Positions 1 through 64,000 of a stretch of DNA of 64,000 bases are shown here, piece by piece. Every line of letters begins with the position of its first letter. The first letter of the stretch is position 1. Source of the DNA: Bryobacterales bacterium. Its GTDB lineage: Bacteria > Acidobacteriota > Terriglobia > Bryobacterales > Bryobacteraceae. A program made the position numbers and the translations under genes. Below the pieces are notes generated by a model. The model ran no database searches and had not been told where the DNA came from. It worked only from the letters and a program-made list of their open reading frames with translations. The stretch covers positions 1-64,000 of the forward strand of contig PLMF01000427.1 of assembly GCA_003142355.1 (NCBI GenBank). Reading direction: 5' to 3'.

Positions 1-360
1 GGCCGGTTAATCCGAGAATGTTTTCCCCCCTCGCTAAGTCTGAGCATTCGAAATATTGCCATCCCTGAACGAGAACTGGTGCGCCAAATTCATCTCCCAT
101 TGGCAATAGCGCGGAACGTCGCCGGTGACAGTGGCACGGAACACTAACTCGCGCCGACCGGTGCGGACAGGCCGCGGGAACTAGACAGGGGACCTGACGG
201 GCTTGCGATGGCAGGAACCCAGTCAGGCCCAAGTCTGTTCAGCCCTGGAATCCATCGGGCTTTTTGGCAGCTAGCAGAAACTGCCTTACAACCGATCACA
301 GGAGATCGCACTGCCAACGCGCAGTCACTTTCGCGACGGTCTCCAAAAAGGAGATTAGAA
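1..360. other. Left edge, no gene recognised
   Basis: I see no convincing coding region, RNA gene or terminator here. An open frame runs into the small secreted gene from position 208, but its first part has no ribosome binding site and reads like non-coding sequence, so I start that gene at 361. Confidence 0.4.
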
Positions 361-642
361 ATGCGGACCACCGTAAAGAGACTCTTTCGCCCACCGATGG
401 CGATGTTTGCCCTGTGGGCCACCATCAACATATTCGCAACCTTCGCAGCACCGGCACAGAAGTTGTTGGGAGCCACGCTGAGCAGCGTGCCTCCTGCTCA
501 CGCTAGTCCCGTAGCCAGCAGAAAGGGCTGTAAGTTCGTGCAGGCGGAGTTAATCGACCGGCACGGACCTAACGGCGGGTGGTGCTGGCGGATCACCACT
601 GAATGTGACCAATACCTTCAGGGGGATTGCTGGTATACCTAG
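361..642 (+). CDS. Small secreted protein with four cysteines, unknown function
   Basis: This encodes a 93-residue protein. The start is ATG at 361, with a purine-rich ribosome binding site (AAAAAGGAG, 346-353) about 7 bp upstream; the in-frame upstream start at 208 has none. Residues 1-32 look like a Sec signal peptide: a basic start (MRTTVKRLF), a hydrophobic stretch and an AxA-type exit near FAAPAQ. The mature part is short and ends with four cysteines in the contexts KGC, GWC, TEC and GDC, which could form two disulfides outside the cytoplasm. I do not recognise a family. It is monocistronic and followed by a strong hairpin terminator. It could be a small secreted or periplasmic peptide; the function is unknown. 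Confidence 0.5.
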   Translation: MRTTVKRLFRPPMAMFALWATINIFATFAAPAQKLLGATLSSVPPAHASPVASRKGCKFVQAELIDRHGPNGGWCWRITTECDQYLQGDCWYT

Positions 643-688
643 GCCGCTTGAGCCGCCGTTTAAATCCCACCGCTGATTGCATCCCAAT

Positions 689-714
689 AAGCCCCGCCCA
701 AGTGGGCGGGGCTT
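689..714. terminator. Hairpin terminator between convergent genes
   Basis: A perfect 9-bp GC stem (GCCCCGCCC / GGGCGGGGC, 691-712) has an AAGT loop, is extended by A-T pairs and is followed by TTT. It lies between the small secreted gene and the convergent S41 protease gene. It could act in both directions, although the T-tract is short. Confidence 0.7.
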
Positions 715-763
715 TCCGATACTGCAAAAACCATGGCTACCTTTTGGAATGAATGGCAACACA

Positions 764-2032
764 TCAGGCAGCATCAACAACTTCAGCCGCGCGGCGCATT
801 TGTTGGTCGATTGCCGACTCCAGCGAGAGTGGGTCGACATCCAGATGCAGATCAGGTGACACGCCCTGGCCTTCCAGGCACTTGCCGCTGGACGTATACC
901 AACCGAAGACCGGCACCCGTAACCAGTACCCGGCGCCGACTCTCCGGTTCAAAGCCCCGAGGACGTTGCCGGCCGTTTTGGTGCCAATGATCGTCGCCAA
1001 ACGGTTCTCTGAGGCGAAGCTCGCGAGCATCTCGCCTGCGCTATTGGTCCATTCGTTCACCAGGATGGCGACCCTGCCGTGAAACGGCTGTGGGCCTAAC
1101 CCTTGGGTAAGGAGCACAACGGACTTGTCGCGAAGTGCGAAACGGGCGAGGGCCAACACAAACTGAGGCGTCGTTCGCGGCATTGGAACACGCGGCAAGG
1201 TGTCGCGGGTGTACCCCTTGCGGAGGCGGGCCGGCGTCAGGCTGTGACCGATCGGGATTTGGTCGGGACACAGGTAGCTCGCAAGGCGGGCGAAACCCAA
1301 GCTACCGCCGATGTTTCCGCGCAGATCAATGATAAGGCGGTCGCAGCCCCGGCTCTTGAGATCCCGAATTGCCACGTCGAGTGCGTTGGCGAAGCTAATC
1401 CCCGTGGGACCGGGGAAGTAGGGAATCTTGAGGATCCCGGTTTTGGGGGACACGACTGCATGAATCGGGCTCTTGGGTTCGACAATGGGCGGGCGCTCAT
1501 TGGTGCCCTTTCTGAACGGAACGCTGATGGCGATTTCGCGCGGGTTCTCACCCCGCGCGCTCGCGATGGCAATCCTGTGCGTCGTACCAATTCTGAATGG
1601 GGGCATCGTCGGAGGTGCGTACAGCGTCCCGTCGACGGCGACCAACATCTCGCCCCGCTTGATGCCAACGCGATAGGCTGGACCGTCCTCGAAGACGTCC
1701 AGAAAGTGCCAGCTTTCCCGACCATCACGTTCAAAGGCGCGGATGGTCGCATTGATCGAGTGTTGGGGCAAAAGCCGGATGGTTCGCTCGTGGTAGAAGA
1801 CGGTATGGCTACTGCCCAGTTCCGCCAGGGCTTTGCGCACCCCGCCTTCGAATTCCTCAATGTCCACGTCGAGCAGGGTCGGCGACCGCTCGTCAAACCG
1901 CTTGGCCCACTCGTTGTAGTTCACACCTCCCACATTGAAGTGCTCCTTGAGGACGCGCTCCTTGACCGAAGCCATAATCTCGCCGCGCGACTTTGGACTT
2001 AGAGATGCCGGTGTCATGGTCGTTTCAGTCAT
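764..2032 (-). CDS. S41 family peptidase with PDZ domain
   Basis: This is a 422-residue serine protease of the C-terminal-processing (Ctp/tricorn-like) family S41. A PDZ-like segment lies around residues 110-150 (GPAYRVGIKRGEMLVAVDG). The catalytic core follows with LIIDLRGNIGG, then NEWTNSAGEM carrying the expected nucleophilic Ser near residue 330, then IGTKTAGNVLG. No signal peptide is visible, so the protein may be cytoplasmic. The start ATG at 2032 overlaps the stop of the upstream TPR-CHAT gene by 8 bp, which implies translational coupling. It is the last gene of a sigma factor, anti-sigma, CHAT, protease operon, so its substrate may belong to that signalling chain; this is inference. 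Family assignment is confident, substrate unknown. Confidence 0.85.
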   Translation of the reverse strand: MTETTMTPASLSPKSRGEIMASVKERVLKEHFNVGGVNYNEWAKRFDERSPTLLDVDIEEFEGGVRKALAELGSSHTVFYHERTIRLLPQHSINATIRAFERDGRESWHFLDVFEDGPAYRVGIKRGEMLVAVDGTLYAPPTMPPFRIGTTHRIAIASARGENPREIAISVPFRKGTNERPPIVEPKSPIHAVVSPKTGILKIPYFPGPTGISFANALDVAIRDLKSRGCDRLIIDLRGNIGGSLGFARLASYLCPDQIPIGHSLTPARLRKGYTRDTLPRVPMPRTTPQFVLALARFALRDKSVVLLTQGLGPQPFHGRVAILVNEWTNSAGEMLASFASENRLATIIGTKTAGNVLGALNRRVGAGYWLRVPVFGWYTSSGKCLEGQGVSPDLHLDVDPLSLESAIDQQMRRAAEVVDAA

Positions 2033-4613
2033 GGTGCGCTATGGTCAGGTTGGGGGCGCCCTCCAATGTGTACCCCGCCCAATAATAAGGTACCGCCGCG
2101 GCGCCGTACTTCCGCAACATGTCGCGCTTCGCCGCCGTAAGCGCTGCAGCAGCCGGTTCATGTGCCGCCAGGTGTTTGTAGAACTGTTTCATCAGGAAGA
2201 GAGAAAAAGTGTCGTCAATCGACCAGAGGGTCGAGACCACGCTCCGAGCGCCCGCCAGCAGAAACGCTCCCGAGAGCGCCGCAATTCCCTCCTCTCCCTC
2301 AAGTGGGCCGACTGCCGTATCGCACGCCGAGAGGATCACGAGGTCTGAATTCAGCGACAGTTGAACGATTTCAGAAGCCTGCAGAAAACCGTCTTCGCCC
2401 GCCGGCGGATCGCTCAATAAGACCAAGGCCGAACGATTTCGCTCCGTTGTGCTGGCATAGCCGTGTACCGCTAGATGAATGACGCCGTATTGCGACGTGG
2501 CAGCGCGCTTGAAAGCCGACTCGGTAGCACGCGGTCCGATCAGAAGGAGGTCTCCGCGGCCGTGTAGAGCAGCCTCCGCGGCAAGCACCTCATCCTTCGA
2601 TGCGGGCAGGTCACTGAGTGCTCCGGTGTCATAGCCACGGGTGATACTGGCCTGCTTCAGCTCGGCGGGACTGTACGGAACGCCGCCCACCGCCAAGAGT
2701 GCATGGGCAGATGAGGTAGGACGACGTTTCTGCGACGTGAGCAAGTAGAAACTCGTTGCGGACGGCTCGTAGATCACCGTATGGGTCTCGGCAACATACC
2801 GGCCTCCGCTATCGACGAACCCGTCGAAGGGAACAAGATGCAGGGGACCATCACGAACTACAACGAGATTCTCCTTCCGCGCCGCCGTCGAGATCGGGGC
2901 AAGAAGCTCATCATACAAGGCGCGCCCTTCCTTGTGGGCCGACCCCTTCGCTTTCACAGCTTTCAGATACGCCGCGATCAAGGCTTCGATGCTTTGTTTG
3001 TCGGCGAGCGCCACGATGCGCGCATCCGTTTTTGAAATGACGAGGCAATACGAGCGGGGATCGGCCACGACGTATTCCAAGATGACCGCTGACGGATCGA
3101 GGCTGCGCTGGACTTGTTCCATGCTGACCGGGTCGTGCGACTGCGCCTTCAGAATGCTGATCTCGGGAGTAATCCACTGGGCTTGCTCCACCAGGAAGAT
3201 CTGGTCACGAATCTGGCGAACCTCGCTGGTTGATCGCGCTCCCGCCAATTTGAGGCGTAGTTCGGAAATTGCGCGCTGGTCTTTCTTCGCCTGCGCCGGA
3301 GCGACAGCGCCCGCCATAAGGAGGTCGGTGGTCACGCGGCCCCTGACCTGCTCGATAATCGAGTATGCCCTACGCGCGTCGTTGAATCGATCTGCAACCA
3401 GCGCAAAGTGTTGCGAGTATAGCTCGCTGGATGCCCTGATCACGGCTGTCTTCTCCAAGATGCTGGAGTAGTTGCCGATCAGCGCATCGACAAAAGCCGA
3501 CGCACGGTCAAAAACACGGTCCGCCTCGTCATACTTGCCTTGCCTGATATCCAGCACGGCCACGGCCTGCAGGAGCCGTGGGACCGACCATGTGTCACCG
3601 CTTTCCTGAGTCGAAGTTGCAGCCAGATCTGCTAACTCCGCCGCCTTTCCCAGTTCGCCACGGTCTCGATAGATGCCTGACGCCAACTCCTGCGTTCCCG
3701 CGAGTTCCCGGACGAAACCTCCGGATTCAGACAGTGCCATAGATTGTTGCAGACTGCGCAAGGCTGCCGCGGCGTCATGCCGCTGCATGGCAAGACGGGC
3801 TTCGAGAGTCAACACGACTGCTTCGGCCTCAGGGTGGTGTTTCTGCCGCGCCTGCGCCAAGATCTCGTCGGCCAACTGCTGGGCGGCGTCATCCCGTTTG
3901 AGTTCGATTAGATCCTGCAGGATCGCCTCCTTGGTAGGGAATGGGTAACCAATATCGGGAACTGTGCTGGCGATCTTAAGGGCGTTGTCGAAATACGTCA
4001 GTGCCTCTTCGTTCATCTGCGACTCGTGCAGTCCGACCCCGAGAGTGGTCAGAAGGCGGACCTGTGCGCCCGCGTCGCCGTTTTTGGTAGCTGCAGCCAG
4101 GGCGCTGGCTACGTTCTTTCCGGCGGTTGCTAGGTCGCCATTGTAGAAGGCGGCCACCCCGAGTTGGGCGAGGGCGCGATACTGCCACTTGTTGTCACCC
4201 AACTCCGTTGCGAGGCTTTGCACCCGCTCCCAATCCTCACGCATCGCACCGCCACCGATCTCGCCGTCAATGTCGCCTTTCACGATGAGACAGAACAGAC
4301 GGAGTTGCTTGTCCGTTTGCAGCAGGGGGTTGTTGTCCAATTCAGATGCGAGCTGAGCCGAAGTTTCGGGTAGTGCTCGCTGACCGACGGTCGAGCGGAT
4401 CCTGCCAAGCCTTGCATACAAGGCGTTCCGTTGGTCGCCGGCGGCAAGGAACATTTTCTCGGCCTCGGCAAAGCCCTTGCCGGCGTCGTCCCAGTTATAG
4501 AGTTCGGCGAGGTGGAGGGCATGGTCCAAGATCTCCTGCGGAGGTTTCCGATCCTGTGGACGCAGCAGCAGCGACCCGACCGTCATCAGGAATAGCACGG
4601 AGAATCGAATCAT
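2025..4613 (-). CDS. TPR-CHAT (caspase-like) protein
   Basis: This is an 862-residue protein. I start it at ATG 4613, with GGAG 7 bp upstream and a hydrophobic N-terminus (MIRFSVLFLMTVGSLLL) that looks like a signal peptide or anchor; longer in-frame starts run into the preceding gene. Residues of about 40-430 are alpha-helical repeats of TPR type. The C-terminal CHAT domain (caspase HetF associated with TPRs) shows the catalytic His in IHLAVHGYAS (near residue 714) and Cys in LSACDTAVGP (near 763), then GAFLLAGARSVVSTLW. CHAT proteins are cysteine peptidases of the caspase/separase fold and often act in signalling or defence. It sits 4 bp after the anti-sigma gene and overlaps the S41 gene. 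If exported, it would act in the periplasm. The target is unknown. Confidence 0.88.
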   Translation of the reverse strand: MIRFSVLFLMTVGSLLLRPQDRKPPQEILDHALHLAELYNWDDAGKGFAEAEKMFLAAGDQRNALYARLGRIRSTVGQRALPETSAQLASELDNNPLLQTDKQLRLFCLIVKGDIDGEIGGGAMREDWERVQSLATELGDNKWQYRALAQLGVAAFYNGDLATAGKNVASALAAATKNGDAGAQVRLLTTLGVGLHESQMNEEALTYFDNALKIASTVPDIGYPFPTKEAILQDLIELKRDDAAQQLADEILAQARQKHHPEAEAVVLTLEARLAMQRHDAAAALRSLQQSMALSESGGFVRELAGTQELASGIYRDRGELGKAAELADLAATSTQESGDTWSVPRLLQAVAVLDIRQGKYDEADRVFDRASAFVDALIGNYSSILEKTAVIRASSELYSQHFALVADRFNDARRAYSIIEQVRGRVTTDLLMAGAVAPAQAKKDQRAISELRLKLAGARSTSEVRQIRDQIFLVEQAQWITPEISILKAQSHDPVSMEQVQRSLDPSAVILEYVVADPRSYCLVISKTDARIVALADKQSIEALIAAYLKAVKAKGSAHKEGRALYDELLAPISTAARKENLVVVRDGPLHLVPFDGFVDSGGRYVAETHTVIYEPSATSFYLLTSQKRRPTSSAHALLAVGGVPYSPAELKQASITRGYDTGALSDLPASKDEVLAAEAALHGRGDLLLIGPRATESAFKRAATSQYGVIHLAVHGYASTTERNRSALVLLSDPPAGEDGFLQASEIVQLSLNSDLVILSACDTAVGPLEGEEGIAALSGAFLLAGARSVVSTLWSIDDTFSLFLMKQFYKHLAAHEPAAAALTAAKRDMLRKYGAAAVPYYWAGYTLEGAPNLTIAHHD

Positions 4614-4617
4614 AGGT

Positions 4618-5322
4618 TCACTCCAAAACGACCGAGTAAAGCCGCAATGATGAGTTCGCAGATCGAATGGCGAGCGTGTAGGTGCCGGCCGGAACATTGC
4701 GGAGGTCGGGGCTTATCTTCAGGGCCTCGGCTGTCCCGTCCCAGGTCGCGCTTCCAACTGCCTCCACGACGGTTTCGTTATTGCTGGATCGGAATTGGAC
4801 CGTGTAGACCGCGTCTTCGGTGCCGATTGGCAGTTTTATGGTGAGGTTGAGCCGCGCTCGGGTCAAATGCGGAGTCTCGGCAGGCCGTGATCGCGACTGC
4901 TCCGAGCGCTCGGCTGTCCAGTTTCTGTAGTCGAGGGTCGCCGCGAGCGCAGGCGCGGACGCGTCTTTGGCGACGAGCTCCTGGCGGTGTGGTTGTTTCG
5001 CCGGACCGTATTTCCAGAAGAACATCAGGACTAGCAGGGCCGCGCAGCCCAATATCACTGCGCCCGCGTTGCGAAGGCGATATCGCTGTCGTTGGCGATT
5101 GTACTCCTCAAAACACGGGGCACACGTTGCAATATGGTCCACGACGTTGTCAAAATCTGGGGACGCAAGGCGCCGCGCAACAACCGCTTCGACTGCGCTG
5201 GAACTCGGACAGCCGATGCGCTCTGGGTTTGGGCAGTCCGCCCTGAGAACCGCACTCGCCATTTTGACGAGCCGTTTTTCGGTCCGGCGAGCTGGAAGAC
5301 CAGGTGTATGTTTGTCGTCCAT
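4618..5322 (-). CDS. Membrane anti-sigma-like zinc-finger protein
   Basis: This is a 234-residue protein. The start is ATG at 5322, which overlaps the TGA of the sigma gene as TGATG; GGAG lies just upstream. The cytoplasmic N-terminus carries a zinc-binding anti-sigma motif, His63-x3-Cys67-x2-Cys70 (DHIATCAPC). One transmembrane helix follows at about residues 84-104 (GAVILGCAALLVLMFFW). The C-terminal 100 residues, predicted outside the membrane, are beta-rich and end with a fold of the type seen in sensor domains. The overlap with the sigma gene strongly suggests it holds the sigma factor inactive until a signal arrives. The following CHAT and S41 proteases are candidates for the signal-transducing cleavage, which is inference. 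Confidence 0.75.
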   Translation of the reverse strand: MDDKHTPGLPARRTEKRLVKMASAVLRADCPNPERIGCPSSSAVEAVVARRLASPDFDNVVDHIATCAPCFEEYNRQRQRYRLRNAGAVILGCAALLVLMFFWKYGPAKQPHRQELVAKDASAPALAATLDYRNWTAERSEQSRSRPAETPHLTRARLNLTIKLPIGTEDAVYTVQFRSSNNETVVEAVGSATWDGTAEALKISPDLRNVPAGTYTLAIRSANSSLRLYSVVLE

Positions 5323-5939
5323 CAATCTGACTCCTCGGAATGACCGGGGCCCTTGGGTTTGCTGCCAAGCAACTTGGCATGCACCTTGTCCAGTTCGTAA
5401 TAGAATCGAGATCTTGCTTGCTTTCCCGAGAGGCGAAGCGCCCGGCCGATCTCATTCCAGGAGAACCCCAGTATCCGGTAGTTAAGCATGTGACGTGCTT
5501 GGTGCGGCAGTTGGTCGACAAGGATCTTCAAGCACAACTCCCGCTCCATGGCCGCCTCCCAGTCCGGTGCGGTGAGGTGATGGTTCTGTTCCAATTCGCT
5601 GAGGAGACCCTCGTACGTCACGCGGTTTTCCTTCAGGAATTGCTGGCGCACCTGGCGGTGAAAGGCGGTGATGAAATAGCCCGCCAGATTCTCGCTAACG
5701 CCCGGTTCGTCCTGCAGCCGGCTAGAAACCTCAATAGCTACACCCTCCACAAGCTGTGCAGCGCTGGCGGGATCGTGCAATTCCCATTCGACGTGCCGGT
5801 ATGCCCACGGCCAAAGCTTCTCACACACCGCGACAACACGAGGGTCCATTGGCCGGCCCTGTGAATCCCGGGACCGCATCCAGAACGGCGGTAGCCGCTC
5901 GGGAGGCCCCCGCCGCGTGTCGTGTTGAGGCTCCCTCAT
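5322..5939 (-). CDS. ECF-like RNA polymerase sigma factor
   Basis: This is a 205-residue protein. A sigma-2-like helical region lies around residues 35-105. A region-4 helix-turn-helix follows around 140-195 (LPHQARHMLNYRILGFSWNEIGRALRLSGKQARSRFYYELDKV). Length and layout fit extracytoplasmic-function sigma factors, but region 2 is divergent, so the exact ECF group is unclear. It is the first gene of a four-gene operon (sigma, zinc-finger anti-sigma, TPR-CHAT, S41), and its stop overlaps the anti-sigma start. It likely directs its own operon and an unknown regulon. I could not identify its promoter in the upstream 300 bp. Confidence 0.78.
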   Translation of the reverse strand: MREPQHDTRRGPPERLPPFWMRSRDSQGRPMDPRVVAVCEKLWPWAYRHVEWELHDPASAAQLVEGVAIEVSSRLQDEPGVSENLAGYFITAFHRQVRQQFLKENRVTYEGLLSELEQNHHLTAPDWEAAMERELCLKILVDQLPHQARHMLNYRILGFSWNEIGRALRLSGKQARSRFYYELDKVHAKLLGSKPKGPGHSEESD

Positions 5940-6429
5940 CGTTAAGCCAGTTGCGCGACAACTCGATCATCACCAGAGGGTGGCAGCGCTGCATGCTCGT
6001 GAGAACATACCCTCTACTACAAATAAGCACTGCCGCAGCAGAAATGCCCGAAGGCAGGACTGGAAATTTACGTCATTACGACCGGGATAAAGTAAACATT
6101 CGCACATTTTAGGGGTTGGCCCGTTCGTGGAAGGTGAGGTTCATTACATTCAGCGGCATTTCGGATTGGCGCAAAGCAATTTCGGCTCTGAGCAGGAATT
6201 CGATGAAACGCCCGATTTGTTGGCCGGGCAGCTTTCCGCAGAGCGGTCACCTCTGTTTTCCTATCGGCAGTCAGACGGTGTAGCTTTAGATGATTGGCGA
6301 CTATTTTTGTTATGCCGGGCCGGAACTACGGGTGGGAGGCGTGTATACACTTTTCCAGGGAAGGTTTATCTCGGAATCTCGCTGTTCCAAACTTCTCGGG
6401 CTCTCCAGGAATTCGACGGGACCCGCATT
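5940..6429. other. Intergenic, no gene recognised
   Basis: About 490 bp upstream of the sigma-CHAT operon with no convincing gene on either strand. The operon promoter should lie near its right-hand flank, but I see no clear consensus box. Open frames here show no family motifs and adjoin the transposase remnant. Confidence 0.35.
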
Positions 6430-6640
6430 TTAGGCTGCTTTCTTGAAGACCACGGATTCTGTCCTGGTCCGCCGCAGCGCCGGCTTGCGCTTGGCCCACC
6501 ATCTCCTCGAACCGCTTGCACCTGCTCGATCTTCTCTGCCTTGATCCCGCAGTCCGGACATCGAACCCGATACAGTTCGATCACCACCGTCGTGCGGCAC
6601 TCAAAACGTGCATAGCGAACTCGTCGCCGGAAATCAGCAT
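6430..6640 (-). pseudogene. Degenerate ISL3-type transposase fragment
   Basis: Read on the minus strand, this stretch encodes an N-terminal zinc-ribbon-like piece (TVVIELYRVRCPDCGIKAEK) typical of ISL3 transposases. It is followed, after a frame change, by KRFEEMVGQA, which resembles the next conserved block. No catalytic DDE region, full-length frame or terminal inverted repeat is visible, so this is a decayed relic. It sits beside the DNA-binding gene at 6809 and marks an old insertion next to the defence island. Confidence 0.45.
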
Positions 6641-6808
6641 CGGCTTGGGACGGTTTTGTGACTTAAATCCCCAATGGAAACCGGCAGCAATCGGCCTTTT
6701 TCCCCCGCAGAATGCTTATTTGCTTAGAGGGGACGTGCTGAACACGTCAGAGAGGAGTATTGGGCACTCCCCTTCGGCTGGGCTTGACGTTCGTTGGGGA
6801 GGGATAAG

Positions 6809-7849
6809 ATGCACGTTCAGGAGGGAACACAGGTCGAACGGAGTTCGGCAGATGATAGCCAGCCAAATCATGCGCCTAAGAAAAGGGGCAACCTGGCGGC
6901 GACGCTCGATCCACTATTGGAGCCGCGGCGTTCAGCTGGCCAGCCAGGCCGACCAAAGGGTGTAAGTAATTACGAATGGACTGCGGAGACCGACAGACTT
7001 CTTGCTGACCTGTGCGCAAAACGGGGCGCGGCGACGGCAAAACGTATCATGGGGCGCAAAATCCAGGAAGGCCGACCGACTAAGGCTGCGCCCAGACCGG
7101 ACAGCGTGCGCAAAGCGGTTGAGTATCGCATCGCCAAATTGGGGATCCCCACGGAACATAAGCGAAGGAAGCCCGACATGAGAGAGGCAAAACGCTGGAC
7201 GGAGGCTCAAACTACCGCGTTGCTGGGTGCTCTCGGAGCGGACGCAACGATCGAGTCAATCGCGGCTCGCACGGGCCATAGCGTGAAATCCGTCCGTGCG
7301 AAGATTGCGCGGCTTGATTATGCGGTACACGAGGTTCATGGATTCGCCGTTTTCACGGTCAACAGTCTTGCAGACTTTCTTCGCGTGACACCACGACAGA
7401 TTCGTCGTTGGAAGGAACGAGGCTGGCTCGAAACGAAGGACCGCAGAATAACGGAGGAGTGCCTTGGACAGTTTCTGCGGGCGCATCCAGATCGGATTCC
7501 GTTTGACGGCCTCCGTCGGGAGGACCAGGTTTTTCTCGTTGATCTTGGATTCCCTTGCCAGGAAGCGGCAACCTTCAAGAAGAATGTCCGCGAGATCCTG
7601 GACGGTATTGGTAGGCAAAGGAAACCACGGCGGCCCCTTCGAAGGGACAACGTTACCGCGATAGATCTCGGCCGGAGCGAGGAGGGCACCGATGGCGGGG
7701 CACTCTTCCTTACTACGCCTCAAAGTATGCGTCAGCAGCCTCTCGCCATTCCTCAAATGAAGGCCGGTGATCCGGATATTCGACAGGCCAGGTATCGTGA
7801 CAATGCAACGCAAAGCTCCGCATCGCGTGATATGCCGGATGGTGGTTAA
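6809..7849 (+). CDS. Myb/SANT-like and HTH DNA-binding protein
   Basis: This is a 346-residue basic protein. The start is ATG at 6809, with GGGGAGGG about 5 bp upstream; the upstream TTG is less likely. Two tryptophan-containing helical repeats (YEWTAETDRLLADLCAKRG near residue 50, then RWTEAQTTALLGALG near 130) resemble Myb/SANT or GcrA-like DNA-binding units. A third helix-turn-helix follows (VNSLADFLRVTPRQIRRWKERGWL), of the MerR/excisionase type. The C-terminal 100 residues are low in recognisable features. The last 137 bp overlap the convergent gene 7713-8681. I infer a DNA-binding regulator or mobile-element accessory protein; the target is unknown. Confidence 0.65.
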   Translation: MHVQEGTQVERSSADDSQPNHAPKKRGNLAATLDPLLEPRRSAGQPGRPKGVSNYEWTAETDRLLADLCAKRGAATAKRIMGRKIQEGRPTKAAPRPDSVRKAVEYRIAKLGIPTEHKRRKPDMREAKRWTEAQTTALLGALGADATIESIAARTGHSVKSVRAKIARLDYAVHEVHGFAVFTVNSLADFLRVTPRQIRRWKERGWLETKDRRITEECLGQFLRAHPDRIPFDGLRREDQVFLVDLGFPCQEAATFKKNVREILDGIGRQRKPRRPLRRDNVTAIDLGRSEEGTDGGALFLTTPQSMRQQPLAIPQMKAGDPDIRQARYRDNATQSSASRDMPDGG

Positions 7850-8681
7850 CGTGAAAGCTCAAAGCTGCGAGCATCGGTCTCCGGCCGGCAATCGCGAGTG
7901 CATGCTCGATCACCCACTCGTTAAGGGAGCAAACAGCTTCCTTGGATCCCACCGTGCCCAGCGCGGGACTGAAGCCGCCGTACCTCGCCGCCAATTCCTT
8001 GCAAACGACCCCAGAGGTTGGACCCTCGAGGTCGAGCACCAATTCCATCCACAGACAAAACGCCATCAAGTCCGAGAATCCGTAGAGAAGCCTACTCCAC
8101 TCCGCCTCAGATACCCCCCGAACTGAGTCAAGAACCTGCTGCGCCACGCTGTCGGGATTCGACAGTCGGGCCACGGCCGCGACCTCACACTGCCACTGCG
8201 CGTAGTCTGGAAAGTGTCGCGGCGGGGCAGCGCGCCAACGCTGGTCGATGTTCTCCCAGTGTGACCACGCCTTCATGAAACGTAGCGACATCGAAGAATA
8301 ATAGCGGACCGCATCCAACCAGCCGGCCCGCTTCGCGCCGATGAAGACGTTCATCTCCGCCCACAGGCTGACATCCTGCCAAATCCTGGCGCCCGGGCCA
8401 TCCCCATTCTTCACAGCAGCCTCGACGTCCGGCCAGATGCGCTCAAGGAGTCGAGGCGTTCTGGATTCCATCTCCTGCGCGACCATGGCCGGGATGCTTC
8501 CGGCCGCCTCGACGACAGCCCGTAACCATAGCGTGAACACCTGCCAGTCGGTGTATTCGTCGGCGGCTTCAGCCAGGCGCTTCCAGGGGACTCGCTTGGC
8601 CTGTTCCAAGGCGCGGCGCTCTGTCTGCTGGCGAACTCGGTCTATGAGGCTACCGCCGCGTTGATTCCGCTCCCTTGGCAT
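7713..8681 (-). CDS. Hypothetical protein, Trp-rich helical
   Basis: This is a 322-residue protein I do not recognise. The start is taken at ATG 8681 (MPRERNQ); an in-frame TTG 9 bp upstream is possible, and neither has a clear ribosome binding site. The sequence is predicted helical and unusually rich in Trp, with many W-x-x patterns spread through residues 30-320. No membrane span or signal peptide is visible. It converges on and overlaps the Myb/HTH gene by 137 bp. It could be an accessory gene of the defence island, but there is no direct evidence for a function. Confidence 0.55.
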   Translation of the reverse strand: MPRERNQRGGSLIDRVRQQTERRALEQAKRVPWKRLAEAADEYTDWQVFTLWLRAVVEAAGSIPAMVAQEMESRTPRLLERIWPDVEAAVKNGDGPGARIWQDVSLWAEMNVFIGAKRAGWLDAVRYYSSMSLRFMKAWSHWENIDQRWRAAPPRHFPDYAQWQCEVAAVARLSNPDSVAQQVLDSVRGVSEAEWSRLLYGFSDLMAFCLWMELVLDLEGPTSGVVCKELAARYGGFSPALGTVGSKEAVCSLNEWVIEHALAIAGRRPMLAALSFHVNHHPAYHAMRSFALHCHDTWPVEYPDHRPSFEEWREAADAYFEA

Positions 8682-8796
8682 AACGTTCAATGCCGAACTG
8701 TTCTATTCTGCACCAGAATGTACCCAAAATGCTCGGGGGGTTCATGTCTGATTTTTGCAGTAGACACGATGTGGACCAAAAAGGAAGTGGATCAGA

Positions 8797-9468
8797 ATGC
8801 TGTTCCAAAGTAGACGCGCGAGAACCGGCTGGGTAAAGGGACTGGCGGGGTATTGGAGAGAATTGCTGTTCTGGATGCTCCTGTTGCCGGCCTTCGGGGC
8901 GCTTGGCTCGATCCGACCTCGTGGACAAATCGCCGGGCTGATTGAGGCGTGTGCCTTTCTGCTGGTCGCGGTTTCAGCTACTGGCAGGCTCAAAAGCCTC
9001 GGGCTCGAATTCGCGAATTGGAATCGAATAGGCAGCAGAGCCGCCACAGTATGCGTCGTAGCGGGTCTCCTTGCGGGCAGCTCCATTGTTTCGGTCGCAA
9101 GCCTCTCGCAGCAACCCCTGGGAACCGAGAGCGGGTGGAACAGGGCGGTGTTGGCCATTGCACTCGGGCCGGTTCTGGAGGAAGTGATCTTCAGGGGCTA
9201 TCTATTTACGGCAGCTCTTCTGCTCACCCGGCGCCTGTCCCCGTCGAGATCGGCTGCCTATTCGATCATCGGGGTAGCCTTGGTCTTCTCGATTGCGCAC
9301 CTCACGACCGCCGGGACAACGGCGCTCCAGCTTTGTTGTATTATGCTTACGGGCTGTCTGTACGGTTGGGTCCGAATCCGATATCGATCGACCGCGGCTG
9401 CTGCTCTCGCCCACGCAGCATACAACCTGGCGCTCTACCTCAGCTACTGGAGCGGCCTTTCGCGCTGA
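8797..9468 (+). CDS. CPBP (CAAX/Rce1-like) intramembrane metalloprotease
   Basis: This is a 223-residue membrane protein with about six hydrophobic helices. The conserved CPBP motifs are present: EExxxR in VLEEVIFRGYLF (residues about 125-140), FxxxH in VALVFSIAHL, and the C-terminal HAxYN in ALAHAAYNLAL. These residues form the metal site of Rce1/ABI-type proteases. Purine-rich AAGGAAG precedes the ATG at 8797. Bacterial members act in peptide maturation, immunity to self-made bacteriocins or signalling. No peptide precursor gene is recognised next to it, so its substrate is unknown. Confidence 0.85.
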   Translation: MLFQSRRARTGWVKGLAGYWRELLFWMLLLPAFGALGSIRPRGQIAGLIEACAFLLVAVSATGRLKSLGLEFANWNRIGSRAATVCVVAGLLAGSSIVSVASLSQQPLGTESGWNRAVLAIALGPVLEEVIFRGYLFTAALLLTRRLSPSRSAAYSIIGVALVFSIAHLTTAGTTALQLCCIMLTGCLYGWVRIRYRSTAAAALAHAAYNLALYLSYWSGLSR

Positions 9469-9525
9469 CCCGCTGCCCGGTGGGAACAGTGTACCATCCC
9501 GGTGATCCGTTTGTTGTCGCCTTAC

Positions 9526-9570
9526 GTTGACAGCGTATCTGTTGACAGTGTAGATTGTCTCTGAGATGAT
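9526..9570 (+). promoter_or_regulatory. Tandem TTGACA-containing repeats upstream of DUF6932/XRE pair
   Basis: Two copies of a 12-bp sequence, GTTGACAGCGTA (9526-9537) and GTTGACAGTGTA (9541-9552), lie 15 bp apart. Each contains a perfect TTGACA. Suitable -10-like boxes follow (TAGATT at 9551 for the first, GATGAT at 9565 for the second). The repeats may be overlapping promoters or operator sites for the XRE protein encoded two genes downstream; autoregulation is inferred. Confidence 0.45.
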
Positions 9571-9581
9571 GGAGGTGGCTT

Positions 9582-10049
9582 TTGATTCCGGCATTTGACC
9601 CCAGCACGGGCGCGTTACCCCCGGGGAATCATCAGGCAACAGTGGAGCACATCCGGAAGCGCCTCGGTTTCACGCCCCGTCGTCGGTGGTTGTTAAAGGG
9701 GCTCCGCGCCGCCATCGAGGCTTTTTGGGCGGCCGGAATTGAGGAGATCTACATCGACGGCAGTTTTTGCACGGAGAAGCCGGATCCCGGTGATGTCGAC
9801 GGCTATTGGGTTGAGCCAGACGAGGGCGTCTATGATCGCATCGATCCGTACTGGATCGACTTTGAGCCGGTCTTGGTTCCGCATCTGCGGAAGTGGAAGT
9901 GGAGAATGTGGGCCGACTACGGCGTTGAGTTTTTCATCCATCCGGCGATGCAGGCGACGCCGGAGTTGGGATTTCCGGAGTTCTTTCGACAGGACCGCGA
10001 TGGTCAACCTCGCGGCGTGATTCAAGTGGTGAAGGCGGTACGAGCATGA
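9582..10049 (+). CDS. DUF6932 nucleotidyltransferase-like protein (toxin candidate)
   Basis: This is a 155-residue protein. It starts with TTG at 9582, preceded by GGAGG at 9571-9575. The central motif IYIDGSFCTEKPDPGDVDGYW matches the DUF6932 pattern (DGSF, then DxDG), a nucleotidyltransferase-like fold in which Asp residues would bind metal. Its stop overlaps the start of the downstream XRE gene (ATGA, 10046-10049), a typical toxin-antitoxin arrangement. I infer a toxin-antitoxin or phage-defence pair. The activity is unproven, and I identify the family from motif resemblance only. Confidence 0.65.
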   Translation: MIPAFDPSTGALPPGNHQATVEHIRKRLGFTPRRRWLLKGLRAAIEAFWAAGIEEIYIDGSFCTEKPDPGDVDGYWVEPDEGVYDRIDPYWIDFEPVLVPHLRKWKWRMWADYGVEFFIHPAMQATPELGFPEFFRQDRDGQPRGVIQVVKAVRA

Positions 10050-10456
10050 TCAAGAGCGACGCGCAACGAGACCGGACCCTGGCGCAGATCGAGGGCTTCC
10101 GGCGAGCACTCGCGAAGGCGGAGCAGGAGAAGCCAGGCAAACGCTCCGCCGCGATCCTCGGAAGCTACGAGGGCATGATCCGGCAACTCGAAGACGAATT
10201 GCGCGAATACGATCAGTTGAAGTCTGGCGAATTGGCTCTGCCGCATGTGGAGCGGCTCGATCAAATCACCCCGTTCGTCGCAAGACTCCGAATCGCCAAG
10301 GGCGTGTCACAAACGGAACTGGCCCGGCGACTGGGCGTGAGCAAGCAAGTTATCAGTCGGTATGAGGAGAGCGACTATCAGACGGTCGCGATTGTTCGGC
10401 TCCAGGAAATCCTGGATGCGATTGGGATCAAGACAGTGGTTACCCTCAGCGCGTGA
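10046..10456 (+). CDS. XRE-family HTH protein (antitoxin candidate)
   Basis: This is a 136-residue protein. Residues 1-70 are a charged helical, probably coiled-coil region (GMIRQLEDELREYDQLK). Residues 75-130 form an XRE/Cro helix-turn-helix: RIAKGVSQTELARRLGVSKQ, then VISRYE. It is translationally coupled to the DUF6932 gene by a 4-bp overlap. The layout predicts that it neutralises the partner and represses the operon, probably at the tandem repeats at 9526-9552. It is convergent with the BREX operon. Confidence 0.8.
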   Translation: MIKSDAQRDRTLAQIEGFRRALAKAEQEKPGKRSAAILGSYEGMIRQLEDELREYDQLKSGELALPHVERLDQITPFVARLRIAKGVSQTELARRLGVSKQVISRYEESDYQTVAIVRLQEILDAIGIKTVVTLSA

Positions 10457-10614
10457 ACTGTTGGCACGGGCCGCCGCCAAGGGTAACGACTGAACTCCGA
10501 TCAGTGTTCTTTTCATTAACTCCCAACAGAATTAGTCAATTAGAGTGATGTCGTGTTCTATGCGTCAGTTGTGAGAAACTCCGGGAGGGTATTGCGGCGG
10601 ACTGTGATTCATGT

Positions 10615-12696
10615 TCAGACAGTGTTCCGATACTCAAGCCGCGATGCTCGTGCGACTTCGACCGAGGCCCGATCATGAAGCCGTGAAAGTAGCGACTCCT
10701 TTTCTAGCTTCGGCGGCAGGCATTCATGAAACTTCCAACGGGGCAATTGGTCCAGACGGGTCGGATCGACCAGCGATTCGGCGCGGATCCACTCACGAAT
10801 CCGATCCAGCGGAATACGGCCTTCGAGCGTCACGCTGAAGTTGTCGAAGCGCACCGTGCCGAGCCATGAGGCAGCCAGTTCAAAGTTGGCGTTCAGGCCG
10901 GCGAAGGTCCACCAGGTCACCCGCGCGCGGTCAGAGTCGATCTCGACCACTGTCGCATCGGGGGCCACCGCCGGCGCATTCTCCCGAGCCGAGGCGATCT
11001 GGTCCTTTGCGCGTTTCGACCACCACGAGCGCGCATCTGAATCGAGGAGGACTGTGCGGACGGCCTGGCAGAGTCTGTTCGATAGCGGCCTGCTCTCTCC
11101 GAGCCAGCGCGATTTCCCGAGCTCGTCGGCGGGGGTGACTTGCGCGGTCTGATGCTCCCAATCTATGTGGCCCACCTGCCATGAGCGGCCCGCAAGCGAC
11201 AGAATGACGGGGCCACGTCGTTGATCTTCATGGAATGAGATCGGATGAACGGCACCGATCTCTTTCGTCCCCCAAAACACCGTGAACAACGGGAGGCTAT
11301 CGAAGATCGAAAGCAAGGTGATGTAGTGCTTTGCACCGTACAGACGTTCCGCTTGATCCCCGACCATGAGGAGACCGGAATCCGACGCCAGCAGGCGCAT
11401 CTCCAGCATGTGCCGGATGATGTCGGCGCAAGCCGCTTCGTTAAGGCTGGCCGACGTGACCAAGCCCGCGAGCGCTGAGAGAATCCTGTTCTCGGGGATG
11501 GCGCCTTGTTGCAGGAGCAACGCCAGCACCTGTTGGGCAAACAGGTGGTACGGAACGGCCGGCGGCTTGATGGGCTCGACGTAACCCTGTCTCCACAGCT
11601 CCACCAGCGCCGCAGCCTGTAGCAGCGATTCCGGCGATGTCGTCAGGAACAGGCAATTGCGCTTCGTTCCGCTCCGTCTCCCCGTGCGTCCCAGCCGTTG
11701 CAGGAAGGATGCGACCGTCGCGGGCGCGTCAATCTGGATGACCCGATCCAAGTCCCCCACATCGATTCCGAGTTCCAGCGTGCTGGTCGCCACGATGACG
11801 CAATCGCGTCCCTCTCGGAACGCGCGCTCCGCGTCGTGCCTCTCCCCGACGCTCAGAGAGCTGTGAGAAACGAACGTCGGCACGCCTTCGGAACGCAAGA
11901 GGGCGGCCAACTCTTCCGTCCGGGCACGGCTGTCGCAGAACACTAGCCGCTTTTCGCCGGCGTAAAGGAGCTTCAGGACGGTGGCGGCATTCTGGATATT
12001 GCCGACGTAATCGATTGTGACGTCCGCTGCTGACGGCGCTAGAGCCGGCGGCGCAATTACGACGCCATCCGCATCTGAACCCGCCACGAGCCATTGGAGC
12101 AACTCTGCTGGATTCCCGACTGTTGCGGACAAACCGATGCGTTGTAGTGGATGCCCAGCGAGCCTGACGATCCGGTCCAACACGGCGAGCAGGTGCCAGC
12201 CGCGGTCATCGCCAGCGAAAGCGTGGATCTCATCGACCACTACCACCTTGGCGGACCCAAAGAAATACGGCTTGTCCGTCCGGTTCGAGATCAGCAAAGC
12301 TTCGAGACTCTCGGGCGTCGTGAGCAGGATATCCGGCGGCTCCGCCAGGATGCGCGACTTTACCGCCTGGCTGACGTCCCCGTGCCAGAGGCCGCAACTG
12401 CGGCCCACCAGCCCGGCATAGTACGAAAGCCGCTCTTCCAGGTTGTTCAGCAAGGCCCGGATCGGGCACACGTACAGAACGCTGAGACCTTGCCAATCCT
12501 CGACGAGCATTCGTGATAGCAGGGGGAACACAGCGGCCTCGGTCTTCCCGCCAGCCGTCGGCGCCAGTAGGAGACAATGCCTTCCATCGAGAACCGGCGT
12601 GATCGCCTGCTCTTGAAGTGCGCGCAGTTCGCGCCACCCGAGCGAGTTCACGATGTGGTGCTGGAGCGAGGCGTGTAGCCGGTCGAATGCCGTCAC
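10615..12696 (-). CDS. brxHI: BrxHI, Lhr-type DEIH helicase of type 2 BREX
   Basis: This is a 693-residue superfamily 2 helicase. It shows Walker A (APTAGGKTE, residues about 45-53), the DEIH box in VVVVDEIHAF (near 152), motif III LSATVGNP (near 187) and motif VI LGRTGRRSG (near 340), followed by an Lhr-like C-terminal region. It starts with GTG at 12696, which overlaps the brxD stop by 4 bp. It is the last gene of the pglW-pglX-pglY-pglZ-brxD-brxHI operon. BrxHI is the Lhr-like helicase that distinguishes type 2 BREX together with BrxD. Its exact role in phage exclusion is not established. Confidence 0.9.
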   Translation of the reverse strand: MTAFDRLHASLQHHIVNSLGWRELRALQEQAITPVLDGRHCLLLAPTAGGKTEAAVFPLLSRMLVEDWQGLSVLYVCPIRALLNNLEERLSYYAGLVGRSCGLWHGDVSQAVKSRILAEPPDILLTTPESLEALLISNRTDKPYFFGSAKVVVVDEIHAFAGDDRGWHLLAVLDRIVRLAGHPLQRIGLSATVGNPAELLQWLVAGSDADGVVIAPPALAPSAADVTIDYVGNIQNAATVLKLLYAGEKRLVFCDSRARTEELAALLRSEGVPTFVSHSSLSVGERHDAERAFREGRDCVIVATSTLELGIDVGDLDRVIQIDAPATVASFLQRLGRTGRRSGTKRNCLFLTTSPESLLQAAALVELWRQGYVEPIKPPAVPYHLFAQQVLALLLQQGAIPENRILSALAGLVTSASLNEAACADIIRHMLEMRLLASDSGLLMVGDQAERLYGAKHYITLLSIFDSLPLFTVFWGTKEIGAVHPISFHEDQRRGPVILSLAGRSWQVGHIDWEHQTAQVTPADELGKSRWLGESRPLSNRLCQAVRTVLLDSDARSWWSKRAKDQIASARENAPAVAPDATVVEIDSDRARVTWWTFAGLNANFELAASWLGTVRFDNFSVTLEGRIPLDRIREWIRAESLVDPTRLDQLPRWKFHECLPPKLEKESLLSRLHDRASVEVARASRLEYRNTV

Positions 12697-14000
12697 AGGC
12701 GCAACTCGATATCGTCCACCGTCGCCACGGCCCGCTCCTGGTCGCTCAGCTCGGCGTCGACGACGGTCAGGGCGTAATCGCGGCGCGGGTCGAAATCCGG
12801 ATGGACGTCAATTCGGTCCAGAACGTCGCCCACCAGCTTCTTGAGGAACAATCGCGGTGCCAGTCCCACATGGCCACCCAGCCGCCCAGCGAGCGCTTTG
12901 GCCAGCAACTCCAGGTAGGCATCGTCAGCAACGGTGTGAATGCGCCCGCCGTTTGGGATACCGTCCGCATAGAGGTCCCGAACCTTCCTCCCGACCTCGA
13001 CCAACTCACGTAAATCGAAGTTCCGGAGGCGAACCTGCGGTGCCCGAGGATTGTCGAAGCGGGGATTGGACCCGAAATCCGCATGCAAGCGTTGCGCCAG
13101 CGGCGGCAGTCTCTGCACGCCTTGAGGGCCGTCGAAGAATGCTGGCGTTCCAGTAATAACAAGATACAGGCCAGGAAAGCGGCCGCCGAGCAATTCGTCG
13201 ATCAACTGCCGCAACGCGTTCAACGCCTTTTCCCGAACATCGCCGCGAACCCGCTGAAGCGTTTCCACCTCATCGAGCACCAACACCAGGCCGGCGAAGC
13301 CCGCGTCGCGAAGCATGATCAATAGGCCCTGGAGGAAGCACAACGCGCTGAAATGATCGATCTCGCCTTTGATGCCCGCGGTCCGTTTCGCAGCCGCCGC
13401 AACATTCGGCTGACCGGAGACCCATGCCAGGAGCGCCTCGGCGGTGGCATTCTCTCCCGCCGCTACTGCCGCACGATATCCACGGAGCGCCGCTGAGAAC
13501 GCCGGCGCAAGTTCCGTAATCGCCGCCAGCCGCTTCTCAATCAGTTCATTGGTGCGGGCCACCAACACGGCGGCGTCCTGCCCGCTTACGTCGCCGGCTG
13601 CCAGCAGGTCCTCCTCCAAGGCGTATACCCACGCATCCACGATGCTGCGGAATGCGGCCTGCTCCTTATCGGATGTGGAGAGGCGTTCCATCAACCTTCG
13701 GTACACGGTTTCCAGCCGGTGCAGCGGCGTTTCCGTCTCGCTGATCTGCACCTCGGAGACGGCGAAACCGGCGCGCTTGGCGCGCTCCTCCACCCATCGT
13801 GCGAAGAAGGTCTTGCCGCTGCCGTATTCGCCGCGGACGGCCTTGAACCGACCGTTGCCCGCCCGCACCGAATCGAGTTCTTCGTCAATCGCGGATTCGA
13901 ACCGCTCCATCCCGACCGCCAACAGATCGAGCCCACGCCTGGGCACGGTGCCGGCGCGAAGCGCGTCGATAATGTCACTGCGGCGCTGAGGACTCACCAT
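12693..14000 (-). CDS. brxD: BrxD, ATP-binding protein of type 2 BREX
   Basis: This is a 435-residue P-loop ATPase. Walker A is VRGEYGSGKTFFARW (residues about 55-69) and Walker B is LVLVLDEVETLQ (near 243). A further conserved stretch follows at FPGLYLVITGTPAFF. The length and motifs match the BrxD family found in type 2 and related BREX loci. It lies 4 bp after pglZ and overlaps brxHI by 4 bp. It probably forms an oligomeric ATPase acting with the helicase, which is inference from family and context. Confidence 0.9.
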   Translation of the reverse strand: MVSPQRRSDIIDALRAGTVPRRGLDLLAVGMERFESAIDEELDSVRAGNGRFKAVRGEYGSGKTFFARWVEERAKRAGFAVSEVQISETETPLHRLETVYRRLMERLSTSDKEQAAFRSIVDAWVYALEEDLLAAGDVSGQDAAVLVARTNELIEKRLAAITELAPAFSAALRGYRAAVAAGENATAEALLAWVSGQPNVAAAAKRTAGIKGEIDHFSALCFLQGLLIMLRDAGFAGLVLVLDEVETLQRVRGDVREKALNALRQLIDELLGGRFPGLYLVITGTPAFFDGPQGVQRLPPLAQRLHADFGSNPRFDNPRAPQVRLRNFDLRELVEVGRKVRDLYADGIPNGGRIHTVADDAYLELLAKALAGRLGGHVGLAPRLFLKKLVGDVLDRIDVHPDFDPRRDYALTVVDAELSDQERAVATVDDIELRL

Positions 14001-14004
14001 ACGC

Positions 14005-16596
14005 TTATTCCAAGCCGAACTGCTTCTTCAGCAGATCGATATCCAGCCGGACTGTCTCCGAATCATCCACCGATACCACAGGATACCCATCCACGTTCAG
14101 CACCCGCTCGAAATTGGATAGGAATCCATCGATCCGGAACTGAGGCAGGTCCACCCGCTGCGCCAGCGCGGGTTTCATCAAAACTCCATTGCGCGCCGCC
14201 AATGCGCGAAGCGCCTGCTCCGCGCGCGCCCCATCGAGACGTCCTCCCGCGATCCGCATCTGCTCGGCGAACGCGGGGCCATTCAACAACTCCCGGACCC
14301 AATCGCGCTCGATACCAGCAACGCCTTCGAAGAGCGGCTCCGCCCGACGGGCTTTTGGCTTGGCGGTAGGTTCGGCGGGAAGCACCCCCCCGGCGTACCA
14401 CCACAGTGGCACATTCTCGACGGTTTTAGCCCAACCCTCAGGCCCCTTCGCGGCAGGTGAGATCGCGGCCAGCGGCGCGAGGCATTCCTGGGGCGTCGCA
14501 CCACCGTGATAGCCCAGCTTTCGCGACGGCGTGTACCGAACCACTTCGGTGGCGAGCGCCACTACGCCTCCGCCCTCTTCCAGGACGCGGCGTCCGGCAA
14601 GCAGGACTTCATCTTCCCCAGGGGCGCCTTCCTCGGGGAAGCGGTAGCGATCGGCGGAGCCGGAGCGCCGCATCACGGCGCCGCGATCCATTACGTGGCC
14701 GTGATCGCTCGCAAAGATCACGGCTCGCCCGGCCGTTTCGGCCTCGGCGAGGAGCGCTCGCAGGACCGGGACCTGGCTCAACGACCAATGGAACGTGCGC
14801 TGGTCCGGCCCATCGAGTGAATCGTCTACCACGTTGATCACTACGCCCACCACGCGCCGCTGAGGGTTGCGAATCTCCTTGCGAGTAGTCTCCCCCGCCA
14901 ACTCGTCCTTGTGGAAGAGAACGGGCGGATAGCCGCTGCGCGACGCGCCCATCAATGCCGGATTCTCCGCGAATCCGCGCCTCTCGACTTCCTGACCACC
15001 AGAAGCGAGTTTGCCGCAAAGCAGGCTGGCCCGCGAGAACCCTGTCATGGAAGGCAGCGCGGAAAGGCCCGGCGGCAGCGGTTGGCCTTCCCGCCAACTC
15101 CAGAGTTGCGCACCGGCCTGGACCAATTCCTGGCTAAGTTCGCGCCACACCGCAATGCTCATTCCGTCCATCAGAATCAGCAGAACACGGTCTTTCGCCC
15201 ACGGCGCCACCACGCGTTCGAGCACGCGCTCCACCGGTATCACAGTATCGCCGAAAGAATCGCGCTGCACCGCATCGGCCAGCTGGCGGCCGAAAACCAA
15301 GTTCTCCTCGTCGCGGCGCCGCGCCGCGCGCTCGCACAAAGCTGCCCAGCTTCGGGCCGTTCCTTCCGGTTCGTCGCCAGCGGTAATCGCCTGGCGCGCC
15401 CAGTCCACCCACGCACCGTGCTCCACATAGCGCGACACCGACTCCGCCCAGTCCTTCGCCGGATTGGACGAAGTGGCCAGCCAGCGAGCCAGGCGCGCGG
15501 CCATGCGGGCGCGCTCGGTCCAGGAGCGCTCGCGCGCGGACCAGCGAGCTAATTCGTGCGATTCCACCTCGCGCAAGCACCGCTCGAATTCGGGTGGACC
15601 GGCCTGGAGGCCCACCCCACTGAACCGCTCCAGCCGCTGCGCGAACCCGGCAACCGACCATTTGCCCAACCACGCCAGCGGCAGCGCACCGATCTTCTCC
15701 AGGATGCGGTCCGCCTCGCCGACTTCATTCAGCACCGTGGCAATATCGCCCGCTGCGGCGCGTGCGGCGGCCCACTGTTCGGCAGCTTCGTTCCAGACAC
15801 GCTGTGCCTGGGCGGATATCGTCCGCCCGCCGGCGAACTGCTCCAGCCGGCCCGAGGCCTGCGCCAGGACCACCCGTTCCTGGGCGTCCTGCCGTTCCTG
15901 GCGCAACACGCCGAGAGCCAGTCCGAGCGCCATGGCCTGCTGGCCGTAGCCAGAGTCCAGGCACCCGGCGAAGGCGATGGCCCAGTCCCCCAGCGATCCG
16001 GCCATCCAGTCCACCAGCAGCCCCTTAAGCTCATCGCCGAGCGCGCGCCACCGCGCGCACGCGGCGGCATCCTGCGCCCATTCGAGCCATTTGCGGGCGT
16101 CCGGCCGGGCTTCGTCCACGCCCAGCCGGTTCCCGATCACCACGCGCCAGACGGATTCCGCGGTCAGCACGCCAGCGGGCGCAGGATCGGGGTTCGTCGC
16201 TCCGAGCGCCTCCACTGCGGCATCGGCCAAGGCTGCCTTGCCGAGCAACGACCCATCGAACGTGCGCGCGTTGAACCGGCTGCGCAGCAGGTCCCACGGC
16301 TCCACTCGAAGCAGGCGGTGGCGTAGCAGACGCGCCTCGACGTCGGCCCCCAGGTCCGTCAACTCCAGCGGCGTTACCAGCACGAACCAGTTGGAACCCC
16401 GTACGGCAAGTTGTTCCCTGGCAGCGAGCACGGAATCGCACTGCGCCACGGGCACTCGTACGCTGTCGAGCGTAACCTCAGCCGGGCCCTGCCAGCGCGT
16501 TTCGCTATGTACGCCGATAGCTGCCGGGGCAGAACCCTTCTCCCGAGCGGCCCTCCAACGCGGAGCAATGAGCGAAAGCAAGCTGGCTTCCGTCAT
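14005..16596 (-). CDS. pglZ: PglZ, alkaline-phosphatase-fold BREX protein
   Basis: This is an 863-residue protein. The start is ATG at 16596, overlapping the pglY stop as ATGA; a longer start inside pglY is rejected. The N-terminal half is helical and Trp-rich. The PglZ domain begins around residue 470 with the metal-binding LLILMDGMSIAVW, continues with a Ser/Thr-rich region (LSALPSMTGFSRASLL), and closes with FASDHGHVMDRG near 630, the second metal site. PglZ is one of the two proteins common to nearly all BREX systems and belongs to the alkaline phosphatase superfamily. All expected ligand motifs appear intact. Confidence 0.93.
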   Translation of the reverse strand: MTEASLLSLIAPRWRAAREKGSAPAAIGVHSETRWQGPAEVTLDSVRVPVAQCDSVLAAREQLAVRGSNWFVLVTPLELTDLGADVEARLLRHRLLRVEPWDLLRSRFNARTFDGSLLGKAALADAAVEALGATNPDPAPAGVLTAESVWRVVIGNRLGVDEARPDARKWLEWAQDAAACARWRALGDELKGLLVDWMAGSLGDWAIAFAGCLDSGYGQQAMALGLALGVLRQERQDAQERVVLAQASGRLEQFAGGRTISAQAQRVWNEAAEQWAAARAAAGDIATVLNEVGEADRILEKIGALPLAWLGKWSVAGFAQRLERFSGVGLQAGPPEFERCLREVESHELARWSARERSWTERARMAARLARWLATSSNPAKDWAESVSRYVEHGAWVDWARQAITAGDEPEGTARSWAALCERAARRRDEENLVFGRQLADAVQRDSFGDTVIPVERVLERVVAPWAKDRVLLILMDGMSIAVWRELSQELVQAGAQLWSWREGQPLPPGLSALPSMTGFSRASLLCGKLASGGQEVERRGFAENPALMGASRSGYPPVLFHKDELAGETTRKEIRNPQRRVVGVVINVVDDSLDGPDQRTFHWSLSQVPVLRALLAEAETAGRAVIFASDHGHVMDRGAVMRRSGSADRYRFPEEGAPGEDEVLLAGRRVLEEGGGVVALATEVVRYTPSRKLGYHGGATPQECLAPLAAISPAAKGPEGWAKTVENVPLWWYAGGVLPAEPTAKPKARRAEPLFEGVAGIERDWVRELLNGPAFAEQMRIAGGRLDGARAEQALRALAARNGVLMKPALAQRVDLPQFRIDGFLSNFERVLNVDGYPVVSVDDSETVRLDIDLLKKQFGLE

Positions 16597-19500
16597 TCGG
16601 TTTCCTCGCGGACGATTTCCCAACTCAGGCGCAGCTCCGATCCCTCGTCCAGGCTACTCTCGATCTCCTGGAGCACGGCCTTGCAGTCCGCCATGCCTTT
16701 GGTCGTCTTCGAGCCTTGGGAAACCACCTTGCGATGCTTGGGCGTGGGCGTCGGCGGGATCGGCGGCAATTCGATCGGCGGCACTGGAGCGACCAGCGGC
16801 CTCGGCGGCACAGTCTCGGGCGGCGGCTGCGGCGGACGCACTACGATCAGCTCGGTGGCCCGGACCTGCAAATTCGGCAAAACTGCGGCGAGCGAAATCA
16901 CGTATTCGTCGGCGCACAGGGCCTCGTGCAACTTCTCGATCAGGCCCCGCGCTGCGGTGGCGCGCGGCTCGTCCGCGATCTGGCGCAGGCCTTCGAACAT
17001 CAGTAGGTTCAGGTTCTGGAGCGCGCCCAGCATGCTCGACGCCTGCTTCAGGCTCTTGCCCATGGCGTTTTCCGAAGTCGCCGTCGCCATAGTCTGAAGC
17101 GTTCGCACTACCAGAATCGGTTTCTGGGGGGCTTCGAGAGCGGCCATCGCCGCCCGCACAGATAGCGCCGTTTGGTGTCGCGGCGGATTGGATTCCATCA
17201 CGCCGCAGGTGCGCAGCACGGTTGCTAATTTAGCCAGATAGTTATCCGAGGGTTCGCGATACTCCGACGCCACCTTGCGAACCTCCTGCGCCAGTCGCGC
17301 CATATTCTGTGCACTGGCGAGCGGCAGGCCGGTCACGCCGAACACCTTGCCGGCGCGGTCCACGGCCTTGGCCCACATTTCCTGCGAAGGCAGTTCCTGC
17401 TTCTCCACGAGCGTTTCATCGCGGAGCGGCGTGGAACCCGGGTCCAGTGCTATCCCCTGCAAGATCAGCAGCCGATTAGACTGAAGCACGTAGGTGTTGA
17501 TAATCAGGTTCTGCAAGGAAACCGGCAGGCCCTTGGGACGCGGATGGTCGATCCAGCGCCTCAAATCACGCACCGTGACCGGCCCCTGATGCTGCGCCTC
17601 GCAACGGTCGAAATGGTCCATCCACGTGCGCTCCACCAGCAGCCACTGGTCGCCCACATGCGCCAGTTCCAATGGCTCCAGCAACGGCCGCAGCAGCTTG
17701 CGCGTGTCCTTATTGATTAGCACCCGCAATTCCGGGGCAGCCAGCGCGTTGCGGATCTCTTCCAGCGCGCGCTTCACCAACGTGTCAGTGATCTTGACCT
17801 CGTCCTCCCGAAAGTCGGGGTGCGCCGGGAATTCGTGCTCAAGCGCCTGCGCCAGAATCCCGTTCAGTGCGTCGGCCAGCGTGGCCGCCACGGGCGGGCG
17901 CAACGGCAGCGAACCTTCCAGGCACTGGAACTGTTGCGCCGGCTCCAACTCATACGCCGGGTCGAGCATGCCGGGCTCCGCGGCCTGCACGCCATACGCC
18001 TCCCGCAACGCGCGCTTCACCTTATCGCGCAGGCTGGATCGCTGGTTTTCGAGCAACATACGCGCCTCGGCCCGCTCCACGGAAGAAAGGTTCGCGCTGT
18101 ACTCCTTAAGCCGCTGATCGTTGGCAAGCAGGAAATCGAGGATGGTCAGCTTGCCCACCGCCCGCTGCGTCTCCAGGCTGAAGAAAGAGGGCAGCCAGAC
18201 CAGTGTGCGCGCCCCCTGTCTCGCGTGTCTCGCCTTGAACTCGGCCAGCCGCTCCACATCGTCCTGGGGGGTGTGGCCGTCCCGATCGAACGGAAAATCG
18301 ATCACCACCAGCCATGGATCGCCGCTAGGCTGGAGCTTCGAATCGTCCGTTTCCCAAACGTTGCTGAACCGTAGTTCGGCCGCGCGCGCCGTGGCCTTCC
18401 ACTTGAACGAGTATTCGCAGTAGACCCCGCCTTCCGGGTCCACCCCGATCTCCTCGAACAGCAATTGCTTGGCCGTCCGCAGCCGGTTGCCCGGGTTATC
18501 CTCGTGGGCGGCGCCGGAGATGATCGTATTGGTGTCCACGCCGCTGAGTTGCAGTGTGACCACGGCGTCCACGCCCTCGCCCTTGATCCGAATCTCTCCC
18601 ACCTTGGACGACCAGTCTTGCAGCCTCTTCCAGACGGAGTTCGCCTCCGTGCCCGGAATCGAGACCTTGATGCTGCCGTGGTTCAGCGCCGCGAGGCGCC
18701 GCGGCGTGAGCGTCTTGAGCGTATCCAACTCCGGCGTGAGCGCGGCCAGCGCCAGCGTGCCGATGATGCGCTCGTTCTCTTTCAGCCGGCGATCGCGCGC
18801 CTCGATGCCGACCGTGGCGGCATCCTCCTCCGCCAGCGGCCGCAGCTTTTGCTCCCACAGCTTGCGGGCCGCGTCGAAGCGCTGCTTCATTTCGGCGCTG
18901 AACGCATCGTGGCCTTCCAGCATGACGCCGAACAGGTCGCCCACCGGCATGATTTCGCCCAGGTGCAGCGTATCGCGCTGGTCTACCAGCAACTGGACCA
19001 TGATCTTGAGCGCCGTGCGCTCGCGCTGCAACGCTGCGGAGACGCCCACCAGCGTTTTCACCAGCGCGGGCGAAAACGGGTAGACCTGCCGGAACTGCTC
19101 CAGGTCGCCCTCCTGCGTCAGTAGGATCTCCTTGACGGAGTCCTTGATCTTCTTAACGGACTCAAACGATTGCCGGATCAGCTCGGCCGACGCGCTGTCC
19201 TTCGGTACCAGTAGCCGCTTCTCGGCAATAGTCGGCAGGTTGCGGTCTTCCAGGCGGATCTGATCGAAGCGGGCTTCGAAGTAGTTCAGGGCGTCCTCGA
19301 AGTTCTTCACCTCGCTGCCCACGGCCTGCTCGCCCAGCACGGTGCGCAGATCCCGCTGCCGGGCAACGAAGCTAACGATGGGCACCGGGCGCTCCGCCAC
19401 GCTCGATTCCACCAGGTTGACCAACTTCGGCGCCTCGCGCGTGACGAAATCCACGCTGGCGGCGCGCGACGCCAGCCACAGGATCAGCTCGTCCAGGAAT

Positions 19501-20291
19501 AGAATGACCGCATCGTACCCCAGCGACTTGGCGTGCCGGCTCATAATCGAAAGCCCTTCGCCCAGGCTGACGAAATCCGCCGTGTGCCGCGCGGTCGTGA
19601 GCACGGTGGCAGCCAGGTCGCTCACCAGTTGCACGCGGTCCGGTTCGGCTGGGCCGGCTTCGCAGGCGGCCTCAAAGCGGGCGCCATCCCACGTCGAGGC
19701 GATCTGGCCCCAACCAGCGCCGGGACCTGTAGTCCGGTTCAAGGCAGCGAAGAACGCGGCTTCTCCGAACTGCTGCCGGAGTCCACGGGCATTCTCGATC
19801 ATGCTGTCCGAGCGGTAGAGGCCGGCCGGAGGCTGTTCCGGGTGCAGCCGCCGGACGTGGTCCACATATCCGCCCAGCAGGCACTGCTCCACGCTCTCCG
19901 CATCCATCAGGTAGTACGGGATCAGCAGGAAGCGCCGGCCCTGGGCCCACGTCCCCATCCGCTGCACCACCTCGGCCAACTCCGGTACGCTGCGCGCCTG
20001 CGTGTTGCCGTTCAGCAGCAGGTAGAGCATGGCCATGAAGTGGCTCTTGCCCGCGCCGAAGCTGCCGTGCAGGTACGTGGCCACGCTCTGCCGCCGCTCC
20101 ACGGCGCCGCGGATCAGCGTGAGGGCTTTGTCGAAACACACCGCCAGTTGCGGCGTGACGACGTACTGCTGGATGGTGGCGGTCGGGTCCGACACGCCCT
20201 CGCTAAGCTTGAGGACGTAATCCGTAGGGTTGACCCGCTCCGGCAACTGGAACAATTGTCCGATGGTGGGCGTTGGGCTTGCTGATGCCAT
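16593..20291 (-). CDS. pglY: PglY/BrxC, large P-loop ATPase of BREX
   Basis: This is a 1232-residue protein with Walker A in YLHGSFGAGKSHFMAML (residues about 73-90) and Walker B in AVILFLDELILWLASRA (near 260). The size and N-terminal placement of the ATPase fold match BrxC/PglY, the AAA+-type ATPase present in BREX systems. The C-terminal third is helical and ends in a proline-rich segment (PPQPPPETVPPRP) before a short charged tail. It lies 9 bp after pglX and overlaps pglZ by 4 bp. It is intact, with no frameshift or lost motif seen. Confidence 0.93.
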   Translation of the reverse strand: MASASPTPTIGQLFQLPERVNPTDYVLKLSEGVSDPTATIQQYVVTPQLAVCFDKALTLIRGAVERRQSVATYLHGSFGAGKSHFMAMLYLLLNGNTQARSVPELAEVVQRMGTWAQGRRFLLIPYYLMDAESVEQCLLGGYVDHVRRLHPEQPPAGLYRSDSMIENARGLRQQFGEAAFFAALNRTTGPGAGWGQIASTWDGARFEAACEAGPAEPDRVQLVSDLAATVLTTARHTADFVSLGEGLSIMSRHAKSLGYDAVILFLDELILWLASRAASVDFVTREAPKLVNLVESSVAERPVPIVSFVARQRDLRTVLGEQAVGSEVKNFEDALNYFEARFDQIRLEDRNLPTIAEKRLLVPKDSASAELIRQSFESVKKIKDSVKEILLTQEGDLEQFRQVYPFSPALVKTLVGVSAALQRERTALKIMVQLLVDQRDTLHLGEIMPVGDLFGVMLEGHDAFSAEMKQRFDAARKLWEQKLRPLAEEDAATVGIEARDRRLKENERIIGTLALAALTPELDTLKTLTPRRLAALNHGSIKVSIPGTEANSVWKRLQDWSSKVGEIRIKGEGVDAVVTLQLSGVDTNTIISGAAHEDNPGNRLRTAKQLLFEEIGVDPEGGVYCEYSFKWKATARAAELRFSNVWETDDSKLQPSGDPWLVVIDFPFDRDGHTPQDDVERLAEFKARHARQGARTLVWLPSFFSLETQRAVGKLTILDFLLANDQRLKEYSANLSSVERAEARMLLENQRSSLRDKVKRALREAYGVQAAEPGMLDPAYELEPAQQFQCLEGSLPLRPPVAATLADALNGILAQALEHEFPAHPDFREDEVKITDTLVKRALEEIRNALAAPELRVLINKDTRKLLRPLLEPLELAHVGDQWLLVERTWMDHFDRCEAQHQGPVTVRDLRRWIDHPRPKGLPVSLQNLIINTYVLQSNRLLILQGIALDPGSTPLRDETLVEKQELPSQEMWAKAVDRAGKVFGVTGLPLASAQNMARLAQEVRKVASEYREPSDNYLAKLATVLRTCGVMESNPPRHQTALSVRAAMAALEAPQKPILVVRTLQTMATATSENAMGKSLKQASSMLGALQNLNLLMFEGLRQIADEPRATAARGLIEKLHEALCADEYVISLAAVLPNLQVRATELIVVRPPQPPPETVPPRPLVAPVPPIELPPIPPTPTPKHRKVVSQGSKTTKGMADCKAVLQEIESSLDEGSELRLSWEIVREETE

Positions 20292-20300
20292 TCCGATACC

Positions 20301-23300
20301 TTATCCTCGACGTCTTCCCGCGCGCGAGGCGCGCACCGGCGTCCATTCCTGCAAAGAATCCACGGTGATTCCCAATTCCTGACACTCGGCTTCCAGGAAG
20401 GATGCGAAGGTGTCTCCCATGCGGTCACCCGTCGCAGAATCAGGCTCGTTGTGCCACTGCTTGAGCCATGGGATGATGTCGAGCAACCCGGCCAGCGCCG
20501 GTTTCAAGCGCTCTTCGGACAACCCTTCCTGCTCTTTCACGTGTTGGTAATATGCGGTGAGCGCCTGCGCCCTCTTCAGGTGGTCCCATCCGGCCCAACC
20601 AATCACGGGACTGGAATCGGAGGTTCCTTCAAGCCCGGAATACAAGATGAAGCGCTCCTTGGGAACGTCCAGGCTGCCGCGCAGGCTCCACCAGGTCGCA
20701 TCCTGGAAATCCGCGGACCGGTATTTTGGCGGGACGGGGATTTCGGCTTCCTCCCCGGCGTCTTCGCGCCGCTGCAACTCCCATGTCTTCTCCCATTCGC
20801 GGCGCTTTTCCATGCCGGAGGGCTTATACCGCAGCACAGGGAGGAACGGGACGGCCTGCTTCAGGGCGAGGCGCTTCACCAGCGCGGCGATGTCGTAATC
20901 CGGACGCCCCTCCGCCAGTTCGGCCACTTGTGCAAACTCCGGATCGCGGCGCATCAGGTCGGCCAGGCGCGAACAGCTTTTCAGTTCCGGGTCCGCCCAT
21001 AGCGCGGCGGATTCCATGCGGTTCAGCAGCCAGTTCTCCAGGGCTTTCCGTTCGAGATCTTCCCACTTCGGCAGGTTCCAGCGGCGCTTGTATTCCGGTT
21101 GCTCGATGAGCGCTATGTCGTGGTTGGTGGCGATGATCTCGAGGCGCCGCTCGGCGGCGCGGCGATACCGTTCCGGCCAGTGCGAAGGCAGCTCGGTAAT
21201 GGGCGTGGACCCGTGCCGCTCGAACCAAGCGGTTTCGAGTTCGCCGGCGGCCATCTGCCGTGCCATGACGATCTCAAAAGGGCGCTCGCCGAGTTTCAGC
21301 GGAGGGACTTCTTCGGGCGGGAGCGACAAGTCTTCATTGAGGAGACCATAAAGATGATAGACCTGCCAATCGAGTTCTTCCTGGAGGGCGATCATGCGGG
21401 CGAGGTGGGCTGCGGCGCAACTGCGGGCCGCCTCCAAGTGCTCCCTCCTTAGATCGTCGGAAGTGACGAGATCAGGGCTCAAAGCTGCTCTGGCGTCGGC
21501 CGCACGCTGAATCGCGGAAGCCATCCCGACAGGCTGGATCTTCGGCACAGGAATGCTACTTAGCACCGTGGGACTGAAGACATAAAACTGCTCCCAAGCT
21601 TCTGTGCATAGCCCGCCGCCTATGCCGCGCGTTCCCTTGCTGTGGCAAGTCTGGCGTAACCAGAAACAGCCAACCGCGCTGTTCAGAATTCCTAGCAGTC
21701 CAATGTAATCGACCTCCGAAGTGGGTCCGGGGAGCTTGATCACCGGTGCAGTGCAGTTGAAGACTCTGCCTCCACGGTCGAGTACAAAATGAGAATGGGT
21801 CGTGATCTCCCCGTATGCAACTGAAAGTTGAGTATCGTACGGAAAAGGCGTGTATTGCTGATATTCCCACCATCCTCGACCTGCATCCGCCATATTGCCC
21901 TGAAAAGTGGTGCGCGCGGCCAGGAGCGTACGCCATGGCCACAAAACGCTCAGAAAAGCGGGACTCGTTACAGCTTTCGAGTATGGGAAAAGTACCAGAT
22001 CGCAGGGTCTCAGTTCCCAGTCGCGGCAGCTTTCACCAACCACAATTTCACGAAGCTCTTCGGGTCCGAGTGCGTTGCGCCGATGTCGACAAGCACCTGT
22101 GTAGAAAGCCTCTTCTTCTGCAATTCGGACACCGCCTCCGACCCGTGACTGACACGACTCACTCATTCGTTCCCTGGGTGCATCTTCAAGAAAAGCCTTC
22201 AATTCAGCGGCCCCGCCTCCCCCCATGGACCACGGCCAGACCCCGAACGCACGCCTATCGCCATCGCTCACGCTGACCCATTTGCTAGCAGTGCCCGGTA
22301 ATTCAACCTGGTGTGCTATCGCTGACCAGACAGGAGCGGATGCGGGATCACTTGGCAATGTGATCTCACCCCGCACGCCTCGGACGACTCGCAGATGATC
22401 CCCTACCGGGGGTTGATTTCGCGCAACCAGGATTACAGTCGGCGTGCCGTGACCAGGAATATAACATCCGGCACAATCGATGACATAGGTAAGATCCCAC
22501 CGGGGGATGTAAGTCTCGACGAGGGTTTTGCCGAATGAGCGTTTCATAAAAGCACTCGACACTATCAAGCCCTGAAAGCCTGCTTGTTGAGAAGGATCCG
22601 GCAGGGCTGGTCGAGTCAGATTCATAAAGCGCTCGATGAACGGAACACTGAGCTGATATGTGCCTCGGCAAGAGCCGTATCGGGCACGATAGGTCTCGCG
22701 GAGGACTGGATCAGATACGTTTATGTACGGCGGGTTCCCCACCACCGCGTGATATTGTTGGCCCAGAATCCGCTCAAGCGCTTTCTCGTCCTCCGTAGCA
22801 TAATAGTGGCTTCGTGGATCGTGCCCCATCGGGTACTGAATCGAGTGCTCACGGCCCTGTAGGCGTCCGTGTAGCAACGAATCTCCCGTTGCGAGTTGCA
22901 GCGAAAAACTCGGCGCATCCTTCAGTCGCGTGATCCCACAGCCCCGGAGCGCCGCAATCAACAACCGGAACTCCGCAATCTCCACCGCGAAGGGGTTGAG
23001 GTCCACCCCGTAAACCGCATCGAGCGCCCGCTGCGCCAATAAGCGCAGGTTGCCGTCCGGCTCCCGCTCCACCCACTTCGCAAACAGCCGGTCGAACGCC
23101 GCCAACAGAAAATGTCCGCTGCCGCAGGTCGGGTCGATGAGGCGGGTCTGCTCCAGGCCGAATACATCGAGCGCCGGGGTGAGCGTCCGGTCAAGAATGA
23201 AATCCACCACGAAGCCCGGCGTCTGGCACAGGGCATAGCGCTTGCGTGCGAACTCGGAAAGGTTTTGGTAGAGATCGCCGAGGAAACGCGTGTTCCACGC

Positions 23301-23846
23301 CGGGTCCGTGAAGTCGTGTCGCAATTCGCTGGTGGCATCGTCGCGGTCCCGAAAGAAACGCAGAATCGCCATCGCCTGCAAACCGGTCGGACCGAGCGAC
23401 CAGAGCGGGTTGTGGGCGCGGTCGAACAGGCCGGCCATGCCGGGGAGTTCAGCGGTCCGGGCAAACACATCGAGCAGGTAATCGGCGTCGTTCTTGTGTC
23501 GGTTCTGCTGGTACCAGAGTGCCTGGCGGTCGAGCGCCTCGTTCAGGCGGTCGCGGCCGTCCATCTTCGGGCCGGAGATCCAGACCTCATCGATGAGATC
23601 GTTATCCTCCAGGAAGCGCACGAATACCGAAGCCAGCAGCCAGTGGACGGCGGCTTGAGTCACCGCTTCGTCGCGGAACGCGAGCCACGCGCCGGGGGCA
23701 GTGCGGCCCGCTTCGGCGGCGGCCTTGTGGCGCGCTTCGATCGCATGTTTGAGCGCAGGCTCATCCTCCACGCGGGCGCGGATATCGGCTTCCGTGGCGG
23801 CCAGCAGTTTCTTGAGACCCTCGCGGAGGGAGGCTTCGTCGATCAT
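20301..23846 (-). CDS. pglX: PglX, BREX adenine-specific DNA methyltransferase
   Basis: This is an 1181-residue protein. I place the start at ATG 23846 (MIDEASLREGL), with GGGAGG upstream and an ATGA overlap with the pglW stop; a longer in-frame extension lies inside pglW. The SAM-binding motif LIDPTCGSGHFLLAAF is near residue 238 and the catalytic NPPY of N6-adenine methyltransferases (AVVGNPPYINV) near 370. The C-terminal part would be the target recognition region. In BREX, PglX methylates host sites for self-marking. In the original type 2 (Pgl) model it acts with the PglW kinase and PglZ phosphatase. Both catalytic motifs are intact. Confidence 0.94.
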   Translation of the reverse strand: MIDEASLREGLKKLLAATEADIRARVEDEPALKHAIEARHKAAAEAGRTAPGAWLAFRDEAVTQAAVHWLLASVFVRFLEDNDLIDEVWISGPKMDGRDRLNEALDRQALWYQQNRHKNDADYLLDVFARTAELPGMAGLFDRAHNPLWSLGPTGLQAMAILRFFRDRDDATSELRHDFTDPAWNTRFLGDLYQNLSEFARKRYALCQTPGFVVDFILDRTLTPALDVFGLEQTRLIDPTCGSGHFLLAAFDRLFAKWVEREPDGNLRLLAQRALDAVYGVDLNPFAVEIAEFRLLIAALRGCGITRLKDAPSFSLQLATGDSLLHGRLQGREHSIQYPMGHDPRSHYYATEDEKALERILGQQYHAVVGNPPYINVSDPVLRETYRARYGSCRGTYQLSVPFIERFMNLTRPALPDPSQQAGFQGLIVSSAFMKRSFGKTLVETYIPRWDLTYVIDCAGCYIPGHGTPTVILVARNQPPVGDHLRVVRGVRGEITLPSDPASAPVWSAIAHQVELPGTASKWVSVSDGDRRAFGVWPWSMGGGGAAELKAFLEDAPRERMSESCQSRVGGGVRIAEEEAFYTGACRHRRNALGPEELREIVVGESCRDWELRPCDLVLFPYSKAVTSPAFLSVLWPWRTLLAARTTFQGNMADAGRGWWEYQQYTPFPYDTQLSVAYGEITTHSHFVLDRGGRVFNCTAPVIKLPGPTSEVDYIGLLGILNSAVGCFWLRQTCHSKGTRGIGGGLCTEAWEQFYVFSPTVLSSIPVPKIQPVGMASAIQRAADARAALSPDLVTSDDLRREHLEAARSCAAAHLARMIALQEELDWQVYHLYGLLNEDLSLPPEEVPPLKLGERPFEIVMARQMAAGELETAWFERHGSTPITELPSHWPERYRRAAERRLEIIATNHDIALIEQPEYKRRWNLPKWEDLERKALENWLLNRMESAALWADPELKSCSRLADLMRRDPEFAQVAELAEGRPDYDIAALVKRLALKQAVPFLPVLRYKPSGMEKRREWEKTWELQRREDAGEEAEIPVPPKYRSADFQDATWWSLRGSLDVPKERFILYSGLEGTSDSSPVIGWAGWDHLKRAQALTAYYQHVKEQEGLSEERLKPALAGLLDIIPWLKQWHNEPDSATGDRMGDTFASFLEAECQELGITVDSLQEWTPVRASRAGRRRG

Positions 23847-26800
23847 CGCAGGCCTCCCTCGTCGTCGGATGTGCTGTGTTCGGTAAGCCAGGCCGGCGGG
23901 ATTTCGGCTGCCTGGTTGGCGCTGGCGGCAGGCACCGGCACGCCATCTATTGTTGGTCGCCCGGTCTGCTGGTCGCCCGCCACCAGAACCCAAAGGCTGT
24001 TCGCGAGGCGGCCATCGGAAAGGCGCGCCAGCAGGCTCATCTCTCCGTAGCGGGCCAGCAGGCCGGGGTACGTCACCAGCAGCGGACTCGTGCGCGCGCG
24101 CAGCTTTTCCTCCACGGCGGGTAGCGCCTGGCGGAGCAACTGCTGGAGACGGCGCCAGTCCTGGCTTTCGGGCGGCGCGGCGTCGGCGCGAAGCACCACG
24201 TCCCAATCCGCCCCCAGGCGTTGCGCGCAACCGCGCATGGCGGCGATGATTTCACTGTCGAGGTTGAACACGCCCATGGGGAAGCGCCGCCGGAGGATCT
24301 CCTCGGCGCGGCGCACGTTCTTCGAGGCGGTGAAGAGCGCCAGGTACGAGGGCGTTTTGTAGGCGGCAGCGAGAGCGCGCTCGAACTCCCGCGCGATTTG
24401 CCGCTCGGGCGACAGCTCTTCGGCCGCGCGGTGCGGGGGTGGCGTGTAGCGCGTGTGCAGGCTGACCGAAGAGGAACTGGTACCCGGCTTCGGCGCGAGG
24501 TAGCGTTCCGCGCGCGTGTCCCAGGAGAGCACCAGCCCGCATTCCAGCACCAGGGCGTCCAGTTCGGGACGGCCGGGCAGCGGTTGCGCGTCGGGGTAGC
24601 GGTCGCGTACGCGGCGGCGAAGATCCTCGACGGTCAGGCCGTCGAGGCCGGCAAGCGCGGCCTGCGCCAGTTTCAAGGCCCGCGCCGCGGGCATGCCCGT
24701 GGGGTACAGTTCCTGCCGGGGCGAGAGCGAGACGCCGCCCACTGCCGCTGCGAGGCGGCGCAGGCGGCTTTCGGAGAGCGCTTCCGGGGTCTCCGGCGTG
24801 GCACGTAGCATCTCCAGCGCGCGGGCGGGCGAAGGCATGGGGTCCGCCGCCGCCACGTCCCGCGCCGTTTCCGCGAGCCGCCAAGCGAAATGGAACAGCG
24901 TTTCGGTGGTGGCTACCAGGTAGAGACCGTGGGCGCGGCTCTCTTCCCAGCGCGGCTTATCCATGATGCGCTCGGTTTCGAGCACCGCCCGGACCACCGC
25001 CGCTGCCCGCCGGATACGCAAGCTCGGGTCCGCGGCTTCGGCTCCGCGGGCGGCGAGCAGGTATTCCGCTAGTTCGCGCGCCGTGGCAATGCAGCCCTCT
25101 GCCTCCAGGAACTGGGCGATCTCGTTGCGGACCTCGGTGAGCGAGCGCGAGCGGCGCCAGCGTTCGCGAGCGCTGGTAAGATCCTGGCCGATGAGCGCGC
25201 GAGTCTTGCCTGTGCGGCGGGCGATCTCGGTCTGAGTCGGGAATGACGGCGCGCCCGTGCTGGCGTCATCGAGTTCGAGCAGCATCAGGAGTCGCTGGCG
25301 GTGCGCGTGGTCGGGTTTGTAGCGCGCAGTGGGGAGCAGGTCCCGAAGCAGTTCGTCAATGGTACGGGCGGCGGCACCTTCCGCCGGGACCTCTTCGGGA
25401 GGCGGGGCCGGCGCTTGCTCCGGCACGGCGCTTTCGGGGAAGCGGGCGCGGAGGAGCTTGAGCAGGTCCAGGACCTCACGGCGGGTCTTGTTGCCCAAGC
25501 CACGAAGCTGGAAAAAGGTGGAGGAAGGCTGGCGCAGCAGGTTCTCTACGGTGAAGATATCCAGCCGGTCGAGCGCGTTGTGGGCGCGGGTGCTGATGGG
25601 CAGATCCGAAAGGTTCGTGGAAAGCTGCGCGGTCGCCGCAGCCATCGGGAGCGCCTTCGGATCGGGCTGACTGCTCTCGCTCGCAGCGGACGCGACGAAG
25701 GCCGAGTGCCAGGCGGCGCGCATGTAGGCGGCGTTGTCGTAGCGGTCCTTGGGATCTCGCCGGAGTGCCATGCGGAAGAAGTCGAGCAGGGCCTCGCGTA
25801 CCGGCGCGTCGATCAGTTCGGCCTCGATGGTGGCTTCGGCGTTCACCAGGTGGGGCGCGCTCTGGCGGTCGCCCCAATACGGCAAGGCGCCCGTGGCCAT
25901 TTCATGCAGCACCATGGCGGCGGCGAAGCGTTCGGCGGCGGTGTCCCAGCGCCGGCCGCGCTCCTTGAGCTGGAGGAAAGGCTCCAGGTAGGGCGGGGTG
26001 CCGGCGCGGATTTGGTCGAGCGGGGTGCCGGAGAGGGAGAAGTCGAACAGCTTGAGGCGGAGTTCGTGGTTTTTGCCGTATTCTGCGATGCCGATGTTGT
26101 CGGGCTTGAGATCGCGGTGCGTTACGCCCTGCTCCTCCAGAAACTGCAGCGCTTCGAGCAGGTCTTCGCCGAAGCGCTGGAGCAGGTCGAGCGAGAGGCG
26201 GCCTTCGCGGGTGAGGCGCTGCGCCAGGGTTTCGACGCCGGCGCGCTCCATGAGGAATCCGGCCAGTCCCTGGATGGAGAGCGTGTTCTTCTCGGGGGCG
26301 ACGATGCGCGGGTGGCGCAGGGCGTCGAGCGTGGCGTGCTCGGCAAGGATGCGGTCGTTGTACTCGGGGCGGCGGGCAATCTTGAGCACCAGTTGGCGGC
26401 CGCCCTGTTCCACCAACAAGGCGATGGCGGACGAGCCGCCGCCGAACCGCTGTTTCACCACCAAGCCGCCCTCCAGCCGGTCGCCGGCCTTGGCTTCGAG
26501 CGGGTGGACCGTGGGCTCCTCGGCGGCGCGGGTGAGCTTATCCTCGTAGGCGTCGAGCCCCCTGAGGAAGTTCACCACGGACTCCGTGCGGGCGATGACC
26601 TCACCGCGCGTGCTTTCGTGGATGAGTTCTTCGAGTTCGGGTGCAACGCCATCCAGGACGCCGGTGAGCACGAATCCCTGGCGGTCGCGGAGAAGCTGGT
26701 CGCGCTCCGGCAGGCTGTCGGCGGCCGGCTTCCCGGCGAAGATGTGATACGCAATGGCGCCGAGCGAGAAGACGTCCATGGTTTCGCCGCGCCCGCGCGG

Positions 26801-28180
26801 ATCGAGCAGGGCTTCCGGCGCGATATAGACCAACTGGCTTCCCTCCGCGAGCCGCTGCGGGTGAATCGTGGTGGGCCGGCCGGAAGGACTGCCGGAGAGG
26901 GTGCCCAGGGGTCGGCCGAACTGCCAGTTGAAAATGCGGAGCTGCGGCTTCCCAGAGGCGGCTCCCGTAACCAGGACGCTGCGCGGCGTCAGCGCGCGGT
27001 GGATAACGCGGCGGCCGTGAGCGTACTTCAGCGCTTCGGCGAGCTGGCGGATGAGGTCGAGGCGCTGATCGAGGGTGAGCCGGTGGCCCTCCTGCGCCAG
27101 GTAGTGGTCCAGTCGGACTTCGTCGCGCTCACGGCGGAAGATGATGGCCGGGCCCAGTTCGTGCTCGCGGAAATCCAGCGCCTTCACGATGCCGGGGTGA
27201 TCGAGGCCATCCAGGATGAGGTATTCCCGATTGGCCGCCTCCTTGATTCGCTCCCGTTCACCAGGTTCGGCGGCTGCAACGTTATAGAGCCGCACGCGGC
27301 GGGGCGTCTTGGTGGAAGAGTGTTCGGCGGCGAAGTCCTGGCACGAGAGCAGCGCGTTCTCCTCGATGAGGTCCGTCAGGACGTAGTCGCCCACCCGCCG
27401 TTCCCGCTGCGAATGGCGGATGCCCGCCTGCTCCAGCGCCTGCACGATGGCCCGCGCCACTGGCTTATCGATAACGGTGCCGGCGAGCGGCGTGATGCCG
27501 GGCGATTCGCGCCGCAGAAGAGCGGGGATGATGCCCGGCGCCTTATCGAGTGGCAGCCGGGCGCAGACGCGCATGCGCTCGCTCTCCGGCAATTGGATGC
27601 TGATGGAGGGGTCGGAGCAGAAGATCAACGCTTCGACGTAAGGCCGCTTGATCTCCTTGAAGGCCTTTTGGCGCTCCAGCAAGTCGCCCAGCTTACGCGC
27701 CTTGCTGTTGGCCAGGATCAGAGGGCTGTCGATTGTGATCGGGCGCCCTTCCTGCTCCCAAAACCAGGTGTGCCGGTTCCCGGTGATCTTGCCGCCCCGG
27801 CTCTTGATCTCTACGAGGAACAAGCCCGCGCGGGTCACCACCAGCGCGTCGATCTCGTTCACGGACCCATCATCCCCGATGAACTCAAAGTTGGAGTACA
27901 GCAGCACCGGATCGGAATCCGGCAGATTCTCGCGCAGGTATTCCAGCGCCTCCCGCTCGTGGGGGTATTTCGATTCGGCGTAGCGCTTCCAACGGCCAGA
28001 GGATAAGGACATCCGGAACAAATCAATTCTAGCTGTTATTGCAGCAGACGGAGCGTCCCGTTCAGACTCATCGAGGGCTGCCAGCATCCGTGAATCAATC
28101 ACAACCTCGACCAGGCGACCCCGTGCGCTGCCTATGGAAATGTTAGAAAACTGGTGCATCCGCCTGCGGCGACGCGACAT
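23843..28180 (-). CDS. pglW: PglW, NERD-domain Ser/Thr kinase of type 2 BREX
   Basis: This is a 1445-residue protein from the longest start. The recognisable part begins near MSLSSGRWKRY (28012), so the true start could be there; no start has a well-placed ribosome binding site. The domains run in this order. A NERD nuclease-related domain has NEIDALVVTRAGLFLVEIKS (residues about 100-130). A first kinase-like domain follows, whose catalytic loop reads VIHRALTPRS, lacking the catalytic Asp. A second kinase domain has GGGSSA, VLKIA and an intact THRDLKPDN loop (near 688), with DFS in place of DFG. Near 860-925 comes a helix-hairpin-helix unit like the RNA polymerase alpha C-terminal domain (FFQLRGLGNKTRREVLDLL), then further HTH segments. 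It is the first gene of the operon. Confidence 0.92.
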   Translation of the reverse strand: MSRRRRRMHQFSNISIGSARGRLVEVVIDSRMLAALDESERDAPSAAITARIDLFRMSLSSGRWKRYAESKYPHEREALEYLRENLPDSDPVLLYSNFEFIGDDGSVNEIDALVVTRAGLFLVEIKSRGGKITGNRHTWFWEQEGRPITIDSPLILANSKARKLGDLLERQKAFKEIKRPYVEALIFCSDPSISIQLPESERMRVCARLPLDKAPGIIPALLRRESPGITPLAGTVIDKPVARAIVQALEQAGIRHSQRERRVGDYVLTDLIEENALLSCQDFAAEHSSTKTPRRVRLYNVAAAEPGERERIKEAANREYLILDGLDHPGIVKALDFREHELGPAIIFRRERDEVRLDHYLAQEGHRLTLDQRLDLIRQLAEALKYAHGRRVIHRALTPRSVLVTGAASGKPQLRIFNWQFGRPLGTLSGSPSGRPTTIHPQRLAEGSQLVYIAPEALLDPRGRGETMDVFSLGAIAYHIFAGKPAADSLPERDQLLRDRQGFVLTGVLDGVAPELEELIHESTRGEVIARTESVVNFLRGLDAYEDKLTRAAEEPTVHPLEAKAGDRLEGGLVVKQRFGGGSSAIALLVEQGGRQLVLKIARRPEYNDRILAEHATLDALRHPRIVAPEKNTLSIQGLAGFLMERAGVETLAQRLTREGRLSLDLLQRFGEDLLEALQFLEEQGVTHRDLKPDNIGIAEYGKNHELRLKLFDFSLSGTPLDQIRAGTPPYLEPFLQLKERGRRWDTAAERFAAAMVLHEMATGALPYWGDRQSAPHLVNAEATIEAELIDAPVREALLDFFRMALRRDPKDRYDNAAYMRAAWHSAFVASAASESSQPDPKALPMAAATAQLSTNLSDLPISTRAHNALDRLDIFTVENLLRQPSSTFFQLRGLGNKTRREVLDLLKLLRARFPESAVPEQAPAPPPEEVPAEGAAARTIDELLRDLLPTARYKPDHAHRQRLLMLLELDDASTGAPSFPTQTEIARRTGKTRALIGQDLTSARERWRRSRSLTEVRNEIAQFLEAEGCIATARELAEYLLAARGAEAADPSLRIRRAAAVVRAVLETERIMDKPRWEESRAHGLYLVATTETLFHFAWRLAETARDVAAADPMPSPARALEMLRATPETPEALSESRLRRLAAAVGGVSLSPRQELYPTGMPAARALKLAQAALAGLDGLTVEDLRRRVRDRYPDAQPLPGRPELDALVLECGLVLSWDTRAERYLAPKPGTSSSSVSLHTRYTPPPHRAAEELSPERQIAREFERALAAAYKTPSYLALFTASKNVRRAEEILRRRFPMGVFNLDSEIIAAMRGCAQRLGADWDVVLRADAAPPESQDWRRLQQLLRQALPAVEEKLRARTSPLLVTYPGLLARYGEMSLLARLSDGRLANSLWVLVAGDQQTGRPTIDGVPVPAASANQAAEIPPAWLTEHSTSDDEGGLR

Positions 28181-28212
28181 GAAACATGCAGGATTCCTCC
28201 ACGATCCAAATT

Positions 28213-28656
28213 TCAGGGGGATAGAATCACGGGGTACCTGTAAAGCTCACGTACCGCGCCATCTCGTGATCGAGCCTGCACCGTCAGTTCGTGCGGCCCA
28301 GCGGATTTGCCGCGCAGATCCACCTGAAAATCGAAGCCAGGATTTTCGTTGTCGCGATAGCTCGGGTATGCGGTCCGCACATCAGGCCGGTTGACACCGG
28401 TCTGGGAAGAAGCCGCGAATTTGCCGTCCAAGTAAACATCGATCCGAACAATACCGACATTATTAGACAGGGCCCAACCCGAAAATCTCAGCGAAGCCTT
28501 TGCGGACGCGCCCGGCTTAGGGGTATCGACGTTGCCGACGGGCAGTTCCTCCGATAGGCGGCTACCGCCGCACCCACCCAAGGCTAGCACCAGAACAATA
28601 CCAGCGGCGAAGAGGCCTTCCCTAAGAAAAGTGCGGGCGCGCCAATTGTTCATCAT
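28213..28656 (-). CDS. Putative lipoprotein with Ig-like domain
   Basis: This is about 147 residues from ATG 28656; an upstream in-frame ATG at 28710 is possible but adds an unlikely leader. The N-terminus has basic residues, a hydrophobic core (GIVLVLALGGC) and a lipobox Cys, so it should be a lipoprotein. The rest is beta-rich (SLRFSGWALSNNVGIVRIDVYLDGKF, and GPHELTVQARSRDGA), resembling Ig-like domains that bind or decorate surface structures. It lies upstream of pglW on the same strand, 32 bp away, and is divergent from the ECF gene. I do not think it belongs to BREX, because its composition and signal fit the envelope block to the right. Confidence 0.6.
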   Translation of the reverse strand: MMNNWRARTFLREGLFAAGIVLVLALGGCGGSRLSEELPVGNVDTPKPGASAKASLRFSGWALSNNVGIVRIDVYLDGKFAASSQTGVNRPDVRTAYPSYRDNENPGFDFQVDLRGKSAGPHELTVQARSRDGAVRELYRYPVILSP

Positions 28657-28894
28657 GGGACATGGCCTGTCTGCGCGCGTCGCGCGCCCCGTCACAGCCT
28701 TGTGTGTCATGCTGAGAGAATCCTGCGCGGTTGCTTGACAGATAGGAATCTACTATGCTTGGTCTTCGGAGTTTGAGATCCCATCGGTCTGTTTGGCGAG
28801 AAGCATCCGTGGGTTGCTCGCTAACGGAAAAGGCCTACCCGCCATTCTTGGGCTGTGTCGGAATAGGGATCTCCCGGATGGCATACGGCAGCCC

Positions 28895-29488
28895 ATGACA
28901 CGGGACGACGACGTGGACTGGCCAGGAGAACTTGCAGCGATACCGGATGAGGAACTCGCCCAACGCGCAGGGCAAGCCGGGGATACCGAGTGCTTTGCGG
29001 AGCTCTTCGCGCGATACCGCATGAAGGTCTTTTACGCTTGCCGAGGATTCTTCTCCGACAGCCAAGCGGCGGAAGACGCGACTCAAGAAACATTTCTCCG
29101 GGCCTACCGGAACATCCGGGGTTTCCACCAGGGCTATTTCTCCGCTTGGCTCGTGTGCATCGCGAAGAATGTATGCATTGACGAGTGGCGAAAAAGTCGC
29201 CCCGAGACCGGCATCGACGGGCTGGAGCTGGCGAGCCGAGCGGCGCCGAACTCGCTCGATTCGTCATTTGAGAAGCGCCAACTGGTGGAGCGGCTTTGGC
29301 GAGAAATCAGGGTCCTTCCCACCGAGCAGCGCCAGTGCCTGGAGTTGAAAGTCGAGGGCTTCTCTTATGAGGAAACCGCCGCCCGCACCGGCCTGACCGT
29401 CAATGCGGTGAAATCCCATCTGCAGAACGGCCGGCGAATGCTGTGGCGCAGGATGAAAGGCGCGCTTCCGCAGTTTATGGAGGGTTGA
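28895..29488 (+). CDS. ECF RNA polymerase sigma factor
   Basis: This is a 197-residue sigma-70 family ECF factor. Region 2 spans about residues 35-100 (FAELFARYRMKVFYACRGFF, then AEDATQETFLRAYRN and FSAWLVCIAKNVCIDEWRK). Region 4 spans about 130-185 (LPTEQRQCLELKVEGFSYEE, then TAARTGLTVNAVKSHLQNGR). I start it at ATG 28895; upstream in-frame starts give a non-typical extension. A TTGACA box lies at 28735-28740 but has no good partner. The next gene, about 100 bp on, is a zinc-finger membrane protein, most likely its anti-sigma factor. Together they probably control the secreted proteins that follow. Confidence 0.85.
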   Translation: MTRDDDVDWPGELAAIPDEELAQRAGQAGDTECFAELFARYRMKVFYACRGFFSDSQAAEDATQETFLRAYRNIRGFHQGYFSAWLVCIAKNVCIDEWRKSRPETGIDGLELASRAAPNSLDSSFEKRQLVERLWREIRVLPTEQRQCLELKVEGFSYEETAARTGLTVNAVKSHLQNGRRMLWRRMKGALPQFMEG

Positions 29489-29592
29489 AGACAACGTTCA
29501 AAACGGCGCGTGTGGAATTCCCTTCCGTCATTCGTTGTATAGGTAGGGCGTAGACTTGATCGGATGCGGGACCACGGAATGCCGGGATTGAA

Positions 29593-30906
29593 ATGAGCGG
29601 CTGGAACGAAGACAACTTTCTCGAGGAACTTCTGCCGCCGCTGCGGCATCGGCTCGCCGCCGGTTTGTGTCCGGAGGCCGAAACATGGTGCGCGGTGGCG
29701 GACGACGAGGCCAGCGAAAGTCTGAGAAACGCCATCGCCGCGCACACGGCCCGATGCCCGGCGTGCAGGGATCTTCAACAGCGCCTCCAACGGTTTGACG
29801 GTCCGGTGCTCCCGGGCCATGAGAACGAATGGGAGCAAACAGAAGAGCGGCTGGAGAGTTGGCTGAAGAGCTTTCTGAGGTCCGGCGCAGCGGTTGACCG
29901 GGCAGGCCGCCGCGCCCAAGGGTCCCATCCCGGCCACTGGTGGCAGGGATTGGCAATCCCGCCCTTTGGTTGGCGGATGCGTTGGGTCCTGGTCCCGGCT
30001 GCCACCCTCGCCGTGGTGATCGGCTCTTTCCTGGCCGGACGGCTTTCCGCTCCTCGGTCCCCGCAGTTGACTGCGAGCGCCACGCCCTACACGACGCCGT
30101 CCCTGGAGAGAACACCGGATCGCGAACCGCAACTCCCCGAAGCTGCTCCCCAGACTGAGCCAGACTCAGCGGCGGGAACCGCCATTGCGTCGCGTGCGGC
30201 TAGACGGACCAGCCCGCCGGTTGCTTCCCCCGCCGCGCCAGCGGAGAGTGTCCCGGCCAGTGACGTAGCGGCCCTTGCGCCACCGGCCCCGGGCAACCCC
30301 GGGCAGGCGCCGATTTCTCCCCCAGCGCAGGCAGTGCCAAGCCCAACAGACGAGCGCGCCGTCGAAACTGCGGCGACTTCTGGCCCGGCCCCTTCGGCTA
30401 CTCCGGCGGGGCGGGGCGTTCTGTCTTCCAGGCGGGCAACGCCGTCCGGAATTACGTCGACGGTGGTTTCCCGGGGAGTTACACCCGCGCCTGCAGCGAG
30501 AGCGGAACGTTCACCGGCAGTTCCTGCTCCACAGACAATCAGGCTTGACGCCGGCACTCGCGTGTGGATTACGTTGAAGTCCGTCCATCCGCGGGCGGAT
30601 GGGGCGTCCGAGTTCCGGGGCGCCGTGCTTCTGCCGGTCACGCAGTCCGGCGCGGTGTTGATCGGCCGGAACAGTGAAGTTTCGGGGGTTATGAGCGTAA
30701 GAAATGGTAAGCGGTCGGTTCAGATATTGGAGTTTCTGTCGACCGGGGCACATTACAGGCTAAGAGCCGCGAGCGGCGAGGCCAATCTGCGCCTGCTTGG
30801 AGCGGGACAGGCGCTGGAGTTCGACGCCGGGAAAGTGCTGGAGACCTGGATGGCTTCCGCGTCGACATATGAGAAGGTGCCTGGCGAACCGAGGCCGCCC
30901 GAGTAA
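29593..30906 (+). CDS. Zinc-finger anti-sigma protein with Pro-rich external region
   Basis: This is a 437-residue protein. The N-terminal HTARCPAC gives the His-x3-Cys-x2-Cys of zinc-binding anti-sigma factors, near residue 55. A single transmembrane helix lies at about residues 135-155 (WVLVPAATLAVVIGSFLAG). About 170 residues of Ala/Pro/Ser-rich, low-complexity sequence follow, likely crossing the periplasm. The C-terminal 110 residues form a beta-rich domain of FecR-like appearance (IRLDAGTRVWITLKSVHP and LRLLGAGQALEFDAG). It follows the ECF sigma gene. I infer that it senses an envelope signal with its external domain and holds the sigma factor at the membrane. Confidence 0.72.
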   Translation: MSGWNEDNFLEELLPPLRHRLAAGLCPEAETWCAVADDEASESLRNAIAAHTARCPACRDLQQRLQRFDGPVLPGHENEWEQTEERLESWLKSFLRSGAAVDRAGRRAQGSHPGHWWQGLAIPPFGWRMRWVLVPAATLAVVIGSFLAGRLSAPRSPQLTASATPYTTPSLERTPDREPQLPEAAPQTEPDSAAGTAIASRAARRTSPPVASPAAPAESVPASDVAALAPPAPGNPGQAPISPPAQAVPSPTDERAVETAATSGPAPSATPAGRGVLSSRRATPSGITSTVVSRGVTPAPAARAERSPAVPAPQTIRLDAGTRVWITLKSVHPRADGASEFRGAVLLPVTQSGAVLIGRNSEVSGVMSVRNGKRSVQILEFLSTGAHYRLRAASGEANLRLLGAGQALEFDAGKVLETWMASASTYEKVPGEPRPPE

Positions 30907-30992
30907 GAAATTTGCGCGGGGCGTATGGAATTGCTAGCGCGCTTTCGTTCTGTTGATTAGAATCAAGAATACGAATTCAGCTGGAGGCCGCC

Positions 30993-32735
30993 GTGAAATT
31001 AAGACAAACCGTTGAGAATATCTTTTGCGCGGGAGTTATACTCGCCGTCGCTTTAACCGGGACGCCCAGGGAGGCCCGCGGGGCCGACCAGAAGAAGCCG
31101 GCCCCGGCTGCCGCACCGGCAAAACCCGCGCCGGCGCCGGCGCCGGCTAGGGCGGCGCAGCCCGCCCCGGCCAGAACAGCCCAGCCTGCGGGAGGCCGGT
31201 CAGCACAGCCCACGACGGTCAGACCCGGAGCGCCCGGTGTCGCGGGCCGGTCGGCGCAGCCCGCGGTCAGACCCGGAACGCCCGGTGTCGCGGGCCGTTC
31301 GGCGCAGCCCGCGGTCAGACCCGGAACGCCCGGTGTCGCGGGCCGCAGTGTTGGAACTGCTCCGGCTGGCGGCGGTATCCGCGGCGGAGGACCAGCGGGT
31401 GGCGGAATCAGCGGCCGTGGTGGCAGTGGCGCACCGGCGGGCGGCGGAATCTCCGGCCGTGGTACCTCGGGTCCGGTCGGCGGCATCACGGGCAGATTTG
31501 GCGCCAGCGGCAGCGCCGCTCGCGGCGGATCGGGTCCCACCCGTTACGCGGGCCATCCGGGTGAACAATCGCGGACCCTGCCGGGCGGGCGGACAGAGTT
31601 CCGCGGCGCCAATGGCCGGGCAGTCACGACCAACGCACGCGGCGAGGTGCACCGGATTGAAGCTCCCCGCGGCTTGGCCGGCGGCAAAATGGTGGTCAAT
31701 CGCGGACCCCGTGGCGGCAGGGTAGTGGAAACCGGTCGTCCTGGCGCTCGCGTGGTCAGCTACGGGGCGCACCGCGGCTTCGTGGAACGTGCCGGGCGGC
31801 CGGGCTACATTTCGCGCACGTACGTTGTCGGCGGGCGGTCCTACGCTCACGTGTATCGCGCATACCAGTACCACGGCATCGCGTACTACGGCTACGTGCC
31901 TGCCGTCTACTATGGCCCGCAGTTTTACGCATGGGCCGTCAATCCATGGGCCGTGCCGGTGCGTTATGCATGGTTCGGTATGGCGACACCGGCGCCCTGG
32001 TTCGGTTTCTACGCGGGTTACTTCACTCCATATCCGACCTACGGGTCCCCGGAGTTGTGGTTGACGGACTACCTGATTTCGGAAAACCTGAGACTCTCTT
32101 ACGAAAGCCAGCTAGCAGGTAACGAAGGTCAAGCTCCGCCGCCCGAATCCGACGGGCAGCCGGCATCCGCTGCGCTTACCCCGGAGATGAAGGCGCTGAT
32201 CGCAGACGAAGTCAGGCAGCAACTTGCCGCGGAAAGGGCCGCTGCTATGCAGCCCGCCTCATCCAGTCCCCAGCAGCCTGCCCCCGGAAGCGAACAACTG
32301 CCGCCGGCCCTCAACCAGAGGTTCTTCGTGGTTTCTTCAAACCTCGACCTGACCACCACCACGGCTCAGGCGTGCTCGCTGACCCCCGGAGACATTATCC
32401 AGCGAAAAGGAAAAGATGTGGCGGCCGATGGCGGCGTCGTGGTGGACGTCGTCAGCAGCAAGCCAGGAGACTGCGCCGCCGACTCCGAGGCGGCAGTCCA
32501 GGTCGCAGACCTGCAAGAGATGCACAACCAGTTCCGGGAGCAGATCGATTCCGGCCTTAAGATGCTGGCCGAGAATCAGGCTAGAGGCCTGCCGAACGGG
32601 CCCGCCTCCGGTGCCCGTCCCGTGGCGGAAGGGACGGCAGACGCGGCCCCGGATGCGGCGGCGCAACTCGCTACGCAGGAAACCGATGCCGCCAACCTTG
32701 AGGCCCAGGTGACACAAGGTGGGGGCGGCAACTAG
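30993..32735 (+). CDS. Secreted Ala/Pro/Gly-rich repeat protein
   Basis: This is a 580-residue protein. It starts with GTG at 30993, with GGAGG at 30983-30987. Residues 1-30 are a signal peptide. The next 110 residues are Ala/Pro-rich and contain three copies of a 16-residue repeat ending in RPGTPGVAGRSAQPA, then Gly-rich sequence (AGGGIRGGGPAGGGISGRG). The centre is rich in Tyr and Trp (VYRAYQYHGIAYYGYVPAVY, then YAWAVNPWAVP), as seen in proteins of this acidobacterial type with a mucin- or matrix-like look. The C-terminus is helical. No enzyme motif is seen. It follows the sigma/anti-sigma pair and may be part of its regulon. Confidence 0.65.
   Translation: MKLRQTVENIFCAGVILAVALTGTPREARGADQKKPAPAAAPAKPAPAPAPARAAQPAPARTAQPAGGRSAQPTTVRPGAPGVAGRSAQPAVRPGTPGVAGRSAQPAVRPGTPGVAGRSVGTAPAGGGIRGGGPAGGGISGRGGSGAPAGGGISGRGTSGPVGGITGRFGASGSAARGGSGPTRYAGHPGEQSRTLPGGRTEFRGANGRAVTTNARGEVHRIEAPRGLAGGKMVVNRGPRGGRVVETGRPGARVVSYGAHRGFVERAGRPGYISRTYVVGGRSYAHVYRAYQYHGIAYYGYVPAVYYGPQFYAWAVNPWAVPVRYAWFGMATPAPWFGFYAGYFTPYPTYGSPELWLTDYLISENLRLSYESQLAGNEGQAPPPESDGQPASAALTPEMKALIADEVRQQLAAERAAAMQPASSSPQQPAPGSEQLPPALNQRFFVVSSNLDLTTTTAQACSLTPGDIIQRKGKDVAADGGVVVDVVSSKPGDCAADSEAAVQVADLQEMHNQFREQIDSGLKMLAENQARGLPNGPASGARPVAEGTADAAPDAAAQLATQETDAANLEAQVTQGGGGN
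31218..31345 (+). repeat. Tandem 48-bp coding repeats
   Basis: Three tandem units begin at 31218, 31266 and 31314 with period 48 bp. Units one and two are complete and the third stops after about 32 bp. They encode the 16-residue Pro/Gly repeat in the secreted protein at 30993. They are in frame and may vary in number between strains. Confidence 0.8.
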
Positions 32736-32774
32736 AGACCCCGGTCAGCAAAGCGCGTTTTGGAGATTCTCAAC

Positions 32775-34094
32775 ATGATCAGACCACCGCTATTAGCGGT
32801 ATTCGTCGCCAGCCTACCTTTCGGTGGACCGCTGTCGCTCCTCCTCGGCCAAACACCGTTTGCGGGCATCGAGCAGCAACTTCGGTCCCAGTATCGCACC
32901 GCGATGGTCGGCAGCGACGGCGTATCGGTTGTTGGAGCCGGTTCCGTCCTCGTCGTTGCCGAGAACGGAATAAAAGCGAATCCCCCATCGGCCTTCGGTT
33001 GCTGGTACAACTCGCACAAGCCGGGCAACGGTATCAAATACTCGGTGGTCTCCGAGGCACTAACACCCGTCGATCTGAAAGCCCAAATGCGCCTCCTACA
33101 GGTCGGGGAAAAAGTCGTCGTCATTCGGCTGGATGTTAAACCGTCCGAAGTGGATTTCTGCGTGCAGACCTACACTGACAATCCTAACGACCCTCCCTAT
33201 AGAGCAGGCCTCATGTTTCAGTTCCCGCAGAAGAACTACGTGCAGGCCGCCAACTTGAAAGCAATCCAGGACTCGATCGCTGAGGTCTTCACCCTCGATA
33301 CTACCACCCCGACAGAGGGATTGGGACCTGCGCTTGGCGAGGCGACAACAAGCGAGCCAAAGCCTGTGACGACACGGTTGGAGCAGGTTACAGGCTTATA
33401 TGTGCTCCGTGAGGCCCCGGATAACCGGCTCCAGTTGAACGCTGATGGAACATTCCTCTTGGTTCAGCTTGGAAAGAACTACTCAGGCACTTTCACAGTG
33501 GATGCCAACAAGTTGATCATTCATCAGACAGGCGTACGCAAGCCACAGCAGTCCGGCACCATACAAGGCGATACTCTAACTGACCCCAAAAACTCTGTGT
33601 GGGTCAAGCAAAAGCCTGCGCCCGCAGCGACGGTACCGACAACTGCAATTGTGCCGCTGCGGCTGCCATCTACTTACGTGAGCGTTCAATCCCCGGCGGA
33701 CCAGCTCCAGTTGAACGCCGACAACACGTTCTCCCTGCAGGAAGGCGGGCAGAACTATCGCGGCACCTTCACGGCGAATGGCAGTGCCCTGGAGATCACC
33801 CTCAGCGACGGCACCAAGAACACTGTCACAGTCCAAGGCAACACCCTCACTGACGGTAGCGGGCAGACGTGGGTCTTGCGGGAACAGACCTCTCAGGTTG
33901 CCTCCGGAGCGGTCGTTTTGCAGAACCAGGACATCATCAAAATGGTCAAAGCCGGTCTTGATGAGGCGATTATCGTAGCGAAGATCGGCGGCTCCAAGTG
34001 CCAGTTTGACACATCGACTGATGCACTGATCCAACTGAAGGGAAGCGGCGTCAGCGCGCCTGTGCTCAAAGCCATGGTTGGAGCCGGGAAGTAG
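32775..34094 (+). CDS. Secreted protein with repeated beta module, paralogue 1
   Basis: This is a 439-residue protein starting at ATG 32775, with GGAG about 9 bp upstream; a TTG at 32760 is less likely. It has a signal peptide, a 150-residue N-terminal domain, and two copies of a 70-residue beta-rich module. The first is divergent (residues about 215-280). The second is canonical: LPSTYV, then SPADQLQLNADNTFSLQEGG, then GTFTANG, then GNTLTDGSGQTWVLREQ (about 295-370). The C-terminal domain of about 55 residues (IIKMVKAGLDEAIIVAKIGG, then FDTSTDALIQLKGSGVSA) is helical and also present in the gene at 34425. Function unknown; likely envelope-associated. Confidence 0.7.
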   Translation: MIRPPLLAVFVASLPFGGPLSLLLGQTPFAGIEQQLRSQYRTAMVGSDGVSVVGAGSVLVVAENGIKANPPSAFGCWYNSHKPGNGIKYSVVSEALTPVDLKAQMRLLQVGEKVVVIRLDVKPSEVDFCVQTYTDNPNDPPYRAGLMFQFPQKNYVQAANLKAIQDSIAEVFTLDTTTPTEGLGPALGEATTSEPKPVTTRLEQVTGLYVLREAPDNRLQLNADGTFLLVQLGKNYSGTFTVDANKLIIHQTGVRKPQQSGTIQGDTLTDPKNSVWVKQKPAPAATVPTTAIVPLRLPSTYVSVQSPADQLQLNADNTFSLQEGGQNYRGTFTANGSALEITLSDGTKNTVTVQGNTLTDGSGQTWVLREQTSQVASGAVVLQNQDIIKMVKAGLDEAIIVAKIGGSKCQFDTSTDALIQLKGSGVSAPVLKAMVGAGK

Positions 34095-34120
34095 TGCGGC
34101 ATACCGCGAGGGGGCGCTTG

Positions 34121-34330
34121 ATGAATCCCACGATAAACAGAGCCAAACCGTTTATGGGAGTAGTTGGCGCGCTGATTTTAGGCGCATGCCTGCCAGGGCT
34201 TCAGGGCCAGGCTCCGAACCCGTCTATCGAGCAGGAACATCGGTCCCGGTACCATTCCACGCGTGTAGGCATCAACGGGGTCATCGTTGGTCAGGCAGGA
34301 TCTGTGTTGCTGATGCAGGATACTGAATGA
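34121..34330 (+). pseudogene. Truncated paralogue of the beta-module protein
   Basis: A 69-codon frame starts at ATG 34121 and has a signal peptide (VVGALILGACLPGLQGQ). Its continuation SIEQEHRSRYHSTRVGINGV, then VGQAGSVLLM, aligns with the first 60 residues of the mature protein encoded at 32775, then stops. The N-terminal domain and all modules are missing. It appears to be a truncated duplicate left between paralogues 1 and 2, although a short functional secreted peptide cannot be excluded. Confidence 0.55.
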
Positions 34331-34424
34331 GAGTTGGAGGTCCAAAACGGGAGTTTCGGTTTAAGTGCCGCAATGGCACTTTCGATCATGACCGTAAAGA
34401 AGCGAACCCCTTGAGGAGAACAGC

Positions 34425-35480
34425 ATGGCGCTAAGACAAGCATCGAAATCGATAGGCATTTGGATATTAGCTTTGGCCGGTTCCACGAGTAGTGTGGGAT
34501 TCGCGCAGGTGACCGGACCAGCCAGCCTCGGTTACAGGTTAACGATGTTGGGAAAGGATGCGTTCGGAATAAGCGTACTCCAAGCAGGCGATGTGTTTTC
34601 GATCAAGACGCCTGGAATTCTGGGTGTGTTGCCGACCCAACACTCGGTCTGTCCCATGGCGTATCGAGACGGGGCTTTGCAGAAGCCAAGCGGATTTTGC
34701 GTCGCAGTAGAGAGAAGTTTCTCTGCCTATTTTCAACCCGGGTTGAAAGTGCACTTCACGAAACTGGACGTCAACCTGAAGAAAGGACGAATTGACGTTA
34801 GCATTACAGCCTGTGACGCCTGCAATAAGACGGAACCCGCATCGTACTACAGGTCTGAAGTTGATTTTGAGTTCGAGAAGGGGTATTTAGAGACAGCCAA
34901 GCCCGAGGCCGTTAGGGCCACAATTGCGCAGGTCTTCGCCCTCGATGTAGGCGGCGAGGCCCAGTCGACCGCGACTGGCGGACTGGTGCTCAATTCACCG
35001 AGCCCGGCGCCACCAGTGCCGACGCCGGTACCCGTTATGCATCTGAATCTTCCGTCTACCTATGTGAGCGCGCAAACGCCGGCGGACCAACTCCGGTTGA
35101 ACGCCGATAACACGTTCTCGTTGCAAGAGGCCGGGCAGACCTATACTGGCACTTTTTCGACTAATGGCAACACGGTGAAGCTCAACATCAATGGCGGCCC
35201 CGAGAGCACGGCCACGGTCCAAGGCAACAACCTCACTGATGGTAGCGGGCAGACATGGGTTCTGCGGGAACAAGCCGCGCAGGCCGCTTCTGGTGCGGGC
35301 GTTTTGCAGAACCAGGACGTCATCAAGATGGTCAAAGCGGGCTTGGATGACGCGATCATCCTGGCGAAGATTGCCGGTTCCAAATGCCAGTTCGACACGT
35401 CAACGGATGCCCTCATTCAGTTGAAGCAAAGCGGCGTCAGCGCGGCCGTGCTCAAGGCAGTGGTCGCGGCCGGAAAGTAG
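34425..35480 (+). CDS. Secreted protein with beta module, paralogue 2
   Basis: This is a 351-residue protein. ATG at 34425 has GAGGAG just upstream. It has a signal peptide, an N-terminal domain of about 170 residues with a Cys pair (ACDACNK), and a Pro linker. One module follows (LPSTYVSAQTPADQLRLNADNTFSL, ending GNNLTDGSGQTWVLRE), then the same helical C-terminal domain as paralogue 1 (VIKMVKAGLDDAIILAKIAG, then FDTSTDALIQLKQSGVSAAV). The C-terminal domains of the two genes are nearly identical, which points to recent duplication or gene conversion. Function unknown. Confidence 0.7.
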   Translation: MALRQASKSIGIWILALAGSTSSVGFAQVTGPASLGYRLTMLGKDAFGISVLQAGDVFSIKTPGILGVLPTQHSVCPMAYRDGALQKPSGFCVAVERSFSAYFQPGLKVHFTKLDVNLKKGRIDVSITACDACNKTEPASYYRSEVDFEFEKGYLETAKPEAVRATIAQVFALDVGGEAQSTATGGLVLNSPSPAPPVPTPVPVMHLNLPSTYVSAQTPADQLRLNADNTFSLQEAGQTYTGTFSTNGNTVKLNINGGPESTATVQGNNLTDGSGQTWVLREQAAQAASGAGVLQNQDVIKMVKAGLDDAIILAKIAGSKCQFDTSTDALIQLKQSGVSAAVLKAVVAAGK

Positions 35481-35629
35481 CCCATTCAAAGGAGATCGAC
35501 GTGTCAAGAAAACAGCTATTTAAATCGACGTCCATATCCTTAACGAGTCTGTCGCCACAACGCATCCTCGTGGTCCCCATGAAGAACTTTGGCTTCACGA
35601 TCCGCCTCTACAACTCCCTTGGAGCAGCC

Positions 35630-37288
35630 ATGAATCCTCGGATGCGTGACCTTGCGGTGATCAGCAGTTTCTTGCTCTTCGCAGCCGTCTCACTGGCGAG
35701 CGCGCAGTGTCCGACCTCGAGTGCTTCTCCGATTGGAAAGGCATTGAGAACACTGGCGTATGGCAAAGTCCAAACGAGAGCGCCTATTGCGTCCGACCAT
35801 GAGGTTACACGGTCCACCGTGAATTACGTCGGCACTGAGTTCTACGAGGACGGTACCACCAAATACCACTATTTACGATGGAATAACCGCAGCGCCAGTT
35901 TGGATTTCACCAAAACGTATCTCGTGAAAGACGACTCGAAGTTGCTGCCGCCTGGGACGACAATTTCCTTGGGGGGAGCTAGATATTGCCCCGACAGAAT
36001 CGTATTACAGTATTATCCGCCTGATAACAATTATGGCAATGGAATGGATTCAGGAACAATTAGTCTGATGCTTGCTAGCGGTTATGAGACATGGCCGGTA
36101 GAACGCATCGTAACCTTCCTACATAAAATCATCTGTATTCAAGAAACTACGCCTCCACCCGCGCTCCCACCACCTGCTGCGCCGTTGCAGCTTCCGTCCA
36201 GTTACGTTAGCTCTCAAACCCCGGCGGACCAACTCCAGTTGAATGCCGACCATTCCTTCTCGCTGCAAGAAGCCGGCCAGACCTTTCGCGGTACCTTTGT
36301 CGCCAACGGCAACACCCTGGAACTCAATATAAACGGCGGCCCCAAAAGCACAGCTACAATCCAAGGCAGCAGCCTCACCGACAGCGGTGGACAGACGTGG
36401 GTTCTGCGGGAACAACCCGCTGCGGGCGCTGCCGCTGAGGCTGCGCCGGCAGCGACGGCACCCACCGTTTCGCCGCTGCGGCTCCCATCCACGTATGTGA
36501 GCGCCCAAACCCCGGCGGACCAGATCCAGTTGAATGCCGACAACTCATTCTCGCTGCAAGAAGGCGGCCAGACCTATCGCGGTACCTTTGTCGCCAATGG
36601 CAACACCCTGGAACTCAATATAAGCGGCGGTTCCAAAAGCACAGCCACAATCCAAGGCAACAGCCTCACCGACAGCGGCGGACAGACGTGGATTTTGGGG
36701 ACACCATCCCCAGGAAGTACTTCCACTGGAACCCTGCTCCCGAACCGGGAAATCAGACCGGTTGCGGCGTCTACCCCGACGGCAGCGGGCTCGATTCGAG
36801 GCCCTGCAGGTCCCGAAAGCGATATTGAAACCGGAAAGGAAGTTAAGTTCAAAATTAAGTACAACCAGATTGGGCCAGGTGACCGGCAGACCACCTACAT
36901 TTCTTATAGCCCCGAAGCTTATGTAGCAATGGCGTACATGCGCGACGGAGTTTTGACGCTGAGCAATACCGCATTTGCGTTCAGTGGAGACTGTCGCATC
37001 AACAGGGGGTTCGGGCGCGTCGAGCACTGCGATTTCCGGGTATCGCCTGGCAAGATTCTTGAGCTAGAAACTCAGCCCGAACGGTCTTCCCGAATTCATG
37101 TGAAAGTGGCTATCAAGAATGCGAAGGGTGATAAGGAAGACAAGAAAGACTACTATTTCTACAACGCTGGCGCCAGCGCGATAGATGGCACCGCCGATGG
37201 CCGTCCCAGCGTTTCTATCATTTGCGACGGCTGCGATGATTCGATGGACGTCCTTTACGGATTATTGACGAGAATCCGCGCCCAGTAA
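35630..37288 (+). CDS. Secreted protein with two beta modules, paralogue 3
   Basis: This is a 552-residue protein from ATG 35630, with GGAG about 6 bp upstream and a good signal peptide (LAVISSFLLFAAVSLASAQ). A GTG at 35501 has an even stronger AAGGAG, but it would put about 43 residues before the signal peptide. Two modules occur (LPSSYVSSQTPADQLQLNAD and LPSTYVSAQTPADQIQLNAD, each ending in GGQTW), separated by an Ala/Pro linker. The helical C-terminal domain of the other paralogues is replaced by a beta-rich domain of about 150 residues. Function unknown. Confidence 0.68.
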   Translation: MNPRMRDLAVISSFLLFAAVSLASAQCPTSSASPIGKALRTLAYGKVQTRAPIASDHEVTRSTVNYVGTEFYEDGTTKYHYLRWNNRSASLDFTKTYLVKDDSKLLPPGTTISLGGARYCPDRIVLQYYPPDNNYGNGMDSGTISLMLASGYETWPVERIVTFLHKIICIQETTPPPALPPPAAPLQLPSSYVSSQTPADQLQLNADHSFSLQEAGQTFRGTFVANGNTLELNINGGPKSTATIQGSSLTDSGGQTWVLREQPAAGAAAEAAPAATAPTVSPLRLPSTYVSAQTPADQIQLNADNSFSLQEGGQTYRGTFVANGNTLELNISGGSKSTATIQGNSLTDSGGQTWILGTPSPGSTSTGTLLPNREIRPVAASTPTAAGSIRGPAGPESDIETGKEVKFKIKYNQIGPGDRQTTYISYSPEAYVAMAYMRDGVLTLSNTAFAFSGDCRINRGFGRVEHCDFRVSPGKILELETQPERSSRIHVKVAIKNAKGDKEDKKDYYFYNAGASAIDGTADGRPSVSIICDGCDDSMDVLYGLLTRIRAQ

Positions 37289-37315
37289 GACGTAGCTGAT
37301 TAGCCGCACTGTTCA

Positions 37316-37333
37316 GGTGTAATAGGTGTAATA
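37316..37333. repeat. Perfect 9-bp tandem repeat upstream of the long repeat protein
   Basis: GGTGTAATA occurs twice in direct tandem at 37316-37324 and 37325-37333. It is followed by AGGAGG (37339-37344) and the GTG start at 37350. It sits where a promoter or operator could lie, but no partner -35 box is clear. Confidence 0.35.
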
Positions 37334-37349
37334 TAGCCAGGAGGATGAT

Positions 37350-40300
37350 GTGAAACGATTATCGAACATTGTCGAAGCCGTCCTTTTTGTTGTTGGAATC
37401 GCCGGGATGCTGTGTGCCGGTTCCGCGTGGGCACAGACACCGCAATTTGCTCAGGTGTCACCGCTGTACTTCACGATGCCTGTAGGCTCCAACCCGCTGC
37501 CGCAGACCCTAACCATGGTCAGCACCGGAACGGCCTTCTCCTTCAACGCGCCGACAGCCCAAACTGCTGGCGGCGGCGACTGGTTGAAGGTCACTGGGAC
37601 CTCGTGTATTAATTCTAGCTCGTACTATAACAACACGCCAGCGGCATGCTCGGTCAGCGTGAACGCCACGACGCTGTCGGCAGGCAATTACTCTGGACAG
37701 GTCGTATTTAGCAACGGAGGGACCGCCATGACCGTGCCTGTCACACTGACAGTGGTGGGCGTAGGCGTGCCATTTTTCGGCGGTGTTGCAGGCGGGTTGA
37801 ACTTCGTCTCGGGAAGCGGTTTCAGTCCGGCGCCGCAAAACGTTCAGATCAACAATGCCGACACTGGAGTGCTGAACTGGACGGCGGCGGTGAGCACGTT
37901 TAGAACCACCACGGCTGGGAACGTCAACTGGCTCAGTACTTCTGTCACGAGCGGAATTGCCCCTTCGATTGTGACTGTGAGTGTATTGCCTCAGGGTTTG
38001 CCGGCAGGAATCTACCTCGGGCAGGTCTTGTTCCAGGCTGCTAGTGGCAGCGTCACCATTCCGGTGAGTTTGGTCGTGGTCGATAGCAAGACCCTTACGT
38101 TTCAACAAGTACCCAGCATCAACTTCACGATGCCTGTGGGCTCCAACCCGCTGGCGCAGACCCTGACTATCGTTAGTACGGGAAGTGACTTCTCCTTCAA
38201 CGCCCCGACAGCACAAACTGCTCGCGGCGGAGACTGGTTGAAGGTCACTGGGACCTCGTGTGTCAATTCTAGTTCGTACTATAACAATACACCAGCGGCA
38301 TGCTCGGTCGGCGTGGACGCCACGACGCTGTCGGCTGGCATATACGCCGGACAGGTCGTATTTACAAACGGATCGACCGCGATGACCGTGTCTATCACAC
38401 TGACGGTGAAGGGCGCAGGCGTGCCATTTTTCGGCGGTGTTGCAGGCGGCCTGAGCTTCGTCTCGGGAAGCGGTTTCAGTCCGGCACCGCAAAACGTTCA
38501 GATCAACAATGCCGGCACTGGGGTGCTGAACTGGACAGCGGCGGTGAGCACGTTTAGAACCACCACGGCTGGGAACGTCGACTGGCTCAGTACTTCTGTC
38601 ACGAGCGGAATTGCCCCTTCGATTGTGACGGTGAGTGTTTCGCCTCAGGGTTTGCCGGCAGGAATTTATCTCGGGCAGGTCTTGTTCCAGGCTGCTAGTG
38701 GCAGCGTCACCATCCCGGTGAGTTTGGTGGTCGTCGATAGCAAGACCTTTACATTTCAACAAGTGCCCAGTGTTAGCTTCACGACGTCTGTGGGCTCCAA
38801 CCCGCTGGCGCAGACCGTAACTATGGTGAGTACAGGAACGGCCTTCTCGTTCAACGCGCCGACAGCCCAAACTGCTGGCGGCGGCGACTGGTTGAAGGTC
38901 ACTGGGACCTCGTGTATCAACTCTAGTTCGTACTATAACAACACGCCAGCGGCATGCTCGATCAGCGTAAACGCCACGACGCTGTCAGCCGGCATATACG
39001 CCGGGCAGGTCGTATTCAACAACGGATCGACCGCGATGATAGTGCCCGTGACATTGACGGTCGGGGGGGCAGGCATACCGTTTTTCGGCGGTGTTGCAGG
39101 TGGGTTGAGCTTCGTCTCGGGAAGCGGCTTCAGTGCCGCGCCACAAAGCGTCCAGCTCAACAATGCCGGCACTGGGGTGCTGAACTGGACGGCGGCGGTG
39201 AGCATGTTTAGAACCAGCACGGTTGTAATAGCTGGTCAGTTTAGCGATGTCAACTGGCTCAGTACTTCTGCCACGAGCGGGATTGCCCCTTCGATTGTGA
39301 CGGTGAGTGTCTCGCCTCAGGGTTTGCCGGCAGGAATCTACCTCGGGCAGGTCTTGTTCCAGGCTGCTAGTGGCAGCGTCACCATTCCGGTGAGTTTGGT
39401 GGTGGTCGATAGCAAGACCTTTACATTTCAACAAGTGCCCAGCGTTAATTTCACGATGCCTGTGGGCTCCAACCCACTGGCGCAGACCGTAACTATGGTC
39501 AGTACCGGAACTGCCTTCTCCTTCGATGCTGCGACGGCACAAACCGCCAGCGGCGGAGACTGGTTGAAGGTCACTGGGACCTCGTGTATTAATTCTAGTT
39601 CGTACTATAACAACACGCCAGCGGCATGCTCGATCAGCGTGAACGCCACGACGCTGTCAGCCGGCATATACTCCGGAGAGGTCGTGTTTAGCAACGGATC
39701 GACCGCGATGATAGTGCCCGTGACATTGACGGTCGAAGGGGCAGGCATGCCATTTTTCGGCGGTGTTGCAGGCGGGTTGAGTTTCGTCTCGGGAAGCGGC
39801 TTCAGTCCGGCGCCGCAAAACGTTCAACTCAACAATGCCGGCACTGGGGTGCTGAACTGGACAGCGGCGGTGAGCACGTTTAGAACCAGCACAGTTGTGG
39901 TAGCTGGTCAATTCACTGACGTCAACTGGCTCAGCGCTTCTGCCACGAGCGGGATTGCCCCTTCGATTGTGACCGTGAGTGTTTCGCCTCAGGGTCTGCC
40001 GACAGGAATTTACCTCGGGCAAATTCTGTTCCAGGCTGCTAGTGGCAGCGTCACCATTCCGGTGAGTTTGGTGGTCGTCGACAGCAAGACCTTTACATTT
40101 CAACAAATGCCCAGCGTTAACTTCACGATGCCTGTGGGCTCCAACCCACTGGCGCAGACCGTAACTATCGCCAGTACAGGAACAGCCTTCTCCTTCAACG
40201 CTCCGACGGCACAAACCGCTGGCGGCGGCGACTGGTTGAAGGTCACTGGGACCTCGTGTATTAATTCTAGCTCGTACTATAACAACACGCCAGCGGCATG

Positions 40301-41165
40301 CACGATCAGCGTGAGCGCCGCGACGCTGCCAGCCGGCATTTACATCGGTCAGGTCACCTTCAACAACGGATCGACTGCGATGACCGTGCCCGTCACACTG
40401 ACGGTCGGCAATCCCGGTTCCGGCGGAAACAAACCGGTCATCAGGGCGGCGAATGGCGTGGTCAATGGCGCCAGTTTCCTTGCGGGAATCGTGCCTGGTT
40501 CTTTTGCAACCATCTTCGGGACCAATCTTGCTTCCACCACCACCGGCAAGGATTGGGGTGGTTACGTCACCAACGGGCAACTGCCGACCCAGATCGACGG
40601 CGTAAGCGTGAGCATTGGCGGAAAACCGGCATACATCGAATACATCCGGCAGGACCAAATCAACGTACAGGTGCCCGATGCGGGAGTGGGGCCGGTGCAG
40701 GTGACCGTAACCAATTCCAACGGCACAAGCGACGCGGTCACGGTAACTTCTCAACAGTTCGGCCCGGCATTCTTCCTGTTCGGGAGTAAATACGCAGTGG
40801 CGCAGCATTACCCCGATTATGGGTACAGCTCCAACCCCAGCGTGGTTCCCGGCGCGGTTGCGGCCAAGCCCGGCGATATCCTCATCCTCTGGGGCACGGG
40901 TTTTGGGCCGACCAACCCGGCGGTCCCCGCCGGGTTGGTGCCACCGCCCACCGGCCCGAGTGTAACCGGTGGCGGAGTTCCGGTTACCGTCACGGTGGGC
41001 GGCGTCAACGCCCGGTTGATTTCCGCCGTCCTGAGCCCGTACACCGCGGTTTACCAGATCGCGATACAGCTTCCGAGCTCGCTCCCGAACGGCGACGTCC
41101 CAATCAAGGCGAGCATCGGCAGTTATCAATCGCCGGATAACGTGCCCATCTACGTGCAGAACTGA
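37350..41165 (+). CDS. Large secreted repeat protein with Solibacter-type C-terminal domain
   Basis: This is a 1271-residue protein. It starts with GTG at 37350, with AGGAGG 5 bp upstream. It has a signal peptide (LFVVGIAGMLCAGSAWAQ), then 4.5 copies of a roughly 220-residue beta-sandwich-like repeat, each with markers FTMPVGSNPLAQT, GGDWLKVTGTSCINSS, FFGGVAGGL and LPAGIYLGQVLFQAASGS. The C-terminal 230 residues form the domain first described in Solibacter proteins (TIGR03437-type): VVNGASF, PGSFATIFGTNLA, then GDILILWGTGFGPTNP. Each repeat has two Cys (in TSC and AAC), probably a disulfide. It is likely a cell-surface or extracellular adhesion or matrix protein; function unknown. Confidence 0.82.
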   Translation: MKRLSNIVEAVLFVVGIAGMLCAGSAWAQTPQFAQVSPLYFTMPVGSNPLPQTLTMVSTGTAFSFNAPTAQTAGGGDWLKVTGTSCINSSSYYNNTPAACSVSVNATTLSAGNYSGQVVFSNGGTAMTVPVTLTVVGVGVPFFGGVAGGLNFVSGSGFSPAPQNVQINNADTGVLNWTAAVSTFRTTTAGNVNWLSTSVTSGIAPSIVTVSVLPQGLPAGIYLGQVLFQAASGSVTIPVSLVVVDSKTLTFQQVPSINFTMPVGSNPLAQTLTIVSTGSDFSFNAPTAQTARGGDWLKVTGTSCVNSSSYYNNTPAACSVGVDATTLSAGIYAGQVVFTNGSTAMTVSITLTVKGAGVPFFGGVAGGLSFVSGSGFSPAPQNVQINNAGTGVLNWTAAVSTFRTTTAGNVDWLSTSVTSGIAPSIVTVSVSPQGLPAGIYLGQVLFQAASGSVTIPVSLVVVDSKTFTFQQVPSVSFTTSVGSNPLAQTVTMVSTGTAFSFNAPTAQTAGGGDWLKVTGTSCINSSSYYNNTPAACSISVNATTLSAGIYAGQVVFNNGSTAMIVPVTLTVGGAGIPFFGGVAGGLSFVSGSGFSAAPQSVQLNNAGTGVLNWTAAVSMFRTSTVVIAGQFSDVNWLSTSATSGIAPSIVTVSVSPQGLPAGIYLGQVLFQAASGSVTIPVSLVVVDSKTFTFQQVPSVNFTMPVGSNPLAQTVTMVSTGTAFSFDAATAQTASGGDWLKVTGTSCINSSSYYNNTPAACSISVNATTLSAGIYSGEVVFSNGSTAMIVPVTLTVEGAGMPFFGGVAGGLSFVSGSGFSPAPQNVQLNNAGTGVLNWTAAVSTFRTSTVVVAGQFTDVNWLSASATSGIAPSIVTVSVSPQGLPTGIYLGQILFQAASGSVTIPVSLVVVDSKTFTFQQMPSVNFTMPVGSNPLAQTVTIASTGTAFSFNAPTAQTAGGGDWLKVTGTSCINSSSYYNNTPAACTISVSAATLPAGIYIGQVTFNNGSTAMTVPVTLTVGNPGSGGNKPVIRAANGVVNGASFLAGIVPGSFATIFGTNLASTTTGKDWGGYVTNGQLPTQIDGVSVSIGGKPAYIEYIRQDQINVQVPDAGVGPVQVTVTNSNGTSDAVTVTSQQFGPAFFLFGSKYAVAQHYPDYGYSSNPSVVPGAVAAKPGDILILWGTGFGPTNPAVPAGLVPPPTGPSVTGGGVPVTVTVGGVNARLISAVLSPYTAVYQIAIQLPSSLPNGDVPIKASIGSYQSPDNVPIYVQN
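37443..40410 (+). repeat. Near-identical 650-670 bp coding repeats
   Basis: Units begin near 37443, 38100, 38752, 39422 and 40092; the last is a half unit. Long stretches are identical at DNA level between units. Units three and four share a 12- to 18-bp in-frame insertion encoding VVIAGQF or VVVAGQF that units one and two lack. This is recombination-prone and could also be an assembly hazard. Confidence 0.85.
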
Positions 41166-41885
41166 CCGCCGTTGCCGCGGAGAACACACTCGTCCGAAAG
41201 AGATGTCCTCTACCTTGCAGGGGAGGAATTCCACCGACGAGAGATTGAATTGGTGGCGCAAAACTGTAATCAAAGGTCACACAAGTCGCGTTTCTACCTC
41301 CGCAGATGGCGCCGCGAGAGTCCTCGAGCGGTCGCATGTCCGCAAAGGACTCGTAGATGTTTTTCCGAACGTGGTTGTAGAGGGCGCCGATTCTGTCCGT
41401 TGGGGCAGCCGGAATCTGCAACGGGAAATCGCAAACCTGCCGTATGTGTTAGAGCTTGAGCCACGGAGCCGTGCCGCTTCCTGGCGGATTTTGCCAATCT
41501 CCTCTTGATTCGGCTCGACCCCCATTTGAGCTGGTCCTTCAGTTCGATTCGCCACCGCGAGAGGCCGGGCTTCTCTGCTAAAGGCGTACGACGCGGCCAC
41601 CGTATTCGCGGCGCACTGGGGGGATTCTGGGGGTACCTCGGCGTCCACACTTGGGTAAATTCGGGTAAGGATGGGTAAATTTACAAAACGGCCCTGGCTC
41701 GGGCGCGGCGCGGCAACTGGCGTGTTTTGTAAGGGGTGCGTTGAAACTAAAGGACTTGTTCTGGCTCCCCGTCGTGGACACGTTTCGAACTTTGGTGGCC
41801 TATCCACCGCCGGCGGTTATAGCCGCTTTCCAGTAGATTCAACCACCTGCGCCAGGTTAATGGATCCAGGGCGGATCGCGGGTCG

Positions 41886-41902
41886 TCAGGACTCGAACCT
41901 GA
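41886..41902 (-). other. tRNA T-arm-like sequence, probable 3' relic
   Basis: On the minus strand this reads TCAGG-TTCGAGT-CCTGA: a perfect 5-bp stem around a canonical T loop. The following bases could be an acceptor strand, but I find no matching 5' acceptor strand or anticodon arm upstream, so I do not call a tRNA gene. A 3' tRNA fragment left by integration is one explanation. Confidence 0.35.
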
Positions 41903-42154
41903 CAGGGACGGTTCCGAAGGGTAGCGGCGCGTGCTAAGCGGTTGTGTTTTCAGTGTGCGCCAGAAGCCTTTGTCCAAGCAGTACCGGGCGCATTCTCCCG
42001 GGAGTCTTGCACGGAGAGGCTTGCTGCCGCAAAATCGTTGCCGTTGTGGTATGCCTCCGACCCCGCCCTTCGCACCCCGGCGCTCCTCGTTTCATGAGCG
42101 GCGGCCCTTGCGCCGCCCTCCTCATGGCTTGCAGAAAGATCTTTGGAACTGATG

Positions 42155-42171
42155 GAGGGATTTGAACCCGC
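42155..42171 (-). other. Second tRNA T-arm-like sequence, probable 3' relic
   Basis: On the minus strand this reads GCGGG-TTCAAAT-CCCTC, a T arm with one mismatch, followed 3' by CATCAGTTCCA, which ends in a CCA-like acceptor tail. No complementary 5' half is seen within 100 bp upstream. It resembles a tRNA 3' end without the rest of the gene, as at integration sites. Confidence 0.35.
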
Positions 42172-42747
42172 ACCCGAACCATGACGACCGATGGCCGGGG
42201 GCGGGGCGCGCGTCCAGACATTGTCGGCGCGTCTCGCCGTAATGTTCGCAGAAGCAGAATAGGTGCACGGACTGGCCAATTACGAATTCACGGGAGCGGC
42301 ATCCACTCTGTCCACTGGGACCATTCTTCAAACACTTACGCGCGGTGTGTGTCCACTGATCCCACGAAATAACGCCTGAATCTATTGGCATTGCCACCAG
42401 TTTTGCCACCATGAGTCTACGGATGTCGCCAGCTTTCGCCGGTACGAGCTGGCACGAAGCATCGGGCTCGCGGGGATCCCCTTGACTGTTCGGCGCACCT
42501 GATCAATTCATCACAGGTGCCATGCATTTCGACCAATCGCCCTACTTCAACATGACCCTCGAGGCCTGTCGTCGTGCCGGTGGCGTCGGCGGCCGTCGAT
42601 CCGGGCGCATCCGCCGCCTCCGCAAGGATAACCTGTTGCCCGTTCCGGACGTAAACTCGCCGGAGCCGCCGATCGAATCGGCAAGCCAGGCCATCGAGCG
42701 CATCGATGCATTGTGTCCCTGGCTGGTCGGCTGTGAGCGCCGCGCTA

Positions 42748-43142
42748 CGCGATGCTTATAGCGGTTCCAGAGACGATTCGGACAGGTCGACGCCGGCGCA
42801 GATGGGCGGACCGCCAGGTGGCCACACGTCTCCCTCCAGAACAGACACCATAGCTCCATCCGCGGCAACTCTTCGCAACGTAGCTCCTCCGCAGGGGAAC
42901 TCCGCAATGCCGATATGTTGGCTCGTCCCGATGGAGCGTCGTGTCGAGCGCGGTGTTGGGGTCCCCGCAGTCCGCGAACCACGCGTCCTGAAACGTCGCG
43001 AAATGACCCCAGCAGTAACCCTCGACACAAACATACCGAGCCGGGTTTCCAGGGACATTAGATAAGCATTTCGATAACATGCCTTAACGGCGCGATACCA
43101 GCCACCCTTCCGGCGCGGGGGGTCTCCACTGTTGTCGATCAT
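42748..43142 (-). pseudogene. Frameshifted gene of unknown function
   Basis: Starting at ATG 43142, the minus strand encodes MIDNSGDPPRRKGGWYRAVK then ACYRNA. Around 43070-43080 the plausible coding frame shifts by one and continues as RYVCVEGYCWGHF, QDAWFADCGD, ALDTT and HCGVPLRRSYVAK. The combined pattern (C-x-x-NA, then CVEGY, then AWFAD, then LD-T, then GVPL) resembles a family of small proteins of phages and mobile DNA whose function is unknown to me. A single indel would restore one frame. It could be a real pseudogene or a sequencing error. Confidence 0.5.
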
Positions 43143-43990
43143 CAGAAAACGTAGTTTTCTGAGCTTTGGCCGATCATAGGGAGGACCGGCGACAGCATCC
43201 GCGCCGAAGGCGCAATCATCCGTCCGATCATCCGTGGAGTATCGTGGTGAGAGTTGACCCGGCGTCATGACAACGGACTGTTCTATTGACGGCCGTCGCC
43301 CGCGCAGGTGTGGTGACCCCAGTTGCAACGCGGTGTTTACTCTCTGTCGTAGCTGTGACCGGGCCAGCGTTATTGCAGCGCGGCCTGTAGGAAGCGAATG
43401 CGGCAACAGCAACTCCTGGCGGCGGGCCGCCGATACCAAGCCTCGGACGTAGGCAGGGTGAATCATTGCCGTCGCCAGCAAGACTATCGACAACGTCAAT
43501 GTCGCCCCCGCGTGACGCATCAGGGTCCTGTTTCGATCACTACCTCGCGGCCTACAGGGCCCGCCAACCTCGCTCGATGTGTCGTTTGTGGCCGCGAGAT
43601 TCGTTGGATCAACCCGTTCTACTGGCTTTCGCGGCGTAGACGGAGAGCCCGGCCCCGGTCGCCAACCGGCTAAGCGTCCAGATTTCTACGTTTCCCGATG
43701 ATTTGGCGGATGCGCGGGGCTTCTCCTGGAACATGGTCGGCGGGTTGACGGCCATGATTCCTTTCCAAACATTACTATCAGGCACACGGAGAAGGTGAAG
43801 TTCGCGCGTGGTTCACGCCCGCATCAGACCATACTTCAACATGTCGCCATCGCCGCCTGCCGTCGCGTCGGTGCCCATGCGACGGCCAAAATGGGCCGGC
43901 AGCATCAACCTGAACAGATTTCGAACTGGAGGATGGTCAGTGGATTGGCGTCCAACTCACCTAGTAATCGGGCATAATAAGGTGAGGACC
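43143..43990. other. No gene recognised
   Basis: About 850 bp between the frameshifted gene and mntA. A frame with a signal-like start crosses part of it on the minus strand, but it is not supported beyond the frameshifted segment. A 30-bp stretch near 43828 (TACTTCAACATG, then CGCCTGCCGTCG) resembles one near 42541, suggesting an old duplication. Confidence 0.3.
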
Positions 43991-44305
43991 ATGAACCGCA
44001 TGCTCCAACTCGGTGATGCACAGGTCGATGAGACCAAGCTGTCGGATCTCTGCCGGCGGTACCGCGTCTCGGAGCTCTCTTTTTTCGGGTCCGCGGCCCG
44101 CGGCGAGATGCGTCCCGACAGCGATATCGACGTAATGGTCGAATTTGACCCCGGTGCGCGCATTGGGCTCCTCAAGTTCGAATCGCTGAGTGAGGACTTG
44201 GCAGCTTTGGTCGGGCGCAAGGTCGATCTGGTGACCAAGCGCGGCCTTAAGCCGTGGATACGCCCGCACGTTCTCAAAGAGGCCCGCGTCATCTATGCGG
44301 CATGA
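43991..44305 (+). CDS. mntA: MntA-type nucleotidyltransferase antitoxin
   Basis: This is a 104-residue protein. ATG 43991 is preceded by AAGGTGAGG. The minimal nucleotidyltransferase motif is complete: GSAARGEMRPDSDIDVMVEF, that is GS-x10-DxD. In MntA-HepT systems the MntA protein adds AMP to a tyrosine of the HepT toxin and so blocks it. It overlaps the following hepT gene by 11 bp, the standard antitoxin-first arrangement. It stands alone in a gene-poor scar region, as expected for a mobile stability module. Confidence 0.88.
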   Translation: MNRMLQLGDAQVDETKLSDLCRRYRVSELSFFGSAARGEMRPDSDIDVMVEFDPGARIGLLKFESLSEDLAALVGRKVDLVTKRGLKPWIRPHVLKEARVIYAA

Positions 44306-44651
44306 AGTCTCGTTTTTGAGAGACATCCTCGCAGCTTCCAGCAAGATCGAGGGGATCGCCGCCGCGACATCAGAGGGGTCTTTTCTCCGCGATGAGGTTC
44401 TGCCAGCGGCAGTCCTGCACCATCTGACCGTGATAGGCGAAGCCATCAACCGCCTGTCGCCGGAACTCCGGGAGCGGCACCCGGAAGTGCCATGGCAACA
44501 GATCGTAGCAGTCCGCCACAGGATCGTGCACGCCTACTTTGATTTGGATTGGCAGATCCTTTGGAATGCGGCAACGGATGACGTTCCGCAGCTACGCAGG
44601 CAGATTCACCTAATACTCGAAAGTGAGTTTCCAGAATCGGGTATTGCCTGA
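44295..44651 (+). CDS. hepT: HepT-type HEPN RNase toxin
   Basis: This is a 118-residue helical HEPN-domain protein. The active-site motif R-x4-H-x-Y is intact in AVRHRIVHAYFDLDW, where the Tyr is the residue AMPylated by MntA in characterised pairs. Upstream helices match the family (FLRDEVLPAAVLHHLTVIGE, then AINRLSPELRERHPEVPW). It overlaps mntA by 11 bp. HepT proteins are predicted or shown to cut RNA. All active-site residues appear present, so the module should be functional. Confidence 0.88.
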   Translation: MRHEVSFLRDILAASSKIEGIAAATSEGSFLRDEVLPAAVLHHLTVIGEAINRLSPELRERHPEVPWQQIVAVRHRIVHAYFDLDWQILWNAATDDVPQLRRQIHLILESEFPESGIA

Positions 44652-45034
44652 GGTTGTCCATTGACGCGACCAGTCGAGCAGTGGCCAGGATTGCGCGGCC
44701 GGGCGATGGCCGCGAGTCCGTACGACGGCAATGTGGCGACAAATAAGGCGGAATTCGGCGGCGGACCGCCCTATTCTGCCTTATCCTCTGGTGGCGGGCC
44801 AGCGGGCCGAACGACCAGACAAGTCCCAGCGGACTCGCGGGACAGTTTTCCAACAGAACCAATCGCTTGCGAGTGCGTAATCACCGTGGTGGCTTCCTGC
44901 GAGGTACTCCGGAGAGCATGCAAGAGAGATGTTATCGTTTTTGTGCCGAGTACAGAAGACGACGGAGAGAATCGCGCCTTGTATTTTGGCCAGATGAACC
45001 GCGCGGGCGCTGCCGAGCGCCACAAGCCTCGATC
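44652..45034. other. No gene recognised
   Basis: About 380 bp after hepT with no convincing gene, RNA or repeat on either strand. It ends at the start of the Rrf2 duplicate. Confidence 0.35.
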
Positions 45035-45354
45035 CTAGATGTCCCAATTGTGAGTGTAGGTCGTCTGCTTTTCCGCCCATTCGCGAACGATTGAGACGAA
45101 ATTGACGCCGTCCACGATCCCGGCGCTTTTGTCGACGTTGCGCCACAATTCGCTGAATGGGGTCTCGCGCTGTTGGTCCTTCTGTTTCCGCGAGGAGCCG
45201 TCGACGAACCGCAGCACCTCACCAACGGTAATCGCCTCCGGAAGCCGTGCCAGGTGGCAGCTGCCAGCCACGCCCCGGTGCGACTACACGAAGCCGCCCT
45301 GTTTCAGCGACGATATAATCGACTCCAGTTTTCTGGGGATCTTTTGCCGCTTCG
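45035..45354 (-). pseudogene. Truncated, nonsense-mutated copy of the rrf2 gene
   Basis: The minus strand matches the intact rrf2 gene at 55765-56184 nearly base for base from its stop up to about codon 33; the N-terminal helix-turn-helix half is absent. Inside the copied part a GAG codon has become TAG (in V-E-S), and one codon is deleted near LESIL. The upstream end joins directly to the CpcT/CpeT-like gene in another frame. It is therefore a non-functional duplicate left by a rearrangement. Confidence 0.85.
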
Positions 45355-46007
45355 GCGCGCTTCCTGAAGATGTGGCCAATGACGCCGGGCGGCGGGCCCC
45401 AGCGGTGCGAGGCGCTGTCGTCAAAACCCTGGTCGAGAGAAGTCAGAGTGCCTGGCGTGAGCTCGGAATAGCTGAAGACGTGGGTGGCCCCGCGAACCTC
45501 GGTGTGGCAGGACCCACCGGCGCCGGCCGATCCCTTGTAGAGTTCCCGGTCCACCCGGACCCAGGTGAGTTCGCATCCGGCTTCCCGGCTCAGGCGCTCG
45601 TGCGTCAAGGCGCGGAGCTTTTCGGGCGTCGCGCTTACCAGGTCGGCAGGGTTGGCGATGCGGTAGTCCCATAGCGTCGCCGCGCCGGAAGTTCCTGCAT
45701 CCAGGACGAGCACGCGCTGTCGGTAGGGTTGTGCCAACTGGCCGTCCAGAGCCTGCTCCAGGTAGAAGACCGGCTTCCCCGCGAAGCCGAGGCTCTCGCC
45801 ATCGAGCGCGACGATCGTGAGAACGGCTCGCACATGGCGGTAGGGGGTGCCGCGGGCTTCGTCGTCGCCAGCCTGTCGAAAGGTGTCGTAGGAGCCGGGA
45901 AGCCATCTGGCAAAGTCCGAAAAGCCGGCGGGCTCGGGGGCTGCTGCACGGCCGAGGGAGAAAGCGGCTACCAGGGGGAAGAAGTACCGGGTGACTCTGT
46001 GCACCAT
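45219..46007 (-). CDS. CpcT/CpeT-like protein with altered C-terminus
   Basis: This is a 262-residue protein with a signal peptide (YFFPLVAAFSLGRAAA). Residues of about 28-215 match the CpcT/CpeT fold: FARWLPGSYDTF, VFYLEQAL, PYRQRVLVL, the GCELTW region, GSCHTEV and DQGFDD. In cyanobacteria this family attaches bilins to phycobiliproteins, but non-phototrophs carry exported relatives of unknown role. The last 45 codons (from about 45354 down) are an out-of-frame reading of the Rrf2 duplicate, so the native stop has been lost through the rearrangement. The core domain seems complete and may still fold. Confidence 0.65.
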   Translation of the reverse strand: MVHRVTRYFFPLVAAFSLGRAAAPEPAGFSDFARWLPGSYDTFRQAGDDEARGTPYRHVRAVLTIVALDGESLGFAGKPVFYLEQALDGQLAQPYRQRVLVLDAGTSGAATLWDYRIANPADLVSATPEKLRALTHERLSREAGCELTWVRVDRELYKGSAGAGGSCHTEVRGATHVFSYSELTPGTLTSLDQGFDDSASHRWGPPPGVIGHIFRKRAEAAKDPQKTGVDYIVAETGRLRVVAPGRGWQLPPGTASGGDYRW

Positions 46008-46044
46008 ATTTGCATCATACCCGATAGGCTTACGGTAGAATCGC

Positions 46045-46074
46045 TTGACATTTCGGACTGGAATGGACTATTCT
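46045..46074 (+). promoter_or_regulatory. Candidate sigma-70 promoter for the TolB/TonB/M28 operon
   Basis: A perfect TTGACA (46045-46050) and TATTCT (46069-46074) lie 18 bp apart, upstream of the GTG start at 46209. The implied leader is about 130 bases. It is the best-matching promoter in this intergenic region. Confidence 0.4.
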
Positions 46075-46208
46075 CTATCGAGATGTATACGATTAGACAA
46101 TTTGAGATTGTCGCGCAGAGCCACCAGTGCTCGTCGAGTCTGTGTTGCCGCCGCCCCTGAATTCCAGGTTGTCTTCGTCCCCAAAACCAATATCTGAATG
46201 GAGTCAAT

Positions 46209-47207
46209 GTGTTGCACTTGTACTGGAGTTTTCTGACCCGATTGCTCGTCTCGGCCGTTCTACTGCCCGCGGTGGTCACTACCGGTGAACTGCCGACCCG
46301 CAAAATCCCCAATCTCGGTCCCTCGGCGGAGTTCTACTTCGCGCCGGACTCCTATCGCATCATCGGGACCGCGAAGCGGGATGGTGACGAGACCTATCAC
46401 GTCTATGTCGCCGACCTGGACGGGCGGGACATACGCCGCATCAATGATCGGGGCGACGATGCCTGCTCGTTCTTCTTCCCCAATGGGCAGCGAGTGGTCT
46501 GGACCTCAACCCGGGACCATCCCGAACTCGACAAGGGCGACTACTCCGACCCTCAACGCTACCCGCAAGGGGCCGAACTCTACAGTTCCAAGCCGGACGG
46601 GAGCGACCGGCGCCGGCTGACGGACAACCAGCAGTACGACGCCGAGGTCTCGGTTTCCGCCGACGGCCGGTGGATCCTGTTCGGACGGCAGACGGCGGGG
46701 AAACTCGACCTGTGGCGCATGCGCCCGGACGGCAGCTCCCAACAGCAGATCACGCACCTGAACGGCTGGCAACCAGGTGGGGCGCAGTATATGCCGGACA
46801 GCCACACGATCCTCTTCCGTGCCTGGAAGGTGGAGGACGAGAAGGCAAAGAAGGGCGGGCTGCCGATGACAATCTACACGGTGCGGGACGACGGCAGCGG
46901 TCTTCACCGGGTGACCACCGACGAGGGGACCAACTGGGCGCCATACCCCGCACCCGACGGGCGCCACTTTGCGTTCGTGAAGGTGGTACCGCCGCACAAC
47001 TACGAGATATACCTCGGGGACCTGCAGTCCAGCGAGCAGGTGCGGCTTACCGATAACGACGCGTTCGACGGCTTTCCGGCCATCTCGCCGGACGGCAAGT
47101 GGTTGTTGTTCTCGTCGTCGCGCGACGCGTCGGCGGGCTCGCGCAGCCTGACGCAATATGTGATGGATATTTCGAGCCTGGGCGTTGGCCCGGCCGGGAG
47201 GAAATAG
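46209..47207 (+). CDS. TolB-like beta-propeller protein
   Basis: This is a 332-residue protein. It starts with GTG 46209 after GGAG at 46200-46203. It has an N-terminal signal peptide, then five or six WD40-like PD40 propeller blades with the usual motif: SVSADGRWILFGR, DLWRMRPDGS, ISPDGKWLLFSSSRD. TolB-like propellers bind partner proteins in the periplasm. It is 7 bp ahead of the TonB-dependent receptor gene and forms an operon with it and the M28 peptidase, so it probably assists the same uptake or degradation process. Confidence 0.8.
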   Translation: MLHLYWSFLTRLLVSAVLLPAVVTTGELPTRKIPNLGPSAEFYFAPDSYRIIGTAKRDGDETYHVYVADLDGRDIRRINDRGDDACSFFFPNGQRVVWTSTRDHPELDKGDYSDPQRYPQGAELYSSKPDGSDRRRLTDNQQYDAEVSVSADGRWILFGRQTAGKLDLWRMRPDGSSQQQITHLNGWQPGGAQYMPDSHTILFRAWKVEDEKAKKGGLPMTIYTVRDDGSGLHRVTTDEGTNWAPYPAPDGRHFAFVKVVPPHNYEIYLGDLQSSEQVRLTDNDAFDGFPAISPDGKWLLFSSSRDASAGSRSLTQYVMDISSLGVGPAGRK

Positions 47208-47214
47208 AGCCGTG

Positions 47215-50200
47215 ATGACGTTCATAGAAAAGCACATGAACCGGGCCAGCGTGGCTACGCTCGCCGGTGTGGCCGCGCTTCTGTCGGCACAGATCCTGGG
47301 CGCGCAAACCTTCCGGGGCGGCATTCAGGGCGTGGTTGTGGACCCTTCGGAGAGCGTCGTCCCCGGGGCACAGATCAAGGCGGAGAACGCGGCCACCGGG
47401 CAGGTGTACGCGGCCGTGGCGTCGGGCGCGGGTTCCTTCCTGTTGGCGGATCTGCCGCTGGGGGCGTACACGGTGACCGCCTCGTCAGACGGCTTCGAAA
47501 CCGTGAAGGTAGCCAACGTCCCGGTGCAGGCCGGAGCGGTGTACGGCATCTCGCTGCGGCTGCCGATTGCGGCCGCGGGGACCACCCTGGAATTGACTGC
47601 GTCGCCTGTAGCCGTGGACACCGTGACCACAACCGAGACCTCGGTCCTCGAGACCAGCAGCGTACAATCCGTGCCGCTGAACGGGCGCGACTTCACGCAA
47701 CTGCTGGCCCTCAGCCCGGGTTACTCCGGCTACACGGTCGGGTACCTGGGGAGCCTGAACGGGGCGCGGCCCAGCCAGGTGAACTGGCAAATCGAAGGGG
47801 TGGACAATAACGACCTGTGGCTGAACACGTCGGCAGCCAACCAGGGAGGCGTGGCCGGTATCCCCGGCATCCTGCTGCCGCTGGACGCGGTGGATCAGTT
47901 TTCGCTGGTGACCCAGGGCGGGGCCGAAACCGGGCGGAACCCGGGCGGCACGGTGAACCTGGTGATCCAGTCCGGCGGCAACGCTCTTCATGGGACGGCC
48001 TACTATTACAATCGCAACGAGGCGCTGGCGGCCGCATCGCCCTTCCTGCCGGTGGGCGCGAAGAAGAACGAGCTGCGTAACCAGCAATATGGGTACTCGG
48101 CCGGCGGGCCGCTGGTCCGCAACCGTACGTTCTTCTTCACGACATTCGAGCGGCAGTCCTTTTTGATCGGAAACCCGTCGCTGGCCACGGAGCCTTCCAA
48201 GGCCTACCAGACGCTTGCGCGGAACCTGCTCGGCAGTTACGGGGTGCCGGTGAACCCGGTGGCGCAACGCCTGCTGGACGGACTGTGGCCGCAGGCGGCG
48301 CTCACGGGCGCCGCATCGCCGGGCAACTACGCCAACCCGGGGAACCAGAACGGATACAGCAACAACGGGTTGGTGAAGCTGGACCACGCTTTCTCGCAGA
48401 ACCAGCGCTTGTCGTTCCGCGGATTCGTGGGTGCGGGCACCCAGACGGCCCCCACCAGTTCCCAACTCTCGCCCTACTACGAGGTGGGGCCGATCCACGT
48501 TCAAAACTGGGCGCTGGTTCACAATGCCGTGTTGACGCCGAGCATCACCAGCCAGACGCTGGCCGGGTACAACTACTTCAAGCAGACGTTCGCCGACGCC
48601 AACACCGGGTACCTGCCGGCGGCACTGGGCCTGAATACCGGAGTAACGGACCCGTTACTCGCCGGCGCGCCCAACATCAAGATCGGGGCGTTCGACCAGG
48701 TGGGCGTCACGCCGTTCTCCGGCCGCAAGGACATCACCTGGCACGTGGACGAGGCGCTTACCTGGGTGAAGGGAAGACACCAGGTTCGTTTCGGCGGGGA
48801 GCTTCGCCGGTCTAGCATCGACGGATTCTATCGCACTGGCCAGCGCGGATCGTTCACTTTCAACGGCGGACGCGGTCCCTGGGCGGGCACGTCCGTGGAC
48901 GGCTACGTCGCCTCGCTGGCCGACTTCCTGGCAGGCTACGTCTACCAGTCCAGCATCACGCTGGGCGACGCTACCCGCAAGGTGGACGTGAACGGCTACA
49001 ACTTCTTCGTGCAGGACAACTGGCAGATTCGCCCCTCGCTGACGCTGAACTACGGGCTGCGCTATGACTACACGACCCCGCTGCACAACGATGCGCAGAA
49101 CCTGTCGACCTTCGTTCCGGGACGCGGCATCCTGATCGCCGGCAAAGACCTCGGCACGGTGTACCCGGCCGACAAGAAGAACTTCGCGCCGCGCGTGGGC
49201 CTGGCCTGGCAGCCGGGGCGGAACGGCGGACTGGTGCTGCGCGGGGCGTTCGGCATCTTCTACGACACGGTTCCGGTTTCCTACTTTATCGCGCAGAGCC
49301 GCGTGGCCAATGGCGGCCCTCCCGGTCTGCACGCCAACCCCGTCGGGAGCGCGCCGGTCGGGACGTATGCGCGCAACGGTTACACGCTGCCGCTGGACGG
49401 CTCGGCGGTATTTCCCACCGCCATCTCGGTCACCGGCTCGTCGGTCTACAATCTGGCGGCGGTCAGCCAGGACTTCCGCACGCCGGCCACCTACAACTTC
49501 CGCTTCGATCTCCAGAAAAGCGCTGGCACGGCAGGGATTCTCGAACTGGCCTATGTGGGCAGCCTCGGCCGCCACCAGGTTTCGATCCTGGACATCAACC
49601 AGGCGGCGCCGGGCAGCCGTGGCGCCGCAGCCACGCGCCCCTTTTATTCCCAGTACCCGAACTACGGGGTGATTAACCAGATCCAAAGCACCGGCTCATC
49701 CAACTACAACTCGCTTCAGGCCGGCTTCCGGACGGCCGGATGGCGCGGCCTCTCCTCGCAGCTCCGCTGGACATGGTCGCACTCGCTGGACTATGGAACC
49801 TCGCTGGCCCTGCCGCAGGATAGCCGCAATTTCGCGGCCGAGTACGGCAATGGCACCTACGACCTGCGGCATAATGTCTCGGCGGTGCTTCTGTACCAGG
49901 TACCCAGATCCCGGCGCCTTCCGGCCCGCGCCGGCGCCGGATGGACCGTGAGCGGCATCGCCACGGTGCGCACCGGAATGCCTTTCGGGCTGACCTCCAT
50001 CCCCGAATTCAGTTTCACGGGGGAGAACACCAGCCGGGTGAACCGGGTTGGGGATCCGTATGCCGGGCTCTCGCATCAGGTGGTGAATCACCAGCCCGTG
50101 CAGTGGGTAAACGCTTCGGCGTTCGCGTACCCGGCCGTCGGCACGTTTGGCATGTTCTCCCGCAACCAACTTCGCGGGCCCGACCTGCGCGGCGTGGACA

Positions 50201-50436
50201 TCTCAGTTACCAAGGACACGCCGATCAGCGAGCGTGTGAGCAGCCAGTTGCGAATCGAGGTTTACAACGTGTTCAACCGGGTCAACCTTGCGAATCCGAC
50301 ATTCCTGGGAGCGAACCTCTTCTTCGGAACGTCGGTGTCGCCCATCGGGTCGACGCTCGGAACCTCGTTCGGCCTGCCGGGCATCGGGCCGGGCGAGCCC
50401 GTTAACCTGCAGGTAGCGTTGCGGGTGCGATTCTAA
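47215..50436 (+). CDS. Oar-like TonB-dependent receptor
   Basis: This is a 1073-residue outer membrane protein. I choose ATG 47215; a GTG at 47212 is equally well placed after GGGAGGAAA. The signal peptide ends near LLSAQILGAQ. A carboxypeptidase-regulatory-like domain covers about residues 30-115 (GGIQGVVVDPSESVVPGAQI). The plug has VPLNGRDFTQLLALSPGYSG, and the long 22-strand-type barrel ends with Phe (NLQVALRVRF). This Oar-like architecture is typical of Acidobacteria and takes up large or polymeric ligands. Its operon partners (TolB-like, M28 peptidase) suggest peptides or proteins as substrate, which is inference. Confidence 0.9.
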   Translation: MTFIEKHMNRASVATLAGVAALLSAQILGAQTFRGGIQGVVVDPSESVVPGAQIKAENAATGQVYAAVASGAGSFLLADLPLGAYTVTASSDGFETVKVANVPVQAGAVYGISLRLPIAAAGTTLELTASPVAVDTVTTTETSVLETSSVQSVPLNGRDFTQLLALSPGYSGYTVGYLGSLNGARPSQVNWQIEGVDNNDLWLNTSAANQGGVAGIPGILLPLDAVDQFSLVTQGGAETGRNPGGTVNLVIQSGGNALHGTAYYYNRNEALAAASPFLPVGAKKNELRNQQYGYSAGGPLVRNRTFFFTTFERQSFLIGNPSLATEPSKAYQTLARNLLGSYGVPVNPVAQRLLDGLWPQAALTGAASPGNYANPGNQNGYSNNGLVKLDHAFSQNQRLSFRGFVGAGTQTAPTSSQLSPYYEVGPIHVQNWALVHNAVLTPSITSQTLAGYNYFKQTFADANTGYLPAALGLNTGVTDPLLAGAPNIKIGAFDQVGVTPFSGRKDITWHVDEALTWVKGRHQVRFGGELRRSSIDGFYRTGQRGSFTFNGGRGPWAGTSVDGYVASLADFLAGYVYQSSITLGDATRKVDVNGYNFFVQDNWQIRPSLTLNYGLRYDYTTPLHNDAQNLSTFVPGRGILIAGKDLGTVYPADKKNFAPRVGLAWQPGRNGGLVLRGAFGIFYDTVPVSYFIAQSRVANGGPPGLHANPVGSAPVGTYARNGYTLPLDGSAVFPTAISVTGSSVYNLAAVSQDFRTPATYNFRFDLQKSAGTAGILELAYVGSLGRHQVSILDINQAAPGSRGAAATRPFYSQYPNYGVINQIQSTGSSNYNSLQAGFRTAGWRGLSSQLRWTWSHSLDYGTSLALPQDSRNFAAEYGNGTYDLRHNVSAVLLYQVPRSRRLPARAGAGWTVSGIATVRTGMPFGLTSIPEFSFTGENTSRVNRVGDPYAGLSHQVVNHQPVQWVNASAFAYPAVGTFGMFSRNQLRGPDLRGVDISVTKDTPISERVSSQLRIEVYNVFNRVNLANPTFLGANLFFGTSVSPIGSTLGTSFGLPGIGPGEPVNLQVALRVRF

Positions 50437-52244
50437 TGCGAAAGGCAGGCATTCTCCTCCCATTGGCGGCGGCGTTGGGAGCCGTCGCGGTTGCCGCCGG
50501 TCCCGGCATCGCGCCCGCCGACTATATCGCGCATGTGAAGTTTCTCTCATCCCCGGAACTGAAGGGACGGCGCACCGGGACGCCGGAACTCGACCGCGCG
50601 GCCAAATATGTGGCCGCTCACTTTCGCACGGCGGGCCTGGCACCACTCAGCCGGGGGTATTTCCAGGAGTACGAAGTCACTGTCAGGACCGGTCTCGGAG
50701 GGGGCAGCAGGGCCGGATGGAGGGACGGATCGACGAGCGTGGCGCTCACCGAGCGCCGCGACGCCGTCCCCCTTTCGGTCAGCGGCAACGGAGCCGCAAA
50801 GGGAGGAGTGGTCTTTGCCGGCTACGGCATTACGGCCCCTGAATTCAAGTACGACGACTACGCCGGCGTGGATGTGAAGGGCAAGATCGTCCTGGTGCTG
50901 CGGCACGAACCGCAGGAGGCCGATGACAAGAGCGTCTTCGATGGCAAGCGGCTCACCGCGCACGCCGGAACGGCGAACAAGCTGGTCAACGCCAAACAGC
51001 ACGGAGCGCGCGCCGTGCTGCTGGTGAACGACACGCCGAACCATCCCGGCGAGGACGACGGGCTGGAGAAGATTGCCGGCGGAATCGGGCAGGAGGACAT
51101 CGGAATTCCGGCGCAACAGATCACCGGCAAGGCGGCGGAGCGGCTGCTCCAGTCGTCCCACAAAGACCTGGCCGGTCTGGTTTCGGCGATCGATCGCGAA
51201 TTGCACCCGCACTCGTTCGCGCTCGACCCTTCGATTGTCGCGGACGTGGCGGTCGACCCGGCGAGCAAGAAGCGCCACACCCGAAACGTGGCCGGGTACC
51301 TGGCGGGAGAGTCGGATGAGTACGTGGTGATGGGCGCGCACTACGATCACCTCGGGCTGGGCGAGCAGCACTCGCTCGCACCATCACAGGCGGGCACGGT
51401 GCATCCAGGCGCCGACGACAACGCTTCCGGGACGGCCGGGGTTCTCGAGTTGGCCCGCTACCTGGCGGCGCAGCCGCACCGGCGGCGGGGGTTCCTGTTC
51501 CTGGCTTTCAGCGGCGAGGAAGAGGGCGTATTGGGCTCGGGCTGGTACACCGCGCATCCGCTCAAACCGCTGGCCGGAGCGGTGGCGATGATCAATCTCG
51601 ACATGATCGGGCGCCTGCGCGACGGCAAGGTTTTCGTCGGCGGACGTGCCACTGGATCGACCTTCCAGGATGTTCTGGCGCGCACCACCGTGCCCGGCGG
51701 GCTGGTGCTGGAGCAGGCGGAGGCGGGCGGATACGGGGGCAGCGACGATGCTTCCTTCACGGCGCACCAGGTGCCGACGCTGTTTTTCTTTTCCGGCCTG
51801 CACAGCGATTACCACAAACCGTCGGACACCTGGGACAAGATCAACGCGGCGGATGCGGTGCGACTGCTCGAAACGGTGGCGGGCGTGGCCACGTCGCTGG
51901 CCGAGGCGCCCGCCCGGCCGCAATTCGTGCGCGTGCAGGCGGCCGCGCGTCCCAGCGCGTCATCGGGCGCTGGATACGGAGCCTACCTGGGCAGCGTTCC
52001 CGACTTCGGGGGCCCGGCCAATGCGGGTGTCCGCTTCTCCGACGTGCGTGACGGCTCGCCCGCGGCCAAGGCGGGCCTTCGGGCGGGAGACACGTTGGTC
52101 GAGTTCGACGGGAAGCCGGTCCGCAACCTCTATGACCTGACCTACGAACTGCAGCAACACCGTCCGGAAGATGCTGTCACGCTCAAAGTGGTGCGGGACG
52201 GGAATCCCGTCGAGGTCAAGGCAGTACTCGGCAAACGAAACTAG
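50436..52244 (+). CDS. M28 family aminopeptidase with PA and PDZ domains
   Basis: This is a 602-residue exported zinc peptidase. The signal peptide is residues 1-22. A protease-associated (PA) segment lies around residues 80-240. The metal-binding M28 core follows: VVMGAHYDHLGLG (His), HPGADDNASG (Asp), LAFSGEEEGVLG (Glu) and SGLHSDYHKPSDTWDK (His). A C-terminal PDZ domain reads VRDGSPAAKAGLRAGDTLVE. Its ATG overlaps the stop of the TonB receptor by one base (TAATG), so the two are translationally coupled. It probably trims peptides taken up by the receptor or acts at the cell surface. Confidence 0.88.
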   Translation: MRKAGILLPLAAALGAVAVAAGPGIAPADYIAHVKFLSSPELKGRRTGTPELDRAAKYVAAHFRTAGLAPLSRGYFQEYEVTVRTGLGGGSRAGWRDGSTSVALTERRDAVPLSVSGNGAAKGGVVFAGYGITAPEFKYDDYAGVDVKGKIVLVLRHEPQEADDKSVFDGKRLTAHAGTANKLVNAKQHGARAVLLVNDTPNHPGEDDGLEKIAGGIGQEDIGIPAQQITGKAAERLLQSSHKDLAGLVSAIDRELHPHSFALDPSIVADVAVDPASKKRHTRNVAGYLAGESDEYVVMGAHYDHLGLGEQHSLAPSQAGTVHPGADDNASGTAGVLELARYLAAQPHRRRGFLFLAFSGEEEGVLGSGWYTAHPLKPLAGAVAMINLDMIGRLRDGKVFVGGRATGSTFQDVLARTTVPGGLVLEQAEAGGYGGSDDASFTAHQVPTLFFFSGLHSDYHKPSDTWDKINAADAVRLLETVAGVATSLAEAPARPQFVRVQAAARPSASSGAGYGAYLGSVPDFGGPANAGVRFSDVRDGSPAAKAGLRAGDTLVEFDGKPVRNLYDLTYELQQHRPEDAVTLKVVRDGNPVEVKAVLGKRN

Positions 52245-52309
52245 CCCTACTTTCGCAACAATGAGGGCATTTTGGTGATGGCCAGGTAAGCCACGTCGTC
52301 GTTTCGCGG

Positions 52310-53710
52310 CTAACACGTTGGAAGAGGCTTACCGCCGCGGGAGGTATCCAGAACCCGCGACGCGAGCCGACGGATGTCATCCAGCGTTGTTGCTGGATTC
52401 GTCATGACGACCCGTAGATACCGGCGTCCGCCGGCGACAGCGGTGGACAGATGGAAGTCCCCTTCGGCCAGCAAACGGTCGCGCACACGCAGTTGCTCTT
52501 CATCCCCGCCGGCCACGCGGAAGCAGAGAATGTTGCTCAGCGGCTCGGCGAGACACTCCAAGCCTGGAATGCCGCGAAGGACCTCGTACGCCTGATGGGT
52601 GAGGTCAAACTGCCCGTCGATATAACCCGCGAGGCCGCTCTCGCCGAGTGCCGCCAGCACGGCGAACAGCCGCAACCCGAGGGCCGCCTTTGTGCACTCC
52701 ACCGTACGATGGACGAAATCGACTCCGGGCTGATGCTTGCCGTGGAAGAGATAGCTGGCGTCCTGATGGAAGGCGGTATCGAGCGTCGCGGCATCGCGCA
52801 CCAGCAAGGCGGTGCACAGCCCCGGCGTGCACAGGAGTTTGTGCGCGTCCCAAGTCAGCGAATCCGCCAGTTCGACTCCGTCGAGCCGCCAACGGTGACG
52901 CGGACTGAGGAGCGCGCTGGCGCCATGAGCGCCGTCAACGTGCAGCCAGAGACCGTGGTTCCGGCAGATTCCGGCGATCTCCCGGAGGGGATCGAATGCA
53001 CCGGTCGCGGTGCTACAGGCATTGACCACCAGGGCGAAGGGCCGTTTTCCACCGGTGCGCGCCCGCTCGATCACAGCCGCGACTTCCGCCGGAATCACTC
53101 TGCCCGCGGAGTCGACGGCCAGCGCGTGGACATTCTCTTCGCCGATTCCCATGATGCCCGCCGCGCGGGCTATTGAGTAGTGGCAATCCGCCGAGGCGAT
53201 CAACGCAAGATCGCCGCGACATCCCTTGGCCCAGGTGGCGCTGTCGAACCGGCTGCGGGCGGCGATAAGCGCCGTCAGATTGGCGAGCGAGCCGCCGTGG
53301 GTCAATACGCCGCCGGCGGGGCCGGTCCATCCAACTTTGGAGTTGAGCCAGTCGATAAGGAACGCTTCGATAGCCGCCGCGGCCGGGCCGATCTCGTAAA
53401 TCGCCATGGGGTTGTTGGTGCAGCCCTCCACCAGCATCGCCAGCGCAGCCGCCGGATGCGGAACGGCAACCTGGTGAGCCAGGCTGCCGGGGTGGTGCAA
53501 TCGTACGGTCAATTCCAGATACCGGCGGATGAAATCCGCGAAAGCTTCACCGGTGAGCCCTCCCTGCTCAACGTGAGTCTTCAGTTCCAGCGTCCCGATC
53601 ACTTCCGCGATCGGAAGTTGGCGCACCACCGGCAACGCTCCCGAAAGCGATTCTCTGCGGTAGCGCTCCAGTTCTTCGGCGACGATCCGGACGTTCTCCA
53701 AGAAGGTCAT
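52310..53710 (-). CDS. PLP-dependent (group II) decarboxylase
   Basis: This is a 466-residue pyridoxal-phosphate enzyme of the group II amino acid decarboxylase family. The PLP site is visible: VVNACSTATGAFDPL, then LWLHVDGAHGASALL (Asp binding the pyridine), then the Schiff-base Lys in SLTWDAHKLLCTPG. Family members act on glutamate, 2,4-diaminobutyrate, tyrosine or DOPA, and I cannot tell the substrate. It starts 9 bp after hgcB on the same strand, with a weak ribosome binding site, and is the last gene of the marR-like, hgcA, hgcB unit. A decarboxylase is not a usual partner of hgcAB, so its role there is open. Confidence 0.85.
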   Translation of the reverse strand: MTFLENVRIVAEELERYRRESLSGALPVVRQLPIAEVIGTLELKTHVEQGGLTGEAFADFIRRYLELTVRLHHPGSLAHQVAVPHPAAALAMLVEGCTNNPMAIYEIGPAAAAIEAFLIDWLNSKVGWTGPAGGVLTHGGSLANLTALIAARSRFDSATWAKGCRGDLALIASADCHYSIARAAGIMGIGEENVHALAVDSAGRVIPAEVAAVIERARTGGKRPFALVVNACSTATGAFDPLREIAGICRNHGLWLHVDGAHGASALLSPRHRWRLDGVELADSLTWDAHKLLCTPGLCTALLVRDAATLDTAFHQDASYLFHGKHQPGVDFVHRTVECTKAALGLRLFAVLAALGESGLAGYIDGQFDLTHQAYEVLRGIPGLECLAEPLSNILCFRVAGGDEEQLRVRDRLLAEGDFHLSTAVAGGRRYLRVVMTNPATTLDDIRRLASRVLDTSRGGKPLPTC

Positions 53711-53719
53711 ACCGGCATC

Positions 53720-53995
53720 TCAAGAGCAATCGCAATTGGCGCCGGTAGGGTCTCCCCGGCGAATCGATCTCAGTATCGCGGCGGCGCAGCCCACCCCGCT
53801 TGAGACTTCGATTGCGCCCACCGGGCAATTCATCCGGCAGGCTCCACATTGCATGCAGTTGCCGCGATGAGCCACTTTGGCTTTGCGCTGGACTAGGGCG
53901 AACACGGCGTGCGGGCAGACCTCCTCGCAGCGGCCGCAACCGTTGCAGAGCGTCTCATTCAGCGCCAGTGAATCGCCAGCCAACAGGTATTGCAT
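53720..53995 (-). CDS. hgcB: HgcB, mercury methylation ferredoxin
   Basis: This is a 91-residue 2[4Fe-4S] ferredoxin. Cluster ligands are C17-x2-C20-x2-C23-x3-C27 and C47-x2-C50-x2-C53-x3-C57. The segment CMQCGACRMNC corresponds to the family signature CMECGAC. The HgcB-specific features beyond a plain ferredoxin are also present: Cys70 in SGVGCAAA and a C-terminal cysteine pair (C88-D-C90), used in known HgcB proteins for mercury binding or transfer. It lies 15 bp after hgcA. HgcB reduces the corrinoid of HgcA so that it can pass a methyl group to Hg(II). Assignment is strong because both genes occur together. Confidence 0.93.
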   Translation of the reverse strand: MQYLLAGDSLALNETLCNGCGRCEEVCPHAVFALVQRKAKVAHRGNCMQCGACRMNCPVGAIEVSSGVGCAAAILRSIRRGDPTGANCDCS

Positions 53996-54010
53996 ATGCG
54001 CCTCCGTCGA

Positions 54011-55048
54011 TCAAATGAAAGCTGCCGCCAGGCGCAACGCGGCCCCTATCCCGGCGCAGACCAGAATTGCGGGCATTGCGTGCCGCACCTCCAGCCGTGC
54101 GCCCGCGAGGTTGGTGAACGTTGAGGAGCCGGTGAACATCATCCCCATGTAAGATGCGATGGCGGCGCCGAGCAGGGCCGTGCCTGAGGTCTCGACGGCG
54201 CCGCCAGGCAACGCGATGAGCACGGCGGCGATGCATAGCGCGCCCGTAATCGCGCCCTTGACCGCGAAGATCCGGGTGGGAAGCCATGGCAATAGCAGCG
54301 GCGTCACCACTCCTCCAGCGAAGATGGCGGCCAGGAACGGCGCGAAATCGGCGGCCACGTGCCAACTCAGTGAACGGTGGCGCACCGCATATAGCGCCGC
54401 GAGGGCGCCCAAAATGAGGAGCGCGGGCTTAAGTGCTTGGGACAACTCCATCGGCGCCAGCGCCAGGCGCGCCTTCCAGCCGAAGGTGACGCGCCGCATA
54501 TCGGGTGTGGCCTTCATGCCCGCAGCCAGGTAGGCGCCGATGTCGCGTGCACGAATCGGGCCGTAGCGCACCGAGAAGCCGGTGGCGCGCTTCACTTCGT
54601 GCGCCGACACTCCGGTGGCCCCAAGTTGCGGCAACACCAGATTGCGGTGGTCCACAACCTCCGCGAGTTTGACCGCCTCCATCCGCCGCACCAGTTCGCA
54701 GGTTCCGAACGTGCCCTTGCCGGCGGCGCACCAAACATTCACTCCCTTTGTATCCAGCGCCAGCAGCCACACGTCTAGACCCGCCAGTTCGCGCCGCACC
54801 GCATCGATGGTCAGCTTGTAGTTGGCCGTCACCAGGACGGGCGACAGCCGGCCAGGCTCGCCCACGCGATACAGGCCCGGCGGAATCAGGTAGCGCGTGC
54901 GCCCGATGCCCCAGCGCACGCGCCAACCGCCGAGCACGTCGCGCCAGGTAAGGCGTGTAGAAAGCGCCGGCGCCGGGCCCGCCGGCTTCCCGATGGCGGC
55001 GATCGGTACCGGCGAACCACCGGAGCACCCACAGCTAGCTCTCTCCAT
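54011..55048 (-). CDS. hgcA: HgcA, corrinoid mercury methyltransferase
   Basis: This is a 345-residue protein. The N-terminal half is the corrinoid-binding domain. It carries the diagnostic cap-helix motif NVWCAAGKGTFGT at residues 104-116, with Cys107 the expected lower axial ligand to cobalt. Other conserved blocks fit (SPVLVTANYKLT, ATGVSAHEVKRATGF, YGPIRARDI, GMKATPDMRRVTF). From about residue 210 four or five transmembrane helices follow, as in known HgcA. The ATG at 55048 has GGAGG upstream and overlaps the MarR-like gene by 14 bp. HgcA transfers a methyl group to Hg(II), producing methylmercury. I judge the gene intact. Confidence 0.95.
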   Translation of the reverse strand: MERASCGCSGGSPVPIAAIGKPAGPAPALSTRLTWRDVLGGWRVRWGIGRTRYLIPPGLYRVGEPGRLSPVLVTANYKLTIDAVRRELAGLDVWLLALDTKGVNVWCAAGKGTFGTCELVRRMEAVKLAEVVDHRNLVLPQLGATGVSAHEVKRATGFSVRYGPIRARDIGAYLAAGMKATPDMRRVTFGWKARLALAPMELSQALKPALLILGALAALYAVRHRSLSWHVAADFAPFLAAIFAGGVVTPLLLPWLPTRIFAVKGAITGALCIAAVLIALPGGAVETSGTALLGAAIASYMGMMFTGSSTFTNLAGARLEVRHAMPAILVCAGIGAALRLAAAFI

Positions 55049-55532
55049 TGCAGCCCTCCGTCTTGGGAGTGCATTCCGCCGCGCGGAGGTTTCGCATGCG
55101 TTCGCCCAGCAATCCCACAGTCCGCAAGACGCAACGCTGGTCCTTCTCTCCCCACCCGGCGAGCAGTTCCCCGTAGTACTTGTTGCAGACGCCGTCGATG
55201 TAAGCGACCTTGGCGCGCCCCGCCGCGGTTAGAGTGAGCCGCACCGACCGCCGGTCCGTAGCGCCCTCGGCGCGCTCCACAAAGCCGGCGCGGACCAGTC
55301 CGTCCACGGTGCGGCTCAACGTGCTCGGATCGAGGTCCAGCGCGGCGGCCAAGCCGCTGAGCGACATCTCCGACTCCGCCAGTTCGAGCAGCGCATGACA
55401 CTGGGACAGCGTGACTCCGCAACATTGCGTGTCCGCCTCCAGTTGGCGCATCACCTCGCGCTCCAGCGCTCGAAGATGACGGCGGAAAGCGGCAATGGCG
55501 GCTGGTTCCGGAATAGCGGATCTTGTGCTCAC
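55035..55532 (-). CDS. MarR-family regulator with cysteine cluster
   Basis: This is a 165-residue protein from GTG 55532; a TTG 36 bp upstream is less likely. The winged helix is standard: LSGLAAALDLDPSTLSRTVDGLVRAGFVERAEG, then TDRRSVRLTLT with a DxR wing. Seven or so cysteines stand out, notably DTQCCGVTLSQC (C37, C38, C45) in the dimerisation helix and several near the C-terminus, which suggest a thiol or metal sensor. No ribosome binding site precedes the start, and the -10-like TATA sequence is so close that the mRNA may be leaderless. It overlaps hgcA by 14 bp and most likely controls hgcAB, probably in response to mercury, arsenic or redox state. Confidence 0.8.
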   Translation of the reverse strand: MSTRSAIPEPAAIAAFRRHLRALEREVMRQLEADTQCCGVTLSQCHALLELAESEMSLSGLAAALDLDPSTLSRTVDGLVRAGFVERAEGATDRRSVRLTLTAAGRAKVAYIDGVCNKYYGELLAGWGEKDQRCVLRTVGLLGERMRNLRAAECTPKTEGCNGES

Positions 55533-55553
55533 ACAATGATTGTATAATGCAAT
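55533..55553 (-). promoter_or_regulatory. Palindromic operator-promoter of the hgcAB unit
   Basis: A perfect palindrome, ACAAT-G-ATTGT (55533-55543), abuts the GTG start. It overlaps ATTG-N7-CAAT (55539-55553), which contains the TATA-like -10 region. MarR proteins bind such palindromes, so this is a good autoregulatory site at the head of the marR-hgcA-hgcB-decarboxylase unit. Confidence 0.55.
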
Positions 55554-55764
55554 AGATGCGTTGCGCAAGCGTAGTCTTATGATGTCTTGCCGGGGAGGTT
55601 CGGCTTCGCGGCGAGGGCTCGGCGCTCACTCTGTCAGAACAGGTTCGAGGTTCTGAATAGCGCCATCTTCGGCGGGCCAGCATGTGTGGCCGGATCCACC
55701 ACGTCCGGCGCCATGACCAGCACCGTCGACAATGCCGGGCGGCAACTTCAGTTGGCCGGGAGTT

Positions 55765-56184
55765 CTAAATATCCCAATCCTGCACGTAGGTTCTCTGCTT
55801 CTCCGCCCAACTGCGGACAATTGAGGCGAAATTGACGCCGTCCACGATCCCGGCAACGCTCTTATCGACGTTGCGCCACAATTCGCTGAATGGGGTCTCG
55901 CGCTGGTGGCCCTTCTGTTTCCGCGGGGAGCCGTCGACGAACCGCAGCACCTCACCAACGGTAATCGCCTCCGGAAGCCGTGCCAGGTTGTAGCCGCCAG
56001 CCACGCCCCGGTGCGACTCCACGAAACCGCCCTGTTTCAGCGACGATAGAATCGACTCCAGAAATTTTCTGGGGATCTTCTGCCGCTTCGCAATGCTGGC
56101 TATCTTGATGGGTTCATCGGTGCTCTGCGAGGCCAGGTCAAAAAGGGCCTGAAGGGCATAGCGGCCTTTGGAGGAAATGTTCAT
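55765..56184 (-). CDS. Rrf2-family transcriptional regulator (CymR-like)
   Basis: This is a 139-residue Rrf2 protein. The winged helix-turn-helix is at residues 1-65 (SKGRYALQALFDLA, then RQKIPRKFLESILSSLKQGG), with GVAGGYNLARLPEAITVGEV following. It has no cysteines, so it is not an Fe-S sensor like IscR. It resembles CymR-type regulators, which sense cysteine status through a complex with CysK. It lies 48 bp after cysK in the metY-cysK-rrf2 order, supporting a CymR-like role in sulfur control. A truncated duplicate lies at 45035-45354. Confidence 0.85.
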   Translation of the reverse strand: MNISSKGRYALQALFDLASQSTDEPIKIASIAKRQKIPRKFLESILSSLKQGGFVESHRGVAGGYNLARLPEAITVGEVLRFVDGSPRKQKGHQRETPFSELWRNVDKSVAGIVDGVNFASIVRSWAEKQRTYVQDWDI

Positions 56185-56232
56185 AGATGCAGCGCGACCA
56201 GGAGCGGACGTCCACAGCCCGCCCCCGTCCGA

Positions 56233-57186
56233 TTATACGATGCCTTCGAAGAGCACCGAGGTCAGGTAGCGTTCGCCGGAGTCCGGAAGAATGACGACAA
56301 ACGTCTTCCCCGCGAACTCGGGTTGCTTTGCCAGCCGTGCCGCCACCGCCGCCGCGGCCCCGCTCGAAATACCGCTCAGCATGCCTTCTTCGCGCGCCAG
56401 CCGCTGGGCCGTTTCGATGGCTTCTTCGTTGGTGATGGTCTCTACGCGATCCACCACGGAAAGATCCAACGTGTCCGGAATGATGCCCGCGCCGATGCCC
56501 TGGATCTTGTGCGGTCCCGGCTTCAGCGGCTGGCCGGCCAGTTTCTGGGTGATCACCGGGCTGTTCGCCGGTTCCACAGCCACCGAGGTGATAGCCTTGC
56601 CCCGTGTCTGCTTGATGTAGCGGGAAACGCCGGTGATGGTTCCGCCGGTCCCCACTCCGCTCACCAGAACGTCCACCTCCCCGTTGGTGTCGTCCCAAAT
56701 CTCCGGGCCGGTGGTGCTGAAATGGATGGCGGGGTTGGCCGGGTTCTTGAACTGCTGGAGCAGCAGGTAGTGCTTCGGGTCGGAATTGTAGATCTCTTCC
56801 GCCTTGGCGATGGCTCCGGGCATTCCTTTCGCGCCCTCGGTGAGCACCAGGTTGGCGCCGAATGCCTTTAGCACCTTGCGCCGCTCCAGTGACATGGTCT
56901 CGGGCATGGTCAATGTAATCGAGTAGCCGCGCGACGCCGCAACGAACGCCAGTGCGATCCCCGTATTGCCGCTGGTGGGTTCCACCAGTTCCACGCCGGG
57001 CTTCAGCAGCCCGCGCTGCTCGGCGTCCCAAATCATGGAGGCGCCGATCCGGCACTTCACCGAGTAGGAGGGGTTGCGGCCTTCGATTTTGCCGTACACC
57101 TTCGTTCCCGGCCCGTTCACAATGCGATTGAGCTTGATAAGCGGAGTCTTTCCGATGCTGAGTGAGTTGTCTTCGAACGATGCCAT
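56233..57186 (-). CDS. cysK: Cysteine synthase A (O-acetylserine sulfhydrylase)
   Basis: This is a 317-residue PLP enzyme making cysteine from O-acetylserine and sulfide. The Schiff-base Lys lies in [15 protein letters not shown], and the substrate loop [13 protein letters not shown], the phosphate-binding [15 protein letters not shown] and [10 protein letters not shown] are all in place. It starts 6 bp after metY and is followed by rrf2, forming one sulfur-assimilation operon. In CymR systems CysK also acts as a co-repressor partner, which fits the neighbouring regulator. It differs from the second cysteine synthase at 61516. Confidence 0.92.
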
Positions 57187-57192
57187 GTGCGT

Positions 57193-58500
57193 TTACTCCT
57201 GTGAGATTTGCAGGGCCCGGTCCAGATCGGCCTTGATGTCTTCGATATCTTCGATCCCCACCGAGACCCGAATATAGTCCGGCGTGACTCCCGTCTCGGC
57301 CTGTTCCTTTTCCGTGAGCTGGGAATGCGTGGTGGAGGCCGGATGGATCACCAGCGTCTTGGCGTCCCCGACGTTGGCCAGATGGCTGGCCAGCTTCACA
57401 TTGTTGATGAACTTGACGCCGGCATCTTTTCCGCCGCGCACGCCGAACCCCAGAATCGCCCCCGCGCCTTTGGGCAAATACTTTTTCGCATTCTGGTAGT
57501 GCGAGTGGTTGGGAAGACCGGGGTAGTTCACCCAGGTCACCGCGGGATGCCGCAGCAGCCACTCCGCCAGCGCCTGCGCGTTTTGCGTATGGCGTTCGAT
57601 GCGCAGATGCAGGGTCTCGATGCCCAATAGCAGCAGGAACGCCGCGAACGGGCTCTGTGTGGCCCCCGTGTCGCGCAGCCAGTGGGTGCGTATGTGGATG
57701 ATGTAAGCCAGGTTGCCGAGCGGCTTGAGCGCCTCGGCGAAAACAATGCCGTGGTACGAGTCGCTCGGTTCGGTGAACTCCGGCCACTTCCTGGGATTGT
57801 CCGCCCACTGGAAATTACCGCTATCGACGATGGCGCCGCCGATGTGGACCCCGTGGCCGCCCAGGAACTTGGTGGTCGAGTAGACCGCGATATCGATGCC
57901 GTGCTCGAACGGCCGGAACAGCGCCGGCGTCAGCACCGTGTTATCGATGATCACCGGCAGGCCGTGCTTGTGGGCGGTATCGGCGAGGGCCCGAAAATCG
58001 GGCACATCGTTCTTGGGATTCCCCACCGATTCCAGGTACACCAGGCGGGTGTTCTCGTCCACCAGCTTGTCGATCTCCTCGGGATGATCGGAATTGAAGA
58101 ACCGCACCTCGATGCCCAGTTTCTTGAAGGTCTGGGTGAAGAGCGTCCATGTGCCTCCGTACAGGCTGGTGGCGGAAATGAAGTTCTGCCCGGAGTGCGT
58201 GATGGTGAGGATGGCGGCCACAATGGCCGCCTGGCCCGAGGCGAACGCCAGCCCGCCAATACCGCCATCGAGCGCCGTGAGCCGCTTCTCCAGCACGTCG
58301 TTGGTCGGGTTCATCAGGCGCGAGTAGATGTTGCCGAACTCTCGCAACCCGAAAAGATTCGCTGCCGTATCGGCATCTTTGAAAACGTAGCTGGATGTAG
58401 CGTAAATCGGGACCGCCCGTGCCGTCGTAGCGGGGTCGGGCTCCTGTCCGGCATGCAAAGCGAGCGTGCCTAGACCCTGTTTCCGTTGTGTGTCTGCCAT
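57193..58500 (-). CDS. metY: O-acetylhomoserine sulfhydrylase
   Basis: This is a 435-residue enzyme of the Cys/Met metabolism PLP family. It shows YSRLMNPTNDVLEKRL, GLAFASGQAAI, IDNTVLTPALFRPFEHG, and the PLP Lys in YSTTKFLGGHG. The length and the extra loop separate it from cystathionine gamma-synthase and fit MetY, which forms homocysteine from O-acetylhomoserine and sulfide. It is the first gene of metY-cysK-rrf2. Translation starts at ATG 58500. Confidence 0.9.
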   Translation of the reverse strand: MADTQRKQGLGTLALHAGQEPDPATTARAVPIYATSSYVFKDADTAANLFGLREFGNIYSRLMNPTNDVLEKRLTALDGGIGGLAFASGQAAIVAAILTITHSGQNFISATSLYGGTWTLFTQTFKKLGIEVRFFNSDHPEEIDKLVDENTRLVYLESVGNPKNDVPDFRALADTAHKHGLPVIIDNTVLTPALFRPFEHGIDIAVYSTTKFLGGHGVHIGGAIVDSGNFQWADNPRKWPEFTEPSDSYHGIVFAEALKPLGNLAYIIHIRTHWLRDTGATQSPFAAFLLLLGIETLHLRIERHTQNAQALAEWLLRHPAVTWVNYPGLPNHSHYQNAKKYLPKGAGAILGFGVRGGKDAGVKFINNVKLASHLANVGDAKTLVIHPASTTHSQLTEKEQAETGVTPDYIRVSVGIEDIEDIKADLDRALQISQE

Positions 58501-58526
58501 GAGTGAGTCCTCTCCGGTGTCACCGG

Positions 58527-59429
58527 CTATAGTCCGTATGATACGCCCAGCGCGAACTGATGCCGCGCTTTCAGATTCACGCCCGGTTCGATGGTGCCGG
58601 CCGCCTGGGCCACACCGAAATCGATATTGAATTTCGCCTTCGGCGAGGGCACAATCCGCGCGGCGTAGGTGATGGTGGTCGGCACGATCGCGCCCGGCAG
58701 GTTCCGCACCTCGCGCGGTTCCTGTGAAAACTCCGACCCGAAGATGAGTGTGCTCTTGGCCGGTCCTGTAAACACGAATGCCGCCGCTCCGAAGAGCCGG
58801 CCTTTGTATGCCGGCGCATTCCCGGCGAGCCCGTAGACGGAAGCGTTGGTGGCCTTGTATCCGAGGTTCAATACGATCGGCACTGGCTTGGTTTGCGTGA
58901 TGGTCTTGCTTGCCACCACGTAGAAATCGGCGTTCGTGTAGCTCTTGTGGGGCGTTACCAGCAACCCGCTGACGTTACGATCCTGGGTGCGCGCCACGAA
59001 GCCCCCGGAGATCGCGGGCAGCCAGGACTGCTTGCCGGCGTTTTCTTTCACCACGTTGACTTTTGCATGCACCAAGTTGAAGCCCGAGTCCCACAGCGGG
59101 CTAAGCCCCGCCGTGCTGCCTTGCTGGTGCAGATCGCGCGTGTACCCGAATTCCACCCGTCCTCCCGCACCTTCCGTGACCGAAATGGTGTGGAAATTGC
59201 CCAGCACCGGCCCGGCGTTCAGGAAGTGATAGGCCACAATCGGCCTTCCGAAGCCGCTCGCGGGAGACGCCGCCGTATAGGCCAGCGGAGTGATGAAGAC
59301 GCCGGTTTGGCCGTCCCAATTGAGGCTCTGAGCCGCCGCTATGCCAGCGCCCAGGAGCCCGGTGAGCAGCAGGACAGCCGCCCTGCTCACTCGACCGATT
59401 AAAGAGTTTAAGTTCGTATTGTCCATCAT
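58527..59429 (-). CDS. DUF3034 family exported protein
   Basis: This is about 300 residues. I choose ATG 59429 (an adjacent ATG at 59426 is equal); upstream starts add an unlikely leader. The signal peptide is about residues 1-35 (VLLLTGLLGAGIAAAQ). The mature start SLNWDGQTGVFITPLAYTAA and the Gly/aromatic beta-strands match DUF3034, thought to be outer-membrane beta-barrel proteins. It lies between metY and the MoaD-MoeB gene, behind an AT-rich stretch that likely holds its promoter. The role is unknown; a link to sulfur uptake is only suggested by position. Confidence 0.7.
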   Translation of the reverse strand: MMDNTNLNSLIGRVSRAAVLLLTGLLGAGIAAAQSLNWDGQTGVFITPLAYTAASPASGFGRPIVAYHFLNAGPVLGNFHTISVTEGAGGRVEFGYTRDLHQQGSTAGLSPLWDSGFNLVHAKVNVVKENAGKQSWLPAISGGFVARTQDRNVSGLLVTPHKSYTNADFYVVASKTITQTKPVPIVLNLGYKATNASVYGLAGNAPAYKGRLFGAAAFVFTGPAKSTLIFGSEFSQEPREVRNLPGAIVPTTITYAARIVPSPKAKFNIDFGVAQAAGTIEPGVNLKARHQFALGVSYGL

Positions 59430-59499
59430 GTCAATCGAGTATAGGGTATTTTTCGCAGGATGGCAACGGAATCCGCGCGTCCGCATCAGGACCACCAGC

Positions 59500-59560
59500 T
59501 TATATCATTGATTTTATGTGAGATATATCATAAATAAATTTATCAAAATTCGATAGACAT
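59500..59560 (-). promoter_or_regulatory. AT-rich regulatory region with ATGTCTATCGA motif
   Basis: This is a strikingly AT-rich 60 bp in a GC-rich region, upstream of the DUF3034 gene. It contains TATATC/GATATA inverted elements (59500-59530) and, on the minus strand, ATGTCTATCGA (59550-59560). The same 11 bp occur at 62523-62533 in the encapsulin/cysM intergenic region, so it may be a shared sulfur-regulon site. Confidence 0.4.
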
Positions 59561-59583
59561 GGCGGTGATTGGCCGGCAAGTCG

Positions 59584-61020
59584 TCAATACTTCGGCACAC
59601 TCGGGTCCACCTGGCTGCTCCAAGCCAGAATGCCGCCCTTCATGTTGCGGACGCGATGGAAGCCGGCGTTGCGCAGAATGGCGCAGGCTTTGGCGCTGCG
59701 CGCCCCGCTTTTGCAGTGGATGATGATATCGGCTGTGCGATCCAACTCGCTCACGCGCTTGGGGAACTCGCCGAGCGGGATCGGCTTGGCCGCGGGGATG
59801 TGGGCGATCCGGCGCTCGTGCGGCTCGCGCACGTCGATCAGCAGGAAGTCGTCGCCGCGATCCAGTTTCCGCTTCACTTCCGTAACATCGATTTCGCCTT
59901 CGTCCACTTTCGTCTCACGATTCTGCGGCACGCCGCAGAACTGGTGATAGTCGATCAAGCGGGTGATGGTGGGGTGCTCGCCGCAAATCGGGCATTCCGG
60001 GTTCTTGCGCAGCCTCACTTCGCGGAAGCGCATGGCCAGCGCGTCATACAGCAGCAGGCGGCCGGCCAGGGGCTCGCCAATGCCGAGAATCAGCTTCACG
60101 GTTTCGGTGGCCTGGATCAACCCGATGGTCCCTGGCAGAATGCCCAGCACGCCGCCCTCGGCGCAACTCGGAACCAGGCTCGGAGGCGGCGGCTCGGGAT
60201 AGAGGCAGCGGTAGCACGGTCCACCCTGGTAGGCGAACACCGTGGCCTGGCCTTCGAAGCGGAAGATGGAGCCGTACACGTTGGGCTTGCCGAGCAGCAC
60301 GCAGGCGTCATTCACCAGGTAGCGCGTGGGGAAATTGTCGGTGCCGTCCACGACGATGTCGTAGTCTTTCAAGATCGCCAACGCGTTTTCGCTGGTGAGC
60401 GCGGTTTCGTGCTTGACCACGGTCACGTTGGGGTTGATGGCGCGCATCTTCTCTTCGGCGGAGTCGAGCTTCTTCCGGCCCACGTCGTGTGTGAAATGGA
60501 TGACCTGCCGCTGGAGGTTGGAGGAATCCACCACGTCGAAATCCACGATTCCGATCCGCCCCACGCCCGCCGCGGCGAGGTACAGGCCCAAAGGGGCGCC
60601 CAGCCCGCCGGCGCCGATCAGCAGCACCTTCGCGGTCTTCAGCTTTTGTTGTCCTTTCACGCCAACCTCGGGAAGGATCAGGTGGCGGCTGTAGCGCAGC
60701 GTCTCCTCCCGGGAAAGTTCCTCCGTTTCGGCGGGAGCGGCAACACATGAGCCACCGGCGATCGACGGCACCAGGGAAATGGTGTCGGCCGCCGCGGCGA
60801 GCGTCGCGTCGCGGCTCAAGTAGCGGATGTCTTCGTCGTTCAGGTATACGTTGACGAAGCTGCGCACCTTGCCCTCATCGGTGAAGATCTGCTTTCGCAG
60901 CTCGGGATATTGCGCGGTCAGCGCGTGAAGCGCTTCGCCCACCGTGGCGCCGGAAACTTCGATGGCATCGAGCCTTCCGGTAAATTGCCGCAGTGGCGTC
61001 GGTATCAGGATCTTGGGCAT
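59584..61020 (-). CDS. MoaD/CysO - MoeB/ThiF - rhodanese triple fusion
   Basis: This is a 478-residue protein starting at ATG 61020. Residues 1-90 form a ubiquitin-like sulfur carrier (MPKILIPTPLRQFTGRL, ending VPSIAGG with the GG at 89-90). After a short linker comes the E1-like adenylating domain: LLIGAGGLGAPLGLYLAAAG for ATP, SSNLQRQVI, a Cys in VPSCAEGGVLGI, and zinc pairs CYRC and CPIC. The C-terminal rhodanese domain has the persulfide loop HCKSGARSAK. Carrier, activator and sulfur donor are normally separate. Here the carrier GG is internal, so it must be cut or act in a modified way. It lies 19 bp after the mec gene, which suggests CysO-type cysteine synthesis. Confidence 0.9.
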   Translation of the reverse strand: MPKILIPTPLRQFTGRLDAIEVSGATVGEALHALTAQYPELRKQIFTDEGKVRSFVNVYLNDEDIRYLSRDATLAAAADTISLVPSIAGGSCVAAPAETEELSREETLRYSRHLILPEVGVKGQQKLKTAKVLLIGAGGLGAPLGLYLAAAGVGRIGIVDFDVVDSSNLQRQVIHFTHDVGRKKLDSAEEKMRAINPNVTVVKHETALTSENALAILKDYDIVVDGTDNFPTRYLVNDACVLLGKPNVYGSIFRFEGQATVFAYQGGPCYRCLYPEPPPPSLVPSCAEGGVLGILPGTIGLIQATETVKLILGIGEPLAGRLLLYDALAMRFREVRLRKNPECPICGEHPTITRLIDYHQFCGVPQNRETKVDEGEIDVTEVKRKLDRGDDFLLIDVREPHERRIAHIPAAKPIPLGEFPKRVSELDRTADIIIHCKSGARSAKACAILRNAGFHRVRNMKGGILAWSSQVDPSVPKY

Positions 61021-61039
61021 GGGGTTCCTCGGTTCCAGG

Positions 61040-61519
61040 TCATCGGCCGGCGGCAGCCGGCCCGTCAACCGCCAAGCGCGGCGGCGAACTTGCGGCTGCC
61101 CGTTCCACAATCAACTTTTCTTTCACTGCTCCAGTTAGCTCCATATCCGGCAACCAGCTATTGGCGTGGTGGTAGAATCCGTACCGGATCGAAAGCACCA
61201 GGAAGGAGTACCACGGGCAGGAGTTCTTCAGATCGGTCTCGGAGAAATAGGCGTCGCAATCGGGGTGCGAATGGTAGATGCCGATCAGATCCATGCGCCG
61301 CTCGCGCGCCGCCCGGTCGGCGGCCAGCAGATCTTCCGGCCGCAACTCATAGCGCTCGTCCTGCTCGCCCGCGAACGCGTTTTCGAGCGGCAGCGCCACG
61401 CGCACGTCCTTTACGCCCTCCGCGGCGGACCCGAGCATGGCGCCACAGCATTCGTTCGGATAGGCGCGGCGCGCGTGTGCCACCATGACCTCCCACGCTT
61501 CGAAAGCAATCCGAATCAT
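61040..61519 (-). CDS. Mec-type JAMM metalloprotease
   Basis: This is a 159-residue JAB/MPN protein. The zinc motif is complete: Glu23 in YPNECCG, then H83-x-H85-x7-S93-x2-D96 in IYHSHPDCDAYFSETD. In actinobacteria such Mec proteins release cysteine from the carrier CysO. Its ATG overlaps the cysM stop by 4 bp (ATGA) and it is followed by the MoaD-MoeB-rhodanese gene, so the three form a carrier-protein cysteine pathway. It could also process the internal GG of the fused carrier, which is inference. Confidence 0.88.
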   Translation of the reverse strand: MIRIAFEAWEVMVAHARRAYPNECCGAMLGSAAEGVKDVRVALPLENAFAGEQDERYELRPEDLLAADRAARERRMDLIGIYHSHPDCDAYFSETDLKNSCPWYSFLVLSIRYGFYHHANSWLPDMELTGAVKEKLIVERAAASSPPRLAVDGPAAAGR

Positions 61520-62469
61520 GCATCCTCCCAGAAGGGCTCGCTCAGATACTTGTCGGCGCTGTCGCACAGCACGGTAACGATGGTGGCGCTCTGGCCGCGC
61601 GCGCTCACCTCCCGAGCCACCATCAGCGCCGCGTGAACGTTGCAACCCGACGAGATCCCCACCAGTAAGCCCTCTTCCCGCGCCAAACGCCGCACCATGG
61701 CGTAGGCGTCCTCGGTTTCGATCCACAGGTTGCGGTCCGCCAGTTTCTCGTCGTAGATTCCCGGCACGATGGCGGTGGGCATATGCTTCAACCCTTCCAG
61801 GCCGTGAAAGCCGCTGGAGGGCTGCGCCGAGATGCACTGCACGTGCGGCAGCTCGCGGCGCAAACGGCGGCTGACGCCCATGAACGTGCCGCTGGTGCCC
61901 ATGGCCGCCACGAAATGCGTAAGGCCGCCGCCGCTCTGCCTGACGATCTCCGGCCCGGTGTGTTCGTAATGCGCCTTCCAATTCGCCGGGTTGTTGTACT
62001 GGTCCGGATAGAAGTAGGAGTCCGGATCGCTCCTGTAAATCTCGCGGCACATTCGGATGGCGCCGTCGGAACCCTCGGCGGCATCGCTGAGGACGGTTTC
62101 CGCGCCATACGCTTTTAAGATGCGCCGGCGTTCCAGGGAAGCGTTGGCGGGCAGGCACAACTTCACCTTGTAGCCGCGGTTCGCCGCGATCATGGCGTAG
62201 GCTATGCCGGTATTGCCGCTGGTGGCGTCGAGGATCACCCGGCCATGGTTCAGCTTCCCGGAGCGCTCGCCATCCAGAATCATGTGGAGCGCCGCGCGGT
62301 CTTTCACCGAGCCGCCCGGATTGAAATACTCGGCCTTGGCGAGAATCTCCACGCCGCGAAACTTGCGGGAAATCCTCTCGAGCCGCAGCAGGGGAGTGTT
62401 CCCGATGGTCGCGAGCAGCGGCACCGGTTCCGGCCGAGCCGGCTGAAACGCGGGTGAAGTGGATGTCAT
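61516..62469 (-). CDS. cysM: CysM-type cysteine synthase
   Basis: This is a 317-residue PLP enzyme. The Lys is in [46 protein letters not shown] and ISSGCNVHAA are the PLP and substrate loops. Within the cysteine synthase family it is closer in context to CysM, which uses O-phosphoserine and a thiocarboxylated carrier. It is the first gene of cysM-mec-MoaD/MoeB/rhodanese and divergent from the encapsulin gene. Substrate choice (O-acetylserine or O-phosphoserine) is not shown by the sequence alone. Confidence 0.87.
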   Translation of the reverse strand: MTSTSPAFQPARPEPVPLLATIGNTPLLRLERISRKFRGVEILAKAEYFNPGGSVKDRAALHMILDGERSGKLNHGRVILDATSGNTGIAYAMIAANRGYKVKLCLPANASLERRRILKAYGAETVLSDAAEGSDGAIRMCREIYRSDPDSYFYPDQYNNPANWKAHYEHTGPEIVRQSGGGLTHFVAAMGTSGTFMGVSRRLRRELPHVQCISAQPSSGFHGLEGLKHMPTAIVPGIYDEKLADRNLWIETEDAYAMVRRLAREEGLLVGISSGCNVHAALMVAREVSARGQSATIVTVLCDSADKYLSEPFWEDA

Positions 62470-62504
62470 GAGTGCCTCGCCAAGAGCGGGTACTTGAAGA
62501 TTAT

Positions 62505-62560
62505 TGCATAAAATTCATCCTAATGTCTATCGACAATATGATATACTCACAGAATTGCAT
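62505..62560. promoter_or_regulatory. Divergent control region between cysM and encapsulin genes
   Basis: The intergenic region is AT-rich, in contrast to its surroundings. It holds ATGTCTATCGA (62523-62533), shared with 59550-59560, and TATACT (62542-62547) as a possible -10 box for the encapsulin gene. No clear -35 partner is seen. It probably carries both promoters and a common regulatory site, perhaps for the Rrf2 protein. Confidence 0.4.
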
Positions 62561-62629
62561 TCCGGTTGGGGAATGCTTCCTGGCCGCCCCGTTCCGGCGG
62601 CGTATTAACGAGAATTGGGAGGTAACACT

Positions 62630-63553
62630 GTGGCTGACGAGACCGCCGCGCAACAGGCTTTGCGCGAACAGGCTGCGTTTCAATTAGCGAATGTCAACAA
62701 GACGGCTCCTCAGTACGGGGCAATCACCCCGCGCTGGCTGGTTCGTCTTCTGGACTGGAAACCGCTCGAGGCCGGGACTTTCCGCCTCAACCGCGTGGAC
62801 GAGGGCAAGGCCATCGAAGTCACCTGCGGCCAGGCCGAGGAGACCCCCTTACCGGGAACGTACGTCCAGTACGAGGAGAAGCCCAAAGAACACAAGTTGA
62901 GCGCCATCAATGCGGTGCTGAACGTTCATACCCGGATATCCGACCTCTTTAGCAAACCCTACGACCAGATCGGAGAACAGCTTCGTCTGATCATCGAGAA
63001 CGTGAAAGAGCGGCAGGAGAGCGAACTCCTCAACAATGCCGACTATGGTTTTCTGCACAACGTCGCGCCGAAGCAGCACCTGAAGACCAGAACGGGTCCC
63101 CCGACGCCAGACGACCTGGATGAATTGTTGACGAAGGTGTGGAAGGAGCCGTCGTTCTTCCTGGCTCACCCGCGCACCATCGCGGCGTTCGGACGGGAAT
63201 GCACGTTTCGCGGCGTTCCACCGCCCACCATCACGCTGTTCGGAAACCCGTTTCTCACATGGCGGGGTCTGCCGTTGATCCCCACCGACAAGATACGGGT
63301 GAAGAACTCCGATAACAAGTCGAAGATCCTGCTGTTGCGCGTGGGAGAACGAAAACAAGGCTGCATCGGACTGTTCCAGTCGGGACTTCCCGGCGAGCAA
63401 AGCCCGGGGTTGTCGGTTCGCTTCATGGGCATCGGCAAAGACGCTCTGGCCTCGTACCTGATTGCGCTGTACTGCTCGACTGCCGTGCTGACCGACGACG
63501 CCATCGCCATTCTGGAAGACGTGGACGTGAGCAACTACCATGAGTACAAATGA
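62630..63553 (+). CDS. Family 2A encapsulin shell protein
   Basis: This is a 307-residue protein. GTG 62630 is preceded by GGGAGG. It matches the SrpI-like family 2A encapsulin shell proteins throughout: ITPRWLVRLLDWKPLEAGTF, ERQESELLNNADYGFL, KWEPSFFLAHPRTIAAF-like, SPGLSVRFMGIGKDALASYL and the C-terminus YHEYK. These proteins self-assemble into HK97-fold nanocompartments. Family 2A shells enclose a cysteine desulfurase and store or handle sulfur. The next gene, overlapping by 14 bp, encodes exactly such a cargo. It sits divergently from the cysM operon. Confidence 0.92.
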   Translation: MADETAAQQALREQAAFQLANVNKTAPQYGAITPRWLVRLLDWKPLEAGTFRLNRVDEGKAIEVTCGQAEETPLPGTYVQYEEKPKEHKLSAINAVLNVHTRISDLFSKPYDQIGEQLRLIIENVKERQESELLNNADYGFLHNVAPKQHLKTRTGPPTPDDLDELLTKVWKEPSFFLAHPRTIAAFGRECTFRGVPPPTITLFGNPFLTWRGLPLIPTDKIRVKNSDNKSKILLLRVGERKQGCIGLFQSGLPGEQSPGLSVRFMGIGKDALASYLIALYCSTAVLTDDAIAILEDVDVSNYHEYK

Positions 63554-64000
63554 AGCTGGATGGGGCGGCTTGCCTACAGGTCTGCCGGATCCGGAGGTCC
63601 TGGCGCGCATGGCCGCCGAGTTTTTCGGCGCTTTTCCAGGAACGGGGGAAGTAGCTCAAGGCCCGGTAGCGACCCTTCCTCAGCCGCCGGCGCCGACAGT
63701 TCCGGGCGGCTCTGAGGCCTTCGATTCCTCCGCGGCGCCGGCCTTTTCCTTTCTACGGGAAGGCCGGCCGCTGTTTGGCGGCCGCGAGACCTTGGCGGAG
63801 CCGGGTATCGCGCCGCCCTCGATCCCTTTCCAGGCCGCCGCGCCGAAACTGGCGGCGGAGGCGGGAGGTCCGCCCACGCCGGCACTTCCCAGCGGCCTCG
63901 GCGCCGCCGAATCCGCATTCCCGGCTTTCTCCTTTCTGGAGGAGGCCCGGCCTCTGTTTTCGTATCCACCTTCAGCTCCGGGGCCAGTCCCCGTGTCCGG
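63540..64000 (+). CDS. Cysteine desulfurase cargo protein, N-terminal part (cut by window end)
   Basis: An open frame runs from ATG 63540, 14 bp inside the shell gene, to the window end (153 codons, no stop). The sequence is disordered and rich in Pro and Ala, with LPDPEVLARMAAEFFGAF near the start and two copies of a hydrophobic motif: PAFSFLREGRPLFG (residues about 67-80) and PAFSFLEEARPLFS (about 128-141). This matches the long disordered cargo-loading domain that precedes the catalytic SufS-like part in cysteine desulfurases packed by family 2A encapsulins. The catalytic domain lies outside the window, so the enzyme identity is inferred. Confidence 0.8.
   Translation, partial: MSTNEAGWGGLPTGLPDPEVLARMAAEFFGAFPGTGEVAQGPVATLPQPPAPTVPGGSEAFDSSAAPAFSFLREGRPLFGGRETLAEPGIAPPSIPFQAAAPKLAAEAGGPPTPALPSGLGAAESAFPAFSFLEEARPLFSYPPSAPGPVPVS

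What the first reader, a model, noticed from the sequence alone, without database searches (positions are those of the whole stretch)
53720..55048. Complete hgcAB mercury-methylation pair in an acidobacterium-like genome
HgcA shows the exact cap-helix motif NVWCAAGKGTFGT with the Cys ligand, followed by a membrane domain. HgcB shows both iron-sulfur motifs, CMQCGAC, the extra Cys70 and a C-terminal Cys pair. The genes are adjacent and intact. This pair is the known requirement for methylmercury production, and it is found in few lineages.
Basis: partly seen in the sequence, partly recalled or inferred. Interest (0 to 1): 0.95.

Follow-up and report, generated by a model that had tools for sequence, protein, structure and literature searches.

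The report
Mercury-methylation operon with arsenic-type repressor
DNA that very likely comes from an acidobacterium holds an intact pair of genes of the kind known to make methylmercury, in a tight row headed by a gene for a likely metal-sensing repressor, some of whose close relatives sit beside predicted arsenic-methylation genes in other bacteria.

Summary
In detail: an intact hgcA (54011-55048, minus) and hgcB (53720-53995, minus) pair with all known catalytic cysteines. HgcA passes the curated NCBIfam model (401 bits, cut-off 275) and falls among true HgcA, apart from HgcAB-like fusions. HgcB only just passes (99.6, cut-off 99) and ends in Cys-Asp-Cys, not the usual Cys-Cys. The host is very likely a Bryobacteraceae-type acidobacterium. 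hgcAB in Acidobacteria was already published (PMC7438021), so the pair alone is a new member of a known kind.

The surroundings add more. The pair sits in a tight four-gene row. A MarR-family regulator overlaps hgcA by 14 bases, and a PLP decarboxylase begins 9 bases after hgcB. The regulator's subfamily has a nearly invariant CCGVT-x2-QCH motif; in four phylum samples 74 of 87 places examined lie beside hgcA (30) or arsM (44). An exact palindrome, ACAATCATTGT, overlaps a predicted -10 box, and that promoter layout recurs in six of six cassettes. Decarboxylase orthologues at about 70% or more were seen only near hgcB. Most likely the operon makes methylmercury from Hg(II) and is repressed until thiol-reactive metal arrives. 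Methylation, repression and sensing are inferred and untested.

The parts
55539..55568 (-). Predicted promoter: TTGCGC (55563-55568), 18 bases, TACAAT (55539-55544). The TTG listed as the regulator's start by the ORF listing is the predicted -35 box.
   Evidence: TTGnnn-N17/18-TACAAT is found in six of six cassettes, and in none of the six in any of 300 dinucleotide shuffles (sequences also). Against: the general scan (9 of 12 consensus matches asked) reported no promoter in 53400-56400.
55533..55543 (.). Candidate operator: perfect palindrome ACAATCATTGT, overlapping the -10 box and ending directly before the GTG start codon
   Evidence: only match within one mismatch in 64 kb (0.48 expected); core CAATNATTG in 9 of 93 upstream regions of regulator genes, 0.75 on average (at most 3) in dinucleotide shuffles.
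55035..55532 (-). MarR-family regulator, predicted 165 aa from the GTG at 55532 (mechanical ORF to 55568, 177 aa)
   Evidence: PF12802 50.0 bits (cut-off 27), PF01047 44.4 (24.6). Motif conservation. 20 of the 120 listed homologues are exactly 165 aa. Stop overlaps the hgcA start by 14 bases.
54011..55048 (-). hgcA: corrinoid domain with Cys107, then a predicted five-helix membrane domain
   Evidence: GGAGG seen before the ATG.
53720..53995 (-). hgcB: two-cluster ferredoxin with Cys70 and C-terminal CDC
   Evidence: (NF040864 99.6 bits, cut-off 99). GGAGG seen before the ATG.
52310..53710 (-). PLP-dependent amino-acid decarboxylase, predicted fourth gene of the operon, 9 bases after hgcB
   Evidence: PF00282 193.2 bits (cut-off 27). 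Orthologues at 70-73% directly after hgcB in three other cassettes and 1.5 kb after it in a fourth; absent in a fifth, L001. In 390 genomes the only match over 51% lies beside hgcB.

Best explanation
This is an intact hgcAB pair in a tightly packed four-gene row (MarR-family regulator, hgcA, hgcB, PLP decarboxylase) of a likely Bryobacteraceae-type acidobacterium, probably one operon whose HgcA and HgcB would methylate Hg(II) and whose regulator would repress it until a thiol-reactive metal arrives. Shown: gene order, overlaps, motifs, family scores, tree position, the palindrome over TACAAT, and the regulator subfamily's placement mostly beside hgcA or arsM. Inferred: HgcB passes electrons to the cobalt of HgcA, Cys107 ligates the cobalt, a methyl group (from SAM, as shown for the ND132 proteins in PMC11588087) goes to cobalt and then to Hg(II) brought by the C-terminal CDC of HgcB. 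Also inferred: the regulator dimer sits on ACAATCATTGT, blocks RNA polymerase, and lets go when C49/C50/C57/H58 and C128 (ORF numbering) bind a soft metal such as As(III) or Hg(II). The decarboxylase's substrate is unknown; the closest solved relatives include cysteine sulfinate decarboxylase.
For: HgcA NF040863 401.4 bits, HgcB NF040864 99.6. Cap-helix Cys invariant in 43 of 43 rows. Tree. Five predicted membrane helices and match to HgcAB model 9a0b. Regulator motif: C49 128 of 129, C50 129 of 130, C57 and H58 130 of 130, C128 121 of 130 (rows chosen by similarity). Neighbourhood counts of regulator hits at E <= 1e-20, looking about 1.5 kb to each side: acidobacterial phylum sample (396 genomes) 28 places: 10 beside hgcA, 13 with arsM, 5 neither; myxobacterial sample (235) 13 places: 1, 9, 3; spirochaete sample (198) 16 places: 15, 0, 1; Bacillota sample (348) 54 places, the best 30 examined: 4, 22, 4. 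Six of six arsM neighbours scanned pass the arsenite methyltransferase model NF008823. Promoter and palindrome. Decarboxylase.
Against: No activity, expression or binding datum exists for this genome, and no whole genome is held for the window, so other methyl-cycle genes could not be checked. HgcB is only 0.6 bits over its cut-off and lacks an adjacent C-terminal Cys pair. 7 of 17 hgcA-bearing genomes of the acidobacterial sample show no such regulator in the stretch held upstream of hgcA, and 71 of the 80 loci show none (some of these hold little upstream DNA). 13 of 87 regulator places examined lie by neither gene. Most relatives' upstream regions (84 of 93) do not hold the exact palindrome core. 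The regulator tree needs six changes for the hgc label, so one origin is not shown. L001 lacks the decarboxylase within the stretch held. The general promoter scan found no promoter.
Confidence: 0.72

Rival explanations
1. The pair is a true HgcAB, but its everyday substrate is not mercury; methylmercury would be a side product. The linked decarboxylase and the arsM-type regulator would then point to another metal(loid) or thiol substrate.
For: The native role of HgcAB is unsettled (PMC10349881, PMC7305189, passages). Relatives of the regulator lie beside arsM genes, and a decarboxylase subfamily accompanies the cassette.
Against: The residues reported to matter for Hg methylation are kept, and HgcA groups with ordinary HgcA.
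Confidence: 0.15
2. The MarR gene is an ordinary drug- or aromatic-sensing MarR that happens to lie upstream.
For: Solved relatives are mostly SlyA- and MarR-type proteins. It passes no specific NCBIfam regulator model.
Against: 15 of 16 spirochaete hits and 10 of 28 acidobacterial hits lie beside hgcA, and 13 of the other 18 acidobacterial hits beside arsM. The Cys/His motif is nearly invariant.
Confidence: 0.1
3. The HgcA gene is a CdhD-type or HgcAB-like fusion relative and not a methylator.
For: Pfam names the domain CdhD (46.7 bits).
Against: HgcAB-like model 208.9 bits against a cut-off of 285; CFeSP-type model 65.8 against 306; HgcA model 401.4 against 275. Fusions fall outside in the tree.
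Confidence: 0.02
4. The HgcB tail (CDC-S) is degenerate and the pair has low or no activity.
For: NF040864 only just passed; 79 of 114 rows have CC.
Against: The CxC tail is shared by the related L001-L004 and L140, so it is kept. In ND132 loss of either C-terminal Cys alone had no effect and only the double mutant lost 95% (PMC7305189).
Confidence: 0.05

Closest known systems
hgcAB with 'putative transcriptional regulator' of permafrost methylators (McDaniel 2020, PMC7438021; section 8 and passages read)
   Same: Acidobacteria, a Deltaproteobacterium and others with similar hgcAB, each preceded by a similar putative regulator; regulator found in 112 genomes there. L001 and L002 bear fen isolate names that I take, from recall, to be of the same permafrost set.
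   Different: The text held does not contain 'MarR', and the parts read give no Cys/His motif, operator or arsM sharing for that regulator; it says that the neighbourhoods share no other obvious similarity, whereas a decarboxylase is shared in five of six cassettes here. That it is the same regulator is inferred, not tested.
ND132 arsR-hgcAB (Gionfriddo 2023; not held; known through passages of PMC10349881)
   Same: A wHTH regulator upstream of and controlling hgcAB, with a link to arsenic
   Different: ArsR-like there; MarR family here, and the metalloregulatory ArsR model is not met (NF033788 20.2 bits against a cut-off of 55)
MarR-family genes near hgcA in Dethiobacter alkaliphilus and Geobacter daltonii (PMC10349881)
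   Same: MarR-family label near hgcA
   Different: Named only in passing there; sequences not compared here
AdcR/ZitR zinc-sensing MarR proteins
   Same: MarR fold. In the equal-length match to 3tgn_A (query 49-118, chain 33-102) H58 would fall at chain position 42, and ZitR H42 was the subject of a solved mutant (5yi1 title).
   Different: Weak sequence match (E 0.002), alignment itself not printed; extra Cys residues; metal unknown
MarR-type regulators beside arsM
   Same: CCG[VIL]T-x2-QCH motif in the nearest ones and adjacency to a gene that passes the arsenite methyltransferase model
   Different: Neighbour gene is arsM instead of hgcAB; more distant ones have a different motif (e.g. CCGDVTV-x-QC)

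Membership tests
HgcA (mercury methylation corrinoid protein) | NCBIfam NF040863 over cut-off | tested here: met
   401.4 bits, cut-off 275
HgcA (mercury methylation corrinoid protein) | Cap-helix N(V/I)WCA with strictly conserved Cys | tested here: met
   NVWCAAGKGTFGT, C107; invariant in 43 rows
HgcA (mercury methylation corrinoid protein) | C-terminal domain of five membrane helices | tested here: met
   Predicted model only: helices 191-224, 230-251, 261-279, 284-304, 314-344
HgcA (mercury methylation corrinoid protein) | Groups with HgcA, not with HgcAB-like fusions | tested here: met
   Nine fusions fall outside with support 99 (quick method, long outgroup branches)
HgcA (mercury methylation corrinoid protein) | Groups with HgcA, not with CFeSP (CdhD), in a tree | not tested
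   CFeSP rows were not in the tree; by family model the CFeSP-type score is 65.8 against 306
HgcB (mercury methylation ferredoxin) | NCBIfam NF040864 over cut-off | tested here: met
   99.6 bits, cut-off 99: marginal
HgcB (mercury methylation ferredoxin) | Two CxxCxxCxxxCP motifs, Cys73 equivalent, at least one C-terminal Cys | tested here: met
   C17-C27, C47-C57, C70, C88/C90
HgcAB methylator | Methylmercury production | not testable with these tools
   No activity data
HgcAB-like fusion protein | NF043039 over cut-off, fused ferredoxin | tested here: not met
   208.9 bits against 285; separate genes
MarR family | Pfam MarR over cut-off, MarR fold | tested here: met
   PF01047 44.4/24.6, PF12802 50.0/27; model pLDDT 87, best PDB matches MarR-type proteins
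ArsR/SmtB metalloregulators | NF033788 over cut-off | tested here: not met
   20.2 bits against 55, although PF01022 passes (27.1 against 22)
Metal-responsive repressor | Metal-dependent operator binding | not testable with these tools
   Only motif conservation and placement
Group II PLP decarboxylases | PF00282 over cut-off | tested here: met
   193.2 bits, cut-off 27; no specific equivalog met, e.g. DABA decarboxylase 203.7 against 900

The most novel reading that the evidence does not exclude
One family of thiol-rich MarR repressors, marked by CCG[VIL]T-x2-QCH, controls both arsenic methylation (arsM) and mercury methylation (hgcAB) in Acidobacteria, Spirochaetes, Myxobacteria and Bacillota, through an ACAATNATTGT operator on the -10 box in some branches; in the window's branch the operon also carries a dedicated decarboxylase that makes a thiol or amine needed for the natural job of HgcAB.
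Probability: 0.35. Interest if true: 0.75.

Novelty: new variant of a known kind. Interest (0 to 1): 0.5.

Why it matters
The controls on hgcAB expression, and its natural role, are open questions that limit prediction of methylmercury formation. If this regulator family senses As(III) or Hg(II), then arsenic load and methylmercury production would be linked in bacterial groups well beyond the one strain where an ArsR-like link is reported, and a named 11-base site plus a named motif make that directly testable. The decarboxylase tied to the cassette is a genetic hint at a partner reaction.

Tried and rejected
CdhD or HgcAB-like fusion identity: rejected. ArsR family for the regulator: NF033788 not met. 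Host metabolism (B12, SAM cycle, anaerobic respiration): could not be studied, no genome held. A hgcA count for Spirochaetes: the request failed as busy and was not repeated, since one search then left 4 of the 2,000 genomes; so the share of spirochaete hgcA with the regulator is unknown. Conserved 'YNxC' before the regulator's start codon first looked like protein; it is the palindrome and promoter read as codons. A single origin of the hgc-linked regulators is not resolved (the partial row L120 falls among hgc rows, likely an artefact). Synteny of the window's Oar, M28, Rrf2, CysK, MetY, DUF3034 and MoeB genes with L001-L004: none found in the stretches held. The first palindrome count (7 of 57, plain shuffles 0.2) left out 36 regulator regions; one search added them and a dinucleotide control (9 of 93, 0.75). 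Literature: the ten searches listed no paper whose title or abstract start describes an arsM-linked or hgcAB-linked MarR subfamily with this motif, or a decarboxylase in an hgc operon. Only PMC7438021, PMC10349881, PMC7305189, PMC11588087, PMC11653729 and PMC8060452 were opened, as passages, plus section 8 of the first; in the last two nothing on this was seen. The held library lacks most subscription papers.

Full report
Observation. The window encodes, on the minus strand, hgcA (54011-55048, 345 aa) and hgcB (53720-53995, 91 aa), 15 bases apart and both intact. HgcA has NVWCAAGKGTFGT with Cys107; HgcB has two four-cysteine motifs, Cys70 and a C-terminal C-D-C-S. The NCBIfam models for both are passed, HgcA clearly (401.4 bits, cut-off 275), HgcB narrowly (99.6, cut-off 99). 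AlphaFold2 gives a mixed alpha/beta N-terminal domain and five long C-terminal helices, and the best match in the PDB library is the published computed HgcAB model 9a0b, followed by CFeSP structures.

Place in the family. A quick maximum-likelihood tree of 115 rows puts the window's HgcA in a 14-row clade (SH-aLRT 98) with Bryobacterales L001 and L004, Acidobacteria L003 and the MAG labelled Myxococcales L002; nine HgcAB-like fusions (L141-L149, recognised by eye by their fused ferredoxin part) stand apart with support 99. Long outgroup branches were flagged, and no CFeSP row was included. Of the 120 listed relatives of the window's MoeB protein 8 bear an organism name; all 8 are Bryobacteraceae, Acidobacteriia or Terriglobia, at 80-83% identity, so the host is very likely a Bryobacteraceae-type acidobacterium.

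HgcB tail. Of 114 rows (the window, the 80 loci and 33 loci of genome searches, some genomes twice), 79 have CC after the Cys73 site, 14 have only CxC, 5 one Cys, 1 none; 10 lacked the site by my pattern (6 of them have TGA there; 4 have a variant), 3 had no hgcB in reach and 2 were cut. The window's close relatives L001-L004 and L140 share the CxC tail. PMC7305189 (passages) reports that one C-terminal Cys suffices in ND132, so CxC should be adequate.

The regulator. The gene upstream (stop 55035) overlaps hgcA by 14 bases and is a MarR-family protein (model pLDDT 87 and MarR-type PDB matches). The mechanical ORF begins at TTG 55568, but that TTG is the likely -35 box; the GTG at 55532 gives 165 aa, the exact length of 20 of the 120 listed homologues. 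In 130 aligned rows (the window, 120 search hits chosen by similarity, 9 loci) C57 and H58 are invariant, C49 is 128 of 129, C50 129 of 130, C128 121 of 130 (ORF numbering).

Where its relatives lie. I searched whole genomes with a 26-row alignment (A1) and looked about 1.5 kb to each side for HgcA or ArsM. Acidobacterial phylum sample (phylum of G001, 396 genomes): 28 places, 10 beside hgcA, 13 with arsM (one of them 0.8 kb off), 5 neither. Phylum of G007, from a locus labelled Myxococcales (235): 13 places, 1, 9, 3. Phylum of G022, Spirochaetota by title (198): 16 places, 15, 0, 1. Phylum of G011, Bacillota by title (348): 54 places, only the best 30 fetched, 4, 22, 4. In all, 30 of 87 examined places are beside hgcA, 44 with arsM, 13 neither; the genomes that served as centres of these samples were chosen for having hgcA and count among the places. 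arsM may lie on either side of the regulator. Six of six arsM neighbours scanned pass the arsenite methyltransferase model NF008823; the rest were called by tblastn. In the acidobacterial sample all 10 hgc-linked and the 4 strongest arsM-linked regulators carry CC[GE][VL]T-x2-QCH; weaker arsM-linked ones carry other forms. The converse is weaker: 10 of 17 hgcA-bearing genomes of that sample (over cut-off) show the regulator upstream, and 9 of the 80 loci do, some of which hold little upstream DNA. In the regulator tree (64 rows, without the Bacillota loci) the labels cluster, but hgc needs six changes and the root is not known.

Promoter and operator. ACAATCATTGT at 55533-55543 is the only match within one mismatch in the window. 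Its left arm lies within TACAAT, a -10-like hexamer 18 bases after TTGCGC. In six of six cassettes (window, L215, L216, L217, L218, L219) TTGnnn-N17/18-TACAAT precedes the start codon; in 300 dinucleotide shuffles none of the six ever did. The palindrome is exact in the window, L216 and L219, has one changed end base in L217, and is weaker in L218 and L215. Across 93 upstream regions of regulator genes the core CAATNATTG is exact in 9 (window, L082, L083, L084 beside hgcA; L106, L108, L109, L189, L202 beside arsM), against 0.75 on average and 3 at most in dinucleotide shuffles. A general consensus scan found no promoter here. The start codon directly after the operator suggests a leaderless or nearly leaderless message (inference).

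The decarboxylase. The gene at 52310-53710 starts 9 bases after the hgcB stop. Orthologues at 70-73% identity follow hgcB directly in L002, L004 and L215 and 1.5 kb on in L003; L001 lacks one within its stretch. In 390 genomes of the acidobacterial phylum 25 places match at E <= 1e-60; the only one above 51% is the hgc-linked one (72%), and none of the other 24 has hgcA or arsM within about 1.5 kb. The whole genomes of L002-L004 were not searched for it. Solved relatives include cysteine sulfinate and glutamate decarboxylases. This contrasts with the statement in PMC7438021 that such neighbourhoods share nothing else obvious.

Mechanism. Following PMC11588087 (passages) HgcB would reduce the cobalt of HgcA, SAM would give the methyl group, and the methyl would pass to Hg(II) delivered by HgcB thiols. 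The regulator would sit on the -10 box and leave when its Cys/His cluster binds a soft metal. In the equal-length match to AdcR 3tgn_A H58 would fall at chain position 42; ZitR H42 was mutated in a solved structure (title); that these are zinc ligands is recalled. All of this paragraph is inference.

Novelty. hgcAB in Acidobacteria and a putative regulator upstream were published (PMC7438021). MarR-family genes near hgcA are named in passing for two strains (PMC10349881). New here, as far as the ten searches listed under Tried and rejected show: the motif, the sharing with arsM, the operator and the decarboxylase.

Noticed in passing
window 10615-20291 (minus), long ORFs on to 28180: BREX-like defence island: BrxC/D ATPase (PF10923, 473 bits), PglZ-domain protein, DEAD-box helicase and a long weakly matched protein; the ORFs from 20301 to 28180 were not scanned.
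   Followed up: partly
L060, L066, L067, L076, L022, L204 (hgcB): The hgcB frame meets TGA exactly at the Cys73 position and then runs on into a Cys-rich tail, as expected of a selenocysteine HgcB; PMC11588087 mentions that some hgcA/hgcB may be selenoproteins.
   Followed up: partly
L219:3258-4496 (minus): In the Myxococcales-labelled MAG an apparent S-adenosylmethionine synthetase gene (recognised by eye, not scanned) lies divergently beside the hgc cassette; SAM is the reported methyl donor.
   Followed up: no
window 54011-55048, N-terminus: HgcA begins MERASCGC; 91 of 120 listed homologues have CC or CxC within the first 14 residues. Role unknown.
   Followed up: partly
L094 (Myxococcales-labelled MAG of L002): A second, apparently degenerate regulator copy without the CC motif, near an ORF that looks ArsR-like by eye.
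   Followed up: partly
window 55765-61110 (minus): Upstream sulfur-assimilation block: Rrf2 regulator, CysK, OAH/OAS sulfhydrylase, DUF3034-like, ThiS-ThiF-rhodanese fusion; not found beside hgcAB in the stretches held of L001-L004.
   Followed up: partly
window 2025-4697 (minus): CHAT-domain protein with TPR repeats beside an S41 peptidase.
   Followed up: no
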